The notes under the pieces are model-generated. The model saw only the letters and a list, made by a program, of their open reading frames with translations, made no database searches and had not been told where the DNA came from. The position numbers and the translations under genes are program-made. This document shows, one piece after another, positions 1-64,000 of a stretch of 64,000 nucleotides of DNA. This DNA is from Enterococcus mundtii (GTDB taxonomy: Bacteria; Bacillota; Bacilli; Lactobacillales; Enterococcaceae). Within the stretch, counting starts at the first letter, position 1; each line of letters starts with the position of its first letter. The stretch spans positions 2,071,501 to 2,135,500 of the forward strand of contig NZ_CP025473.1 in assembly GCF_003957375.1 (NCBI RefSeq), in the 5' to 3' direction.

Positions 1-1
1 C

Positions 2-775
2 CCACATGGATTAAAAGGGGTCGTTAGTTCATTACTTGTCGTTATCTATTCATATGGTGGTTCGGAACTGATTGCCATTACCGTTAGTGAAGCAGATGAT
101 CCAAAAAAAGCTATACCAAAAGCCATTAAAGGAGTCATGGGACGAATCGTTTCCTTCTATATTATCCCACTTTTCTTGTTACTGATTCTTTTCCCCTGGA
201 ATACTTTAGCCGGCTCATCGGTCAGTCCTTTTGTCTTAGTTTTTGAACAGATGAATATCCCTTTTGCTAGTGATATCGTGAACTTCGTCATTGTCTTGGC
301 ACTCTTTTCATCGATCAATTCTGGCGTTTATGCTTCTTCTCGTCTATTGTTTTTCCGTTTGAAAGACAAAAAAGGCACCGCCAAGAAACTGGCAAAGTTG
401 AACAAGCACTATGTGCCACAACGTGCTGTATTATTTTGTACTAGCGTGCTATATCTAGGTGTCATTCTTTCCTATTTCGTTGGTGATAAACTCTTTAGTT
501 ATTTAGCTGGTTCCCTTTCCTATACGGTACTTGTGATCTGGTTGATGATCAGTGCTGCTGCCTTTCGTTTGGCATTAAAGAAAGGCACTTGGAAAGCAAA
601 AAGCTTCAATCTATTTGCTTTAGTTGCATTGACCTTGATTTTGATTGGGATCCTTATGACAAATTCAATAGGGGTGACCCTACTAACGGCTCTACTATAT
701 GCTGGTATTTTCTTTAGCTATCAAAAGAAAAAGGATGTCTTTGTCATAGATAATGAACCCTTCTCTTCTATTTGA
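2..775 (+). CDS. Amino acid permease, APC superfamily (C-terminal part)
   Basis: The reading frame is open from base 2, so this is the last 257 residues of a larger gene whose start lies left of the window. The first residues contain YGGSELIAITVSEADDP followed by KKAIPKAI, the typical loop of APC amino acid transporters of the AAT type. About six hydrophobic segments follow, and a short cytoplasmic tail with a Lys cluster ends the protein. Family knowledge: a proton-coupled amino acid importer in the cell membrane. The substrate cannot be read from the sequence. A hairpin with a T-run follows at 811-862, so transcription probably ends here. Confidence 0.85.
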   Translation, partial: PHGLKGVVSSLLVVIYSYGGSELIAITVSEADDPKKAIPKAIKGVMGRIVSFYIIPLFLLLILFPWNTLAGSSVSPFVLVFEQMNIPFASDIVNFVIVLALFSSINSGVYASSRLLFFRLKDKKGTAKKLAKLNKHYVPQRAVLFCTSVLYLGVILSYFVGDKLFSYLAGSLSYTVLVIWLMISAAAFRLALKKGTWKAKSFNLFALVALTLILIGILMTNSIGVTLLTALLYAGIFFSYQKKKDVFVIDNEPFSSI

Positions 776-810
776 ACATCTAACTCATGATTAAACCTTC
801 CCCATAAACG

Positions 811-862
811 AGCCAAGAATATTGAAAGTCATTCACTTGATTTTTAATATTCCTGGCTTTTT
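811..862 (+). terminator. Terminator after the permease
   Basis: AGCCAAGAATATT at 811-823 pairs with AATATTCCTGGCT at 846-858 and is followed by a T-run. Confidence 0.65.
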
Positions 863-975
863 ATAAGCATCGCAGCTAAAAAATTTGCTCGATCATTTTG
901 CTATGCACTTCATTTGCTTTATGTATTTTTTGCTGAGATGATAGTCTTGTAACAAAGTATAAAGGGGTTATATTT

Positions 976-1419
976 ATGAAAAAGTATGGGAAATTTTTAT
1001 TAATGATTATTGTTTCAACGATTATAATGTTTGGAATGATGTATCTGAATGTTTATTCGATTGAACATGTCTTTTTTAGTCGTACACGGGTCTTTATGGC
1101 CTTGATGATGGGTGCTGTGATGGCAATCATCATGTTACTTTTCATGTGGAAGATGTATGAACATAAAAAGCTGAATATCGCAATCTTGACGATCAGCTTA
1201 TTGGTGTTTGGCGGTTCATTGTTCATGGTCCGTAGCCAGAAAACAGTTGGTGATGTGGCATGGATGAAAGCAATGATCCCTCATCATTCGATTGCTATTT
1301 TAACGAGTAAACGTGCCGATATAGAAGATCCTGAGGTCAAAAAATTAGCAGAAAAAATCATTGAAGCACAAGAAAAAGAAATCGATGAAATGAAGGAATT
1401 GATTGATCGATTGGATTGA
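976..1419 (+). CDS. DUF305 membrane protein
   Basis: 147 aa. AAAGGGG lies 8 bases before the ATG. Three membrane segments (about residues 8-26, 39-58, 67-86) are followed by a DUF305-type tail with the motif MKAMIPHHSIAIL and an acidic helix ending in EIDEM. DUF305 proteins often accompany metal, especially copper, homeostasis genes, but no such neighbour is present and the function is unknown. It is a single-gene unit between two terminators. Confidence 0.8.
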   Translation: MKKYGKFLLMIIVSTIIMFGMMYLNVYSIEHVFFSRTRVFMALMMGAVMAIIMLLFMWKMYEHKKLNIAILTISLLVFGGSLFMVRSQKTVGDVAWMKAMIPHHSIAILTSKRADIEDPEVKKLAEKIIEAQEKEIDEMKELIDRLD

Positions 1420-1446
1420 TGTATAAATAATGATTCCTGTCAAAAA

Positions 1447-1490
1447 AAACAGCCGCCTGATTATACTGGTGACTGTTTTTTTTGATTTTT
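1447..1490. terminator. Bidirectional terminator between DUF305 gene and nhaC
   Basis: AAACAGCCGCC pairs, with one mismatch and one wobble, with GGTGACTGTTT; T-runs lie on both sides. It sits between convergent genes and probably serves both. Confidence 0.6.
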
Positions 1491-2904
1491 TTATAGCGTA
1501 TCTTTCACAACGTTCAATGTTTCATTTTTTTCTTGATCTTTTGCAATACCTAAACCAGTAATCGCACTGACCATCGAAAAAACGGGAGAAAGTAAACTGA
1601 AAAATACAAATGGTAAGTAGGTCATCGTTGGTATTCCAAACGTGCTGGCAACAAAACTACCGGCAATCCCCCAAGGAATAAGGTAATTGATGACTGTCCC
1701 TCCATCTTCTAAGGTACGACTCAAAACAGTTGAATCAAGTCCTGCTTTTTTTGTATGTTTCTTTGAACGCATTTCCAGGTAAGATCACAGATAAGAACTG
1801 TTCACCGATAAACAGATTGACACCAATACTTGTCATTAATGTCGTAAAAATCAGTTTAGGTGTCGTCGTCATTTTCTTCGATACCACTTCCATGACTGTA
1901 GAGATCAAGCCAAATTCGATCAATAACCCGCCTAATGAAAGCGTCAGAATAATCAAGGAAACTGTAGGCATCATACTTTCGATCCCACCGCGGCTAAGTA
2001 ACGCATCGATTTGCGCGTTTCCTGTTTCAGATAGAAAACCAGATTCAAGGACTGTCGCTAGTTCTGAGAAGGAAGTGCTTGGATCTTGGATAAAAATCAT
2101 TCCAACTGCTACGGCAATATTCAACAGGATCGTTAAGATTGCTGGAACTTTTTTCCAAGCACAAACTAGCATCAAGAATAAAGGGATTAGAGACCAGATT
2201 GAAATCGTAAAGTTGTTTTCTAAAATAGTTGTTACATTTTGGATTTCTGTCAAGCTAGCACCTTTATCTGTATGTCCTAAAAATGCAAACAAAATCAAAG
2301 AAACAATAAATGCCGGAAGTGTTGACCACATCATATGTTTGATATGTTTAAATAGATCCGCATCAACAATTGCTGCTGCCAGATTTGTCGATTCAGATAA
2401 TGGCGACATCTTATCTCCAAAAACGGCTCCAGAAACAATGGCACCGACAACTAATGCGGGGTTCAATCCCAACGTTGTGCCGATACCGAAAAAGGCGATA
2501 CCGATGGTTGACATGACGGTAAAGGCACTACCGACTGCACTGCCGACAATGGCACATACAACAAAAACTGAAGGCACAAACCAGGGAACACTAATGATTT
2601 TAAAGCCATAGACCATCAACGTTGGAATGATGCCAGCTTGGATCCAGACCGCAATCAATGCGCCGACTAAAATAAAGATAAAGATCGGGATGATCCCCGG
2701 TTTGAGTCCATTGATGATTCCTTCATGTAATCGATCGGTTGGCTGTTTCTTCACTACTGCGTAGACCATGACCATACCAATAGCAATCAAAATTGCAATA
2801 TTCGGTGAAATCTTAAAGCCAACTACTCCGGCTGCTATCGTTGCAACAATAATTATTAACACACTCACTGCTTCTATAAAACTAGGTTTTTTTATTTTTT
2901 CCAT
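1491..2904 (-). pseudogene. nhaC: NhaC-family Na+/H+ antiporter-type transporter, frameshifted
   Basis: About 470 aa when the frame is repaired. The first part ends FKETYKK then SRT-stop; the next frame continues KKAGLDSTVLSRTLEDGG, the normal NhaC continuation. The break is a run of seven A on the coding strand (T run at 1746-1752); six would restore the frame. About eleven membrane segments are visible. The ATG at 2904 is preferred over the in-frame ATG at 2910 because GGAGA directly abuts 2910 but is well spaced from 2904. A T-box leader whose best specifier fit is TAC (Tyr) precedes the gene, so the cargo may be tyrosine rather than sodium alone; tyrosine-regulated NhaC-like proteins are known as candidate tyrosine carriers. 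Sequencing error, pseudogene and slippage are all possible. Confidence 0.75.
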
Positions 2905-2984
2905 ATCCATTCTCCTTTTTTAAGTTTGTTACGTCTTAAAAAAGCTTCGATATCGAATGACTCCGCCACAATTCATCTGCGTTT

Positions 2985-3200
2985 CCTCCCTAAAAAAGAC
3001 AAAAAGATCTGTTTTCAACTAAGGACGAATTTCTCCGCGGTACCACCTTAATTAAAAACAGATCTGTTTTTCACTTTGATTTGAATGATTTAATTGTTAA
3101 AACTTTTCCTGTAATTCATAGAATTGGCTTGGTCGGTTCGCAGCAACCACCGACTTTCTGAACAGAACACCAAAACTACTACTGGGTGAAAAGTGAACTT
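2985..3200 (-). promoter_or_regulatory. T-box riboswitch upstream of nhaC, probable Tyr specifier
   Basis: Read on the minus strand: an AGAAAG box, the apical hairpin GTCGGTGGTTGCTGCGAACC, the T-box core GGTGGTACCGCG (plus strand 3036-3047), and a terminator whose arms lie at 3005-3025 and 3046-3065, followed by a T-rich stretch. The specifier that best matches the spacing of the two Met T-boxes in this window (about 40 bases after the AGAGAG box) is TAC at 3113-3111, in the context GAAT-TAC-AGG. ATG at 3119-3117 is a weaker alternative. Uncharged tRNA binding should allow read-through into nhaC. Confidence 0.88.
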
Positions 3201-3206
3201 TCATGA

Positions 3207-3235
3207 AGTTTACCTGCATCTATCCATTTTGTCAA
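3207..3235 (-). promoter_or_regulatory. Promoter of the nhaC T-box leader
   Basis: TTGACA (3235-3230), 17-base spacer, TAAACT (3212-3207), placed just upstream of the leader. Confidence 0.65.
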
Positions 3236-3311
3236 TCTAAATGTATTTTTTCTGAAAAAAAATGTTTTGATTCATCACGATTTAGACCTTTCACCCATCC
3301 ATCATTTACCG

Positions 3312-4517
3312 TTATTTTTTTGCAAGGATTGCTTGATGCTCCTGCTTTATTTTATCTAGAAGTTCTGGCTTTTCAAATAGATCTAACGCAGTATTTGCCA
3401 ATAGTTCAGCAGCAATTGCAATCGAAGCTAGTCCTTTTTCACTGCGAGCAGCTGCTTTAAATTCTTCAGAATGACCGGCGATATATTCATCAGAAATCGA
3501 GACAGTTGGTTGAATCGTCGGAATCACATGACTCACGTTACCAACATCAGAAGAACCTAGACTTGTCTGTTCTTTTGTTTCAATTTCTTCATCAGGTACA
3601 CCTGCTGCATTCGCATGGCTGAAGAACAGCGCATCAAATGAAGGTGTCACGATCACGTCATCGACAGAATTTTGGAACAACCCAAATTCATAACTTGTTC
3701 CCGTACTCAAAGCCGCACCTTTCACAATATTTTCGACTTTTTGATACACTTCATTCAATGTCTGACGATTTTTTGCTCGTAAGTAAAAGCGACCCGCTGC
3801 ATATTCAGGAATCACATTCGCAGCAACTCCACCATCCGTAACGATGCCATGGATATTGACGTCTTTTGGCAATTGCAGGCGCAACGCATTGATTCCATTA
3901 AACACTTGAATCAACGCTTCTAAGGCATTCACTCCTTTATCTGGTGCGGCAGCTGCATGGGAAGCAACACCATGAAATTTGATATCCACCGGATCATTCG
4001 CTAATGATTCTGTCGTTTTGCCGTAACGATATGCGGGATGGACACATAGTGCAGCGTCTACATCTTCAAAAAAACCTTCTCGGACAAAACTTCCTTTTGC
4101 CGAACCGTTTTCGCCTCCCTCTTCTCCAGGAGTACCATAGACACGAATCTCTCCACCAATCTCAGTGATGCGCTCACGTAAAACACTTGCGGCTAATATA
4201 GAATAGGTGCCAAACAAGTTATGACCACAAGCGTGACCAATACCTGGTAAAGCGTCAAATTCTGCTAAAAAAGCAATCGTTGGTCCTGGTTTTCCTGAAG
4301 CGTAACGAGCATCAAATCCTGTTCGATGACCAGCAACATCTTTTGTGACAGAAAATCCTTCTTTTTCTAATTGTTTGATCAAGGTATCTGAGGAATAAAA
4401 CTCATAATTACTTACCTCAGGATGGTCATGGATATCTAGTGCTAATGCTTGATATTCAGCTAATCGTTGCTGGATTGCTTCCTTAAAAGAATGTGTTGTT
4501 AAAGTAGATGTTGTCAT
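3312..4517 (-). CDS. M20-family amidohydrolase in the methionine uptake operon
   Basis: 401 aa, cytosolic metallo-amidohydrolase of the M20D/AbgB-like type. Metal-binding motifs are visible: GHACGHN at residues 94-100, the catalytic Glu pair in TPGEEGG near 132, and a late GHSEEF near 351. A GxxSHA-like segment (GVASHAA) starts the dimerisation domain. Family members cleave N-acyl amino acids or small peptides. It is the last gene after metN-metI-metQ, 23 bases past the metQ stop, so I infer that it releases methionine from an imported N-acyl-methionine or Met-containing conjugate. The exact substrate is not shown by sequence. Confidence 0.85.
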   Translation of the reverse strand: MTTSTLTTHSFKEAIQQRLAEYQALALDIHDHPEVSNYEFYSSDTLIKQLEKEGFSVTKDVAGHRTGFDARYASGKPGPTIAFLAEFDALPGIGHACGHNLFGTYSILAASVLRERITEIGGEIRVYGTPGEEGGENGSAKGSFVREGFFEDVDAALCVHPAYRYGKTTESLANDPVDIKFHGVASHAAAAPDKGVNALEALIQVFNGINALRLQLPKDVNIHGIVTDGGVAANVIPEYAAGRFYLRAKNRQTLNEVYQKVENIVKGAALSTGTSYEFGLFQNSVDDVIVTPSFDALFFSHANAAGVPDEEIETKEQTSLGSSDVGNVSHVIPTIQPTVSISDEYIAGHSEEFKAAARSEKGLASIAIAAELLANTALDLFEKPELLDKIKQEHQAILAKK

Positions 4518-4540
4518 ATTGGCTTCCTCCAGTTTGCTTT

Positions 4541-5380
4541 TTATTTTTTACCAAATGTTTCCCAGGCAGGTACGCTTGATCCTTTTGATGTTTCTTCAAT
4601 CACTTTTGCTGTTTCTTCCGTTTGATAGGTGTCAACGATTTTTTGATAGATTTCGTTATTTTCATCTTCTTTTCTTGCTACAATGATGTTGACATATGGT
4701 CTCGCGCTGTCATCGACAGGTTCTAAAAAGATGGCATCACTCGTTGGGTTCAATCCTGCATCGACTGCCACACCACTATTGATCACTGAAAGATCAACGT
4801 CATTCAATGCACGAGCTGTTTGTGAGGCATCCAGTTCAGAGATGTCTAGGTTTTTTGTATTTTCAGTGATATCTGAAGTAGTCGGCGTTTGGCCTTTCGC
4901 TGAATCAACTTTGATCAAACCAGCTGTTTGTAGCAATAGCAACGCCCGTCCACCATTTGTGACGTCATTAGGAATAGCTACTTTTGCGCCATCCTTGATA
5001 TCATCAATGGATTGGATCGTATTGGAATAGATCCCTAAGGGGGCATTCACTGTGTTTCCGATCGAGACTAGATCCGTTCCGTGTTCCGTATTGTAATTGT
5101 CTAAAAAGAATTGATGTTGAAAAGCATTGAGGTCGATCGAGCCATCCGCTAATGCAGCATTCGGTTGATTATAGTCGGTAAATTTCACGTATTCTAAGTC
5201 AATGTCTTCTTTTGCTAAACGTGCTTTGACATCATCCCAAACGTCAGTGTCCTCTCCAATGATCCCAAGTTTTACTGTCGTTTGTTTGTTTGTGTCTGTT
5301 TCGGCATTTCCTTGGCTACAGCCAGCCAACCAAATAAGTGCAACAAAAGCGAGTACTGTATAACGAATGAATTTTTTCAT
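4541..5380 (-). CDS. metQ: Methionine ABC transporter substrate-binding lipoprotein
   Basis: 279 aa. A lipoprotein signal peptide ends in LIWLAGC with Cys21 as lipidation site. The rest matches the NLPA/MetQ family: a KLGIIGEDTDVWDDV start of the mature domain, then LNAFQHQFFLDNYN and VAIPNDVTNGGRALLLL. It binds methionine outside the membrane and hands it to MetI. It lies 15 bases after metI in the T-box-controlled operon. Confidence 0.95.
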   Translation of the reverse strand: MKKFIRYTVLAFVALIWLAGCSQGNAETDTNKQTTVKLGIIGEDTDVWDDVKARLAKEDIDLEYVKFTDYNQPNAALADGSIDLNAFQHQFFLDNYNTEHGTDLVSIGNTVNAPLGIYSNTIQSIDDIKDGAKVAIPNDVTNGGRALLLLQTAGLIKVDSAKGQTPTTSDITENTKNLDISELDASQTARALNDVDLSVINSGVAVDAGLNPTSDAIFLEPVDDSARPYVNIIVARKEDENNEIYQKIVDTYQTEETAKVIEETSKGSSVPAWETFGKK

Positions 5381-5395
5381 GATGATTCCTCCAGT

Positions 5396-6076
5396 TTAAT
5401 GTGATATTTTTTTGATCAATAAGTTGCTGATCCATTGACTTAAAAAAACAAGAATCAAGATCAACAATGTCGCAACGATGGTCACGTCTGTTTGAAAACG
5501 ATTGTAGCCACGAGAAATAGCTAGGTTCCCTAATCCTCCTGCCCCAACCGCTCCTGCCATGGCAGTCAAACCAATGACATTGATGATCGTCAATGCAGAG
5601 ACACGAATGATTCCTGGCAAGCCTTCGATCAAATAGACTCTAAAAACGATCCCTAATGGACTGGTTCCCATTGATTCGGCCGCTTCAATTACTCCAGGAT
5701 CTACTTCTAACAACGCATTTTCCACTTGTCGAGCGAAAAATGGCACAACACCAAAGATCAAAGGGACTAAAGCAGCTTTCGCACCGATCGTAGTACCGAC
5801 TAAAAAGCGAGTTGTCAATGCCAGTAAAGAAAGTAAAATGATAAAGGGAATCGAGCGGACAACATTGATGACTTTGTCTAGCACCTCATAAAGCAAGCGA
5901 TTTTCAAGCAATCCTTGGGGCCGTGTCACAACCAATACGATCCCAAAACCAAGACCGATCGCGCCTCCGATCAACGCGGTCCAAAAAGACATATACAACG
6001 TTTGTTTCGTCGCTTCAATAAATTCATCGGGTATCAAATAGACATTGGGTAAGTAGGTTTCTAAGAAATGGGTCAT
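5396..6076 (-). CDS. metI: Methionine ABC transporter permease
   Basis: 226 aa with five to six membrane segments and the ABC permease coupling loop (EAAESMGTSPLGIVFRV). Typical MetI length. Its start is only one base after the metN stop, so the two are translationally coupled. Confidence 0.95.
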   Translation of the reverse strand: MTHFLETYLPNVYLIPDEFIEATKQTLYMSFWTALIGGAIGLGFGIVLVVTRPQGLLENRLLYEVLDKVINVVRSIPFIILLSLLALTTRFLVGTTIGAKAALVPLIFGVVPFFARQVENALLEVDPGVIEAAESMGTSPLGIVFRVYLIEGLPGIIRVSALTIINVIGLTAMAGAVGAGGLGNLAISRGYNRFQTDVTIVATLLILILVFLSQWISNLLIKKISH

Positions 6077-6077
6077 A

Positions 6078-7151
6078 TCAGCGTCCTCCTTGAATCACTT
6101 TCATTTCCTTACTTGCGCCATTTTTTTGTAAAATCGTTGCTTGTACACCGGATTCAATAAGGTAAGCCAGGGCTTTTTCTCGTTGATGGATCTCTCCTGA
6201 TAAAGTAACGATCAATCGTCCTAATGGGGTTTCTTGTAATAGTTCTACATTGCCGTATAAAATATTCGCACTGACTTGGTATTTGCTATAAAGTTGTGCG
6301 ATCAACGGTTCATTCGTTTGTGTGCCCACATAACTCAATTCCACTAACCATTTATTGGTCAACTGATCTGCAAAAGCACGATGCGAGCGAATCGTTTCTA
6401 ATGCTTGGTCAACGTGGGTGGCTGTTCGGATAAAATCTTGTGTCAAAACTTCTTTTGGTGCACTGAAAATCTGAACACTACTTCCCTGTTCGATCACTTC
6501 CCCGTTTTCCATCACAGCTACTTTGTTGCAAATTTCTTTAACGACTTGCATCTCATGTGTGATCAAAACGATCGTCAATCCTAATTGCTGGTTCAGTTTT
6601 TTCAATAAAGCTAAAATCTGATGGGTCGTTTTTGGATCTAAGGCACTCGTTGCCTCATCACAAAGTAATACTTGCGGATCACTGGCTAGTGCACGAGCGA
6701 TAGCAACTCTTTGCTTTTGTCCTCCTGAAAGTTGTTTTGGATAAGCAGTAGCTTTTTCTTCTAACCCGACTAATGTTAGAAGCTCATTAACTTTTTGACG
6801 ACGCTCCTGTTTCGATTTTTTCGTATATTTCAACGAGAAATCGACGTTGTCAAAAATCGTGCGACTTTCCATTAGGTGGAAATGTTGAAAAATCATCCCG
6901 ATCGATTTTCGTTCTTTTCGTAATTCTTTCGGGGATAGTTTTCCTAGCTCTGTTCCATTGATGATGACTTTGCCACTTGTTGGTTTTTGTAACAGGTTCA
7001 TGACACGAACCAGCGTACTTTTCCCAGCACCTGAATAACCTACGATCCCGTAAACATCCCCTTTAGCAATCGATAGATCCACCTGTTTCACTGCCTGGAT
7101 CGTCTTTTCTTTTTGTTGGAAAGAAACATTTATTGCTTGTAATTCAATCAT
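6078..7151 (-). CDS. metN: Methionine ABC transporter ATPase
   Basis: 357 aa. Walker A GYSGAGKST at 38-46, signature LSGGQ at 141-145, Walker B LLCDEATSA at 162-170. The C-terminal 90 residues form the NIL domain, which in MetN proteins binds methionine and shuts the transporter off. AAGGAGG precedes the ATG. First gene of metN-metI-metQ-amidohydrolase, behind two T-boxes in series. Confidence 0.96.
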   Translation of the reverse strand: MIELQAINVSFQQKEKTIQAVKQVDLSIAKGDVYGIVGYSGAGKSTLVRVMNLLQKPTSGKVIINGTELGKLSPKELRKERKSIGMIFQHFHLMESRTIFDNVDFSLKYTKKSKQERRQKVNELLTLVGLEEKATAYPKQLSGGQKQRVAIARALASDPQVLLCDEATSALDPKTTHQILALLKKLNQQLGLTIVLITHEMQVVKEICNKVAVMENGEVIEQGSSVQIFSAPKEVLTQDFIRTATHVDQALETIRSHRAFADQLTNKWLVELSYVGTQTNEPLIAQLYSKYQVSANILYGNVELLQETPLGRLIVTLSGEIHQREKALAYLIESGVQATILQKNGASKEMKVIQGGR

Positions 7152-7174
7152 TTTTACTCCTCCTTCAGTTTGAC

Positions 7175-7425
7175 GATAAAAAAGGCATCCTCAAGAAAAT
7201 GACTCATCACTTTCTTGAGGACGCCTTTTTGCGTGTTACCACCTCATGTTCAAGTTACACTTACATGTAACTCCTCTTCGAGTACAAACATACTCTAGCA
7301 AGTTAACGGTTGCGACCGTCACCGTCTCACAATATTGCTCGGGGTGAATTGCTCAATAGCCATTTTCCAAACATGCCGCCTTGCTTCTTCTCAGCTACCG
7401 AAGCTCTCTGTTAAAGGTTTTTGTA
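7175..7425 (-). promoter_or_regulatory. T-box riboswitch, Met specifier (second, gene-proximal)
   Basis: On the minus strand: AGAGAG box, specifier region GAAA-ATG-GC (ATG at 7363-7361), T-box core GGTGGTAACACG (plus 7232-7243), antiterminator partner GTCCTC, and a strong terminator with 19-base arms at 7180-7198 and 7211-7229. It lies just upstream of metN. Confidence 0.9.
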
Positions 7426-7449
7426 TTTGTACTTACTATTTCAACGCAA

Positions 7450-7715
7450 AAAATATAAAAAAAATCCTTTTATCAGCATAAATCTACTGATAAAAGGACG
7501 ACGTATCGTGGTACCACCTTTATTCGGAAGTTTCCTTCCCTTGATCCAACATCTCTTGACGAGAAATTGGTTGTCTGTTTTAACGGTCAGACATTTCCGA
7601 ACTTGCCTACTTATCGACAAGTTATTCTCCAAGGCCATTTTTCAACTTTTCTTACTTGACTCTTTCCACCAACCAGAGCCTCTCTTTGAAGTTTCCAAGT
7701 TTACTTTCCTTATCA
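7450..7715 (-). promoter_or_regulatory. T-box riboswitch, Met specifier (first, promoter-proximal)
   Basis: AGAGAGGCTCTGGTTGG apical part, specifier GAAAA-ATG-GC (ATG at 7638-7636) in nearly the same context as the second T-box, T-box core GGTGGTACCACG (plus 7507-7518), and a terminator with perfect 12-base arms TCCTTTTATCAG (7465-7476) and CTGATAAAAGGA (7487-7498) followed by a T-run. It lies in series upstream of the second T-box. Confidence 0.9.
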
Positions 7716-7742
7716 ACGAATCCATATTTTGTTGTTGAGAAC

Positions 7743-7771
7743 ACTTTATCTAAGTGAAAACAAAAAGTCAA
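7743..7771 (-). promoter_or_regulatory. Promoter of the met operon
   Basis: TTGACT (7771-7766), 17-base spacer, TAAAGT (7748-7743), just upstream of the first T-box. Confidence 0.65.
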
Positions 7772-7848
7772 GCAAGAAATTTAAAAAAATAAGCACTCAG
7801 TCGGTTGATAAATAAAAAAATCGTTGGTGGCACTGGATTTCCAGCCGC

Positions 7849-8523
7849 TTATTTTTTTCCTTTTTGTTTTTCTAACATCTCCAACACGATCAAAAGATCG
7901 GTACCTTCTGCTAAGATCGATAAATCTGCTTTTTCTCTTTCGGTATAAGCCCGATCAAAGCTTGAATCTGGAATCAGAACAACACCCATTCCTGCTCGTG
8001 ATGCGGAGGTCGCACCAACCAAAGAATCTTCCACTGCAAAGGCTTCTGACGCTGTCAATCCCGACCGCTCTAGCGCAGTTAGATAAGGAATTGGTGAAGG
8101 TTTATTTTCAGACACTTCATCCCCAAAGGTATATGTATGAAAATAAGGCTTCAAAGAAAATTGATCCAAAATATTGCTTGCTCGTTTTGTTACCGTCGTC
8201 GTTGCTAGGCCAAGAATGAGTTTTTGGTCATTCAATTCTTTCAATACTTCTTTTGCATGAGGTTTTAATTGGATAGCGCCACTATGCAGTTGTTGATAAA
8301 AATATTCTTCTCGTTTTTCGCGAACCTTTTGTACCATCTCCGGTGTTCCCGCCATTTTGATCAACAAATCATAGCTTTGTTTCCAATTTTTCCCACCCCA
8401 TGTATCAACGATTTCTTGAGGTATTTCGATGTCGAATTGCTTGAATCCCCATAGCCAACCGTCACGATAAGTTCTTTCTGTATCAACTAATAGTCCATCT
8501 AAGTCAAATATTGCACCCTTCAT
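7849..8523 (-). CDS. HAD-family phosphatase (beta-phosphoglucomutase-like)
   Basis: 224 aa from the ATG at 8523, chosen because AAAGGATC stands 8 bases before it; a longer frame to 8565 lacks a site. Motif I is IFDLDG with nucleophile Asp7 and Asp9, motif II TTTVTKR, motif III Lys in ENKPSP, motif IV VEDSLVGA. The cap domain follows motif I directly (subclass I). Such enzymes dephosphorylate or isomerise small sugar phosphates. The substrate is not identifiable. Confidence 0.88.
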   Translation of the reverse strand: MKGAIFDLDGLLVDTERTYRDGWLWGFKQFDIEIPQEIVDTWGGKNWKQSYDLLIKMAGTPEMVQKVREKREEYFYQQLHSGAIQLKPHAKEVLKELNDQKLILGLATTTVTKRASNILDQFSLKPYFHTYTFGDEVSENKPSPIPYLTALERSGLTASEAFAVEDSLVGATSASRAGMGVVLIPDSSFDRAYTEREKADLSILAEGTDLLIVLEMLEKQKGKK

Positions 8524-8636
8524 ATCCACTGATCCTTTCAAAAAACAATATCTGTAGTGTATCATGTTTTTTCATTCAAACCAATGGGATCTCAAGCATT
8601 TTTGTTATGAGTGGTAATCACACTCACCCTCCGTAC

Positions 8637-10109
8637 TCAATTATTCGGATTCATTTTAGTTATTTTATTTCTACGAATCTTTAATAATTGATTTGTAAAA
8701 TTAGCCCAATCGACCGCCCTTGGAGGAACTAACCAAATGATTTGGAACATTTCTCCAAAAGAACAAATTTCTTTATCTGTCAAGAGTAGATCTGTTTCAT
8801 CATCGGCCTTCGTTTGGTAAATGATATTCAAGTCAGAGATTTTTTGGATATTATTTTTGATCAACGCATTAAATTGTGGCCCAAAGGAAAAATCAATGCA
8901 AATACGCAGCGGTTTCAATTGTTGATCGATGGGTAATATATCCATCATCACTAACACATAATTAAAAAATAAAAATTCTTTTGCGAGCCAAATTTGCTTG
9001 TTCTTTTTTTGTTTTTTAATGTAATCTCTGCAAAACAAAAAATATTCTGGATACATTTCATAAAAATAAGTGACATCCAGGTTGTTATTGTCATCAATAT
9101 TTTCTTCTTTGAAATATTTGATCTTCAAATGCAAGACCGTCAGCTGTCTTCTGATTTCTTTTAGTTGATTTTCTGAAAGAATAAATGCTTGCCCAAGTTC
9201 TTCAAGAAATAAGTCATTCAAGACAAGTATTTCCTTTAGTTTCACTCCCTCAATAAGTTCCGGCTCATTGATTGCTCCTTCGACAACAAGATAAGCAAAA
9301 ATCTGTTGCGCTTCGCTAAATAGCTCTTTTTCCGTAGCAATCTTTGACTCTTTTTCAAGCCAAGAAAGTATGCTTCGAAAGAAATCATTTGTTTCTAACA
9401 TTTTTTTATTGAATGTCAATTGACTTTTTTTATTCTCAGACATTCGCCAACCTTGCTTTATTCGAATCAAGCTGACTGAAAGAAAATGTTGGAGTTTTGT
9501 TTCACTAAAACCTGTAAAAGAAGCAGCGAATTTCGGTTCAAGGAATCGAATCAATTCTTCTACTTGCTTTGTGATCTCTGTTGGATAAACCGAATAAGCC
9601 CGTCCGTATAATTTGGTGAAATAAAACGTCACCAATCCACGTACAGAGCCTTCTTCCCCACTTAGTAAGAATTTTTTTGTGACTGTAAGTTCTTTATCTG
9701 CTAATCTCGTACGCATGTCTTTTAGCTTTTGGTAGACGAGGGGATGACTGATATAATTCTTGATCGCATAGTCATTGACAGATTCGAACGTTTCAAAAAA
9801 TATTTCTTGTAGCATCAAAAAACCAAAGGAATGACGGACATACATTTCACCTAAAATTGTCGAATTCCCTCGACCACTCTCAATCAGTCGAACGTTATTT
9901 CCTTCGAAAAATAGTTGAAATTCATCCGTTAGCCCATATTCCAAAAAATCATGTGACAATTCTTCCATTGACTTATTCAGCAAAAAATAAGAGATATCCA
10001 ATTCTTCTAGCACTTTTTCATGATTTTCAATTAAAAGTGGCTTTGTTTCTAAATAACGTAGCAACTCTAACTTTCGTTGTGCTGGCTTATCTAAAAATAG
10101 TTTGAACAT
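8637..10109 (-). CDS. Mga-type transcriptional regulator of the WxL locus
   Basis: 490 aa. The start at 10109 (MFKLFLDKPAQRKLELL) is preferred because GAGG lies 9 bases upstream; a longer frame runs to 10142. The N-terminal third has winged-helix features of the Mga HTH (LELLRYLE, then YFLLNKSMEEL), and the remaining helical part resembles the PRD-like middle of Mga/AtxA proteins. In this family PTS phosphorylation of PRD His residues tunes DNA binding. Its first 23 bases overlap the end of the secreted-protein gene, so the pair is coupled. It probably activates the surface cluster upstream. Confidence 0.75.
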   Translation of the reverse strand: MFKLFLDKPAQRKLELLRYLETKPLLIENHEKVLEELDISYFLLNKSMEELSHDFLEYGLTDEFQLFFEGNNVRLIESGRGNSTILGEMYVRHSFGFLMLQEIFFETFESVNDYAIKNYISHPLVYQKLKDMRTRLADKELTVTKKFLLSGEEGSVRGLVTFYFTKLYGRAYSVYPTEITKQVEELIRFLEPKFAASFTGFSETKLQHFLSVSLIRIKQGWRMSENKKSQLTFNKKMLETNDFFRSILSWLEKESKIATEKELFSEAQQIFAYLVVEGAINEPELIEGVKLKEILVLNDLFLEELGQAFILSENQLKEIRRQLTVLHLKIKYFKEENIDDNNNLDVTYFYEMYPEYFLFCRDYIKKQKKNKQIWLAKEFLFFNYVLVMMDILPIDQQLKPLRICIDFSFGPQFNALIKNNIQKISDLNIIYQTKADDETDLLLTDKEICSFGEMFQIIWLVPPRAVDWANFTNQLLKIRRNKITKMNPNN

Positions 10110-10650
10110 TTTGATTTCCTCTACCTTCTGGTTTTTCTCCATAGAGTATCGTACCTGAAAATAAGTAGCTCATTGCTGCCATCTGACTATTATCTGAACT
10201 AGCAGAGCCAGAACCACTCGACTGTGGCAACATCACTTGGTTATGAAAGTGATCATCAGAAAAAAAATCATCATCTAGGGTTATTTTACGTGATGTACTA
10301 GCAATTTGGCTAATAATATCGCCCTGGTGATCTAATAATCTTGTTTTGTTTGGCCGCTTTTTTTTAGGAATTGAAGAATCTTGATACGGTAATTCGGCTT
10401 GTGGTTGTTCTTCAACTTTCTGCTTTTCGTTATTTATAATTGCAGGATCTTGTGATTGTTCGGTGTGTTCCCCCTCTGCTTCTTTCCCATCCGGTACAGG
10501 ACGTTGGGGAGTAACTGGTTGAATTTGGATTTCTTCTGTTGGATTCAACGGATCATAAATGATTGTTTCTGCATATATATAGATGGAAGATTCAAAATAG
10601 ACTGCCGCAAACAAAAGTGTTCCTAATATAGCGATTTTTTGTCTTTTCAC
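10087..10650 (-). CDS. Small secreted or membrane-anchored protein of the WxL locus
   Basis: 187 aa if translation starts at the GTG at 10650, which has AAGGGTGAG just upstream; an ATG at 10677 is the alternative. A positively charged start (KRQKIA) and one hydrophobic segment ending in YIYAE make a signal or anchor. The rest is polar and low in complexity, with Pro/Gln/Glu-rich and Ser-rich (SSGSGSASSD) parts. No known domain is recognised. It is coupled to the Mga-like regulator and separated from the DUF916 gene by a terminator. Confidence 0.6.
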   Translation of the reverse strand: MKRQKIAILGTLLFAAVYFESSIYIYAETIIYDPLNPTEEIQIQPVTPQRPVPDGKEAEGEHTEQSQDPAIINNEKQKVEEQPQAELPYQDSSIPKKKRPNKTRLLDHQGDIISQIASTSRKITLDDDFFSDDHFHNQVMLPQSSGSGSASSDNSQMAAMSYLFSGTILYGEKPEGRGNQNVQTIFR

Positions 10651-10715
10651 TTTTCTCACCCTTTTTTGATTAGACATTTTAAGTAAGTGAAACCATACGT
10701 TTCCAAGCAAAAATT

Positions 10716-10757
10716 GTCTGACTGATCTTATTTATTTGATCAGTCAGACGTTTTTTT
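10716..10757. terminator. Terminator after the DUF916 gene
   Basis: Perfect 12-base arms GTCTGACTGATC (10716-10727) and GATCAGTCAGAC (10738-10749) with T-runs on both strands. It separates the surface-protein operon from the regulator pair. Confidence 0.85.
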
Positions 10758-10771
10758 ATCAGGGATTGATA

Positions 10772-11863
10772 TTATTTATCTTCAGATTCATCTTCATCTT
10801 TTTGTTTTTTTCTTTTCCAAAAAATAAATAGAAGTAAAAGAAGCAATAATAATAGGACACCGAATAATAGATAGATCCAAGTATTGTCTTGTTCAATCGT
10901 CACATCTTTATCGTTTAATTCCCTAGCAACTTCGCCTTTGATTTCAAAGTCTTTTTCAAATTCCCATTTATATTTATAGGTCTCGTCAGAGCCATTAGAA
11001 GTTTTGACCTTGTATTCCCCATCTTCAGCTTTTTCGCCGTAAGCAGTCATCTTCATCGTATACTTGCCTGCTTCCAACTTTTCACCATTTAAAGAAATAG
11101 GGTAGGCAAAGTGAGAATTTGGCGCCATTTGCATACTTTCGGCTTGGCTTTCGTACAGCACTTCAGCTGATCCTTTTTTCGTGATCGTTGTTGCTACATC
11201 CAATTGATTCAAGTAAACCGCTTGAGGATTTTGCAAATGAACATTGATCACATTTCTCGCATTGACTTGTGCGGGTTCCACTTTCGTTGCTTTGAGATCA
11301 GGTTTGATCGCTGTCATATTTTGACGAATCAATAATGCCACTACGTAAGAGTACTCATTTTTGATGGCTAATCCTTTATCTTCGGAAGAAGAGTCCTGTG
11401 TGTCAGCCGTTTTTTCTTTAAAAGTGATTCCACCTGCCATGACACCATCAAATTTTTCTGCTGGCATAGTGACTGTGATTGGCACTGTCACTTCCGCATG
11501 TTTTGGCAACGTCACTTCTGGCTCTGCTTTCGCATAATCTTTTAAATTGTAAACTAAACTATTATCGGGTTCAATTTTATTTTCACCATACTCCACCACA
11601 CCATTCAAATTAGTTGTTGCACTGTTAATCGTGGTTTCAATCGTGATGTCGTTGTCTGTGTCATTGCGTAATTGGACTTCGATTGTTTGTTGTTTGTCAG
11701 GTTCCATCAATAGATCGAAATATGTTTTTTCTTTATCAATTTGATTTTCGGGAATCACTGGGGTAACCGCAAAATTAAATTCTGATGCAAAAGTTGATTG
11801 GACTGGGACCATACTTAGTATGGCAACCATGAGGCTGACAATAAGAATAAATCTTTTTTTCAT
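10772..11863 (-). CDS. DUF916/DUF3324 cell-surface protein (WxL partner)
   Basis: 363 aa. Signal peptide ending near VQSTFASE, then a DUF916 domain (about 30-150, FAVTPVIPENQ at its start, FDGVMAGGITF at its end) and a DUF3324 domain (about 160-305, with YSYVVALLIRQN at the junction). A single membrane helix (about 328-347) and a Lys/Glu-rich cytoplasmic tail follow. In this family the first domain binds peptidoglycan and the second host or WxL partners, tethering WxL proteins to the membrane face of the wall. Confidence 0.92.
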   Translation of the reverse strand: MKKRFILIVSLMVAILSMVPVQSTFASEFNFAVTPVIPENQIDKEKTYFDLLMEPDKQQTIEVQLRNDTDNDITIETTINSATTNLNGVVEYGENKIEPDNSLVYNLKDYAKAEPEVTLPKHAEVTVPITVTMPAEKFDGVMAGGITFKEKTADTQDSSSEDKGLAIKNEYSYVVALLIRQNMTAIKPDLKATKVEPAQVNARNVINVHLQNPQAVYLNQLDVATTITKKGSAEVLYESQAESMQMAPNSHFAYPISLNGEKLEAGKYTMKMTAYGEKAEDGEYKVKTSNGSDETYKYKWEFEKDFEIKGEVARELNDKDVTIEQDNTWIYLLFGVLLLLLLLLLFIFWKRKKQKDEDESEDK

Positions 11864-12018
11864 AATATTTTTAACTCCCTGATAAATTAGATGTTGGCGA
11901 GGCTATGACAGAAGTGTTCTATCCCTTCAAAGGTAACTAATATCACTGCGTTGCACCAATTTTTTTTAAGTCAAGACAAAAAGTTCTTTCACTCTTGCCT
12001 TGACCAGATTGTATTCGA

Positions 12019-12756
12019 TTAGTTTCCTGGTGCATCTGTTAACGTCCAAGTGAACGTTGTTTGGTAAGCTTTTGCGTATTTTGTCGTTGAACCTGGTACT
12101 TCTAGTGCAATACTATTTTTCGCAGTATCCACTGAATTTCCCCAATCCATCAAATACGTTCCAGCACCTTCACCATTTTTCGCACTCATCACCAATGATT
12201 CACTACCACTTGGATCTAAGCTGAAAGTTGCAACGCCAGTTGGTTTTGCTGATTGTGAACCAGTCACGACATTACCATTTGATAATGTGATTTTTGCACC
12301 TGTCAATTCTTGGTCTTCCGCTGTTTTGAATTGTGCATTTTGTTTTACTTTCAATGTCCAACCTGTTTCAGTTCCACGATTGTCAGATACTTGAACAAAG
12401 TTTGGTCCTTCTTTTTCAACATCACTTGCATTCTTATATTTTTGCGCTGCAGCATAGTAAGTTTGCGTTTTAGACGTGATTTTTTGTTCACCGAAAACTA
12501 GACTTGAAGCAAAGTCGATCGACAATGGTCCATTTGTACCTGGATTTGGCTTACCATCAGGATTTGTTGGATCAACTGGCGTCACTGGTTGTTCTGGATC
12601 AAGTGGATCAACTGGATCAGTCGTCTCTGTATTTGGCACATAATTGATGACTCCGTTTGAAGTATACTCTCCACCATCAGCTGCTGCTACGCTAACTGTG
12701 CTGAATACTCCACCTAATAACATTGTTGATAATAAGATCATTTGTGATTTTTTCAT
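12019..12756 (-). CDS. WxL-domain surface protein 1
   Basis: 245 aa from the ATG at 12756, which has GGAG well spaced upstream. Signal peptide, then a linker of Pro-Asp repeats (TDPVDPLDPEQPVTPVDP), then the conserved GPLSIDFASSLVFGEQKI. The two WxL motifs are GWTLKVKQ and FTWTLTDAPGN at the C-terminus. WxL domains bind peptidoglycan non-covalently. Same architecture as the next two genes, so these are tandem paralogues. Confidence 0.92.
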   Translation of the reverse strand: MKKSQMILLSTMLLGGVFSTVSVAAADGGEYTSNGVINYVPNTETTDPVDPLDPEQPVTPVDPTNPDGKPNPGTNGPLSIDFASSLVFGEQKITSKTQTYYAAAQKYKNASDVEKEGPNFVQVSDNRGTETGWTLKVKQNAQFKTAEDQELTGAKITLSNGNVVTGSQSAKPTGVATFSLDPSGSESLVMSAKNGEGAGTYLMDWGNSVDTAKNSIALEVPGSTTKYAKAYQTTFTWTLTDAPGN

Positions 12757-12773
12757 TTTTATTTTCTCCATTC

Positions 12774-13562
12774 TTAATTTCCTGGTGTATCAGATAGATT
12801 CCAAGTTAATGTTGTTGAGTACGTGACTGCATCTTTCGGCGTTTTACCTGGGATGGTCAATGAAACACTTTTTGTAACCATTGAGGATACGTCTTTATTT
12901 TTTTGATCTTTCATTGTGATTGTCTCCACTTTATCCCCCCATGCTTCGATCCACGTGCCAGAACCTGCATCTTGTCCTGCACTTAGTACAATCGATTCTG
13001 CACCGTTTGGATCTAAGGTGATTTCAGTGATCGCAGTCGGTGCAGCTACACCCTCTGCATTTGATTTCACTACCGGATCTTGCAATTCGATTACCGCGCC
13101 AGTCAACGTTTTGTTTAATGTGTCATCGTTCTTAAATTGACCGTTTTGACATACTTTCAATGTCCAACCAGCATTATTTCCTCGGTGATCAGACACTTGG
13201 ACATAATCGGGTGTGACTAGATCCGAAAATGTGCCATCGTCATTTACATAAGTCTGTGCTTTGGCATAATAGGTTTCTGTTTTATTCGATATCTTATTCA
13301 TACCGAAATCAAAGCTTGAAGCAAAGTCGATCGATAATGGCCCTTTTGTACCTGGCTCTGGGTCTGTTCCATCTGGATTAGTTGGATGAACCGGTTTGTC
13401 TGGATCAGGGTCGATTGGATTGACTGGATCGATTGGTTCCGTATCAGGTATAAAATTGACCGTACCGTTACTTGCATACTTTGCTTGATCGACTGCTTGA
13501 ACGGTAACCGTCACTCCTGTCAAAAGACTAATGATCATTAAACCACTTACTGTTTTTTTCAT
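12774..13562 (-). CDS. WxL-domain surface protein 2
   Basis: 262 aa from the ATG at 13562 behind GGGGGATC. Signal peptide, Asp-Pro linker, GPLSIDFASSFDFGMNKI, then WxL motifs GWTLKVCQ and LTWNLSDTPGN. The Cys in the first motif is unusual among the three paralogues. Only 17 bases separate it from WxL protein 1. Confidence 0.92.
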   Translation of the reverse strand: MKKTVSGLMIISLLTGVTVTVQAVDQAKYASNGTVNFIPDTEPIDPVNPIDPDPDKPVHPTNPDGTDPEPGTKGPLSIDFASSFDFGMNKISNKTETYYAKAQTYVNDDGTFSDLVTPDYVQVSDHRGNNAGWTLKVCQNGQFKNDDTLNKTLTGAVIELQDPVVKSNAEGVAAPTAITEITLDPNGAESIVLSAGQDAGSGTWIEAWGDKVETITMKDQKNKDVSSMVTKSVSLTIPGKTPKDAVTYSTTLTWNLSDTPGN

Positions 13563-13600
13563 ATGATCCCCCAAAGTGATTCATTTTCTATCTTTTTCTT

Positions 13601-14326
13601 TTATGGTGCTGGCGTAGATTTAAGGCTCCATGTCAATGTAGTGCTATACTCTTTCGCTAATTTGACCGTTTTACCTGGCACGTTAAGTTTTACAGCAGTT
13701 GCGCCTTGTGTGGCATCCGTACCAAATTTGTAGATCCAAGTTCCCATACCTTTACCCGCATCAGCAGTCATCAAGACTGATTCGCTTCCAGGAGTCAATG
13801 TGTTTTGTGCTACTAGATCTGGTTTGTATTGATCATCCATAATCGATGCACTTGCACCGTTACTTAAGGATAGTACTGCACCTGATAACTCTTCAGCTGC
13901 GGCAGTTTTGAATTGCGTATCTTGCTTGACAGATAAGCTCCATCCTTCTTGTGTTCCACGTTTGTCTGTTACTTGTACGTAGTTTGGTCCATCTGTACCA
14001 TTTGCAAATGTTTGGACTTGCGCATAGTAATCTTTTGTAACTGTAGTAATTTTTTGTTTCCCAAATTGGAAGCTTGAAGCAAAATCAATTGATAACGGTC
14101 CGTTCGTCCCTGGATTTGGTCCATTTGGATCAGTTGGATCCACTGGTTCTACTGGACTTGTTGGATCAGTTGGATCAACCGGGTTTGTTGGATCGGTATC
14201 TGCTTCAAAAGCGATCACACCATTTGTCTCATAGCTTGCAGTTTCATCCGCAGCAAATACTGTGCTTGTTCCCATTAGTGTACTAAATAAAATAATTCCA
14301 GTTGTTAACAACGTTGTCTTTTTCAT
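13601..14326 (-). CDS. WxL-domain surface protein 3
   Basis: 241 aa. Signal peptide, Thr/Asp/Pro linker, GPLSIDFASSFQFGKQKI, WxL motifs GWSLSVKQ and LTWSLKSTP. Its ATG overlaps the TGA of the LPxTG gene as ATGA, with AAGGAGAAG placed inside the upstream gene, so the two are translationally coupled. Confidence 0.93.
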   Translation of the reverse strand: MKKTTLLTTGIILFSTLMGTSTVFAADETASYETNGVIAFEADTDPTNPVDPTDPTSPVEPVDPTDPNGPNPGTNGPLSIDFASSFQFGKQKITTVTKDYYAQVQTFANGTDGPNYVQVTDKRGTQEGWSLSVKQDTQFKTAAAEELSGAVLSLSNGASASIMDDQYKPDLVAQNTLTPGSESVLMTADAGKGMGTWIYKFGTDATQGATAVKLNVPGKTVKLAKEYSTTLTWSLKSTPAP

Positions 14327-14706
14327 TTTTCTTTTCTTCTCCTTTTTATAACAATAATTATCAACACGATCAAAAGAAGGAAACTTCCAATAATCGTAAA
14401 TTGTTTACTCCTGTATTCTCCAGTTTTTGGTAACTGTTTGCTATCCCCTTGTATCGCCTCTTGCTGTTCCACAGTTGCTCCATTTTTTTTAGAGGACATT
14501 TGATCCTCTTTAGTAAAGCTGGGGGAAGTTGGCTCATCCACTCCTTCTTCGGAACTGCTACTTCCTGCTTCAGGATATTCATAGGTGCCATAAAATCCTG
14601 TGACACCCTCACTTTTGAACGATTGCTCTTCATCGGCTAAAGCAATTGGCGTTTGAGTTAAAAGAAGTCCTAACAACACAAGGATCTTCCACCTTTTTTT
14701 CTTCAT
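14323..14706 (-). CDS. LPxTG-anchored mini surface protein
   Basis: 127 aa from the ATG at 14706, preferred over a GTG at 14715 because AGGTGG precedes it. Signal peptide ending ALADE, a short Ser/Glu-rich stalk, the sortase motif LPKTG, a hydrophobic segment and an RRRKEK tail. With only about 60 residues outside the membrane it has no room for a folded adhesin, so it may be a covalent wall hook for the WxL complex. The class A sortase at 47310-48023 is a possible anchoring enzyme. Confidence 0.88.
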   Translation of the reverse strand: MKKKRWKILVLLGLLLTQTPIALADEEQSFKSEGVTGFYGTYEYPEAGSSSSEEGVDEPTSPSFTKEDQMSSKKNGATVEQQEAIQGDSKQLPKTGEYRSKQFTIIGSFLLLIVLIIIVIKRRRKEK

Positions 14707-14737
14707 CTTTCCCACCTATTCTCTATCGTCGTGTTTT

Positions 14738-17700
14738 CTATGGATTACCAGGGGCTGCAACCAATGACCATGATAATGTCCCTTGATAACTTCCGACTTT
14801 TTGTTTTTCCGGAGGAACAGTTAACTTGATTCCTTTGTTGTTCGTTTGTCCCCACTCTTGATTGACAAGATATTCACCATTTGTCGTTAGGGTCTTCTCT
14901 TCCACGATCACTGCATTGGGGCCGAGTACTGTATTCTTTGTACCATCTGTAAACGAAAGTGTATTAGAAAGTTGGGTTGTCCCCGAAGTCAAAGGTTGTC
15001 TTTCAGTGACTGTCAATTGCCAGCTATTTCGTTCGGAACCTCTTGTATCTTTCACGATCAAATTACCTTCGATCAATGGCCAATACGTTTGAGTCGTTGT
15101 CTTAACTTTTTGCGTCTCGAAATTCATCGCATTTGGTACTTCTTTAAGCTCTAATGTACCTGTAATTGCTACATTGATTGTTTTTTCAGTTGTTACTCCA
15201 TTTAGTTGATAGCTATACGTTGTTGAAACATTTTTTAAAACTTCCGCTTCTGTCGTATCCTTGATTGCTGAAAACGTTGCGTCTGCCAACGTTGGTTCTT
15301 GATTCGCACTGCCATCGGCTAAGATCACTTGTGCCAGTGTTCGTTGATTCAACTCTCGTTGAGACGTCAACGCATTGGCATCAGCTAAACTCATCCGAAC
15401 ATCTTTTGCATAGACTGCAAAACTGCGATCCGTCGAAATCGTTGCTTCATTTTTTACAACAATCAAGTTTACTTGTTGTTCCTTTTCATTCCCAGTCGTA
15501 CCGACTTTGTAATCAATGACATGTTTTCTGGAAACTTCATCTGCTGCTAGTGGTTGCTTGATCCCGTCCATCACATCAGCGGTGATCGAATCCGTAAAGA
15601 ATGGACGTCCCTTCGCCTCCATCAATGATAAAATCGCTTGTTTATCTAGTAAATCTTGTGCTTCTTTTTCAGAAATGATCACATTTTTAGCAGAAAGCTC
15701 AGCTGCATTCGAATACTTTACTTTGACTTCATAACTGTATTCGCTATCTGGTGATTGCCAATTGATCGTTGAAGAATCCTTTTGTTCAGCAATTGTTATC
15801 GGAGTATCTCCTTTTTTAGAACTGATGATTTCTGCTTGGTACAACCATGAACCAGTTGCTTGTGTTTCGGGCTCAAAGCTCAATTTTGGTGTGATACCTT
15901 TTCCTGATGGAATTACCAAGCGTCCTTTTTGAACTTTTGTACCTGCAGTTTCTGTTCCCCAAGCATTCAATACTAATGGTGCATTTCCTTCTTTCACTTC
16001 ACTGACGTTATGAAAAATACTTCCTTCGCCTTGAGCGATCCCAGGATTTTCTACTTCATAATCGATAACTGAACCAGGTATGGCGATACCATAACCACTA
16101 CCGGATTTTGAGACATCGTTATCCCCGATGAAGCTTTTACCAGTTGATTTTTCAGTTCCTCTGAAATTCAAAGGTGTTAGCTTTGTTGCATTGGCAATCG
16201 TTGGATTGATTGTTAAAACTTGATAGGCTTTATTTGCACCGAACCATGTACCGGTACTGTCTACTTGCGTTGCTGAATCTCCAGTAGTTGACTTGATCCA
16301 GACTAATTCATCTTTTGCAGGATCAGGAAACTCGACATCTGAAATATTGACTTTTCCTGTTCCAGGAAGCGTTTCTAAAGTGGCTTCATCCTCAATAGTT
16401 AACTTCGCTGCTGAAATTAAGTTACTAGAAGTTGAAACGCCGATCCCAGCATTTTTTGACAGATGGATGCTCCCAAATGAATGATAGGTTGTTGCATGAT
16501 TGGCAGCAGTCGCAGATAAACCATTTTTGATATTTCCGCCATTTGCCATCAACTTTAATCCGTTCGTGACATTTAATTCAGTAAAATTGACGATTCCTAA
16601 GCCAGTAAGGTTGAGTGGATCTGTTTGATACTTGTTCGTGCCATCGACATTTTCACCAAAATTGAACACGACTTTGTTGATACTGGCATTAGCAATCGCA
16701 TTCGTAAAGTTATCACTGGCTGCACCACCGGATAAACCGTTGATGCTGACAGCTCCTTGAACATTAGCAGTAACATTACGCAAAATTTTCCCACTGCTGA
16801 TATTGGAATACTGTGTAGCATACAGATTACCAATACTAGAACCCTCCGCTTGGATATTCATCTGGATCGAGCCATTTTTGGTGTACGCAGCATTACTACC
16901 ACCATCCCCATAAATGCTCGCACCATTTAATGAATCCACACCTGGTTTGGTAAAGATATTCAACGTAATCGTATTGTCTGTAGATGTGCCCAAATTCGTA
17001 TTTTGTCCATACGGTCGTCCACCTGTGATATACGTGTTACCTGGTAACTTGAATTCACCGTCATAGTTTCGCAAATCAATGAGTAAACTAGCATTTCCAA
17101 GTAGTGACCCATAGTTTGTGATACCACCAGAAAAGCCATTAGAACCAGTTCGTGGAGTCCCAGAGAAGTTCCCACCATAGATGCGATTATCTGAATTTCC
17201 AGTGACAGTATGTCCAGCACTTGCGCCATAGGATGCACCCATAGAAGCATTGATGACTCCTTCATGGACTGTGACGCCAACATTGCCTACATCTTTAGCA
17301 TCATTCCAACCGCCACCAGATAAAAACCAGTCTACTTGCCCATTATAGACAGTCGTTTGTCCGTTGCCATATACGCGTGCTCCATTATAGCCAGTACCTT
17401 CCAATGTATCTGCGATCCCGCCATTCAGCGTGTTAGAACTATTTCCTTCAATAACCCTGAATAAGAACCACCATACGTCCAACGTGCAATCGTATTATTC
17501 AAAACTGTTTTGGTATCTCCTTTAATGTAGATATCCCATGTATCATTTGAAGCAGGATAACCACCTCCACCTACAACGTCCCAACCAGAAGCTTCCCCAC
17601 GATTCTTCTTCGTGGTCGAATAGGCTAAATCGGTTGGCATTGATCCGGAATAGGCAAAGCCAGCTCCGCCGATTGAACCATCTGCATTAGCCGTTCCAAC

Positions 17701-19580
17701 TTCAATCGTTGTGTTGCCTTCGATGTAGCCACCGCGACCTGCTGCTGTTGAATAGTTAGAAGAATTATTAAACGAACCACTGACTAATCTTGAGGTGATA
17801 TTGCCGAAGACTTTGAACTCTGCCGCAGCTTTAGCTAAGTCAGCTCTTTGTTGTGGTGTATACGCATCATAGGTTGTTTCATTTGATGCCCCAATCCCAC
17901 TTTTATTGAATTTAACAACGTTATTGCCAGCTCCGCCATTGAAATCATTGATTCCACCAGCAGATTGGGTTCCAGCTTTGATCGTATTCGTGATATTCCC
18001 AGTAACCGTACCAGTATAACGATTTCCGCCTTCAAATTCTGCCCGTCCAGCAGTGTATAAACTACTATCCAAATTGGTTTCGATTCCGTCAGTTGAACGA
18101 TTGGTTCCGATATTTCCTCGAGATGACCCCCGATAAATCGTTCGCCATTGCCATACCACCGACCATAACCTGAAATATTATTGGTTACTTTTCCACCAAT
18201 ATTCCCGTAGATGACACCACCATAAAAGGTACTTAATTGAAACCCTGTTGCACTATTTGTAACCCCGATAGTTGTAGATACAGTTCCCGTAACATTTGCT
18301 GTATTTGTCGGACTGGTTCCATTTCCACCACCGTACAAATTCGTGATTCGTCCACCCGTATTATTGATAATCGTAGAGACGTTTCCATCAACGGTACCAA
18401 TATTAGCTCCTCCTGCTAATGTATTGATTCCCCCATTATTCGTATTGTTGATAACGATACTCGTATTCCCTTTCAGCGTGCCACCATTTTGATTACCACC
18501 AAAGATATTCCATGTATAAGAACCTGTCGTATTGATGGTGATTACCGGATTCCCTACGACATCTCCTGAATTTGTTCCACCATAAATTGAAATACCGTTA
18601 CCGTTTGCTCCCCCATTCAAATTCAAGCTGTGCCCATTCATATAGAAATAAGAGCCGGTATAGCTAATATTTCGTAAAGTAATCGTTGAACCAAAGTAAG
18701 CATTCGCTGTAAAAGCAAGTGTTTTTGCACCAGATGGTACCGTTAAATCTTGTGTGATTGGATCATCTGAATGGCCGGTGATCACTAGTTTATTTACTTT
18801 ATCTTTTAATGAGGCAAACGTAGCGTTAGTTGCATCGACCGTACTTGGAATATTGTTAGCGACTGTTGCAGCTGTTAATGTGACGTTTGATCCAATATAC
18901 ATGACGTAATCTTGCATATTGCCCGTATGATACAAATCATTTAATGCCGCTTTTACTCCGGCATCTGATGCAGCATATGTTTGGTAAGCTTGCGTGCTAT
19001 CTGTGGGATTTGGTACAACAAGTACTTTCGTCTTATCCGCTGTAGCAATCGTATCTTTGATCGAAGCATCTATACTTCTCAAAGAGCGGAATGCCTGTTG
19101 TTTAAATACTGCTTTTAGTTGTAGATCCTTCGTCACTGTTAATTGGCTGATTTCTTCATTCGTATAGAGTTTGCCTTCAACTTCCCAACCGTTCAATGAT
19201 TGCTCGTTCACAAAACTCGGGATATCACTACTTGCTAATTTTTCGTTTTCTTTAACTTTCAGTTCTTTAACTTCTGCTCCTGATTCGAATAAATGAGTGC
19301 TATCTGTCATAAAAGTTAAAGTAAAGTGTTTTTCTTCAGTCGTCGATTCTTGTGTCTGCGCCTCTGACTGTTTCACCTCCTCTTTTACTGATTCTGTTGT
19401 CTGTGTGACTGTCTCTTTACTTTGCATGGATGGATCATTCGACTCTTCTGTTTGAGTTGTAGGTGATTGAGTGACTGAGTCATTTTCAGTATCCACTGCC
19501 TGTACGACGGTTGACAACGGAGAAGTTATTCCTGAAAAAAGAAGCATTGCGACAACACACATAACAAATTTTTTTTTCAT
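14738..19580 (-). pseudogene. Giant beta-helix WxL surface protein, two frameshifts
   Basis: About 1,614 aa when both frames are repaired. Order: signal peptide ending VVQAVD; Glu/Thr/Ser-rich stretch (about 30-80); InlB-type repeat (about 83-165, ending LQLKAVFK); a long Gly/Asn-rich region with NN-TGG-type turns typical of a pectate-lyase-like right-handed beta-helix; and a C-terminal WxL domain with SWQLTVTE and LSWSLVAAPGN. Frame breaks lie at C5 (18127-18131, one base missing; GERFIGG should continue SSRGNIG) and at C3 (17455-17457, one base missing; GGSYSG should continue VIEGNSS). Both are short G runs on the coding strand. First gene of the surface operon, with AAGGGA before the ATG. 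Likely adhesin or glycan-binding exoprotein. Confidence 0.85.
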
Positions 19581-20065
19581 CTTATCTTCCCTTCTGCTTC
19601 ATACAACAAAATTAACTTATTGATAATTATTATTGCTTGATTCTTTTTGTATTGTATAATGTTAAATCCAGTTATTTTTAAAAAAAATTTCTTTATTACT
19701 GAAAAACGTTTAATTTTTATTAGAGCATATTATTTGACTTTTAAAAATAACAAGTGATTTCTTAAAATTCAATTGAAAGTAAAAAAGAGCTGGTATATCA
19801 ACGTTAATTATGTGTTACTAATTCGCTTTATCGACTATTTTCTGCTTATTTAATTTTCTAACATGAAAAAAAATGAAATTTTCATGAATTATAATATAGT
19901 AAAGAACCTGTCATTTTTTTTAACGGCTATTTTTTCGAGTGCGTTTTGTTGTTTTTTTATTTCGAGTTTTGCATTATAATCTTATTTTTTGTTTATACTC
20001 ATCGAATGATCATGCGTAATCCCTTCAAAAATGAATACATCCTATTTCCAAACACCATTTATCAT

Positions 20066-20127
20066 AAATAAACCATCATTCATAAAAATTTGTAAAATAC
20101 AATTTTTCATGAATGATGGCTTATTTT
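20066..20127. repeat. Long inverted repeat (hairpin)
   Basis: The left arm AAATAA-A-CCATCATTCAT-A-AAAATT and the right arm form a stem of about 25 base pairs with two mismatches around a 12-base loop. A T-rich stretch follows on the plus strand, so it could be a terminator for an unseen transcript. Confidence 0.55.
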
Positions 20128-20747
20128 GTTTGGACACTTACGTTTCGACCTTAAATGATCAATTTTAGACTCCACTATTTTCAACTCAAACCTTTGTAAC
20201 AAATATTTTATCTACCTGTCTCAACATTATTAGCTACCGATCTAAACAAACAGCTATTTTTATAAACGATAGTGCAATTATTCGTGACCGTGACCCCAAC
20301 TACTCTCACTAATAATTATTTATTCAATTAAATCTATTTAGAGTAACTACGACAATATATCATTCCCACTTCTATTGAAGCTTCGATTCCCCACATACTC
20401 TTATGATCGTGTTTATCAAGAGTATTTCCCCGTTGGATTATTTCAATTGATCTTCCTTCGCCCCCTTATCTCGTTACAAGTAAAGGCATGACACAAATAA
20501 TCCATTTGATTCAATGTTTGATCTTGTTGCTATATCAATGGTTTATGGCTATTTTACGTTTTTAAATCAAGCATTTTGTTCCTTCATTGAATCGTTGATT
20601 TTCTTCGTTTAAACAATACAATAACCAACAACAGATAATAATAGATTGCTTTTCCACAATCGTTCAAATATATTGTATAACGCTTGTTTCCGTTATATTT
20701 AAATATAACTTCTGAGAACGCTCGACTTTTGTACTAACCCAAATAAA

Positions 20748-20782
20748 AAATAGATTAGGCATTTACACTACCTAATCTATCA
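20748..20782 (-). terminator. Terminator after the Mg2+ ATPase gene
   Basis: Perfect arms ATAGATTAGG and CCTAATCTAT; on the minus strand TTTTTTATTT follows. It lies about 150 bases past the ATPase stop. Confidence 0.7.
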
Positions 20783-20928
20783 GTATTTGATTATTGATGT
20801 TACTATGCAATGATTCGCAAAAATTTTATAGTATAAGTGAATCATGCAAATGATTCATGATTTTTTATTGAAATCGTATCCGAAGGATGCTCAAATCCCT
20901 CGTACTAAAGTGCAGAAAAGACTTTCTC

Positions 20929-23577
20929 TTACAATAGTTCGCCAAATTTATTGATATAGATTTTTTTCATGAATGTAACTAATCCTAAATAAGCGATAAC
21001 TGTCACGATCAACCAAATCCAATAGTTACCAGGTAATGGTAACAATCCTAGTTCTTCACCAAAATTAGTAAAGGGGAGAACAGAACCTACTAGAATACCT
21101 AATGTTGTAATTGAAAACATAATAAAAGTGGCATTACTTTGCAAGAAAGGCACTTTAGGTGTCCGTAACGCATGTAACACTAAGGTTTGCGTCCATAAAG
21201 ATTCAACAAACCAACCAGCATGGAACAATGCGATAAATAGAACTTGTTGTGAGCCAGTCAATGTATGGTAACTCCCACCAACTACTGCTGGACAAATCAC
21301 AAAGTACATCAATAGATAGGTCGTGATGTCAAAAACGGAACTCGTTGGTCCGAAGTACACCATAAATTTGCCAATACTTGATGCTTCCCATTTTTTTGGT
21401 TCATGTAAATATTCTTTATCCATTCTATCCCATGGCAAAGAGATACAAGATACATCATAAATCAAATTTAAAAATAAAATTTGTAACGGTAGCATAGGTA
21501 AAAATGGAAGGAATGTACTAGCTACCAAGACAGAAAACATATTGCCAAAGTTTGAACTAGCTGTCGCTTTGATGTATTTCATAATATTGCCGAAAGTCTC
21601 TCTACCTGACAATAATCCTTTTTCTAAAATCATCAAATCTTTTTCTAACAAGATAACATCCGCTGATTCTTTCGCAATATCTACTGCTGTATCTACTGAA
21701 ATACCGATATCTGCTACTTTCATTGCTGGTGCATCGTTGATGCCATCGCCTAAAAAGCCTACTGTGTGACCATTGTTACGTAAGGCAGTGGTTAATCGTG
21801 CTTTTTGTTGTGGATTCAATTTGACAAAGACATCATGTGCCTCAGCAACTTTTCCTAATTCCTTATCAGACATCTCAGCGATTTTCTCGCCAGTGATCAA
21901 TTCATTAATTTGTAAGCCTACTTGTCGGCAAACAGAGCGTGTGACCAACTCGTTGTCACCAGTCAATACTTTGACAGCAACACCATGATCTTTCAAAGCT
22001 TTCAAGGCTTGTTTGGTTGTTTCTTTTGGTGGATCAAGGAAAGCAAGATAGCCAATCAAGACCATTTCTGACTCATCTTTTACTGAAAATTCTCCAACCA
22101 CACTTGGATTCGTTTTTTGCGCGACACCGATCACACGCAAACCATCTTCATTCAAGTCCTTCACTTTCGCCAAAACTGTTTCTCTTTGTTCAGTAGTCAA
22201 TGGTTTGACTTCACCGCCAAGGTCGATGTATGAAGAGATACTTAACATTTCTTCGATCGCACCCTTTGTGATCATTTGCGTTTTTCCAGCTGGGTCAGCC
22301 ACCACGACACTCATTCTTCTACGTTCAAAATCAAAGGGGATCTCATCTACTTTTTGATAACGAATCTTCTCTGTATCTAACGTCTCAACTGCTTCGTCGA
22401 TAATGGCAACATCTAAAAGATTTTTTAATCCAGTTTGGTAGTAACTATTCAAGTACGCATGGCGCAATACTCGGTCATTTTCTTTTCCTTCACAATCCAT
22501 GTGATATTCTAAAATAATCTTATCTTGAGTCAATGTACCTGTTTTGTCTGTACAAAGGACATCGATCGCACCAAAATTTTGAATGGCGTTCAAATTTTTG
22601 ATGACTGTTCCTTTTTTCGCCATAGCACTGGCACCTTTGACCAGATTTGTTGTAACGATCATCGGTAGCATTTCTGGCGTTAATCCAACAGCGACTGATA
22701 AGCCAAACAAGAATGCTTCTAACCAATCACCTTTTGTGAATCCATTGATAACGATCACAGTTGGTGCCATCAATGCCATAAATTTGATTAACAACATTGA
22801 TGTTTTTTGGATGCCTAATTCAAAGCTTGTTTTTACAGGTTTTTGTGACAAGTTTTGTGCCACATGTCCAAACATCGTGTCATTTCCAACAGAGATGATG
22901 ATACCTTCTGCACTACCACTAATCACATTACTTCCCATGAATGCAATATTTTCATAACTCGTTTCACTTTGTGTTCTTCCAGAGCACACAGTTGCATGCT
23001 TTTCAACAGGATAGCTTTCACCCGTTAATGCCGCTTGTGAGATAAATAAATCTTTGGCAGAGAGCAACCGCATGTCTGCTGGGATCATATCACCAGCTGA
23101 CAAACGAACTTGATCGCCACAAACGATCTCTTCCATAGGAATTTCTTTGTATCCACCATCTCGTTTTACGGCAGCTGTTACTTTCACCAATGATTTCAAC
23201 TTTTCAGCAGCTTGGTTCGAACGTACGGATTGGATCAAGGTCATCGTGCCACTGACTAACACCATGGCAAAAATAATGATTACACCAAACAAATCTTTAT
23301 CTGCTGGAGCAGCTAATAGATACTCGGTGATAAAAGAAATAATTCCTAAAGCAATCAATACTAATGTAAAAGGGGTGATAAACGCCTTGATCACTTCCAC
23401 AATAAACGGCGTTTTCTTTCCATATGAAATACTGTTATTTCCATAAGCTTCTCTTAAATTTTCAACTTGTTCTGAAGACAAGCCTTTTTGTGTTGTTTGA
23501 AATAAGTCAAATAACTGTTGCTTATTTTTACTAGCAAAACCAGCGTAGACTTGTTTTGTTTCTTTCTTTTTTTCCAT
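20929..23577 (-). CDS. mgtA: P-type Mg2+-importing ATPase (MgtA/MgtB type)
   Basis: 882 aa from the ATG at 23577, which has AAAGGAGG 8 bases upstream. Motifs: TGES of the actuator domain ([11 protein letters not shown]), phosphorylation site [17 protein letters not shown] after helix M4, [11 protein letters not shown] hinge, and a C-terminal membrane bundle. Length and order fit type IIIB Mg2+ importers. The gene sits behind an M-box Mg2+ riboswitch, which supports the substrate. Confidence 0.95.
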
Positions 23578-23641
23578 CTCATGTTCCTCCTTTGATCTTA
23601 CCAAACACACACTGATATCTGCTGTGCGCTTGATCGTTTAT

Positions 23642-23743
23642 CTAATCAACGGAGACAGAGTGTTTCAAAGGCGCTGAGAACAGATAGATAATAGTCTCAA
23701 CATACCAACGCTTTGTCTCCTTGTACACCGGACTTTCATCCAT
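23642..23743 (-). CDS. 33-aa leader ORF between M-box and mgtA
   Basis: ATG at 23743 with AAAGGAG 10 bases upstream, and TAG at 23642-23644. The peptide begins MDESPVYKETKRWYV and has a mildly hydrophobic middle. Within the ORF, GGAGACA can pair with a later TGTCTCC, so its translation would open or close a hairpin. Enteric mgtA genes have leader peptides (MgtL), but there is no sequence similarity; a role here is inference. Confidence 0.45.
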   Translation of the reverse strand: MDESPVYKETKRWYVETIIYLFSAPLKHSVSVD

Positions 23744-23865
23744 TTGTTCTCATCTCCTTTCGTTTACTTAAATTACTTTCTTGGCCGACTACTGGATACT
23801 TCAACTTCCCAACTTGATCACCCTCTAACACCTTTTTATTTGAAAAAACAGATCGGTGAGAAACA

Positions 23866-24090
23866 AAAAACCTTTCGCCAAAACTCAGCGAAAGGTCAAA
23901 AAAGTGCACAAAAAAAAGCATGGATGATCTACTCGTTGAGTTTTGGCACTATACAACGTAAAAAGCAAAAGAGCTTTTAGCTACCTTATGAAAAGCCTTA
24001 TCTCGACAATTCCTGTTCTACCCATTGGCGTCTCTCGACATTTTTGGGCAGTAGCCTATGTTTGTATAGGAGCCTCACCTAACAAATCTT
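23866..24090 (-). promoter_or_regulatory. M-box (ykoK) Mg2+ riboswitch with terminator
   Basis: On the minus strand from 24088: GTTAGGTGAGGCTCC, then GCTACTGCCC, ATGTCGAGAGACGCCAATGG and CAGGAAT, the hallmark M-box core. The terminator is ACCTTTCGC with GCGAAAGGT and a T-run (23865-23897). CCAAAACTCA (minus, 23958-23947) can pair with the terminator loop TGAGTTTTGG (23887-23878), giving a clear antiterminator alternative. High Mg2+ should stop transcription before mgtA. Confidence 0.93.
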
Positions 24091-24109
24091 ATTCAGTTTT
24101 TCCTCACCT

Positions 24110-24138
24110 AATGTAACAACTATTGGCTGGAATGTCAA
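24110..24138 (-). promoter_or_regulatory. Promoter of the mgtA leader
   Basis: TTGACA (24138-24133), 17-base spacer, TACATT (24115-24110), upstream of the M-box. Confidence 0.65.
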
Positions 24139-24176
24139 ACACATTTTCAAAAAAATTGAAACTATATGGGATTCGT

Positions 24177-24205
24177 TTGTCATGTTTTCTTTCTCTAGGT
24201 ATAAT
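24177..24205 (+). promoter_or_regulatory. Promoter of ndk
   Basis: TTGTCA (24177-24182), 17-base spacer, TATAAT (24200-24205), about 30 bases before the ndk start. Confidence 0.75.
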
Positions 24206-24236
24206 GAACTTATCACAACAGATCGGAGTGAAGGAT

Positions 24237-24671
24237 ATGGAACGTACACTTGTTATTATCAAACCTGATGGGGTAAGACGTCATTTGATTGGCCGAATCA
24301 TCCAGCGTTTTGAAGAAAAAGGATTCGCAATCGCTGAAATGAAATTCGCGACGATGACTGAAAAACTAGCAAAAGAACACTATCAACATCTATCTAATCG
24401 AAGCTTTTTCGATGACTTGATCGACTATATGACTTCTGGTCCAGTCGTCTATCTGGTATTAACAGGTGAAGATGTGATCGATCTCGTACGCAAAATGGTC
24501 GGTGCAACAAAAGCAGCGGATGCTGTTCCTGGGACGATCCGAGGCGATTTTGCCTTACCTGGTACAGAAAATATCATTCACGCTTCGGATTCACGAGATG
24601 CAGCCAATACTGAGATCACACGTTTCTTTCCGCCATTCGATACAAAGAAAGTAGAAGCTGCGAAAAAATGA
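24237..24671 (+). CDS. ndk: Nucleoside diphosphate kinase
   Basis: 144 aa. The ATG at 24237 is chosen because GGAGTGAAGG precedes it and residues ERTLVIIKPDGVRR match the family N-terminus; an upstream in-frame ATG at 24123 lies before the promoter. The active-site His115 is in NIIHASDS, followed by EITRFFP. It transfers the gamma-phosphate among nucleotides and balances NTP and dNTP pools. A single-gene unit. Confidence 0.96.
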   Translation: MERTLVIIKPDGVRRHLIGRIIQRFEEKGFAIAEMKFATMTEKLAKEHYQHLSNRSFFDDLIDYMTSGPVVYLVLTGEDVIDLVRKMVGATKAADAVPGTIRGDFALPGTENIIHASDSRDAANTEITRFFPPFDTKKVEAAKK

Positions 24672-24727
24672 TTTTTTTGCTCACTGACTTTTTGAGTGCA
24701 TAAATTTTTGATTATCTTATTGATCTG

Positions 24728-24806
24728 CCAGTCCTTCGGTTCGAGGTCATGCTCCACACGTTTAGTGAGAGGATTGACTCAATACTAGAGGGACTGGTTT
24801 TCCTTT
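24728..24806 (+). terminator. Possible terminator after ndk
   Basis: CCAGTCC (24728-24734) can pair with GGACTGG (24791-24797), followed by TTTTCCTTTTG. The loop is long, so support is moderate. Confidence 0.4.
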
Positions 24807-24850
24807 TGTATTAAGTCAATGCCCACTAAATAGCCGCTTTCACCAAATCT

Positions 24851-25717
24851 CTAGCGTTGTGCTTGGATAGACAATAGTTTTTCTTCTAATTCATCTCGCT
24901 CTTCTTTACCTAAGGTATACTCGATCACTGCAAATAGTGTCTCAAACTCCTCTTTTTTGATGGGTTCCCCTAATGCTGTGGCGATCAATCGACGATAATA
25001 ATCGGACATCAAACTCTCGTAAATGACTGCTGTCTTTGATTTCAAACCTAAACAACGATACATATCTTCATTGATGCTTCGTGCTTTTTTATATCTTCTT
25101 TTGTCGATATAATAGACAGTCAAATTCTTTAAAAAAAGAAACAAACACTGGTCATAACCTGACTTCATTGCTTTACGCATTCTTTTTTTAATTTTCAAAT
25201 AATTGTTTTCGATAAAGGAATCGCTGAAAATAAAGGGGAACTCTGCTAATAAGTCTAGTTCATATCGGCCAAATTCTTTCAATTTCATAAAGTAATCTTC
25301 GATCATTCGTATCTCATATCCCAAAAATTCCAATTGGATATCTGGCTTCACACTTGATTTCCAATACATATGTATATTCAGTACGAGATAGTAAAGATCA
25401 GCCGTTCGCTTAAATTGCTTGCGATTGTCGGCGATTTCTTTGTAGGGATCAAAATCATCCTCCTGAACTTTATTCAAAAGATTACGTGTTTTTCTCGTTT
25501 TCCGTGGTTCTTCCACTTGATTTCGTAGCGATTCGTATTCAGTAAGTGTGATATTCAACCGATCAAGGAATGCCATCAGTGTTAAAAAAGAAATTTTTTT
25601 GATCGTACGATTCTCGATCCCCACAAGCGAAGTTTTTGAACAGATCCCCTCTGCTAATTGTGACTGTGTCAACTTGCGACTTACCCGTAATTTTTTGATC
25701 AATTCTCCATCGTGCAT
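24851..25717 (-). CDS. Rgg/XRE-type transcriptional regulator
   Basis: 288 aa with AAAGGAGG before the ATG. N-terminal HTH at about 5-60 (LRVSRKLTQSQLAEGICSKT, then LVGIENRTIKK). The rest is helical, with repeated Tyr/Leu-rich hairpins like the TPR part of Rgg/GadR/MutR regulators. Such proteins often sense short secreted peptides. I see no peptide gene next to it; adjacent DNA holds only repeats. Confidence 0.75.
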   Translation of the reverse strand: MHDGELIKKLRVSRKLTQSQLAEGICSKTSLVGIENRTIKKISFLTLMAFLDRLNITLTEYESLRNQVEEPRKTRKTRNLLNKVQEDDFDPYKEIADNRKQFKRTADLYYLVLNIHMYWKSSVKPDIQLEFLGYEIRMIEDYFMKLKEFGRYELDLLAEFPFIFSDSFIENNYLKIKKRMRKAMKSGYDQCLFLFLKNLTVYYIDKRRYKKARSINEDMYRCLGLKSKTAVIYESLMSDYYRRLIATALGEPIKKEEFETLFAVIEYTLGKEERDELEEKLLSIQAQR

Positions 25718-25863
25718 AATATGCCTCCTTTAGTGTGTGCATTTTCCAATAAGATCCTCTTCGTCAGAACAACAATCGAAAAAGAGAAATAACTATCGAA
25801 ATATTTATTGCATTCACTAATTAAGTACGCATAAATAAAAAAAATATTTGAAGAACAATAAAA

Positions 25864-25903
25864 AAACTTCTAAAAAATGAAATTACAACTTTTTTAGAAG
25901 TTT
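25864..25903. terminator. Perfect hairpin, probable terminator
   Basis: Arms AAACTTCTAAAAAA (25864-25877) and TTTTTTAGAAGTTT (25890-25903). It ends the non-coding block downstream of the LTA synthase gene. Confidence 0.6.
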
Positions 25904-25908
25904 AGTAA

Positions 25909-26027
25909 GGTTGTGAAAGAAGCGCTTTGACCTGAACAGCAAACTGAAAAAACAGAAAATAGCTCCCCATATTTTTTGATTTTTCAGTTTAGTGTTGAAG
26001 GTCAGCTACTTGAACACCGTTGATCAA
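25909..26027 (+). repeat. R-family hairpin repeat, unit A1
   Basis: 119 bases beginning GGTTGTGAAAGAAGC and ending TTGAACACCGTTGATCAA. The inside folds: AAACTGAAAAA pairs with TTTTTCAGTTT around a tip carrying AAAATAG. Ends match units A2, B1 and B2 while the stem sequence differs. Confidence 0.8.
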
Positions 26028-26147
26028 GGTTGTGAGAAAGCCGTTCAGCTCCGAATATTAAGACGAAACTTGAGAAAATAGCTTTCTATGTTTTTTCAAG
26101 TTTTGACTTAATATTGAAGGAACTGGCTTTCGAACACCGTTTATCAT
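26028..26147 (+). repeat. R-family hairpin repeat, unit A2 (tandem with A1)
   Basis: 120 bases, starts GGTTGTGAGAAAGCCGTTCAG and ends GAACACCGTTTATCA. The stem has AATATTAAG and ACTTGAGAAAA pairing with their complements. A further 5' half-unit starts at 26149 (GGTTGTGAAAGAAGCC). Confidence 0.8.
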
Positions 26148-26202
26148 CGGTTGTGAAAGAAGCCTTCAGCTAGCTTGCTCCTTCACCGACATCTAGCCAT
26201 GT

Positions 26203-28290
26203 TTATGGTTTGTCCGCCAATTCATCCTCTACAGGGTATAGATTGGTTGTTGTTTGATCATGATTTTTAGAATAGACACTTGTTGAGGCTGCACCTTTGT
26301 CTTTTTCAATTTGTTGATTCCGTTGTACTTGATTCTTATAGTCATACTTTGCAGGGTCGATCGTCGTAAATCCATTTGGCACATAGAATCGCAAGAGATT
26401 TTCTTGATTGAGTTTATCAGAAAGACTCAAAGCTGTTTTTACCTGATTTTGTTCTTGTGCGACTTTTTGTTCCGCTGCTTGGTTTTCTTCAAGTAATGCC
26501 CCTGTTTTTGTATCATAGATTTTTCCACCTAGTACGGTGTAATCCGGCGCGACAAAATTCCCATTTCTAAATGCCACGACTTGATCATGTTGAGGTGAAA
26601 GTAAATCTGTACCAAAATGGATATAATTTTTGTCCTCGATTCCTAATAAATGGAGTAACGTTGGTAAAACATCGATTTCACCACCATACTCATGTTTGAC
26701 TGTTCCTTTTGTATAACCTGGGATATGGAACATCAGTGGTACTCTTTGCATCTGTGCGTTGTCAAAATCGCCCCATGTTTCTGGATCTTTTCCTAGTGCT
26801 GAAGCAAGGTCTTTATTGTCTGTATTTGAGATACCAAAATGATCCCCGTAAATCACGAACATCGAATGGTCATAAATCCCAGAAGCTTTCAAATAAGTAA
26901 AAAACTGTTTGAGAGACTGGTCTAAATAATGGGCCGTTCGCACATAATTATCAACGGTACTATTTCCTGTATTCAGCGAAGGAAAATCAAAGTTTTTGTC
27001 ATCTGTATAATAAGGTGTGTGATTCGTGACAGAAAGAAACTTCGCATAAAATGGTTGTTGCAAATGTTCGAGATAATTTGCGGATTCTCGAAATAGATTT
27101 TTATCTAAAATACCATAGCCAAGCATCTCATCTGATTCATCGAAATATGAGCGATCAAAGAAATTATCATACCCTAGATTTTTGTATACATGATCACGAT
27201 TCCAGAAACTACCGACATTCCCATGAAAAACCGCACTGGTATAGCCTTGTGTCTGATCCAAGATGGCTGGAGCAGCTTGGAACACATTATCTGAACCTAA
27301 TTCTGTAAACAACGAACCTTGAGGCAACCCAAACGTCCCGGTTTCCAACATGTTCTCAGCATCACTGGTTTTCCCTTGCCCAACTTCATGGAAAAAGTTA
27401 TCAAAACTGATTGTTCCCTGATTGGTAAAGAGACTATTTAAAAAAGGAGTGACTTCTTGTCCATCTACTTTCATATTGATCAAAAATTGTTGAAAACTTT
27501 CCAAATGCAATACGATCACATTTCTCCCTTTTGCAAGTCCAAACATCTCTGGATCAGGAGCAGCGTAATGAGATTTTGTATAATCGAGGACTTCATCTAA
27601 GCCATTGCTACTTGCATGCGCTCTAACACTACTAGTAATCCCTGTTTTTATCCCATCATAGATCGTATAGGCATCAAGTCCAAGATATTTGACAATATAA
27701 GAACGATCGAATGTCCGTTGCAATAATTGAGGGCGATTCGCCTCACTCATTGCCAGATTCCCAGAGAAGATCAAAGCAGACAAACAAGTCACCGCAATCG
27801 CCACCGGCTTACGTACTGCAGGAGCTTTCAATGGTACCTTTTTTATAAATACGCGAATCAGCAGAAAAGCAAAGACGGCGATATCGATCCAATAAAGGAT
27901 ATCATGAGGCTTCATCAAAGAAAAAGAGCTACCAGATAATCCTTGGGAAACCTTGGAGAAACCTAGTGCTGATTTAACGGTAATGAAATCTGTGAACTCA
28001 CGATAGAAAATAATATTCAAATATAGCAATAACGTATTTAAAAAATCGATGATAAATAAAACGATCAAACTTGTTCTGACTTTCTTAAAATACAAAGAAA
28101 TACCAAAAAATAATAGCGTTGTCGCTATTGGATTGATCCATAAAATAAACGTTTGGATGCTTCCTTCTACGCCTAAAGAAAAATCAGTATAGTAGGCAAA
28201 AATCGTTTTCATCCAAAAGAAAAAGCCAGCAATCAAAACGATGAGTACTTGATGTTGGCCAATTTTTTTTAGTTGTGTCAAAGTCACCAC
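26203..28290 (-). CDS. ltaS: Lipoteichoic acid synthase-family protein
   Basis: 695 aa, GTG start. Five membrane segments in the first 190 residues, then an extracellular sulfatase-fold domain. The catalytic Thr lies in GQGKTSDAENM; metal ligands include the Glu in LHLESFQ and the Asp-His in IYGDHFGISN. It polymerises glycerol phosphate from phosphatidylglycerol on the outer membrane face, or primes LTA; which paralogue this is cannot be told. A Lys/Asp-rich disordered tail follows. Confidence 0.92.
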   Translation of the reverse strand: MVTLTQLKKIGQHQVLIVLIAGFFFWMKTIFAYYTDFSLGVEGSIQTFILWINPIATTLLFFGISLYFKKVRTSLIVLFIIDFLNTLLLYLNIIFYREFTDFITVKSALGFSKVSQGLSGSSFSLMKPHDILYWIDIAVFAFLLIRVFIKKVPLKAPAVRKPVAIAVTCLSALIFSGNLAMSEANRPQLLQRTFDRSYIVKYLGLDAYTIYDGIKTGITSSVRAHASSNGLDEVLDYTKSHYAAPDPEMFGLAKGRNVIVLHLESFQQFLINMKVDGQEVTPFLNSLFTNQGTISFDNFFHEVGQGKTSDAENMLETGTFGLPQGSLFTELGSDNVFQAAPAILDQTQGYTSAVFHGNVGSFWNRDHVYKNLGYDNFFDRSYFDESDEMLGYGILDKNLFRESANYLEHLQQPFYAKFLSVTNHTPYYTDDKNFDFPSLNTGNSTVDNYVRTAHYLDQSLKQFFTYLKASGIYDHSMFVIYGDHFGISNTDNKDLASALGKDPETWGDFDNAQMQRVPLMFHIPGYTKGTVKHEYGGEIDVLPTLLHLLGIEDKNYIHFGTDLLSPQHDQVVAFRNGNFVAPDYTVLGGKIYDTKTGALLEENQAAEQKVAQEQNQVKTALSLSDKLNQENLLRFYVPNGFTTIDPAKYDYKNQVQRNQQIEKDKGAASTSVYSKNHDQTTTNLYPVEDELADKP

Positions 28291-28417
28291 TTCTCTCTAA
28301 ATTATTGTTCCTGTCTATTTTGCTCCTAAACATTTAGTTTTTGCTAAAAAAATCTGTTTTTTTACTCTTTTTTATAAATTAATCACTGGTGTTCTATAGT
28401 TGCTTTTCTACTTTCTG

Positions 28418-28500
28418 GAAAGTAACTACTTCGAAAATAAGACGGAATCTAGGCAAATTGTCTTAATTTGCCTAGATTCCGTCTTATTGATCAGAGTTGA
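28418..28500. repeat. C-family hairpin repeat, copy C5 (partial)
   Basis: The box GGAAAGTAACTACTTCGAAA matches the outer box of copies C1-C4, then a perfect 24-base-pair stem (28436-28459 with 28465-28488) around GTCTT. It lies downstream of the following minus-strand gene. Confidence 0.7.
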
Positions 28501-28593
28501 ACATTTCTTGCGCCAACTCTTCAACGAGCTGATCTCAGTATTTTTACGTTAGAAAATGTGAACTTTTTTCACTTGTTTATGCGCTTGTCGCTG

Positions 28594-29142
28594 TTACGGT
28601 CCAGTTACTACACTAGAATTAGTCGTATTGGACGTCTCTTCGGATGAAGAGGCGGTGGTTTCAGTTATTTCTTGGATTTCTTCTGTCGTTTTCCGCCATT
28701 CAGTCAAGCGTTGATTGACCATCTCTGGGTCTACTTTGTCAGAATAACTAGAAGATACCTTTCCATTTTTTAATCGTGCGACTTTCTCTTTATCTTCGGT
28801 CAAAAGCAGCACGCTCAAGTGCTTGTCCCCGTGTTGGACTTGCCTGATTGAAATGGCACTTAATACATCATTCACATTGATGAATTGATTTTTTTCCTTG
28901 TCTTTTGGCAGATAAATCTCTAGTTCTCCCTTTTCGTAGTTCGCTACAACTTCGTAGTCCGCCCACCAATAGGTTGAAAATTCTTTTTTGAATTCATCTA
29001 CTGAAGCTTTATTTGCAATGGTTGTTTCTGGTTCTTTGTGCGCAAGATCAGCGGTCATTTTACCAGAAAATACTGCGGATAACATAAGTATTATAAAAAA
29101 GCCAATTAACCAAAAGAGAAGAAAAGGCCTTTTTTTTCGCAT
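28594..29142 (-). CDS. Membrane-anchored extracellular protein of unknown function
   Basis: 182 aa from the ATG at 29142 (GGAAGAAGG upstream); a longer frame starts at 29160. One N-terminal membrane helix (about residues 6-26), then a soluble part containing STYWWADYEVV, and a Ser/Thr-rich C-terminal tail (ETTASSSEETSNTTNSS). No known domain recognised. It lies just upstream of the LTA synthase gene on the same strand, separated by a C-family hairpin. Confidence 0.65.
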   Translation of the reverse strand: MRKKRPFLLFWLIGFFIILMLSAVFSGKMTADLAHKEPETTIANKASVDEFKKEFSTYWWADYEVVANYEKGELEIYLPKDKEKNQFINVNDVLSAISIRQVQHGDKHLSVLLLTEDKEKVARLKNGKVSSSYSDKVDPEMVNQRLTEWRKTTEEIQEITETTASSSEETSNTTNSSVVTGP

Positions 29143-29263
29143 ACCTTCTTCCACTCCCATTCAAATTTACCTATTCTATTATATACAAAAAATGAAACTT
29201 TAAGCGAAGAAATTAAAGAAAAAGATAAAAAATAACACATACCGATGATGTATAAAAGTGAAA

Positions 29264-29299
29264 ATCCCGAGATCATCGTGCATCTCGGGATCATTTTTT
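29264..29299. terminator. Terminator after the GH1 gene
   Basis: Perfect arms ATCCCGAGAT and ATCTCGGGAT with T-rich flanks on both strands. Confidence 0.8.
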
Positions 29300-29334
29300 A
29301 AATTAAAAAATTTCAAAAAAGAACAAATTTCTAA

Positions 29335-30729
29335 TCAAACAGAAAAACTACTTGTATCAGCTACTTCTTTGAACCAGTAGCCAGATTTTTTGATCGTCCG
29401 TTTGCCATTAGCTAGATCGACTGAAATAAAGCCATAGCGATTTTTATACGCATTCGTCCATGACCAGTTATCCATACACGTCCACATGTGATACCCTAAG
29501 CAGTTCGCACCTTCTTCAATGGCTTGATGCACATATTTTAAGTGTTCTTGGACAAATTCGATGCGATAATCATCATGGATCATTCCGTCAGCTTCAATAA
29601 AGCGGGCTTCATTTTCAACCCCCATACCGTTTTCTGAGATAAAACAGTCGATATTGCCGTAGTTGTCTCGAACATTGATTAAGATATCGTAAATACCTTT
29701 TTCATAAATCTCCCACCCGCGATAAGGATTCATTTTACGTCCCGGCATTTCATAGTTATCAAAGTAATCTTCGGGCATCGGGCCATTTGTTGTATCGACT
29801 GCTGTTTCTTTGGCTTTGACACGGCGTGGCTGATAATAATTGATTCCTAAAAGATCCACCGTATTATTTTTGATAATTGCTAGATCTTCTTCCTGCATGT
29901 CCGGAAGAAGATCTAGCTCGGTTACGATATCGATCAATTCTTGTGGAAATTCTCCTTTCACAGCGGGATCTAAAAATGAGCGATTGAAAAAGGCATCGGC
30001 GATTTGCGCAGCTTTCACATCGGCAGGATCGTTCTCATTTCTTGGATAACTAGGTGTTAAATTTAAGATGATTCCGATTTTACCGTCTTGTTTTGTTTCA
30101 TGATAGGCTTTGATAGCTAAAGCAGAAGATAATGCCTCGTGATAACCAACTTGAACTGCTTTTTTCATATCCGACTCTTCAGGATAATGCCAACGATATA
30201 AATAACCAGCCTCGACAGGAACGATTGGTTCATTATGCGTGAACCATTTTTTTACCTTTGTTCCAAATAATTCAAAACAAGTTTTGGCATACGTTTCATA
30301 AGCTTCGACAGTTTCACGAGCTAACCAACCACCTTTTTCTTGAAGGTACATCGGCATATCGAAATGATACAAGTTAACAAATGGCTCAATACCATGTGCA
30401 ATCAGTTCATCAAAATAACTATTGTAAAATGCGACTGCTTGGGGATTGACTGCACCTGTTTCATCTGGAATCAAGCGACTCCATTGAATAGATGTCCGAA
30501 ATGAATTATGTCCGGTTTGTTTCATCAACTGGACATCTTCTTTATATTTTGTATAGACTTGTGATGCTTTTTCCGGACCGACTTGATCAAAGAATTTTTC
30601 TGGCTCTTTGGAAAACCAATAATCGAAAATATTGTCTCCTTTATGATCTCCAGGTATCCGTCCTTCTGTTTGTGGTCCACTTGCTGCAGAGCCCCACCAA
30701 AATTTTTCTGGAAATTGATATGTTGTCAT
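29335..30729 (-). CDS. GH1 family beta-glucosidase or 6-phospho-beta-glucosidase
   Basis: 464 aa from the ATG at 30729, with GAGG upstream; the frame extends to 30834 without a site. N-terminal FPEKFWWGSAASGPQTEG, acid/base Glu in FTHNEP, nucleophile Glu in FISENGMG. Cytosolic enzyme cleaving beta-glucosides, probably phosphorylated ones. No PTS gene is adjacent. Two cre-like sites upstream suggest CcpA control. Confidence 0.9.
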   Translation of the reverse strand: MTTYQFPEKFWWGSAASGPQTEGRIPGDHKGDNIFDYWFSKEPEKFFDQVGPEKASQVYTKYKEDVQLMKQTGHNSFRTSIQWSRLIPDETGAVNPQAVAFYNSYFDELIAHGIEPFVNLYHFDMPMYLQEKGGWLARETVEAYETYAKTCFELFGTKVKKWFTHNEPIVPVEAGYLYRWHYPEESDMKKAVQVGYHEALSSALAIKAYHETKQDGKIGIILNLTPSYPRNENDPADVKAAQIADAFFNRSFLDPAVKGEFPQELIDIVTELDLLPDMQEEDLAIIKNNTVDLLGINYYQPRRVKAKETAVDTTNGPMPEDYFDNYEMPGRKMNPYRGWEIYEKGIYDILINVRDNYGNIDCFISENGMGVENEARFIEADGMIHDDYRIEFVQEHLKYVHQAIEEGANCLGYHMWTCMDNWSWTNAYKNRYGFISVDLANGKRTIKKSGYWFKEVADTSSFSV

Positions 30730-30785
30730 TTTTGCACCTCGTTGATTCTTTTCATTTAAGTTTTTTATGTCGCACATCACAATAT

Positions 30786-30799
30786 AGCAAACGTTTTCT
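30786..30799 (-). promoter_or_regulatory. cre site upstream of the GH1 gene
   Basis: AGCAAACGTTTTCT matches the cre consensus WGWAAACGNTTNCW at all but one position. A second, weaker match (GGAAAACGGTTTAT on the minus strand) lies at 30818-30831. Confidence 0.6.
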
Positions 30800-30935
30800 T
30801 CACTTACAACCATTATTATAAACCGTTTTCCCAAAAAAGACTAGACCAATTAGGGTAAATAATAAAATAGAACCCACGAGACTAAAAATATTTACTTTCC
30901 AGAAAACTTCTCATAGGACCACTCTGAAACACCAA

Positions 30936-30966
30936 TGGCTACAAAAACTTACTTTTTGTAGCCATT
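30936..30966. terminator. Hairpin upstream of the lipoprotein gene
   Basis: GGCTACAAAAA pairs with TTTTTGTAGCC around CTTAC; its purpose is unclear because no gene ends here. Confidence 0.45.
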
Positions 30967-31027
30967 TATTTCATGTTGCTGGATTCAATGGTATAATCAC
31001 TTTATCCAATCTACTGGGGGCATTATT

Positions 31028-31444
31028 TTGAAAAAAACATTGATTTACTTTACGTTGATTTTTGCCTTATTCGCTTTTTCTGGCTGTAATCAATCAAATC
31101 ACTCAACGGAAGAAACAACGAATACGACCACTTTTCAGGCGGATAAATCTGATATAGTAAATAGCACCTATACACTGAAGGTCCGAAAAAACATGGACCT
31201 TGCCAATGCAGAGATCAAATTTAAAGATGACACGATGGAATGGACACGAACATATGCTGAGTCTGAAACTGATACAGCAAGCACGACTCCAGAGAAAATC
31301 GTGTTAACCGATATCAAGATCACAACTGAAAATGAGGAGTATACGATCGTTGGTAAAAAAGACGGTTCGACTCAGACTTTTCATTTTAGAAAAATCGGTA
31401 ATTTTCGTATAGAAGATGAAGAAGGTAATATCTATACGTTATAG
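31028..31444 (+). CDS. Small lipoprotein of unknown function
   Basis: 138 aa, TTG start with GGGGG upstream and TATAAT at 30992-30997. Lipobox FSGC gives lipidated Cys19. The mature part is a Thr-rich linker plus a small beta-rich domain ending IEDEEGNIYTL. No family recognised. A C-family repeat follows directly. Confidence 0.75.
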   Translation: MKKTLIYFTLIFALFAFSGCNQSNHSTEETTNTTTFQADKSDIVNSTYTLKVRKNMDLANAEIKFKDDTMEWTRTYAESETDTASTTPEKIVLTDIKITTENEEYTIVGKKDGSTQTFHFRKIGNFRIEDEEGNIYTL

Positions 31445-31470
31445 TTTGAGTGCATAACATAAAAGCAGCA

Positions 31471-31597
31471 GTCGAAACAGAAATGTTTAATCTCGAAAAA
31501 TAAGGCGCCATCCACGAAAATTGTTCTTCTAATTTTTGTGGATGGCGCCTTATTTTTCGAAGTGATTACTTCTATTGCGACGTTTATTCAGTTTTAG
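31471..31597 (+). repeat. C-family hairpin repeat, copy C1
   Basis: Outer boxes ACAGAAATGTTTAATCTCGA and CGAAGTGATTACTTCT...GTTTATTCAGTTTTAG surround a stem in which AAAAATAAGGCGCCATCCAC pairs with its complement. It lies just after the lipoprotein gene and can act as terminator. Confidence 0.8.
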
Positions 31598-31796
31598 AAT
31601 ATGCTGTCCCACTCATGTTTCTTTTCATTAGATCGTGCATCTTTTAGCCGTTTTTCACTATGAAAGCTCAAAATGATGAGTCAATTTTTTGACACATGCT
31701 CATCGCTAAAAATTCTAAGTTTTCTTAATTAATTTTGTTTCTATCCTGTGTTTCTGCTATAGTAAAGAAGCACTTGATATACTAAGGAGAAAGATT

Positions 31797-31958
31797 ATGC
31801 AGACAGCAAATACTCAAGATTACTGTACCTGTACGACGAATCAAAATGTACACACAGAGATCAACGACCAAGGAAGAGTCAATTTTTGTGACCATTGCCA
31901 TAAAATGATCGAGGGTTCGAATCAACCTTTTGAGTTTTTTACAAGCCGAGAAAAGTAG
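31797..31958 (+). CDS. 53-aa Cys-rich zinc-ribbon-like protein
   Basis: AAGGAGA sits 6 bases before the ATG, and an extended -10 (TGC-TATAGT, 31755-31763) stands upstream. The peptide carries CTC at residues 10-12 and CDHCH at 31-35, a CxC...CxxC pattern that fits a small Zn knuckle. No homologue is recalled. It forms its own unit between two C-family repeats. Confidence 0.7.
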   Translation: MQTANTQDYCTCTTNQNVHTEINDQGRVNFCDHCHKMIEGSNQPFEFFTSREK

Positions 31959-31985
31959 AATAAAGAAACAAATAATTAAAAATAG

Positions 31986-32112
31986 AGCGCGGAACCGAAG
32001 TGTTTAGTCTCTAAAAATAAGGCAACAACTACAAAAATCATTCTTCCACTTTTTGTAGTTGTTGCCTTTTTTTGAAGAGGAAACTTTATCTCCACTGTTT
32101 ATTCGGTTCTAG
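31986..32112 (+). repeat. C-family hairpin repeat, copy C2
   Basis: Box CCGAAGTGTTTAGTCTC, stem ATAAGGCAACAACTACAAAAA with its complement, and end box GTTTATTCGGTTCTAG. The stem sequence differs from C1 but stays self-complementary. It lies between convergent genes. Confidence 0.8.
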
Positions 32113-32144
32113 TTTGAAAACAATAAGCGAATTTTGCTTTTGTC

Positions 32145-32861
32145 TTACATAGCACCTGACGAATCTAATTGCTGCCCTTTAGCATGTTGATTGTCTGTAT
32201 AGTAACTTCCAGACTGCTGTTCTTCTAATTCAGCTAATTTTGCTTGGATCTGCTCTATCACGACTTGTGCATCTTCAGGTCTTTCAACAAAATCAAAGGC
32301 ATCACCATCTATTTGGATTTTTGGACAAACATCAAAGTCTTCGTACCATTGATCATACCGTTCATTCAATGAGCGGTAATACTGATAAAGCGTTTCATCA
32401 CTATCCAATTGTTCATAGTCTCGTCCACGTTTTTTGATTCGTGCCAACATCGTATCAAGAGAGACTTTGATATGCACGAGTAAATCGGGTCTTTTTTTAG
32501 GTGCAACATCATCTAATTCATGAAGCATCGTATCTAAGAGGTTATCGTATTGTCGGACTTCAATGTCTGACACACGACCCAAATCAGCATTTAGATGAAA
32601 CAATAAACTGTCTTCATAAATCGAACGATCCAATACGTTATCATCATGGTTCAGTGCATTTTTCATCGCTAAAAATCGTTTATTCAAAAAGAAGATCTGT
32701 AATAAAAACGCATATTGCTCTGGATTCGAGTAAAACAAAGGTAGTACCTCATTGTCCTCTACATTTTCATAAAATGGTGTTGAATCAATCTTTTTGGCAA
32801 GCATATCGGTCAAACTACTCTTTCCTGCGCCAATTGTTCCTGAAATCAATATCACTGACAT
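32145..32861 (-). CDS. Deoxynucleoside kinase (dGK/dAK family)
   Basis: 238 aa. P-loop SGTIGAGKSS at 7-16, DRS motif at 78-80, and a LID region with RIKKRGRDYE. It phosphorylates deoxyadenosine or deoxyguanosine for salvage. The Gln-rich tail after residue 215 is longer than usual. It is the last gene of a three-gene salvage cluster with the deoxyribosyltransferase and LOG genes. Confidence 0.9.
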   Translation of the reverse strand: MSVILISGTIGAGKSSLTDMLAKKIDSTPFYENVEDNEVLPLFYSNPEQYAFLLQIFFLNKRFLAMKNALNHDDNVLDRSIYEDSLLFHLNADLGRVSDIEVRQYDNLLDTMLHELDDVAPKKRPDLLVHIKVSLDTMLARIKKRGRDYEQLDSDETLYQYYRSLNERYDQWYEDFDVCPKIQIDGDAFDFVERPEDAQVVIEQIQAKLAELEEQQSGSYYTDNQHAKGQQLDSSGAM

Positions 32862-32877
32862 CTAATCCCTTCTCATT

Positions 32878-33318
32878 CTATAAATATTCGCCTTTATAAG
32901 TACTTTTGGGTAACATCTTAAAATCATATACTTGGATTGCTTCGAACGTTTTTACATATGAATGTAAACTTTGAGTGATCATCAAATTAGTTGGTACCGT
33001 TTCTTCTTGAAAAATGATGATCGGTTTGTCCATCACTGTGGCGACACCTAATTCATAGGCAGTGCCAGGATCGATCGTCTGATGTTCAAAGTCTAGGATT
33101 GCTACAACTTGCTCTGCCGAGGCAAGTTCTTTCATGTCTCTCTCGTAGACTTCTTGCGCCCATCCGCCACTAAACATCTCATAATTACTGTGTTGATGGT
33201 GTCTTGGTGAGTAGAAACTATCCACCGTTGGATTGGCAGTCAATGCCGTTTCAACCTGAGCAATCCGCTCGATTTGTTCATCTGAAAAGAATGGTCCTGC
33301 TAAATAAATATAACTCAT
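32878..33318 (-). CDS. Nucleoside 2-deoxyribosyltransferase
   Basis: 146 aa. IYLAGPFFSDEQ at the N-terminus and DPGTAYELGVA, whose Glu is the predicted nucleophile. It exchanges bases between 2'-deoxynucleosides. The start overlaps the stop of the LOG gene as TAATG, so translation is coupled. Confidence 0.9.
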   Translation of the reverse strand: MSYIYLAGPFFSDEQIERIAQVETALTANPTVDSFYSPRHHQHSNYEMFSGGWAQEVYERDMKELASAEQVVAILDFEHQTIDPGTAYELGVATVMDKPIIIFQEETVPTNLMITQSLHSYVKTFEAIQVYDFKMLPKSTYKGEYL

Positions 33319-33893
33319 TATTTAATCTCCTGCATCATTGATTTCGTTTGTTTTTCTGTTGCACATAATTGATTGATCAGCTCAAAAGGATCATTTGAAA
33401 AATAAAGATGGTTGAGCCATTTCTCAGCCATAAATCCTTCTCTCGCGAAATTCCCAATCAATTCTTTCAATCCTGAATAATACCCATGAACATCAAGGAT
33501 ACCAATAGGTTTTTCTGGTATCAGGCCGATCGCCATCCAGGAGAGTAGTTGCGAAAATTCTTCGAGTGTACCTAGTCCTCCAGGAAAGACCAGCACTGCT
33601 TCTCCTTTTTCGAATAGTAGTTCCTTACGTTTATCGATCGTTTCCGTTGGTATAAACGTGGTAACATCTGTTTTTGGTAATTCTGCAGAAAACAGCCCGA
33701 CTGGATAGATCCCTGTTACTTGTCCGCCATTTTGTAAGATCGTGCGACTAAAAACACCCATGATACCTGAATCTGATCCACCATAAACCAATTCAATTTG
33801 TTTTTCTGCCATATATTTTCCAATCGTTTCAGCTAACAGAATATACTTCTGATCTTGCCCAGAACGTGAACCGCAAAAAATAGTCAACTTCAA
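33318..33893 (-). CDS. LOG-family nucleotide 5'-monophosphate phosphoribohydrolase
   Basis: About 191 aa. IFCGSRSG near the N-terminus and the family motif VFPGGLGTLEEF. The start is uncertain: a TTG at 33893 with AAGGA upstream, or a GTG at 33902 too close to that site. LOG proteins split nucleoside monophosphates into base and ribose 5-phosphate, which fits a base-salvage cluster. Confidence 0.85.
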   Translation of the reverse strand: MKLTIFCGSRSGQDQKYILLAETIGKYMAEKQIELVYGGSDSGIMGVFSRTILQNGGQVTGIYPVGLFSAELPKTDVTTFIPTETIDKRKELLFEKGEAVLVFPGGLGTLEEFSQLLSWMAIGLIPEKPIGILDVHGYYSGLKELIGNFAREGFMAEKWLNHLYFSNDPFELINQLCATEKQTKSMMQEIK

Positions 33894-34391
33894 AAAAAAC
33901 ACATCCTTACTAATCGATCTACCTTTATTCTACTCTTGTTTTTTTAAAATAAAAGACTAGATTTAGTTATATTTTAGTGTTATACAAAACAAAAAACACT
34001 ATATATAGTGTTTTGTCTTCGGGTAACATTTCAATGAATTATGTTTTAATACTATTTTTTAAATAACTAAAAACTAAAAAAAGTATGGTCTTACTTTGTG
34101 ATATTCTCTTTCTTTCGACTTTCTTACGAATAACATTTGACTTCTGTTGAAGAAAGAAATCCATTTTATTTCTTTTGTTATTTTTATTTATATCGATCAA
34201 CAAATTCTCAACGGCTGATCCGATAGAAGATAGAAAACAGTCAAACGATCCATGAGGTCAAAACGCATGACTTGCCTTGATCATTGATAAGGAAGCATAA
34301 AAAAAAGCAATAAACGATGTTGTGGATCATTACTTGTTCTTTCAGACTTATAGTTTGATCAATCGTCCTTGGGTATACGTGTTGGACAAAA

Positions 34392-34423
34392 AAAGAAGAG
34401 GGAACGATTGTCCCTCCTCTTTT
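34392..34423 (-). terminator. Terminator after the glucosaminate/KDG operon
   Basis: AAGAGGGA pairs with TCCCTCCTCTT; on the minus strand TTCTTTTTTT follows. Confidence 0.6.
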
Positions 34424-34569
34424 GGCACAGTAAATAAAAGCCCATACATTTTATTCATTTAATCGACAAAAAAGCTAGCAATCTCCTTTAAGATTCGATA
34501 CAATGAACTCGGTCGATGGTTTCCATTGACTATGGCAAACTTGATTGGTCAATGCGTTGACTACTCAAG

Positions 34570-34616
34570 CCCTCAATTTTTAGCTGCCACTAAAAATTGG
34601 GGGGCCTTTTTTATTT
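34570..34616 (+). terminator. Plus-strand terminator without an assigned gene
   Basis: CCCTCAATTTTTAG (34570-34583) pairs with CTAAAAATTGGGGG (34590-34603), followed by a T-run. A TACAAT box at 34499-34504 could start a short RNA ending here. Confidence 0.6.
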
Positions 34617-34728
34617 GACTGTTTCTATCTGCCATTTATGATACTGATTCCTAGATTGAGAGTCAAGCAAATCTGAAAAGCTACAAAAAACTGTACCATT
34701 TTTGCCCCAGTTTTTTGTATAACTTTAG

Positions 34729-35742
34729 TTATCGGTTTAAATCTATCAATGGATGCGTCAATAATTGGTCCACTTGCTTTCTAGTCGTGAGTGGCACATC
34801 CCCTTGTATCGTGTGGGCTAAGCGTGAATTACCTAATGCAAATTGAACGGTTCGATCCAATGACCAATCCTCACTATAGCCTAATAAAATCCCCGCAGCA
34901 AAGGCATCACCTGCTCCAATACGATCTAAACTATCCAGTGGATACGCTTCTGTTTCGATCCATTCTGTCGAAGACATCAGATAGCCACTTAGTTGTTTCT
35001 TTTCACTGGTTGCTTGCCGTGTCGTACCAGCAAACCAATCGATTTGATAATCACTTAAAAATTCTTGGAACGAGCGAATCTTGGCAGAACGACTGGAAAG
35101 GTCGATCGGCCTCTCTAATAATTCAGACAAATCACGAACAGAACCAAAGATGATCGTGCAATAGGGCAGTATTTCTTGATAACGTTCTTTCATCACTCTT
35201 TTTTTATCTGGCTCTTGGTTTAGACTCGGACGAAAATTAAAATCAAAACAAACTTTTTTTCCTTTTCTATGCGCTGTTTTTGCTACAGCAAGCGCCACTT
35301 CCGCGGAATGCTCATTTAAACTCAAACTGATGCCACAGATGTGGACTAAATCAACTGTTTCGATAAAGTCCTCGATGGTATAATCAGCCACTGTCGCTAA
35401 ACCAAAAGAACTATTTTTACGATTTTGATAGGTAATTTCTGTTGGTCTGATTCCATAGCCCATCTCAGCAAAATAAGTACCGATATGTCGTTCTTTTTGA
35501 ATGACATAGGAGGTATTGATACCTAAACTCTTCAAATTAGCTAACGCTGCATCCCCCAAACGATTGGCTGGTAGTGCCGTCAACAAGTAACTTTCTACTC
35601 CAAAATGTGCTAGATTACCAACTAGATTCACACCTGTTCCAGTATATGCCATACGCAAAGTGTGCGTTTGTTCCAACATCAGATATTCAGGGGGTGTCAG
35701 CCTCAACATCACTTCACCAAATGCACCGATTTTCATGGTCAC
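34729..35742 (-). CDS. kdgK: 2-dehydro-3-deoxygluconate kinase (PfkB family)
   Basis: 337 aa. N-terminal GAFGEVMLRLTPP, and the catalytic motif DRIGAGDAFAAG. PfkB kinases with this start act on KDG. It would convert 2-keto-3-deoxygluconate to KDPG for the aldolase encoded just upstream. It overlaps dgaF by 4 bases and is the last gene of the operon. Confidence 0.85.
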   Translation of the reverse strand: MTMKIGAFGEVMLRLTPPEYLMLEQTHTLRMAYTGTGVNLVGNLAHFGVESYLLTALPANRLGDAALANLKSLGINTSYVIQKERHIGTYFAEMGYGIRPTEITYQNRKNSSFGLATVADYTIEDFIETVDLVHICGISLSLNEHSAEVALAVAKTAHRKGKKVCFDFNFRPSLNQEPDKKRVMKERYQEILPYCTIIFGSVRDLSELLERPIDLSSRSAKIRSFQEFLSDYQIDWFAGTTRQATSEKKQLSGYLMSSTEWIETEAYPLDSLDRIGAGDAFAAGILLGYSEDWSLDRTVQFALGNSRLAHTIQGDVPLTTRKQVDQLLTHPLIDLNR

Positions 35743-36491
35743 TCACCTGTTCTCACTAATTTTTTCATCATATCCAACAACTGACGGACTTCCTCTGGTC
35801 GAGTATCACCTGTCTCTGGATCAATGATCGAACTATAGACGTGAGGGATAATTTTTTTGACTCCTGCATCTAATGCGATCTGAACGATTTCTTCAAAATT
35901 CGTCAAATCGATTCCACCCGTTGGCTCTAAATAAAAATCAAACGCTGCACAAGCTGCTGCAACAGCTTCATATTCTTTCTTATGCGCTAATCCCTTCATT
36001 GGAAAATATTTGATCGAGCTTCCACCCATATCCTGTAACAAACGAATGGCTGTTTCGATCGGTACCATCGCAGCAGGGCCTTGGCTACTTAAAGGACCAG
36101 TGGCAAGATTGACGTATCCTTCTTTTCCAGTTGGAGAAACTAAACCATTGACGATCGTGTCTGACTGTCCTAAGACCGCACGAGAAGCGCCAACACCTGT
36201 GAAAACTTGGTTGACATGTTGGGGTTGTAATACTTTCGCCAAGCGAGTCACCATCTGGCTTTGCTTTGGATCGCCGGCACCTAAGCCGATCGATAAGGCA
36301 TTATTTGTTGCTTCTTGGTATTTTTTCATGTCTGTGATAGCTGCATCATCACTTGGATAATTTTTAGACAAAACACCTAGTAAGATATGCCCTTCGGCTT
36401 CTTCATAACATTTTTTTGCATTTTCGACAGAATTGGCTAGCACATTCAAACAGATTCTATCTTCAAGATAATTTGGGGTCAATGACATCAT
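35739..36491 (-). CDS. dgaF: KDGP aldolase, DgaF family
   Basis: 250 aa. Matches the DgaF/EF_0839 type: VLANSVENAKKCYEEAEGH, then GLGAGDP, SSIKYFPMKG with the probable Schiff-base Lys, and YLEPTGGID. It splits 2-keto-3-deoxy-6-phosphogluconate into pyruvate and glyceraldehyde 3-phosphate. Two bases separate it from dgaE. Confidence 0.88.
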   Translation of the reverse strand: MMSLTPNYLEDRICLNVLANSVENAKKCYEEAEGHILLGVLSKNYPSDDAAITDMKKYQEATNNALSIGLGAGDPKQSQMVTRLAKVLQPQHVNQVFTGVGASRAVLGQSDTIVNGLVSPTGKEGYVNLATGPLSSQGPAAMVPIETAIRLLQDMGGSSIKYFPMKGLAHKKEYEAVAAACAAFDFYLEPTGGIDLTNFEEIVQIALDAGVKKIIPHVYSSIIDPETGDTRPEEVRQLLDMMKKLVRTGE

Positions 36492-36493
36492 GA

Positions 36494-37594
36494 TTACTCC
36501 TTTGGTTGTAAGATTTCATTTAAACGTTGGATGATTTGTTCCATCTCTTTTTGCGTCACTGAGCGAATATCGAACTCAATGATCCCATTGTTCGCTTGGT
36601 ACTCTCTGGTATAAATGACTGGGGCTTTTGCTTTTAGCTGCTCGATGATCGTCCTGGCAGAGCCTGTAACGACTTGGATACTGGCACGATAGATTTCTCG
36701 CCCAGCAGGATCTTGGACGACTTTAGCCCTGATACCTGGCAACTTTTCAAGTGCTTCGACAAATGGCTGAACTCTTTTTTTCATCGATTCACCTGATTCG
36801 CTACCATGTATCAAATAATCGTCGACTGCTTGGACAAATCCTAAAACATTTTCTTTGCCGATCTTCATCGATCGACCAATGCCTTGTGATTGCAGACGAA
36901 CCCAAGAAACGAACGGATCTTTACCAATCACCATCCCTGCACTTGGACCTTCAATCGCTTTGGCACCTGAATAGATCACTAGATCAGCGCCTAATGCGGT
37001 ATATTTAAGTAAGTCTTCTTCGGCTGCTGCATCAACGATCAAAGGCAGTTCGTAGTGATTAGCCACTGTTACCGCTTCTGCCACCTCCAACATACTTTTC
37101 TGTACGGTATGATGACTTTTGATGTACAAAATACCTGCTGTTTGCTCGGTGATCATCGCCTCGATGTGGTTGGGTGTACATTGGTTGGCATACCCTGCCT
37201 CAATGACATGCCCTCCTCCTTGTTGGATCATTAATTCCACTGGCACACCATAATCGACATTATGACCTTTAGGTAAAATGATTTCTCTGCGTTTGATTGT
37301 TTCGTCATAAGGGTGATGCACATGGTACATCGATCCTTGACCGATCACCGCAGCAACGGATTGAGCGATTCCAGCAGATGCGGAAGAAACGATTTGAACA
37401 TCGTCTACTTCTAATTGTTTTGCCAAGTATGCACCGGTTTTCTTCATCAATTCAGCCATTTCAAAAAAATGTTCGCCCCCAAAACGCTGGGCTTCTAACA
37501 CCGATTCGCTCACGGTGGACACGCCTAAGACCGTCATTCGACCAGAAGCATTGATCACTTCATTCAAGCCAAATTTCTCATGATTCACAGTCAT
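36494..37594 (-). CDS. dgaE: D-glucosaminate(-6-phosphate) ammonia-lyase, DgaE family
   Basis: 366 aa from the ATG at 37594, which has GGGGGTG upstream; a TTG at 37609 is less likely. PLP-dependent SelA-like fold: VINASGRMTVLG at the start, IVDAAAEEDL, then YSGAKAIEGPSAG with the PLP Lys. DgaE removes ammonia and water from glucosaminate-6-phosphate, giving the KDG(P) used by DgaF. Its start overlaps the end of the deacetylase gene. Confidence 0.87.
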   Translation of the reverse strand: MTVNHEKFGLNEVINASGRMTVLGVSTVSESVLEAQRFGGEHFFEMAELMKKTGAYLAKQLEVDDVQIVSSASAGIAQSVAAVIGQGSMYHVHHPYDETIKRREIILPKGHNVDYGVPVELMIQQGGGHVIEAGYANQCTPNHIEAMITEQTAGILYIKSHHTVQKSMLEVAEAVTVANHYELPLIVDAAAEEDLLKYTALGADLVIYSGAKAIEGPSAGMVIGKDPFVSWVRLQSQGIGRSMKIGKENVLGFVQAVDDYLIHGSESGESMKKRVQPFVEALEKLPGIRAKVVQDPAGREIYRASIQVVTGSARTIIEQLKAKAPVIYTREYQANNGIIEFDIRSVTQKEMEQIIQRLNEILQPKE

Positions 37595-38690
37595 AACTGA
37601 CACCCCCAATAATAACGCTTACAGGAATAATTTGCTGTGTGGTCGTTCGTATATTGCCATTCGAGTCCGTCAATTGTTTTTCTTGATCGAGAAACTTATA
37701 AATCGTAAAGTCTGCATCAAAGCCTTCTTTGATATTGCCTTTTGTCGCTAGGTTGAACTGTCTCGCTGGTGCGCTGGTCACTTTTTCAAGAATTTCTTGC
37801 CAAGAATAACCGATAACGTAGAGTTTCTCCATCGTCGTTGCTAAATCATATACCGGACCATTTTTACGATTTCTGATATAGATATCTGTGCTGATCGAAT
37901 CGGTTTTGATTCCCGCATGGAGCGCAGTTTCTGCCACGTCAAAGTTGAAACTATCAGTCCCATGACCGATGTCGAACACCACACCATCAGCAATGGCTTG
38001 TTTGACGAAGGATTTGATTTCATTGGTCACTGGATCAATGATGCCATTAGGCTTTCCATTGAAACAATGGGTCATCACATCATTCTTTCCCATCTGCGCT
38101 AAAATTTCATCTAAACGTGGAGGCGCAGAACCGATATGGACCATTAGTGGTAATCCAGCATTTTGCTTTTGGATTTCTTTTGCTAACTTTAAAGGCGTAA
38201 TCCCATTTTTACCCACGACTGTTTTACTCATCCGAGCTTTTAACCCTACAATAAAATCAGGCAATTCTGTTAGTTTTTGATGAACCAGATCCGTTTGGAT
38301 TTTTGATAAATCTGCCAACTCATCTTGTTCCACAATCCCCCATTTTGAAATATTCAATAAAGCAAAAACATTTGTCTTTGCTTGCTTTGCATGTTCATAA
38401 AATGTGTGGATATTTTCCGCACCTGTCGTTCCAGCATCAATGACCGTTGTTACCCCTTTATCTACACCAATTTCATCGGGATAGTCGTAATATAATGTCA
38501 TTTCTTCAAAACAATGGACATGATCATCGATCCACCCTGCGGAGAGATACTGTTCATCTGAAAGTACCAGTTCTTGTTTCCCAGATTCTTCGATGTGCTT
38601 ACTGATCAAGACAATCTTACCGTTCTTCACAGCGATATCAACAGGTTCTTTGCCTAACTCCTGACCTTTTCTTATAATTAAATCAAACAT
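37578..38690 (-). CDS. Amidohydrolase/deacetylase, EF_0837 family
   Basis: 370 aa. Metal site motifs SAGWIDDHVHCF, a candidate bridging Lys in IVGLKARMSK, HIGSAPP, and DIGHGTDSF. These fit the amidohydrolase superfamily of N-acetyl sugar deacetylases and dihydroorotase-like enzymes. From the context with DgaE I infer that it removes an acetyl group to give glucosaminate. Confidence 0.85.
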   Translation of the reverse strand: MFDLIIRKGQELGKEPVDIAVKNGKIVLISKHIEESGKQELVLSDEQYLSAGWIDDHVHCFEEMTLYYDYPDEIGVDKGVTTVIDAGTTGAENIHTFYEHAKQAKTNVFALLNISKWGIVEQDELADLSKIQTDLVHQKLTELPDFIVGLKARMSKTVVGKNGITPLKLAKEIQKQNAGLPLMVHIGSAPPRLDEILAQMGKNDVMTHCFNGKPNGIIDPVTNEIKSFVKQAIADGVVFDIGHGTDSFNFDVAETALHAGIKTDSISTDIYIRNRKNGPVYDLATTMEKLYVIGYSWQEILEKVTSAPARQFNLATKGNIKEGFDADFTIYKFLDQEKQLTDSNGNIRTTTQQIIPVSVIIGGVSYDCES

Positions 38691-38699
38691 GACAAACGC

Positions 38700-39788
38700 C
38701 TACTTTTCTTTAAATTTGAATTTTGACCAAGGGTGGACGAAAGATAGTAACAGTTGTTCATCCGCAACAATGGCACCCACTTTATTTTTTCTTGGATCTT
38801 GATGTGGCGTTAATACGATCTGTAACTCATTCTTATATTTCCCAAAGCAATCATTTCCAATGACGACATCTCCCACTTGAAACATTTCTTCATTGTCATG
38901 GGGAGGATTAGCATCTGCTTGATACATTTTTCTCACTTCTGTCGAACGGATCACTTGCGACGTGATATCCCCTCTGCGAACGTGTTGCTCGTTCAAAACA
39001 ATTCCTCGTTCGACTTCATGGGTCTGAGGAAGAAACTCAATAGCAAAAACAGTTTGGTATCGATCAACTGCACCTAATGCTTGCAACTCTTCTTCCGAAG
39101 CATACGCATTGCCGATAATGACATCATCAATAAGGTTAGTCGCAAATAAATGTTTAGCCGCTGGAACGACGCCTAACTGGCGATGCATTTCCAATGTTGG
39201 CAAGCCATCGTTTACATCCCAAGGACCGATTGTGCCCGTTTGAGAAGTAATAAAAGCGGCAGTACGGATGCCTTGGCGTTTAAATCGGCGACTGCATGTT
39301 TCAAAAAATTCATAAGGAAGTCCAGTTCCTGCTTGAGGATAAAAATTATGACACCCGTATAAAAACGGGGTATTCGCTTGATGGCTCAAAATATTTTCTA
39401 AATAAGCCACATCATTACTCATATTCAATTCAATTGCTAACTGGTAAGGATTGTAAGTCAGTAGCGCTTCTTTTCTGCCATCAAATCCTAAATCTAAACG
39501 AATCCCATCTGCACCTAGTTCATGAAAAAAACTCATGTCATCATATGAAATATTCAACTGTTCGAAAATCGATGGTGCGACATCTAAAATCGTTTCAAAC
39601 CCAAGTGATGAAGCATATTCGATCAATTGCTGAAATTTCTGTTTGATTTGTTCTGTTTCCTCAGTCACTTCTAACATGCTCATAAAAATTCGAGTAAACC
39701 CATATTTATGTGCCATTTCGAGATAAGCACGATCTTCTTGCGGATTGCTGTGATCAGGATAAAGAGAGATTCCTAGTGAACGTTTCAT
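38700..39788 (-). CDS. DUF871/MupG-type 6-phospho-glycosidase
   Basis: 362 aa. TIM-barrel N-terminal part (SLGISLYPDHSNPQEDRAYL at the start, GADGIRLDLGFDG, GCHNFYPQAGTGL) and a C-terminal beta domain with a VVIGNDCFG-type segment. Characterised MupG hydrolyses MurNAc-6P-GlcNAc. Here it lies between the PTS EIIC and the deacetylase, so a phosphorylated amino-sugar disaccharide is the likely substrate. Confidence 0.82.
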   Translation of the reverse strand: MKRSLGISLYPDHSNPQEDRAYLEMAHKYGFTRIFMSMLEVTEETEQIKQKFQQLIEYASSLGFETILDVAPSIFEQLNISYDDMSFFHELGADGIRLDLGFDGRKEALLTYNPYQLAIELNMSNDVAYLENILSHQANTPFLYGCHNFYPQAGTGLPYEFFETCSRRFKRQGIRTAAFITSQTGTIGPWDVNDGLPTLEMHRQLGVVPAAKHLFATNLIDDVIIGNAYASEEELQALGAVDRYQTVFAIEFLPQTHEVERGIVLNEQHVRRGDITSQVIRSTEVRKMYQADANPPHDNEEMFQVGDVVIGNDCFGKYKNELQIVLTPHQDPRKNKVGAIVADEQLLLSFVHPWSKFKFKEK

Positions 39789-39812
39789 ATTAACTCCTGC
39801 TTTCTTTTCTAT

Positions 39813-41147
39813 TTACTCGTTCGTGATACCATCTGTGATCTGGACAGAGGCTTGTTCTGCTTGTTCTTCTTCTCTCTCCTGTGCCAGCTGTTGTTTTTCA
39901 AATACTTTGAAGAATGGATAATAGATCGCCAAAGTGATAAAGAAGTTGAACACGACTAAGACACCCGCAGCGACACTCCAATTGGTACTCATCCAAGCCG
40001 CAAGTGGCGCTGGTATCGCGAAAGGCAACCGTGCGACCATCATTGGCACTAAACCACTTACCGTAAGGACATAAGAAATCGTTGTCGTTACTAAGGGTGC
40101 GACAATAAATGGGATACCCAATACTGGATTCATGACGATTGGTGCCCCAAAAATCATTGGTTCATTGATATTGAACAAACCAGGAAGGATCGACAGACGT
40201 CCTAAGCTTTTCAGATACTTGGATTTGGAGAACATGAACAGTACGACTAATGCAAGTGTCGTACCTGCCCCACCGATCCAGACAAACCATTGTAAAAATT
40301 GTTCTGTAAAGATATTTGGCATATCATGTGCATTGGTTCCTGCATTGAATGCGTCAATATTTTCAGCAATCGAGATATCCCAAAACGGACGAATCACCGG
40401 TCCCATGATAGCTGGTCCATGAATCCCTAATACCCAGAAGAAACAAATCAAGAAAACCGTAAGTAGTCCACCAAATAAACTGTTCCCTGCTAACACGCCT
40501 TTAAGTGGCATCAACAATTGACTCAAGAAACCATTCAAGTCAAAGCCAAGCAAATGTCGGATGACCCAAAAGAAAATCAAGATCACTGCTCCTGGGATCA
40601 ATGCGACAAAAGAATTCGTCACTTCTGGCGGCACACCATCTGGCATTTTTATCGTGATTTTCTTTTCAATAAAGAAACGATAGATCTCAACAGACAAAAT
40701 TGCTGTTACGATTGCCCCAAATAAAGAACCTGAACCAAGATTCGCAATATTGATATAGCGTCCAGCGGTTATTCCTTCAAGATCTTCCAACACTTGAGTT
40801 GGTGGCGCAGCTACGATCAGAAAGGACATCAAGGCTAAAATACCGGCAGTTAATGAATCTAAACGATAGCTCTTTGCTAATGAAGAGGCAATCCCAAATG
40901 TGGCATATAAAGCTAAGATCCCCACTGTATATCGAAATGGGATATCTAAAATTGCACGATATGGTTCAATGACTGCCGCGACCGACGCAATCGGGATGTT
41001 CAATAATATCGTAAAAAATGAACCAACGATCGTTAATGGCATCGTCGCAATGATTCCTTTTCGAATCGCTGTCATGTGACGCTGTGTACCAATCCGATTC
41101 GCAACAGGCATGATTTTTTGTTCGATCAACCCTACAAATTTATCCAT
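39813..41147 (-). CDS. PTS EIIC, lactose/cellobiose (CelB) family
   Basis: 444 aa, about ten membrane segments. The conserved NEP motif appears in NINEPMIFGAPIVMNP. AAGGGGG precedes the start. It imports beta-linked disaccharides with phosphorylation. No EIIA or EIIB gene is in the operon, so these must come from elsewhere in the genome. First gene of the operon. Confidence 0.9.
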   Translation of the reverse strand: MDKFVGLIEQKIMPVANRIGTQRHMTAIRKGIIATMPLTIVGSFFTILLNIPIASVAAVIEPYRAILDIPFRYTVGILALYATFGIASSLAKSYRLDSLTAGILALMSFLIVAAPPTQVLEDLEGITAGRYINIANLGSGSLFGAIVTAILSVEIYRFFIEKKITIKMPDGVPPEVTNSFVALIPGAVILIFFWVIRHLLGFDLNGFLSQLLMPLKGVLAGNSLFGGLLTVFLICFFWVLGIHGPAIMGPVIRPFWDISIAENIDAFNAGTNAHDMPNIFTEQFLQWFVWIGGAGTTLALVVLFMFSKSKYLKSLGRLSILPGLFNINEPMIFGAPIVMNPVLGIPFIVAPLVTTTISYVLTVSGLVPMMVARLPFAIPAPLAAWMSTNWSVAAGVLVVFNFFITLAIYYPFFKVFEKQQLAQEREEEQAEQASVQITDGITNE

Positions 41148-41166
41148 TTGTTATTCCCCCTTACCA

Positions 41167-41182
41167 AAACATTATAATGTTT
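41167..41182. promoter_or_regulatory. Palindromic operator over the -10 box of the EIIC promoter
   Basis: AAACATTATAATGTTT is a perfect 16-base palindrome containing TATAAT, 20 bases before the EIIC start. A likely GntR-type operator. Confidence 0.55.
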
Positions 41183-41211
41183 AAATAAAAGATAACATAT
41201 TAATGATATAA

Positions 41212-41225
41212 TGTAAACATTTTCA
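41212..41225 (-). promoter_or_regulatory. cre site upstream of the EIIC operon
   Basis: TGTAAACATTTTCA differs from the cre consensus only at the central G. Confidence 0.55.
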
Positions 41226-41283
41226 TTAAAATATATGATTATTCTGACAAAAAGAGACTGAGACAATCGGCCTCTCCCACCTC

Positions 41284-41411
41284 CTGAAACCGAATAAACG
41301 GCGGGAACAGAAGTAACCTCTTCGAGAAACAAGGCGCCATCCACAAAAATTTGAAGAACAATTTTCATGGATGACGCCTTGTTTCTCGAGGCTACACACT
41401 TCTGCCCCGAC
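41284..41411 (-). repeat. C-family hairpin repeat, copy C3
   Basis: On the minus strand: GCAGAAGTGTGTAGCCTCGA, stem ACAAGGCGTCATCCATGAAAA with its complement, then GTTACTTCTG and GTTTATTCGGTTTCAG. It lies between the GntR gene and the EIIC gene, whose transcription runs the same way. Confidence 0.8.
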
Positions 41412-41425
41412 CTCATTGCGATTGT

Positions 41426-42127
41426 CTATGTTTCGTAGTTGATATGATAAGGATGTAGATCCGTATGATAAATTGCCTCTGAATACTCGACCACTTCTCG
41501 ATCTTCCGTCGTTGATCGACGTACACGCTTGATACCGATTTCTGAAGTCGTCTTTAATAGTGCTTTTTCTTCATCTGTTAAAAACGTGGCAGAAAAGTCA
41601 TCTGAAAAAGAGTCGATAATGTGATTATTCTGTGTGAGCAACCGATATAAAGATTCTTTATCAAATTCTTTTTGTTTCATTTTATTCATGTCTTTTGGTA
41701 AATAGTGAACAAAATAGATATATGGTTGGTCATTTAAATAATACAAACGCTTGAAGCATACCGCAGCTGAACCAAACATCGAATATAATGGATGATCTTT
41801 TTTGATACTGATTTTTTCTAAACCAATCGTTTCTTTGCGAACCTCGTATTGGGAATCTTTTAAGATCTGAGTAAAACTTTCGGCTTTAGATAAACGATTG
41901 TAAGGACGATTGCTTAATACTGTCGTTCCCCGACCACTTTTCTTTTCGACATATTCATCTGTGGCTAATAACTCGATAGCTTTTCGCACAGTGATTTTAC
42001 TCACTTGGAACAATTCTTCTAACTCATTTTCAGTCGGTAGCATACTCCCCACCGGATACTTTCCTGAAAAAATATCCTCTTTGATCTTGTCTGCTACTTC
42101 TAAATATAATACACGCGTTCTTTTCAT
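41426..42127 (-). CDS. GntR/UTRA-family regulator
   Basis: 233 aa from the ATG at 42127 (AAAGGTGA upstream). Winged HTH at about 10-70 (PTENELEELFQVSKITVRKA) and a UTRA ligand domain ending YSEAIYHTDLHPY. It should repress the EIIC-dga operon until a sugar phosphate binds. An inverted repeat TTATGTTA-9-TAACATAA (42145-42169) just upstream may be its own operator. Confidence 0.88.
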   Translation of the reverse strand: MKRTRVLYLEVADKIKEDIFSGKYPVGSMLPTENELEELFQVSKITVRKAIELLATDEYVEKKSGRGTTVLSNRPYNRLSKAESFTQILKDSQYEVRKETIGLEKISIKKDHPLYSMFGSAAVCFKRLYYLNDQPYIYFVHYLPKDMNKMKQKEFDKESLYRLLTQNNHIIDSFSDDFSATFLTDEEKALLKTTSEIGIKRVRRSTTEDREVVEYSEAIYHTDLHPYHINYET

Positions 42128-42144
42128 AGCTTCACCTTTCACCT

Positions 42145-42169
42145 TTATGTTAGTAAGAGAATAACATAA
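42145..42169. promoter_or_regulatory. Inverted repeat upstream of the GntR gene
   Basis: TTATGTTA (42145-42152) and TAACATAA (42162-42169) are exact complements, about 20 bases before the start codon. Confidence 0.45.
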
Positions 42170-42221
42170 ATAAACAAAAAAAAGAATAGAAATATTGATA
42201 ATTGGTCTACCTATGTACAAA

Positions 42222-42258
42222 TAATAAGCTTAGATATAACAAAACATCTAAGCTTATT
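42222..42258. terminator. Terminator after bglA
   Basis: AATAAGCTTAGAT pairs with ATCTAAGCTTATT around a 10-base loop. Confidence 0.65.
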
Positions 42259-42416
42259 ACCCTACTTTTTTCGTACCTTTGTTATACCCTTGTTTTAATA
42301 ACATAATTACTGATTATAAAAACAAGGAGAATTTTATCAGAAATTTCAAACAATCATTAAATTTGTAAGGACTTTTGTGGTGAAAGGCCTTTCTACAAAA
42401 ATGGCCCAGTCGTTAT

Positions 42417-45867
<3,451 letters not shown>

Positions 45868-45868
<1 letters not shown>

Positions 45869-46716
45869 TATGATTGGGTTTGTTTTTCTGTTACTACACG
45901 TTGGATGTGGATCGTCAGGTAGATTTGTTCCCCTGGTCCCATCTCTTTTTGTTGCGTTTGTACAAGATACTCATTGATCCGTTCCACACAGCGAAACGCT
46001 TTTGGATATTTTCCTTGGACAAGCGCATAAAGAAATTCATCTTTCTCATCTGAAGCTTCATCTTTTAAGTATCGTTGTGTGAAAAATTGTAAATGTGTGA
46101 TGATCCGTTGATAATTCAAGGAATCTTCGTCAAAGGCGATGCCGAAAAATTTACTGATGATACTTAGGATATCTCGCACCATTTTCGTTGCCGCCATCGT
46201 TACTTGCATGTCGCCATTTCCTTGCTCACTATTGACGAAATGAAAGGCTATGAAGCCTGCTTCATCCATTGGTAAGGTCACACCGAGCTTTTCTTCAACA
46301 AGTTGAAGGGCTTGTTTGGCTGCTCGATATTCTTTAGGATAAAACTTTTTTGTTTCAAATAATAAAGGATTCGGTAATTCGATGTTTTCCTTTGCTCGAC
46401 TGATCGCATAATGGATATGGTCGGTCAGTGTCAAATAGATGTTTGGCGATAATTGGATGTTTAATTGTTCTTCGGCAAGGTCGACGATCTGCTTCACAAG
46501 CTCGACCTCTTCTAATGGGACATCTGCCATCAATTGTTGGAACTGATGCGTAGTAAAAGAATCTTTTAGCACAAATTCTTTTTGGATCGATTCTTCAGAG
46601 ATCGTATCGCCTGATTTTTTTTGAAAAGCAAGACCTTTTCCCATGCAGATGATTTCTTCGCCTAATTCATTTTTTGAGATGACGACATTATTATTCAAAA
46701 CTTTTTCTATGACCAT
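45868..46716 (-). CDS. licT: BglG/LicT-family transcription antiterminator
   Basis: 282 aa. RNA-binding CAT domain (1-56, VLNNNVVISKNELGEEII), PRD1 with DHIHYAISRAKENI, PRD2 with ITHLQFFTQRYL. Unphosphorylated by EIIB and phosphorylated by HPr on PRD2 it binds the RAT RNA and prevents termination. Two RATs flank it, so it controls itself and the PTS gene. Confidence 0.94.
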
Positions 46717-46743
46717 CTACATCGACCTCCCAACTAAAAAATA

Positions 46744-46811
46744 AAAAAACCTAGAATCCACCCGTAATTACTAGCTGAATTCTGGTTTTGCCTGCCGAAC
46801 AGTAACAATCC
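46744..46811 (-). promoter_or_regulatory. LicT RAT and terminator before licT
   Basis: GGATTGTTACTGTTC then GGCAGGCAAAACC (minus, 46811-46784), overlapping a terminator formed with the segment ending CTAGGTTTTTTT. Confidence 0.88.
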
Positions 46812-46828
46812 ATTGCTTAACTACATTT

Positions 46829-46857
46829 ACTATATCACTGTTACATTCGCTATGCAA
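46829..46857 (-). promoter_or_regulatory. Promoter of the licT operon
   Basis: TTGCAT (46857-46852), 17-base spacer, TATAGT (46834-46829). Confidence 0.7.
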
Positions 46858-47067
46858 CCCTTTTCATCGTTTTTATTTTTTCAAAAGGAGAAGAACTTTT
46901 AGTATTTTGTAACACTGAATCCAATATACATGCGATGAGAGTAACAAAAAAGGATGAAAATGAACGAGCCATTTCTATCCTTTTTTCTCTATTGTGATGT
47001 TGATGATCAGAATATGAAAAGCTTTGTTCTATAATACTGCTTAGATTAGAACGTTTTTCTCACAACC

Positions 47068-47185
47068 ACCATAAACGGTGTTCAAGAAGCAACACTTCGA
47101 TCATAAGCCAAAAAAATCAAAAATGAAAAAGCCATTTTCAATTTTTCTGTCTTATGCCTTAGTGCTAATCGCTGCTTTCACAACC
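47068..47185 (-). repeat. R-family hairpin repeat, unit B2
   Basis: 118 bases on the minus strand, begins GGTTGTGAAAGCAGC and ends CTTGAACACCGTTTATGG. The inner stem contains AAAATTGAAAATGG and its complement. Confidence 0.8.
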
Positions 47186-47305
47186 TTGACAAATGGTGTT
47201 CAAAAGCCAACTCCTACGATAATAAGGGCCTCCCTGAGAAAATATAGAAAACTATTTTCTCAGGGAGGCCCTTATTACTTGGAGCTGAACGGCTTTTTCA
47301 CAACC
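47186..47305 (-). repeat. R-family hairpin repeat, unit B1 (tandem with B2)
   Basis: 120 bases, begins GGTTGTGAAAAAGCCGTTCA and ends TTTGAACACCATTTGTCAA. The 24-base-pair stem contains GGGCCTCCCTGAG and its complement. It starts 5 bases after the sortase stop. Confidence 0.82.
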
Positions 47306-47309
47306 TCTT

Positions 47310-48023
47310 CTAAAACGTTCTCGTTGGCATGTCAAAGGCATTTTTCATTTCTTGGGTGGCTTCTTTCATTGGTGTGATGCTTTCGAGTTCTCCTTGGACG
47401 ACTAGGCGTGTAATGGCGTCCATATCCCCACAAGTGATCAAGGTGATCAATTCTTTTCCTTCTTCGATGTTCAATAATTCTGTTGCCGAAGGGGCGACTT
47501 TTTCTTTGAATGTCGCTTTGTACGTGTAGACGTTTTCCAAATCGACGATATAGATTTTATCACCTAAGTTTAGATTTTCTAACGGAGTAAAAAGTAATTC
47601 GGGATTGTTGGCACGGTGACTTGCTAAGGCATAGTTTCCTTTCCCCATTTCTTGATCTGGATCCAATGTTCCGGCACCGTACAATAAGTTTGCATTATCC
47701 AACCCTCTAAAAATCGGTAAATTGATCGAGACGGAAGGGACGGCGATACTTCCAATGACTGGTAGCTCCGGTCGATTCAATTGGGCTCTTAACACCGCTT
47801 CTGAACTCATTGATTCAACTGAATCAAAGTCAAAGTTTGCCTCTTTTTGATTATTTTTGACAATATCATCACGAGTCACATTAGAAATAGCGTACGCATC
47901 TCCCGTATTTTTAACAAAAAAATCTTTGATCTGTTCATTAAAGATCAAGGCTAATCCTACTATTAATAGTAGAAACAATAAAAAATTGACCAGCCACTTT
48001 TTGACTCTTCCTTTTTTTTTCAT
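47310..48023 (-). CDS. srtA: Class A sortase
   Basis: 237 aa. One N-terminal membrane anchor (about 10-28), catalytic His136 in LASHRANN, Cys198 in LITCGD, and Arg206. It links LPxTG proteins to peptidoglycan; the LPKTG protein at 14323-14706 is a substrate candidate. The next upstream gene is a MazG-like protein 29 bases away. Confidence 0.94.
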   Translation of the reverse strand: MKKKGRVKKWLVNFLLFLLLIVGLALIFNEQIKDFFVKNTGDAYAISNVTRDDIVKNNQKEANFDFDSVESMSSEAVLRAQLNRPELPVIGSIAVPSVSINLPIFRGLDNANLLYGAGTLDPDQEMGKGNYALASHRANNPELLFTPLENLNLGDKIYIVDLENVYTYKATFKEKVAPSATELLNIEEGKELITLITCGDMDAITRLVVQGELESITPMKEATQEMKNAFDMPTRTF

Positions 48024-48051
48024 GTATCTTCCTCCACTCTTGCACTATCTA

Positions 48052-48381
48052 TCATAGCTCCGTATATTTTACTTTGTTGTTTTTACTTTTTTCTACTGGA
48101 TATTTCTGATTGTTTTTTTCTAATTTTTCCTCAATCATCGTATCGATATCTAAATTTAGATTGTCGGCCATCATATAAGAGTATATCAACACATCTGCTA
48201 GTTCTTCTTTGATTCGTTCAAGCTGAGTGGTTGTCACTTCTTCTGGTTGCTTCCATTGGAATAACTCTAATAATTCTGAAGCTTCTAAAGAAATCGAAAT
48301 TGCTAAATCTTTTTCATTATGAAATTGTCGCCAATTGCGATCATCTCTAAACTGATTGATTTTTTCCATGCTTTTTTCCAT
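48052..48381 (-). CDS. MazG-like nucleotide pyrophosphohydrolase
   Basis: 109 aa. The helical EExxE-type motif is seen as SLEASELLELFQW and the downstream ELADVLIYSYMMAD, which together bind Mg2+. Members hydrolyse non-canonical or excess (d)NTPs to NMPs. Length fits the compact single-domain form. Confidence 0.88.
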   Translation of the reverse strand: MEKSMEKINQFRDDRNWRQFHNEKDLAISISLEASELLELFQWKQPEEVTTTQLERIKEELADVLIYSYMMADNLNLDIDTMIEEKLEKNNQKYPVEKSKNNKVKYTEL

Positions 48382-48588
48382 TGATCTTCTCCTAATTTTA
48401 AATCAAGTCACATTAATCATACCATGTTTAGCGAGAAAATAGTTTATACTTATTTTAATAATCTGTTCTATTTTTCAGAAAAAAGAAATATCTTATCGCC
48501 GGTTTTCAATCAAGGGAAAGAATCATTTACTTCTCATCCACGCTAAGTTCGTAGTTTGGATTGGTTGGTCGGTGCTTTATGTAAAACT

Positions 48589-48643
48589 GGGGCTGTGACA
48601 TTCGTCTTCTCCTACTTAGAACAAACGCTTCTGTCACAGCCTC
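48589..48643 (-). terminator. Terminator after the MFS gene
   Basis: GGGGCTGTGACA and TGTCACAGCCTC arms with a short T-run on the minus strand. Confidence 0.6.
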
Positions 48644-48682
48644 AATTTAATCATATGTTAGATAATTGCTTTGATCTATTTA

Positions 48683-49876
48683 CTATTGTTGTAAACTTGT
48701 TTTCAGATCTCTTACTCCTGATAAAGTCATCAAGACAAGTAAACTGATTAAATAAATTCCACTTAGAAATAGAATAACAGCCGTCAAACTATAATGATCC
48801 ATTAGAAATCCAATCGCGATCGATGAAAAACCACCGACTGCTCGACCTAGGTTCATGATAAAGTTATTCGCCGTCGCACGGATCTCTGTTGGATACAAAC
48901 TACTGATAATTGCTCCATACCCACCATACATTCCGTTGATGAAATAACCTACAACTACTGCTGCTGCAATTAAGCTCCATTGACTGTGTGCAAGTACGAG
49001 TAAAAAGACAGATAAAGAGGAACAAATCAGGAACAAACCAAATGCGAGGGTTGGACCAACTTTATCCATGATGATCCCAAACGTCATCATCCCTAATGAC
49101 ATCCCCAAAATCGTGCTGATCATCCATAAAGAGGAACCCGATACTGATAGACCTAATTGTGCTTGCATGATTGAAGGCAACCAATTCATCAAGCCGAAAT
49201 AACCAGCAATCTGTACAGTAACCATCAGACTAAGACCTGTCGTTTGCCATGCCATGCGTTTCGTTTGGAACAAATGACTCAGCTTTGTCTTTTTCCCAGT
49301 TTCTTTTGTTTCTTCAAATGCCTCTGGTTCTTTTAGCCCTCTTCGAATAAACAAAACCATCAAGACCGGCAAGACACCGATGACATAAAGCATTTTCCAG
49401 CCAAACAAAGGAATGATCACTGCTGCTAAGATGGCGGCCAAAGCTGCACCAACTTGTGCGCCGACTGCAGCTACCGAAGATGCACGACCAATTTGTTTCT
49501 TTGAAAAGCTTTCAGAAATCAATGACATACATGCGCCGTATTCTCCGCCAGCGCCGATTCCTGCGATAAAACGAAACAGATAAACAAGATAAATATTCGA
49601 TGCAAAATACATGAGTAAAGAAGCAATTGAGAACAAAATGACTGTTTGCGAAAATACTTTGACTCTCCCATATTTATCCGCCATCAATCCAAAAAAAATA
49701 CCTCCAACGAGCATCCCTAAATTAGTAATCGTTGCAATCAATCCTGCTTGCGTTCCACTAATATTAAAAGTTGCGATCATTGAAGATAATGAAAAAGCTA
49801 AAAACATAATGTCCATATTTTCTAAAGCAATACCCGCCGATGTTGATAATAATACCTTTCGTTGATACTTCGTCAT
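48683..49876 (-). CDS. MFS transporter
   Basis: 397 aa with twelve predicted membrane segments. The signature loop DKYGRVKVF lies between helices 2 and 3, and GAGGEYGACMSLISE lies in helix 4-5. This pattern fits the sugar/organic-acid proton symporter groups (AAHS/SHS). The substrate is unknown. Divergent from nanE across 240 bases, so a link to amino sugars is possible but unproven. Confidence 0.82.
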   Translation of the reverse strand: MTKYQRKVLLSTSAGIALENMDIMFLAFSLSSMIATFNISGTQAGLIATITNLGMLVGGIFFGLMADKYGRVKVFSQTVILFSIASLLMYFASNIYLVYLFRFIAGIGAGGEYGACMSLISESFSKKQIGRASSVAAVGAQVGAALAAILAAVIIPLFGWKMLYVIGVLPVLMVLFIRRGLKEPEAFEETKETGKKTKLSHLFQTKRMAWQTTGLSLMVTVQIAGYFGLMNWLPSIMQAQLGLSVSGSSLWMISTILGMSLGMMTFGIIMDKVGPTLAFGLFLICSSLSVFLLVLAHSQWSLIAAAVVVGYFINGMYGGYGAIISSLYPTEIRATANNFIMNLGRAVGGFSSIAIGFLMDHYSLTAVILFLSGIYLISLLVLMTLSGVRDLKTSLQQ

Positions 49877-50116
49877 TTTTCTTCCCCTTTTCTTTAAATC
49901 ACCCTAAATTGTTAAAATCATATCCAAAATTCAAGAAAAAATCAAGAACTTTTTCAGTATATATTAAAAAATTTTGATCCTTCTTTTGTAAACGAATGAT
50001 TTTTCCAATAGAAGGTGCTATGAATAAGGTCCTTTCTCTTTACACGCATGAAAGCGGATGCTATATTTCTTGGTAGAAATGGCTTACTATTGTTTTCAGA
50101 TTGGAGTTTTTGACAA

Positions 50117-50833
50117 ATGGACAAACAAGAATTTTTAGAGCAAATCAGTCATGGATTGATCGTTTCTTGCCAAGCATTGCCTGGCGAAGTTTTTTATTCA
50201 GAAGAAGGTGGCTTGATGCCTTATTTTGCACTAGCTGCAAAGAAAGCTGGCGCAGTCGGTATTCGGGCAAATTCGGTCAGAGATATTTTAGAGATCAAAG
50301 AAAAAGTTGATTTACCGATGATCGGTATTATCAAACGGGATTATCCACCTGAAAAACCGTTTATCACTGCAACGATGAAAGAAGTGGATGAATTAGTCGC
50401 CACTGGCGTAGAAGTGATCGCACTTGATTGTACCCTGCGTAAACGACACGATGGCTTATCGATCAACGCATTTATTGAACAAATCAAAACAAAATATCCT
50501 AATCAATTATTTATGGCAGATATTGCGACCTTTGAAGAAGGAATCAATGCTTATAAAGCCGGGATTGATTTTGTCGGGACGACATTAAGCGGCTATACCG
50601 AAGAAAGTGAAGAAACAGAAGGGCCCGATGTGCAGTTGATCAAACGACTTCTTGAAGCAGATGTGTGCGTGATTGCAGAAGGAAAGATCCACACGCCCCA
50701 ACAAGCCAAGGAAATCCAAGCGTTAGGTGTAGCTGGTATCGTGGTTGGGGGCGCCATTACCCGCCCACAAGAAATCACGCAACGATTTGTTGCTGCGTTA
50801 GATGGCGCGAGAGGTCGGGACGGAGGTGTTTAA
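50117..50833 (+). CDS. nanE: N-acylglucosamine-6-phosphate 2-epimerase
   Basis: 238 aa, GGAG 10 bases before the [20 protein letters not shown] at the N-terminus, [17 protein letters not shown] and [12 protein letters not shown] mark the NanE TIM barrel. Converts ManNAc-6P to GlcNAc-6P. No nanA or nanK lies in the window. The last residues (RGRDGGV) and the stop fall inside a C-family repeat, so the natural C-terminus was probably altered by it. Confidence 0.93.
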
Positions 50834-50948
50834 TCCCGAAAAATAAGGTACCATCCTACCATCCACGAAAATTGTTCTGCAAACTTTTATGGATGGCGCC
50901 TTATTTCTCGAAAAGATTATTCTGTTCCAGTCGATTATCCGGTTTTAG
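50813..50948 (+). repeat. C-family hairpin repeat, copy C4
   Basis: GGGACGGAGGTGTTTAATCC box, stem AAATAAGGTACCATCC... against GGATGGCGCCTTATTT with an 8-base insertion in the left arm, end box GATTATCCGGTTTTAG. It supplies the stop codon of nanE. Confidence 0.78.
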
Positions 50949-51043
50949 GTGGTCCTAGAGGGGGGATGCCCCTGACATTCATTATAAATTTCTAATGGAC
51001 TTCAAGATAAGAGTAGACGAAGAGGGTAAATCATTTGTGAAAC

Positions 51044-51075
51044 AAGTGTTGGTTGATCATAATCAACCAACACTT
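51044..51075. repeat. Perfect inverted repeat
   Basis: Arms AAGTGTTGGTTGAT and ATCAACCAACACTT around CATA. Fourteen perfect pairs; no immediate T-run. Confidence 0.6.
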
Positions 51076-51165
51076 TGGGACAACTGAGTTTTTTTGAAAT
51101 AAATGAAAACCATAAAAAATCCTCTTCACAAATTCATCCAAAGTTTACAAAAAAGCGCAAAAAAT

Positions 51166-51210
51166 AAAGGGAGACTCGGTTGATTTGTTTCATCACCGAG
51201 TCTCCCTTTT
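51166..51210. terminator. Terminator after the diacylglycerol kinase gene
   Basis: Fifteen-base perfect arms AAAGGGAGACTCGGT and ACCGAGTCTCCCTTT with T-rich flanks. Confidence 0.8.
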
Positions 51211-51276
51211 CTATCTTTTATCTTTCATGGTCATGGTTTTAGGTAGTTGGTCAAGTTGATTTTGCTAAATGTGATT

Positions 51277-52161
51277 CTAACAATAAACGGATAGATGAGA
51301 CGGTAACACTTGAATCGTTACTGGAAGTTTTGTTCCTTCATCTCCATCGATATTTGTTGCTAGTTCTTCTTTGTCCACTAAAGAAATCACTAACTTCTCT
51401 GCTGTCTGATAGGCAAGATTCTCTGTTTCCGCATCGACCCCTTTGATCAAATCAGGCACTGCTTTTAAGGTATCAAAAAATGAGCGGTCTTTTAAATATA
51501 CAAAATGAAGTTTTCCATCATTGATTTCTGCCTCTGGTAAGAGTGTTTCAAAACCACCGACCGAGTTCGTCAAACCGATCAACAGTGTACTACTTTCGAT
51601 TTCTTCCTCATCGCCATCAGCTTCCACGCGGAACGTATAGGACTGGGTATTCGTCAATTGTTTGAAGCCCGAAATAAAATAAGCCATCTTTCCTAATTTG
51701 GTTTTCTTTTCAGGATCAACGTCATTGATTGCTTCTGGAATCGTTCCAATGGCAACGACGTTCATAAAGTATTGATCATTGATTTTCCCGATATCTAACG
51801 GTTTCGTGTGTTCGATCGAGGATTGTTGAATGGCTTCCTCTGGATCAATCGGCATATTTAACGCTCGTGCTAGATCATTCACCGTTCCTAAAGGGAAGAA
51901 GCCAAAATTTGGTCGTTCCTCTTGCTCTGCGAGACCACTGATCGCCTCATTGACTGTTCCATCACCGCCCATCGCAAAGACACTATCGACTTTCCCTAGC
52001 GCCCCTTCACGAGCAAATTTCGTCGCGTCACCACTTTTTTCAGTATGCAAAACTTGGACTTCATCAAAAAGAGTACGCAATTTATTTTCTGCCATTTCTT
52101 CATATTCTTTTGCTTTTTCTCCTCCAGAACTAGGGTTAACGATCAACAACGCTTTTTTCAT
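51277..52161 (-). CDS. Diacylglycerol kinase (DagK/YegS family lipid kinase)
   Basis: 294 aa from the ATG at 52161, with AAGGAAG upstream; the frame runs further to 52248. KKALLIVNPSSGGEKAKEY at the start and the ATP motif MGGDGTVNEAI. Phosphorylates diacylglycerol released by LTA synthesis, which fits a genome with an LTA synthase. Monocistronic. Confidence 0.9.
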   Translation of the reverse strand: MKKALLIVNPSSGGEKAKEYEEMAENKLRTLFDEVQVLHTEKSGDATKFAREGALGKVDSVFAMGGDGTVNEAISGLAEQEERPNFGFFPLGTVNDLARALNMPIDPEEAIQQSSIEHTKPLDIGKINDQYFMNVVAIGTIPEAINDVDPEKKTKLGKMAYFISGFKQLTNTQSYTFRVEADGDEEEIESSTLLIGLTNSVGGFETLLPEAEINDGKLHFVYLKDRSFFDTLKAVPDLIKGVDAETENLAYQTAEKLVISLVDKEELATNIDGDEGTKLPVTIQVLPSHLSVYC

Positions 52162-52252
52162 CCGATTTCTTCCTTTCTTGTTTGTTCTTTCTCTTACAAT
52201 AACATAAAACAAGAAAATTCTACGAAATGATGCTATTGGGAAAAGCAAGTAA

Positions 52253-52338
52253 ATATCTACCCGTGAAAACGGGTAGCTTTTTAACAGCCCAGGAATGGCT
52301 AACCGTCGCTACCCCCTATGAATGGGCTTTTTTAAATG
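52253..52338. mobile_element. IS200/IS605-type end remnant
   Basis: A small hairpin CTACCCGT-GAAA-ACGGGTAG (52257-52276) and a second structure bounded by AGCCC and GGGCT resemble the end hairpins of IS200-like elements. It lies directly past the transposase remnant. Confidence 0.5.
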
Positions 52339-52370
52339 ACCACTAACCTCTTCACAGCCCTATCTGCTCT

Positions 52371-52580
52371 TTAACTATTAAATGGATCTACATACTCTTT
52401 ATCTTTGATTCGATCATCTGCTTCTTGTTCTCGAATATATTTATTCAATCTTTTTTGATTTAACACACTCATACTCACGTAGTATCCTTAGGACCAAAAG
52501 CTTTTATTTCCATACTAATATTTCAAATTCGCATGTTTTTCATGTATTGAAGTTGCGCTGCGTCCTTTTAAATAGCGCAT
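52371..52580 (-). pseudogene. Decayed IS200-type transposase TnpA (C-terminal part)
   Basis: The minus strand reads MRYLKGRSATSIHEKHANL-KY, stop, YGNKSFWS, stop, GYYVSM, then KYIREQEADDRIKDKEYVDP and FNS. This is the C-terminal half of an IS200/IS605 Y1 transposase, broken by two in-frame stops; the Tyr-containing helix YIREQ is intact. The N-terminal half is not recognisable. Confidence 0.78.
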
Positions 52581-52714
52581 AATGCTATCTCATCCACGCA
52601 TAGAAACGCAGGTTTTTTGTTTCGGACGCTATGTGAACAAAACCGACTGAAGTCAATAATAAAAAAACGTCATTGAAAGAAATTTCCTTTCAATGACGTT
52701 TTTATTATCACTAA

Positions 52715-54190
52715 TTAAAACAAAACAGTTGCTGGATCAATCAATTGCGCTTGAGATAAGCTGTTGTCACGACTGATCTCAAAATGCAGATGGCTGCCTG
52801 TACTATTACCAGTAGAACCGACAAACCCAATGATTTGTCCTTGTTCAACTTCATCATCAACTTTCACGACGTATTCTTGTTGATGAGCATAAAGCGCTGT
52901 TGTACCATCTTCATGTTCAATGGCAACATAATTTCCCCATGAAGGATGGAATTCTGCTTTGATCACAGTACCCGCTTTGCTAGCATAGATTGGCTCCCCT
53001 TGAGGTGCCGCAAAATCTAATCCACGGTGGAATTCACCACCACGAGGACCAAATGGGCTAGAAATCGTATAATTTCTTAATGGCACGATATATCCTTCTT
53101 TGTTCACTTCAGGTCCGGCAACTTCTTTGTCATATTGTTCTAAATCATACGTTTCGATCAGACCATTTAGTTTTTCGTTATATCTTGTATCTGTTGCGTA
53201 ACGGCCTGTTAAAAATTCTGTTGCTTCTTTATAAGTTTCTGCATTGGATTTCCAAGCACCTGAATAGAACTCACTATTTCCAGTCAAGCCTTCAGTCATT
53301 AATTTAGCATAGTCTTCAAGACTTTCTTCATAGTTGGCATATTTTCTGAATGTTGCTTGGATCGTATACAATGTACCATCACCAGCATCTTCTTGTGTGG
53401 CAAATGTCACACCATTACCCTCGTGTGTACCTTTGATCCCAAAAAGATTGTAGTTAGGCGCTTGCGCCAACTGGCTTTGTCCACTAGCTGATTCTAAAAT
53501 CGCTTGGGCGATCATCACTGATGCGTATAAATCATGTTCTTGCCCGATTTCTCGAGAAGATTCACCGATTTTGCGAATGAAGCTCTCAACTGATTCATCT
53601 TTTTCAAAATGGATCGATCCTTCAGCCGTTTCTTGACTTGATGGTACAAGATCTTGGATCGGTGTAGTTGCAGAAGGTTGACGTACCTCTTGAGCAACTG
53701 GCGCTGCAGGAGCAGGCGTTGGTGCCACAGGTGTAGCAGGTGGTGTCACTGGTTGTGTCGGCTGTGGTGTAGTTGGTTGTGTTTCTCCAGTAGAACCGCC
53801 AGTTGATGGTGGCGTTGGTTTTTGTGGCTGACTCGGCTGTGTTGGCTCTGTCGGCTTCGTCGGTTCTGTTGGTTTTGTCGGCTCCGTTGGTTTTGTTTCC
53901 TCCGGTGTGCTTGGCTCTGTCGGTTCTGAAGTATCAGGTGTGCTTGGTTCACTTGAATCACCAGTAGCCGGTGGCGTTGATTCTTCTGTACCATCTGTTG
54001 TTGTATCTGTTGTGTTATCTTCACCTGTGGTATCAGACGAATCCGTTGTTGTTTCTGTTTGGGCTTCCGCTGTTACTGGTTGGTCCGCAGAAAAAACTTG
54101 TTCATCTGCTAATACTTGTAAAGGCGTAGTTAATAACATTTGTGAAAGAAATACAAATGAAACTAATTTATACGTAGACTTTTTTTTCAA
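52715..54190 (-). CDS. Secreted cell-wall hydrolase: glucosaminidase plus M23 peptidase
   Basis: 491 aa. Signal peptide ending LQVLADE; Thr/Pro-rich spacer (about 30-165) with EPTKPT repeats; glucosaminidase-type domain (about 185-340, IGQEHDLYASVMIAQAILES and NLFGIKG); C-terminal M23 LytM domain (about 370-491) with Zn ligands in FHRGLDFA and SHLHFE. It would cut both glycan strands and peptide cross-bridges. AT-rich leader, single gene. Confidence 0.92.
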   Translation of the reverse strand: MKKKSTYKLVSFVFLSQMLLTTPLQVLADEQVFSADQPVTAEAQTETTTDSSDTTGEDNTTDTTTDGTEESTPPATGDSSEPSTPDTSEPTEPSTPEETKPTEPTKPTEPTKPTEPTQPSQPQKPTPPSTGGSTGETQPTTPQPTQPVTPPATPVAPTPAPAAPVAQEVRQPSATTPIQDLVPSSQETAEGSIHFEKDESVESFIRKIGESSREIGQEHDLYASVMIAQAILESASGQSQLAQAPNYNLFGIKGTHEGNGVTFATQEDAGDGTLYTIQATFRKYANYEESLEDYAKLMTEGLTGNSEFYSGAWKSNAETYKEATEFLTGRYATDTRYNEKLNGLIETYDLEQYDKEVAGPEVNKEGYIVPLRNYTISSPFGPRGGEFHRGLDFAAPQGEPIYASKAGTVIKAEFHPSWGNYVAIEHEDGTTALYAHQQEYVVKVDDEVEQGQIIGFVGSTGNSTGSHLHFEISRDNSLSQAQLIDPATVLF

Positions 54191-54511
54191 TTTTCTTACA
54201 TCCTTTTCTTTAGTTAATTTTAAGATACATGTTAGTTATGAATTTTTTGTTAAAAAAATAATAATTTTTATAAAGTAATAATAATTATTTATCTCGTATT
54301 TATGCTTCGTTCCACTACTAATAACAAACGTTAAGTGAAAACATCTAGCGAACACTGAGATAATACGTCAGACTTTTACTTTATTATAGTTCATTTTAAC
54401 AGGAATAAGAAGAGTTAAGCAGTCCATATTTTTTCATCATTAAGAGCAAAATTTGAACTTGACATTGATTTTCCCCCCATTTTTTTTACCGAGTAATATC
54501 AAATAATCTAT

Positions 54512-54553
54512 AAAAAAAGCCCTCCAAATATTGCTATTCAACTATTTGGAGGA
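54512..54553 (-). terminator. Terminator downstream of the ADP-ribosylglycohydrolase operon
   Basis: CCTCCAAATA and TATTTGGAGG arms, with a T-run on the minus strand. Confidence 0.65.
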
Positions 54554-54660
54554 CAGTCTCTGCTAAATTGATATCGAAAAAAAGATAGAATAACCAATCC
54601 TATTAGTGAAGTTTACTACAAATTAAATACAGTTTGATTATTCAGTTTTTTTACGTCCAG

Positions 54661-54995
54661 TCAAATCATTGTTTCCTTTTTTACTGCAACGATTAGTACA
54701 ACTACTACTAAGATACCTCCTAGAGCAATTCGCATATAAAAAAACAGATTTTCCCGTTTTAGGAAGAAATGATTCTCTTACGCCATTTTTCTTTGGAGCG
54801 GATCTCCTTGGCTATGGTTGATTAGGAAACTCTTTTTCTGGTGTGGCTTCGTTATTCACTTTGACTTTAACGATGCTTAAACAAACTTTTATATCATTGA
54901 TTTTTCCATATTCGGCGATGATCGTTCTATCTTTATAAATTAGACTTGGCAGCTGTGGGGCGTCGTTTTCACTTGTCAATCTGTCTTCAATAATT
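54661..54995 (-). pseudogene. Decayed LPxTG surface protein (C-terminal remnant)
   Basis: The minus strand reads IEDRLTSENDAPQLPSLIYK, then DRTIIAEYGKINDIKV, then NEATPEKEFPNQP, a stop, PRRSAPKKNGVRESF and LPKTGKSVFLY. A shift after the LPKTG motif leads to the membrane segment RIALGGILVVVVLIVAVKKE and a stop at 54661. So the sorting signal is intact in pieces but the gene is dead: one nonsense codon and one frameshift in a T-run. Confidence 0.65.
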
Positions 54996-55001
54996 CATCG
55001 T

Positions 55002-56573
55002 CTATTCAAAATAATATCTGTAAACTTTTTCTACAAACAGACGTATCTCTTTTTTATATGAGCATTTTTTTCTAACTTCATTTTCTATTTGCTCTACATC
55101 TAATTCTCCAAAAATATCTAAAGGTTTATTTCGAAGCATACGTATGGTTTCACTTAGTAAAGAGGTAAACTTTGCTAGAGTAATTCTTTGAGGTAAAGTA
55201 TTTTGTAGTTCGATTATTTGTTCTGGTGAAAGTTCCAAATCAAAGAGTTCACTTCTCCTTAACTCAGTGTCCTCATTTTTAAAGACAGGTTTTTGTAACT
55301 TACAGTAAAATGTTTGACTCTCTTCATTTTTTAATACAAAGACTTCTTTATTTTTCTGTGACCTTATAGGGTATTTATCTACAACTGTTAGATTGTCAAA
55401 AGGACCTAGCTTTACAGACTTTTTCTTTCTATCATTTCCATGTAGTTCTTTTATCAAATTTTTTGATTCAGAAAAATTCCACATATCTCTTCTTTCGGGA
55501 ATGGTTGCTTCCGGTATCGTTTTAGCCAACTGAGTGATATACTCAACATCTTGAACACCCAACCATTCTGATTTGATCCATCGTGTGCCATGGATTGCTC
55601 CTAATAAACCGCCTGTTGCTGCCGCATTTGTATCCGTGTCACTCCCTTCAAAAAAAGCGATCTCTAACAATCCATTCTGTGGATCTATAGAGAATTTAGA
55701 TACGATATAGATCGCTGTCAAACAAGTAACGACTCCTGAACCTTTCATTTTCGGATTATTGCAGTCTAATTTCGATAACGTCTCAGATGTTTGATCAAAT
55801 AATCCATTTGCTAACGCTTCTTTTATTAATGTTAATCCATCAAATAACTCTTCTCCCGTCTGTTCCCACAGTTTTTGATAATTTATACCTATAGAAAATG
55901 AAGCATTCAACCAATCATTGATATTATTAGGTACAGGAAACTTAGACCATTCTTCTTTTTTATTAATGAGATAGTCAACTAATTCCCCATATTTCATTTG
56001 TTTGTTGTTGGTAATCAGATACTCCGCAGCTTTTCCATAGACTAACGCACTCAAAATAGCTCTAGGATGTCCATGGGTAGATATTCCATTCAAAAATATT
56101 TTTTGATTCATTTCTTCACTACTTATATTTTTCTCATAAGCATGCGAAATGACCCTCATGACTACACCATTTCCACCCGCTTCAAAATAGGATTGGATGG
56201 CACTCTTATTCTGCTTCCACGGTGGTTTGCCATTCGACCATGAACGAGCAGCGCGCTTCGTAGCTCCTCCTCCTCCACGTTCATAAAGCAACCACGAAGG
56301 TAATTCGCTTCTTCCAAAATAAGATAGAAAATTACGATAGTTTAACGCCCTCGCAGTCGCTAGCGTCAGTTGGGTATCATCACTGTAACTTCCTTTTTTT
56401 ATGATTTCTTCTGTATAGGTGTGACCATAACCCGAACGTCTTACCCATTTTTGAAAATCTGTACTCCTAGCAGATTTATTTTTTGTTTGACTTCTTTCTT
56501 GTGGCCATCCCATGGCATCACCGATTGCAACCCCTAATAAAGATCCCAGATATTTATCTTCTATTGAGTTCAT
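55002..56573 (-). CDS. ADP-ribosylglycohydrolase (DraG family) with extra C-terminal domain
   Basis: 523 aa from the ATG at 56573, 10 bases past the DarT-like gene's stop and behind GGAGTGAGAGG. LGSLLGVAIGDAMGWPQE opens the fold; Mg2+/Mn2+ ligands lie in YSDDT (63-67) and GSDTDTNAAATGG (310-322). The family removes ADP-ribose from target molecules. The DraG core ends near residue 365. A 155-residue C-terminal region is unlike known domains. Paired with the ADP-ribosyltransferase upstream, it is the likely antidote that reverses its modification. Confidence 0.88.
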   Translation of the reverse strand: MNSIEDKYLGSLLGVAIGDAMGWPQERSQTKNKSARSTDFQKWVRRSGYGHTYTEEIIKKGSYSDDTQLTLATARALNYRNFLSYFGRSELPSWLLYERGGGGATKRAARSWSNGKPPWKQNKSAIQSYFEAGGNGVVMRVISHAYEKNISSEEMNQKIFLNGISTHGHPRAILSALVYGKAAEYLITNNKQMKYGELVDYLINKKEEWSKFPVPNNINDWLNASFSIGINYQKLWEQTGEELFDGLTLIKEALANGLFDQTSETLSKLDCNNPKMKGSGVVTCLTAIYIVSKFSIDPQNGLLEIAFFEGSDTDTNAAATGGLLGAIHGTRWIKSEWLGVQDVEYITQLAKTIPEATIPERRDMWNFSESKNLIKELHGNDRKKKSVKLGPFDNLTVVDKYPIRSQKNKEVFVLKNEESQTFYCKLQKPVFKNEDTELRRSELFDLELSPEQIIELQNTLPQRITLAKFTSLLSETIRMLRNKPLDIFGELDVEQIENEVRKKCSYKKEIRLFVEKVYRYYFE

Positions 56574-56583
56574 CCTCTCACTC

Positions 56584-57258
56584 CTATTCCATATAAAGAC
56601 TTTCTTCAGGGATATCACCGGCTCTTAATTTATTCGCCAAATTTTTGTCATACATATCTGCACAAGTAAAAATTTTAATTGTGGATAGATCACATTGAGC
56701 AATTTCAAGACGATTCAATTCTTTCTTCGCTTGTGCTTGGTCTCTAAATACAATTCCTTTAATATCTGTCTTTGAGATCGAATGTCTTATTAGCACCTCC
56801 GCTTGATTATCAGTAGGTGAGCAGATCAACATATTCTTTGTTCTGTTCAATTCCATCTTCCCTACTGATCTAGACTTATACAGACTCTTGAAACTCGATA
56901 GACCACTCCTTATGAGTTTCCCACTTTCTGTAGCAGCATTGCATGGACAAAAAAGAGTTTGATCATTAATGACACTAGGAGAAATCAACAAAATAGAGAA
57001 TTCTTTAAATAAATCAAGCCTATTCCTCTTCTCTAACTCATATAAATAATAGACATTAGGGTATTCGATTGAACAACAAATATAATCTTCTTTACCATCA
57101 ATTCTATTTAGATCATTTTTTTCCAGATCTTCTTTGATAAAATTGTTCGCAAGGATCTTACCATCTCTATCCAATATCTTGGGCAAATTTTTGGACTTAG
57201 TAAAATGGCACAAACGAGTAATTTTTCTCTCACTAATATATGATTCATACTCATTCAT
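56584..57258 (-). CDS. DarT-like (DUF4433) ADP-ribosyltransferase
   Basis: 224 aa. RLCHFTKSKNLPKIL at 15-29 is the NAD-binding HxT/NL motif, CNAATESGKL (about 106-115) is the family NAA segment, and NQAEVLIRHSI carries the predicted catalytic Glu154. DarT enzymes ADP-ribosylate thymidine in single-stranded DNA and act as toxins in phage defence. The start overlaps the helicase stop by 8 bases. The usual macrodomain partner DarG is absent; a DraG-type hydrolase follows instead. Confidence 0.82.
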   Translation of the reverse strand: MNEYESYISERKITRLCHFTKSKNLPKILDRDGKILANNFIKEDLEKNDLNRIDGKEDYICCSIEYPNVYYLYELEKRNRLDLFKEFSILLISPSVINDQTLFCPCNAATESGKLIRSGLSSFKSLYKSRSVGKMELNRTKNMLICSPTDNQAEVLIRHSISKTDIKGIVFRDQAQAKKELNRLEIAQCDLSTIKIFTCADMYDKNLANKLRAGDIPEESLYME

Positions 57259-58654
57259 AACCGTTCCTCAAATCATATAAACTTGTATCCTCTGGCAATA
57301 GTTCAGTTAATTTGTCCACATACGTAATTATTACTCCAGATTTTGCCCGCGTCACACTTACATAGATCAATTTGACAAATTTTACTAGCGCGTCTTGTTT
57401 GCTACCATATTTAGCTATTTCCTCTTCTGTAGGCATATATCGATCACTCATAAATGGTAAGAAAACTAAATCAAATTCTAATCCTTTAGCAGAATGATAA
57501 GTTCCGATGTGCAAGTTGTCAGTATTCTTCCATTTACCCATGTCTTTTTTTAATATTGTATGCTCAATTCCTTTTTCAGCAAAAATAGACGCTATTAAAT
57601 TGACATCTTCTCTCGTTTTGACTAGCACTGCTTTGGTTCTTGATACATCCGAGTTGTCTACTAAACCCATCAAAGATTCTATTTCCTCTTTTTTGTCTCT
57701 ACATTTTATTACAAGAGGATTTGGACCAACCACATCTGGAACAATGGAGTCGATTTTATCATTCTCATCAATTTCAAAAAAGGGTAATTCCGAAATTGCT
57801 TTCGCTAACTTTCCGACTCCTGATTTGTTTCGATAGTTTTTTTCCAATTTCCAAATCTTGACATTATTTAGTCCCGCAGAACGCCATGAAATCCTACTTC
57901 CATAAATTTGTTGATTCTCATCACCAAAGAAATTGATACTACCATCTTTCGATACTAGCATACTCAAAGACTTCAACATCATTGGCGAAAAGTCTTGACC
58001 TTCGTCAACAAGTATATATTTATATCGCTTTTCCGTATCATCTCTTTGCGCTTCTTCAAACACCGCTGTAGCTATACTATCCCAATCATATAAATAGCCT
58101 CTTTTATTCCTTAGATCTACATATTGTTGGTAGACTTCGTAAAAATAGATTCTGTTTTTCCTTAAAATCCGAGCATCCCGTCTTCCAGTTCGTTCAATTT
58201 TAATATACGTCTCTTGATCCATTATTCCCATTTTTTGTATCCATTCAATTTCATCGATAAAAATATCCATATGTCGTTCTAACGTATTCTCATCAGGATA
58301 TTTATTTTTCACTTTATCTAGCGCCTCTGCAATAAGTTTATTTTTTGATTGTAAGATGGCGTTTGTCTCCATTTTACCTCTTGAATTCAGATACCCTCGT
58401 GCCAACTTATGATAGTTTTGAATCAATAAATTTTTGGGAGAATCTTCTAATATAAACTCCATATATTTAATAAGTGTCCTATTATATGTAAGTATAAGGA
58501 CTATATCATCAGGGTAATTTTTTGCCATATTTACCGCCCTAACTAAAGCAATAGTTGTCTTTCCGCTTCCTGCCGTACCTAAAACAACAATATTATCTTC
58601 ATCAGAAAGATATAGTACATCCACTTGTTTTCCTTCAGGTTTTGGTAATCCCAT
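57251..58654 (-). CDS. Superfamily 1 (UvrD/Rep-like) helicase of the DarT operon
   Basis: 467 aa, GGAGG before the ATG. Walker A GTAGSGKTTI, Walker B LVDEGQDFS, motif III FGDENQQIYG, motif IV EKNYRNKSG, motif V TYHSAKGLEFD, motif VI YVSVTRAKSG. It is shorter than UvrD and lacks a clear 2B insertion or nuclease domain. First gene of the three-gene operon; it may sense or expose single-stranded DNA, the substrate of DarT. Confidence 0.88.
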   Translation of the reverse strand: MGLPKPEGKQVDVLYLSDEDNIVVLGTAGSGKTTIALVRAVNMAKNYPDDIVLILTYNRTLIKYMEFILEDSPKNLLIQNYHKLARGYLNSRGKMETNAILQSKNKLIAEALDKVKNKYPDENTLERHMDIFIDEIEWIQKMGIMDQETYIKIERTGRRDARILRKNRIYFYEVYQQYVDLRNKRGYLYDWDSIATAVFEEAQRDDTEKRYKYILVDEGQDFSPMMLKSLSMLVSKDGSINFFGDENQQIYGSRISWRSAGLNNVKIWKLEKNYRNKSGVGKLAKAISELPFFEIDENDKIDSIVPDVVGPNPLVIKCRDKKEEIESLMGLVDNSDVSRTKAVLVKTREDVNLIASIFAEKGIEHTILKKDMGKWKNTDNLHIGTYHSAKGLEFDLVFLPFMSDRYMPTEEEIAKYGSKQDALVKFVKLIYVSVTRAKSGVIITYVDKLTELLPEDTSLYDLRNGYE

Positions 58655-58734
58655 AAAATAACCTCCACTATTTTATTTATCCAGATATCTCCCCCACGAA
58701 GAAAAGCTCGTATAAAAAATTGTTGGTTTGTCAC
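58579..58734 (-). CDS. 51-aa upstream ORF overlapping the helicase start
   Basis: GTG at 58734 with AGGAGG 4 bases before it; the peptide starts MTNQQFFIRAFLRGG and ends at TAG 58579, about 25 codons into the helicase gene in another frame. The Shine-Dalgarno is stronger than that of many real genes. It could be a translational control element or a coding accident. Confidence 0.4.
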   Translation of the reverse strand: MTNQQFFIRAFLRGGDIWINKIVEVILWDYQNLKENKWMYYIFLMKIILLF

Positions 58735-58766
58735 GGAACCTCCTTTATCAATTATTTTATATTATC

Positions 58767-58772
58767 ATTATA
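58767..58772 (-). promoter_or_regulatory. Probable -10 box of the helicase-DarT operon
   Basis: TATAAT, about 35 bases before the upstream ORF. The -35 region is weak, as in many regulated promoters. Confidence 0.4.
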
Positions 58773-59067
58773 TACACTAAATCATTAAACCGTAAAGTTA
58801 TAATCTGTTTTTAAAATAACATTTATTTTCAAATAAGAAGAGAGGCTATGGAAAAATTATTTCACGACTTCTCTTAAGCAACATCATTTAACCAAAAATA
58901 AAAGAAACAACCTAAGCATATTTCATGCTTAAACCGATTCTCGATGAAATTATTTCAATTAAAACTAACCAAACATACTGTGTCCGGCAATATAACAAAC
59001 TGAAGAATTGTTATATTGCATAAGTGTTTATCTTTTTCAAGATGTTTATATAATGTGGTCGCCTTTT

Positions 59068-59279
59068 TTACTGACCTTTCCCCTCATTTTGAACTATTTC
59101 CATTTTGGAAATAGTTCGATCTTCTATCAATTCACCAGAATCAAATATATTTTTCAGATGTTTACTAATTGCCGGAATGCCAACATCAAAAAGCTTCGAA
59201 AACGTTTTTTGTGTTGCTCAAATGGTCTAAGCTTGACCACTTCTTCACTGTCTTCATACATCAAAAAATTGGATGTCAT
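59068..59279 (-). pseudogene. RhuM-family protein remnant
   Basis: The minus strand begins MTSNFLMYEDSEEVVKL, then breaks; another frame gives VGIPAISKHLKNIFDSGEL and IEDRTISKMEIVQNEGKGQ, closed by TAA at 59070-59068. TISKHLKNIF followed by GEL is typical of RhuM (COG3943). The gene is broken by a frameshift and a premature stop. RhuM genes are common cargo of defence islands and pathogenicity islands. Confidence 0.55.
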
Positions 59280-59500
59280 CCAACTTGATTTATTCTCCCT
59301 TCTTGATTCCATCTGTATTTTATTAAGATAGTTGCTAAAATTGTCACGATACTTGATTCATGTCATATGTAACTCGAATGAACATTGTTCTTACTTGGCA
59401 ACTCCCCAAAAATATTGTCTTCAACTGATTTATTTGTGTTATAACGAAAAATCGTGGCACTAATATATACGCCAAATATTGCGATAAAACGATTATGTAT

Positions 59501-59537
59501 AAAAAAACTAAGACTTCGTTCAAAGTCTTAGTTTTTT
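59501..59537. terminator. Bidirectional terminator after btuD
   Basis: AAAACTAAGACTT and AAGTCTTAGTTTT arms with A and T runs on both sides. Confidence 0.85.
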
Positions 59538-59562
59538 ACATATTAACTTTTATACTGTTTCT

Positions 59563-60339
59563 TTACCCTTCCCCCAACTTCTCCCAAATCTCACTCTGCT
59601 CCTGAAAATGCTTCACTAGATCCACATCAAAGATATCTTTGAGCAATTTTCTCGAAGCTGTTTCCAGAAATGGACCTTGCTTGATGACTTGGCCTGTTTT
59701 CATGAACAAGACTTGGTCGCTTAAAGAGAGGGCTAAACGGATGTCGTGGAAGACTCCGATGATTGTTTTGTCTTGGTTTTTGCCCCAGTCTTTTAAATAC
59801 CCGATGAGTTCGAGCTGGTGCTTGATATCGAGATGATTATTGGGTTCGTCTAGTAATAAGATATCTGGGTCTTGGGCTAATACTTTGGCTAGGAAGACGC
59901 GTTGCTTTTGACCACCGGAAAGTTGGTTGACTGGGTGGTCTTTCAGCTCCAACAAATTAGTGAGCGTCAGGCACTCCATGACTTTTTCGCGGTCTTCTGC
60001 TGTGGTGACTGACCAAAGTCCTTGTTTGATGTGCGTATAGCGGCCCATCATGACGGTTTCATAGACGGTGTAATCAAAGGCAATGGTTGAAAACTGGCTG
60101 AGTAAGGCAACTTTGCGTGCGGCTTCTTTGCGTTTCAGCGTGCGGACTTCTTTTCCATCGATTGTGATCGATCCTTCGTAGGAAAGGATGCCCGCAATTG
60201 ATTTCAATACGGTCGTCTTGCCACAGCCGTTAGGTCCTAAGATACAAAGGTTTTCGCCTTTGTTCAAGTCAAAGGAGACTTCTTTGATGATTTTTACTGA
60301 GCCATAGCCAGCTGTGACTTGCGATAGCTTCAACGTCAT
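59563..60339 (-). CDS. btuD: Cobalamin/corrinoid ABC transporter ATPase
   Basis: 258 aa from the ATG at 60339 with AAAGGAGG upstream. Walker A LGPNGCGKTT, signature LSGGQKQRVFL, Walker B ILLLDEPNNHLD; FecE/BtuD type. The B12 riboswitch at the operon start indicates corrinoid as substrate rather than iron-siderophore. Last gene of the operon. Confidence 0.92.
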   Translation of the reverse strand: MTLKLSQVTAGYGSVKIIKEVSFDLNKGENLCILGPNGCGKTTVLKSIAGILSYEGSITIDGKEVRTLKRKEAARKVALLSQFSTIAFDYTVYETVMMGRYTHIKQGLWSVTTAEDREKVMECLTLTNLLELKDHPVNQLSGGQKQRVFLAKVLAQDPDILLLDEPNNHLDIKHQLELIGYLKDWGKNQDKTIIGVFHDIRLALSLSDQVLFMKTGQVIKQGPFLETASRKLLKDIFDVDLVKHFQEQSEIWEKLGEG

Positions 60340-60352
60340 CACTTTTCCTCCT

Positions 60353-60877
60353 TTAGCGGTAATTTCTGCTGACAAAAGGAATTTCCGTTACGTCGTCTTC
60401 TCGATTGAATTTCAGCGCAACCATGAAGAAATAACCAGACAACAAATTGAAAAAATCGAGCAAGCCTGAATCGACTTTTTTACCTTGGTAAAGATGGCGA
60501 TACAACAAACGAACGATTACTTTACAATCGACACGTAAGATATGAGCCAACGCACCTCGTTCGCTTCCTTGAGGCAAGAAAAATGGTCCGCTTTGTTTTG
60601 TTCTTTCTGCATTCAATTCATCGACACGATTCTTTAACCAGTCGATTTCTTCTTGCGTGATCGTCATTTTTGTACGCACGCACGCATTGGCATGGTAAAC
60701 TAATTCCCCAATTTTCTCTAACTCTTCGTAAAAAGTAGAATCTTCACACTTTGTGCGCAATAACCCGATTTCTGAAGATAAGCGATCGGTGTGTAATTCA
60801 TAATCGCAGCGTAAATCATCTGCATCGTCTGCTAAAAATGGATAAGCCTCATAAGGACTTCGATAAATATCTTTCAT
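60353..60877 (-). CDS. Divergent PduO-like corrinoid adenosyltransferase
   Basis: 174 aa from the ATG at 60877. FFLPQG (99-104) followed by an AHILR helix, and FFNLLSGYFF (142-151), align with the FILPGG...LHVAR...FINRLSDYFF core of PduO enzymes. Differences: the N-terminal GDKGxT ATP loop is missing, and the second catalytic Arg of the RxxxR helix is Lys119. Position between btuC and btuD points to processing of imported corrinoid. Enzyme activity is uncertain. Confidence 0.7.
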   Translation of the reverse strand: MKDIYRSPYEAYPFLADDADDLRCDYELHTDRLSSEIGLLRTKCEDSTFYEELEKIGELVYHANACVRTKMTITQEEIDWLKNRVDELNAERTKQSGPFFLPQGSERGALAHILRVDCKVIVRLLYRHLYQGKKVDSGLLDFFNLLSGYFFMVALKFNREDDVTEIPFVSRNYR

Positions 60878-60890
60878 AGTTGTAAAACAC

Positions 60891-61909
60891 TCACTTTCGT
60901 TTGAAATAAACATAGGCAAAAAAGGGCGCACCAATCAGTGCAGTGACCGCGCCTATTGGTATTTCTTGGGGAGATAATAGCGTTCGAGAAATCGTATCGC
61001 CGACGACCATCATACTGCCACCTAACAGTGCTGCTCCTGGAATGACCCAACGATGACTCGCACCGAAGTAACGTCGAATGACATGGGGGCAATCAAATCA
61101 ACAAATCCGATCACGCCGACAAATGAAACCGCACTTCCTGCAAGCAATGCTGCAAGGACCATGATCCATAACTTGATGGTTCGGACATCTACACCAGAAA
61201 TCATTGCTTCTTCTTCACCTAAAGATAACACATCTAAACTTCTAGCAGAGAACCAAAGAGCGATTGTTCCAAATAGTAAGATAGGTAAAAAGATTTGGAT
61301 TTTTGCCCAAGTGCTTCCTGAAAAGCTACCCATTTGCCAGAAGACTAATTGCTGCAAATGATCTTTGAACAACGCCGTGACGATCGTCAACATCGCGCCC
61401 ACAAATAAGGTCATGACCATTCCCACTAAAATAACTGTTTGGTTCGATAATTGCTGATCCACTCTTTGACTCATCATCAAGACAATAAAAACAGTTGCCA
61501 AACCAAAAATAAAGCCGGTCAGAGGTAATGTAAAATTAGGGAAAAACGGTAAAGTGATCCCAGTGACAATGATCAACGCAGCGCCAAGTGATGCCCCTGA
61601 TGACACACCTAGCGTATAAGCAGAAGCCAATGGATTACCTAATAAGGATTGCATGACCGTTCCACTCACAGCCAAAGCAGCTCCTACAAGAAACGCCAAA
61701 ACCACTCTCGGCAGGCGAACCTGCCAAAGAATGGTGACGATCGTTGCATCTAGCTGTTTGTCTCCTCTTGAAAATAATGCTTGGATTAAGGTATCAAAAG
61801 GAATGGATACACTCCCGTTTTTGATCCCAAATAATACCACGACGATACTTAAGACAACTGCTATCAGCAACCGACTTTGTTTATTCATTTTCCAACGATT
61901 TGTATTCAT
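60891..61909 (-). pseudogene. btuC: Cobalamin ABC transporter permease (FecCD family), frameshifted
   Basis: About 339 aa when repaired. Early LPRVVLAFLVGAALAVSGTVMQ is typical of FecCD. At GFVDLIAP the frame shifts: a C run of five on the coding strand (G run 61085-61089) should be six, and the next frame gives HVIRRYFGASHRWVIPGAAL and ends AYVYFKRK. The start may be the ATG at 61888, which overlaps the btuF stop. Confidence 0.85.
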
Positions 61910-62852
61910 CAGGGTAGATTGCTAATGCCATTTCTTTTAAGGCTTTTGTCATATGGTGGTTTGGTAGAGAGCTCGCAGCGTTATCGATATAGAATACTGC
62001 TTCATTTTTCACCGCAGGAACGTCTTTCCAGTTGCCACGATCTAAGATTTCTTGCACTGCATCATCCAAGTAATTCACGTTCGTCAAAATTACATCGGGC
62101 TTACTAGCGATTGCAGCTTCTTCTGTTACTGGAATCCAGCTTTCTTGATCCGCTAAGACATTTTCTGCACCGACAAGTTCGATCATTTCATTCAAGTAAA
62201 CGCCTTTACCAAAGCTATAGATTTCAGGTAATGCGCTAATTTCAAACAATACTTTTTTCTTATCTGTAATGGTTTCACCAATTTCTTTGATTTCATCGAT
62301 CTCTTTGTTCATTGTATCGACTAATTCTTGTCCTTTTTCATGCTCCTGTAAAGTATCCGCGATAAATTGAACATCTAAGGCAATATCTTCAATGCTATTA
62401 CTTGTTGGAATATTCACGACAGTAATTCCTGCATCTTTTACTTGTGACCAAACATTTTCAGAGCCATGCAGACTAATATCTGAAACATAGATCACTTGTG
62501 GGTTCAATGAAATCAATGTTTCTGCATCCACAGCCATCATATCGAGTTGTGGCAACTCATCCAGTTCTTCCGTCATTGCCGGACTTTGTGTGTCAACCGC
62601 TACTAATTGATCTTTACGTCCTAAATCATCGATCACTTGTGTAACTGAAGGTACCAAAGAAACCATCTTATCTACTTCTTCTGGAATCTCGATTTCTTCG
62701 CCACCACGATCTTTTGTCGGCAAAGCAACTTCTGAAGCTGTCGTTGTTTCAGCTGTTTGGCTTATTTCGTTGTTATTATTTGAACAAGCACTTAACCCAA
62801 AAACTACGCTCAATCCCAACACAGCAACTAATTTCGATAATTTTTTCATCAT
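61881..62852 (-). CDS. btuF: Cobalamin-binding lipoprotein
   Basis: 323 aa. Lipobox LSAC with Cys23. MVSLVPSVTQVIDDLG and LISLNPQVIYVSD match the class III binding protein fold. First gene behind the B12 riboswitch; it hands corrinoid to BtuC. Confidence 0.93.
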   Translation of the reverse strand: MMKKLSKLVAVLGLSVVFGLSACSNNNNEISQTAETTTASEVALPTKDRGGEEIEIPEEVDKMVSLVPSVTQVIDDLGRKDQLVAVDTQSPAMTEELDELPQLDMMAVDAETLISLNPQVIYVSDISLHGSENVWSQVKDAGITVVNIPTSNSIEDIALDVQFIADTLQEHEKGQELVDTMNKEIDEIKEIGETITDKKKVLFEISALPEIYSFGKGVYLNEMIELVGAENVLADQESWIPVTEEAAIASKPDVILTNVNYLDDAVQEILDRGNWKDVPAVKNEAVFYIDNAASSLPNHHMTKALKEMALAIYPDEYKSLENE

Positions 62853-62959
62853 CTATTCCCACTTTCTTTGACTCATTTTTACTTTTCCCAGTGATTACTT
62901 TTTTACGATAACCCTTCTATTTCCAATCTCTTAACAAACAACCTTTTTTAAAAGTAAAT

Positions 62960-63185
62960 AAAAACTGCCTTTCCTATTACAGGAGAAGACAGTTTGATTG
63001 ATCACACAAAAAAAACGCTTGATCTTTCTCCTACAAAAGAACATGATTGCCGTTAAATCGGTCTCCTGACTTGGCTTCCTTTTACTCCCAAACCTTCCAG
63101 AATGATCTGTGGTCCTATTGGTTTCATCCACCTTACAGTAGGTAGGTCTGTAGAGGACTTTCACCTCTTTCCCTGACATCTAATC
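62960..63185 (-). promoter_or_regulatory. Cobalamin riboswitch
   Basis: On the minus strand: AGGTGAAAGTCCT (63166-63154), CTACTGTAA further on, and the B12 box GCCAAGTCAGGAGACC (63075-63060). A terminator follows with arms AAACTGTCTTCTCCT and AGGAAAGGCAGTTT (62994-62962). High adenosylcobalamin should stop transcription before btuF. Confidence 0.92.
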
Positions 63186-63637
63186 GGCTATTTATTTTTA
63201 ACTTTACTTTTATTCAATCAATTATCTTTTGGAAAAATTTAGCTATACCAACAAAAGTATCTCCGCCAATACTTTAACATATGGATTTCATAAAAGATAG
63301 ACGAAAATCAAGCGAAAAAAGCACTAAAATACCCTACTTCCAACAAAAATATCTTATTCTTTTTTTTAAAATGGTATTCATTTATACTATAAAAACTGAC
63401 GACACTGTATCATTCGTTGATTTATCTAACGTTTTTTATTTTAATAAAACAAAGCTCTTAATAGGCATTCTTATCATGTAAGTGTAAGGCAAAAGGACAA
63501 GAATTTGTTAACAATCATGCAAAAATTTCATATGTTATTCATTAGAAAAAAGAAAAGATTTATCAGATGAAAGCTATTCATTTTAATATTCAAGCCAAAG
63601 TTTACATTTAGATAGACGTTTAGCCCAAGGTTTTGGG
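63186..63637. other. Intergenic region
   Basis: AT-rich. A small hairpin AGCCCAA/TTGGGCT (63622-63639) overlaps the stop of the next minus-strand gene. A 66-residue frame at 63281-63481 lacks a ribosome site and is not called. Confidence 0.5.
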
Positions 63638-64000
63638 CTATTTCTCCTCTTTCATTTCTTTGGCTGTTCCTTTGATATGCTTGTTAAAATATTTTTCTCC
63701 GTACCATTCTAGTTTACTCTTACCTTCCCAATTGCGATATTCTTCTGGATATTTATATTTATAATAACCATGTAATAGATAGGGGAAATATAGATAGGCT
63801 TCTGCAAAAATGATTGCACTATCCATAGCTATCCACATACCTAATATACTGATAAATCCAACAAAATCTGTTCGTACTTCACTTTTCGGGAAAACGAATT
63901 TCCATATTATACCTACGGTCACAATTCCCCAGCCATATTTCATTGCTAATTTCATTACTTGATCTACCAACCTATCTATCTTGCCTTTTTTTCTTTCAAC
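63638..64000 (-). CDS. Membrane protein of unknown function, possibly cut by the window edge
   Basis: At least 110 aa. The frame is open to the edge (VERKKGKIDR precedes the TTG at 63970), so the start may lie outside. An ATG at 63955 is the alternative. Two membrane segments (about 15-27 and 37-60 counted from the TTG), then a Tyr/Lys-rich tail (YKYKYPEEYRNWEGKSKLEW). No family recognised. Confidence 0.55.
   Translation of the reverse strand, partial: VERKKGKIDRLVDQVMKLAMKYGWGIVTVGIIWKFVFPKSEVRTDFVGFISILGMWIAMDSAIIFAEAYLYFPYLLHGYYKYKYPEEYRNWEGKSKLEWYGEKYFNKHIKGTAKEMKEEK

Follow-up and report, generated by a model that had tools for sequence, protein, structure and literature searches.

DarT enzymes and the erasers that undo their work are among the closest described relatives of the operon analysed here. 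In DarTG1 systems, the base modified by DarT1 is guanine and the eraser is a NADAR protein, whereas the thymidine-type DarT2 of DarTG2 systems is paired with the macrodomain protein DarG. The bond made by DarT1 is to an exocyclic amine inside a guanidine-like unit. ADP-ribosyl-guanidinium in arginine is the substrate cleaved by DraG and ARH1, and the known members of the DraT-DraG and ARH immunity groups act on protein.

DarT1 has been characterised on ssDNA, and that report names H17, R52, D54, N104, and E152 as its key residues, describes M71 as also essential, and equates the N104 position with H119, the base-coordinating histidine of DarT2 (PMC11543638). A 2025 study reports that, of the hydrolase families tested, NADARs alone undo ADP-ribosylation of the guanosine base, an ARH representative being inactive; the ARH-like protein SCO5809 and human hydrolases are described there as inactive on guanosine-ADP-ribosylated RNA (PMC11833690). 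Two other studies report that genomic DNA is not cleaned by ARH3 in a thymidine-DarT setting (PMC9967889) and that, on uracil-ADP-ribose, ARH-like proteins of S. coelicolor are inactive and human ARH3 is weakly active (PMC13036486).

A literature search revealed no paper that we recognised as describing an operon of helicase, DarT, and ARH-type hydrolase genes. On the point that hydrolases vary among DarT operons, PMC11543638 cites de Souza and Aravind (2012), whose work may therefore already touch on related operons and be partial prior art. A widespread operon in which an ARH-fold enzyme stands where NADAR would be expected points to a predicted exception to NADAR-only reversal.

A three-gene operon in Enterococcus mundtii

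The window (the whole stretch of 64,000 nucleotides that was analysed) carries this trio of genes on its minus strand, as established from the ORF listing and Pfam (Table 1). An earlier note, made from the sequence alone, had proposed three tightly spaced genes of these kinds. Both the make-up (Pfam PF00580, UvrD_C, PF14487, and PF03747) and the spacing were borne out: the helicase and DarT ORFs overlap by 8 bases, and 10 bases separate the DarT stop codon from the likely hydrolase ATG at 56573. An ORF of 55002-56618, with a GTG start inside darT, was rejected as an over-long reading; the ATG at 56573 is preceded by AGGAG, as judged by eye. The block is also AT-rich as described, if mildly (34.5% GC vs. 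38.2% for the window).

Table 1. Features of the trio locus, in window positions
Feature	Position	Strand	Basis
Gene 1, compact SF1A (UvrD-like) helicase, 467 aa	57251..58654	-	ORF, Pfam
Gene 2, DarT1-like DNA ADP-ribosyltransferase (probable toxin), 224 aa	56584..57258	-	PF14487, residues
Gene 3, ARH/DraG-fold ADP-ribosylhydrolase (probable eraser/antitoxin), 523 aa from ATG	55002..56573	-	
C-terminal extension of gene 3: small beta unit with GQT-like motif, then helices	55002..55502	-	secondary structure
Promoter-like site before gene 1 (TTTACG, 18 nt, TATAAT)	58767..58796	-	consensus scan
Terminator-like hairpin upstream of gene 1	58908..58936	-	consensus scan
Remnant of PADLOC PDC-S05 gene 5' end (whole in sister G291)	~59046..59293	-	blastn, ORFs, PADLOC
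Remnant matching repeats of a 2587-aa predicted protein in sister G291	54846..54992	-	blastn, 77-80% identity

The consensus scan found 17 promoter-like sites in the region, compared with 23.7 expected from shuffles, and thus no excess. The terminator-like hairpin could insulate the trio from transcription upstream. An Rfam search of positions 54000-60000 gave no match. Gene remnants on both sides of the trio, which the earlier note had suspected, were confirmed against the sister genome G291. We take the PDC-S05-type remnant to be RhuM-type, and we infer that the 2587-aa protein is a surface protein.

The transferase and its probable eraser

Gene 2 can be assigned to the DarT family, as had been proposed, because its match to PF14487 (3.1e-16) scores 60.2 bits against a cut-off of 22.5. 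Narrower models score it weakly, reaching 15.6 of the 150 bits demanded by the NCBIfam DarT model and 7.1e-6 with the PADLOC model, and the module may therefore be missed in annotation. Its sole significant relative of solved structure is the DarT1 of E. coli C7 (8baq, E 7.3e-13). The five key DarT1 residues correspond to H18, R52, D54, N107, and E154 in the window protein and are matched in all 87 aligned DarTs (L083, which is broken, is not in the alignment). The M71 column is not conserved, with Tyr in 61 and Phe in 14 of the 87, and the window protein does not match it either. At the column of DarT2 H119, all 87 have Asn, so the base-coordinating His of DarT2 is absent.

On these residues, a thymidine-type identity for gene 2 was rejected, and the thymidine analogy drawn in the earlier note finds no support. 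Because the window DarT is DarT1-like, guanine is the likelier target, and for the same reason NADAR, rather than the macrodomain DarG with which the operon had been compared, is the appropriate eraser for comparison. It is most improbable that the substrate is RNA instead of DNA. RNA guanosine ADP-ribosylation does exist and is reversed by NADARs, according to PMC11833690, but ssDNA was the substrate in the characterisation of DarT1 (PMC11543638), and the best matches of gene 1 are DNA helicases of the UvrD group.

Gene 3 matches ADP_ribosyl_GH (PF03747) at 1e-37 and has the ARH fold with the paired acidic metal-binding motifs of the ARH/DraG superfamily. The metal-motif acids and an HGH motif are invariant in 71 of 71 aligned hydrolases (an alignment without L022, L067, and L086). 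At least 29 of 71 relatives match a glyoxalase/VOC profile in Pfam, by eye in the same protein region as the C-terminal extension. Neither Pfam nor a NADAR profile gave a NADAR match for gene 3.

Six staphylococcal and streptococcal loci have NADAR as the third gene, behind a related helicase and DarT. Pfam PF22397 recognised NADAR in four of these (L009, L010, L013, and L020), which then yielded a profile that picked it out in L011 and L016 too. The window DarT clusters with eight NADAR-partnered DarTs and that of L014 with support of 100/94 (a tree lacking L083, L007, L022, L047, L068, and L081). Because NADAR replaces gene 3 in the six loci, and because of this clustering, the DraG-fold enzyme probably erases guanine-ADP-ribose, unlike the ARH enzyme of the 2025 study. 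The likeness of the guanidine-like unit at the DarT1 bond to the arginine guanidinium from which DraG and ARH1 remove ADP-ribose also favours this. A nesting of the NADAR sets within the hydrolase sets is not established, since a single split between the two is not rejected by the DarT sequences (AU p 0.072; same omissions as the tree) or by the helicases, for which p is 0.79 and the held-together tree scores higher (omitting L011, L022, L026, L041, L083, and L086, excluded from the helicase alignment A5, and also L020, L082, L084, L085, and L087).

It is very unlikely that DarT instead modifies protein and that the hydrolase removes protein ADP-ribose (for example from arginine on the helicase or a host factor), in the manner of DraG and Tri1. 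The top structural matches of gene 3 are indeed protein-ADP-ribose hydrolases, and ART-ARH immunity pairs exist (6drh, 8za7). However, no DNA-base residue of DarT1 varies except M71, a guanine eraser takes the place of the hydrolase in six loci, and gene 3 falls far short of the NCBIfam equivalog cut-offs for the arginine hydrolases DRAG and Tri1 (45.6 of 337 and 27.9 of 490 bits).

Recurrence and chromosomal setting

The trio is real and widespread. A neighbourhood survey, which the earlier note had recommended, carried it well beyond one lineage: in a DarT-seeded scan, 68 of 80 genome loci, from 12 phyla, have helicase, DarT, and hydrolase genes in that order, a few of them split or cut. This sample is biased toward trios because four of the five members of the seed alignment were trio DarTs. 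The trio is also present on three plasmid records, of which that of Shinella is chromosome-like given its 4.6 Mb, and on two viral contigs. Overall, the same order is seen in 74 of 88 loci or stretches (genomes, plasmids, viral contigs, and the window), which is more than chance. The proposal that a hydrolase occupies the antitoxin position is also supported. When the search was seeded with the hydrolase, matches were found in two of the 398 genomes surveyed from the window's phylum and in three viral contigs, and all five adjoin a DarT or DarT-like gene. Phage records searched with the hydrolase and DarT gave no match.

Pairwise distances among the three proteins correlate (r 0.87-0.89, 68 loci). 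Damage among the 74 trios affects one hydrolase (L022, at a contig end), four helicases (damaged or cut in L022, L026, L083, and L041, the last at a contig edge), and one DarT (L083); these broken genes are too few for an argument from antitoxin logic. Clustering by blastp of 673 flank ORFs from 70 trio loci (flanks of up to 7 kb) left two clusters that reach at least four loci: one spans seven loci and the other four, and neither keeps to one strand or one distance. A conserved fourth gene was rejected on this basis, since the top flank family is in at most seven of the 70 flanks.

According to PADLOC, the same chromosomal site carries Wadjet JetA-D in one sister genome and a DNA methyltransferase with a DpdB-like protein in another. 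Defence genes at this site in two sister genomes support a defence role, as the earlier note had envisaged. The flanks of 18 trio loci (110 proteins) matched 191 PADLOC families, compared with 59 for 18 control stretches from the same genomes (108 proteins); these are counts of families and not genes, and JetC, DrmMI, and type IIG matches turn up in the controls as well, so we draw no conclusion from the difference. The comparison omits L080 and L082 (paired with L151 and L152), along with L067's second DarT-helicase set.

It is clearly unlikely that the trio is a plain toxin-antitoxin addiction cassette maintaining an island or plasmid with no phage-specific action. Such a cassette would suit a toxin gene adjoining its putative antitoxin, and the plasmid records and viral contigs noted above. 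Against it stand the known defence genes at the window's site in the sister genomes and the ability of members of both DarTG1 and DarTG2, reported in PMC12255303, to protect E. coli from phages. Protection of bacteria against phages is probably the function of the trio.

A helicase probably in the service of DarT

Gene 1 matches UvrD-helicase (PF00580, 1.1e-20) and UvrD_C (5.2e-17). Its Walker A motif reads GTAGSGKT and its Walker B motif DEGQD, and C-terminal helicase motifs are present. Its AF2 model (pLDDT 92.3) finds UvrD-DNA complexes as top Foldseek matches. Among 75 aligned helicases, including that of the window (alignment A5, defined above), D217, E218, Q220, D221, R275, and R436 are invariant, and G31 and K32 of Walker A are kept in at least 90%. 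The best match to NCBIfam UvrD/PcrA/Rep equivalogs is only 72.7 of 965 bits, so that, with its similar fold, gene 1 is an SF1A relative and not UvrD itself.

The staphylococcal helicases are only 32-35% identical to that of the window, and the L020 helicase 27%. The helicase is not exclusive to the trio: at E<=1e-50 its profile finds a match, mostly in longer frames, in 31 of the 398 genomes surveyed from the window's phylum, and G784, which is outside the 22 DarT genomes of that phylum, has a close match with no DarT within its 4.4-kb stretch. Nor is the helicase indispensable to a DarT-hydrolase pair, since L108 and L158 have the pair without it.

We consider it fairly likely that the cassette is a self-contained defence or toxin-antitoxin system, related to DarTG1 but with a helicase and another type of eraser, in which the helicase serves DarT against phage. 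With NAD+ as the donor, DarT would place ADP-ribose on N2 of guanine in single-stranded DNA, which would block replication. The ARH-fold hydrolase would strip the mark from the host's own DNA, and thus act as the antitoxin. Because the helicase is found with either eraser, it probably serves DarT, probably by providing or recognising single-stranded DNA at forks or ends of phage DNA, which would act as the trigger; modification of phage DNA would then outrun repair. Counting against this reading are the ARH-type enzymes described above as inactive or weakly active, the unconserved M71 column, the low identity of the staphylococcal helicases, and the occurrence of related helicases without DarT and of DarT-hydrolase pairs without a helicase.

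UvrD-type helicases are repair helicases, and UvrD-type proteins are the best structural matches of gene 1. The helicase might thus unwind or clear ADP-ribosylated DNA to give the hydrolase or NADAR access to the lesion, which its presence with both eraser kinds would also fit. We regard this as rather unlikely because helicase-less pairs are known for both erasers, so that reversal seems independent of the helicase, and because the coupling of the genes points the other way. Of 70 sets (without the window, L022, L026, and L083; start codons picked by script), 59 show an overlap of the helicase gene with darT, which measures exactly 4 bases in 51 sets; at the darT-eraser junction, a 4-base overlap occurs in 23.

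The chances are about even that the cassette brings new chemistry to the ARH superfamily together with a new principle, helicase-directed base ADP-ribosylation. Given the conserved helicase, the trio bears on how invading DNA becomes the target of a DarT toxin or sets it off.

Gabija shares with this operon a compact UvrD-like helicase, GajB, and the top PADLOC matches of gene 1 are GajB-type. The effector is different, and the operon has no GajA: GajA models gave no match to genes 2 and 3, and GajB-type matches are limited to gene 1. Gene 3 resembles the DraT-DraG and ARH immunity proteins (Tri1; Listeria Lmo0067) in its ARH fold, metal motifs, and transferase-hydrolase pairing. It differs in its DNA-type DarT partner, its C-terminal extension, and the helicase in the operon. 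DarTG2 is similar in its DarT fold, presumed DNA-base target, and eraser within the operon, but the window DarT has Asn in place of the base-coordinating His, and Pfam found no macrodomain in either neighbour of darT (genes 1 and 3). In the window's phylum, 18 of the 22 DarT genomes appear to be of the DarTG2 kind (16 by motif, two by eye), and no helicase match appeared in the short stretches around them. DarTG1 has a DarT whose catalytic residues match those of the window except M71 and an eraser gene adjoining darT, and six NADAR-bearing relatives also have a related helicase. Unlike DarTG1, the operon in the window encodes an ARH/DraG-fold hydrolase instead of NADAR, as do 73 other loci, and it is headed by an SF1 helicase gene.

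A recurrent helicase-DarT-hydrolase operon

The window spans positions 2071501-2135500 of contig 1 in its genome, and Pfam named each of the three gene products considered here with scores over the cut-off. To survey their distribution, 84,980 species, one genome each, were scanned with an alignment of five DarTs, four of them from trios, a query that biases the sample toward trios; the best 80 of 86 stretches carrying DarT relatives were kept. Helicase, DarT, and hydrolase follow one another in unchanged order in 68 of these 80 DarT-seeded loci. The others comprise six helicase-DarT-NADAR loci, three DarT-NADAR pairs, two DarTs alone, and one locus (L014) that ends at a contig edge. Adding two viral contigs, four plasmid loci, the examined stretch L003, and the window itself gives 88 loci or stretches, 74 of which are trios, counting two with split frames (L026, L083) and two cut by contig ends (L022, L041).

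Coordinates of features in the window and in related loci
Feature	Location	Coordinates	Strand	Details
UvrD-like helicase, 467 aa	Window, gene 1	57251-58654	-	ORF reading and Pfam
DarT-family transferase, 224 aa	Window, gene 2	56584-57258	-	8-base overlap with helicase gene; Pfam
Hydrolase, 523 aa	Window, gene 3	55002-56573	-	From ATG at 56573, 10 bases beyond darT; Pfam
Trio site	Window	54842-59046		20-30 kb block of L129-L132 (two same-genus genomes) absent
JetD in two frames	L130 (same-genus genome G291)	3735-4424; 4485-4997		
DarT or DarT-like gene, then same hydrolase subfamily	L108 (genome G646)	1-2058		No helicase
DarT or DarT-like gene, then same hydrolase subfamily	L158 (IMG/VR contig)	5253-7431		No helicase
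Adjacent helicase-DarT sets	L067 (Saccharothrix carnea)	845-2964; 5571-9939	Opposite	One has hydrolase

The 68 trios, many of them from metagenome bins, span 12 phyla as read from record titles: Bacillota (18), Pseudomonadota (15), Actinomycetota (11), Cyanobacteriota (8), Bacteroidota (5), Chloroflexota (3), Candidatus Latescibacterota and Myxococcota (2 each), and Acidobacteriota, Planctomycetota, Fibrobacterota, and Gemmatimonadota (one each). The trio described in the earlier note is real, and its distribution is broader than could be seen from the window sequence alone. Plasmid records of Shinella, Streptomyces, and Rhodococcus hold the DarT match within the same gene order, and that of Rhizobium holds a DarT-NADAR pair. 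Close to the window the trio is rare. Within the genus, its helicase was matched (E ≤ 1e-40) in one genome out of 15; within the order, DarT was matched in two genomes out of 395, the second being a DarT-NADAR pair.

With start codons chosen by script, the helicase and darT genes overlap in 59 of 70 sets, and darT and hydrolase genes in 47 of 70. Pairwise distances of the three proteins correlate across the 68 loci (r 0.87 to 0.89, which none of 999 permutations reached), the pattern that genes moving as a unit would give, although common host ancestry contributes as well. A search of 70 trio flanks for a conserved further gene found any other family in at most seven.

The transferase and its likely target

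The sole significant solved sequence relative of the window DarT is E. coli C7 DarT1 (8baq; E 7.3e-13), and NCBIfam and PADLOC, whose DarT models are narrower, give the window protein weak scores. According to the DarT1 study (PMC11543638), DarT1 is specific for guanine and links C1 of the distal ribose to N2 of the base. The same study lists R52, N104, E152, and M71 as essential, with N104 at the position of DarT2 H119, H17 contacting a ribose, and D54 absent from the DarT2 loop. Residues H18, R52, D54, N107, and E154 of the window DarT are the DarT1 counterparts, M71 excepted, and their columns are invariant in all 87 aligned DarTs; the M71 column is Tyr or Phe in most. Because these DarT1 residues are both matched and invariant, the sequence points to guanine as the likely target, rather than the thymidine first assumed for this enzyme.

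Two probable erasers behind related transferases

Five staphylococcal loci, of which two have identical DarTs, and one locus of Streptococcus sanguinis place NADAR third, behind a related helicase and a related DarT; it was recognized by Pfam PF22397 in four of the six and by a profile derived from those four in the remaining two. The window DarT is 46% identical to one DarT of these loci, and in the DarT tree it groups with eight NADAR-partnered DarTs and that of L014 (support 100/94). That two unrelated erasers occupy the same position behind related DarTs suggests that both act on one lesion, and the hydrolase is probably an antitoxin for guanine ADP-ribose. The helicases of the six NADAR loci are only 27-35% identical to that of the window, and a single hydrolase-versus-NADAR split was not rejected by topology test (p 0.072 for DarT, 0.79 for helicase), so we claim no direction of exchange.

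Several reports count against this reading of the hydrolase. ADP-ribosylation of guanosine in RNA was reversed by NADARs only, with the ARH-like SCO5809 inactive (PMC11833690). ARH3 failed to remove the modification from genomic DNA in a thymidine context (PMC9967889), and on uracil-ADP-ribose bacterial ARH-like proteins were inactive and human ARH3 weakly active (PMC13036486). As far as described there, none of these ARH enzymes is DarT-linked.

Of 71 trio loci, at least 29 encode an ADP-ribosylglycohydrolase with a glyoxalase/VOC-like domain fused to its C-terminus (seen by eye in, e.g., L004, L005, L006, and L057). The helicase-less pairs in L108 and L158, in which the hydrolase gene stands immediately behind the DarT or DarT-like gene, are possibly an older two-gene form; by eye, a terminase-like gene lies upstream of the L158 pair.

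Helicase, chromosomal site, and relation to DarTG systems

The helicase model (pLDDT 92.3) best matches UvrD-DNA complexes. At 467 aa, against about 620-660 in the matched UvrD/PcrA chains, it would lack most of the 2B subdomain. Since the helicase occurs with both eraser types and is absent from some DarT pairs of each, it probably serves DarT rather than a particular eraser. Related helicases also occur without DarT. A helicase near DarT has precedent in the DnaB-linked DarTG2 pair of M. tuberculosis (PMC12170906).

In the window's phylum, proteins of ~820-845 aa (L163, L167-L169, L178) consist of a related SF1 helicase fused to a tail resembling, by eye, a LexA/S24 peptidase domain; the L178 protein is split over two frames. 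Three Staphylococcus loci (L009, L013, L016) carry a divergently transcribed gene immediately upstream of helicase-DarT-NADAR; Pfam, in a scan covering the L016 copy, identifies a NERD-domain protein.

Two genomes of the same genus, G291 and G144, have flanks 91-96% identical in DNA to those of the window, enclosing about 30 and 22 kb of different cargo. Beside the same transporter gene, G291 carries Wadjet JetA, JetB, JetC, and a two-frame JetD together with a PDC-S05 gene, and G144 a DNA methyltransferase as well as a DpdB-like protein. The window retains the 5' end of the PDC-S05 gene. From these two comparisons, the site looks by content like a defense hotspot. The 20-30 kb block that the window lacks encodes a giant predicted protein; it also includes, by eye, genes for sugar transport.

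Residues and gene exchange support, as the likeliest mechanism, one in which DarT would mark guanine within single-stranded DNA and the ARH-fold enzyme would clear the mark from host DNA. From its association, the helicase may supply DarT with substrate or trigger on invading DNA. Our literature search found no description of the trio; a 2012 paper may already refer to DarT operons that carry different hydrolases. The trio is best filed as a previously undescribed variant of the DarTG kind. DarTG1 has a NADAR antitoxin, whereas the window trio has an ARH-fold hydrolase in its place and is therefore not a strict DarTG1 member, although it probably functions like one.
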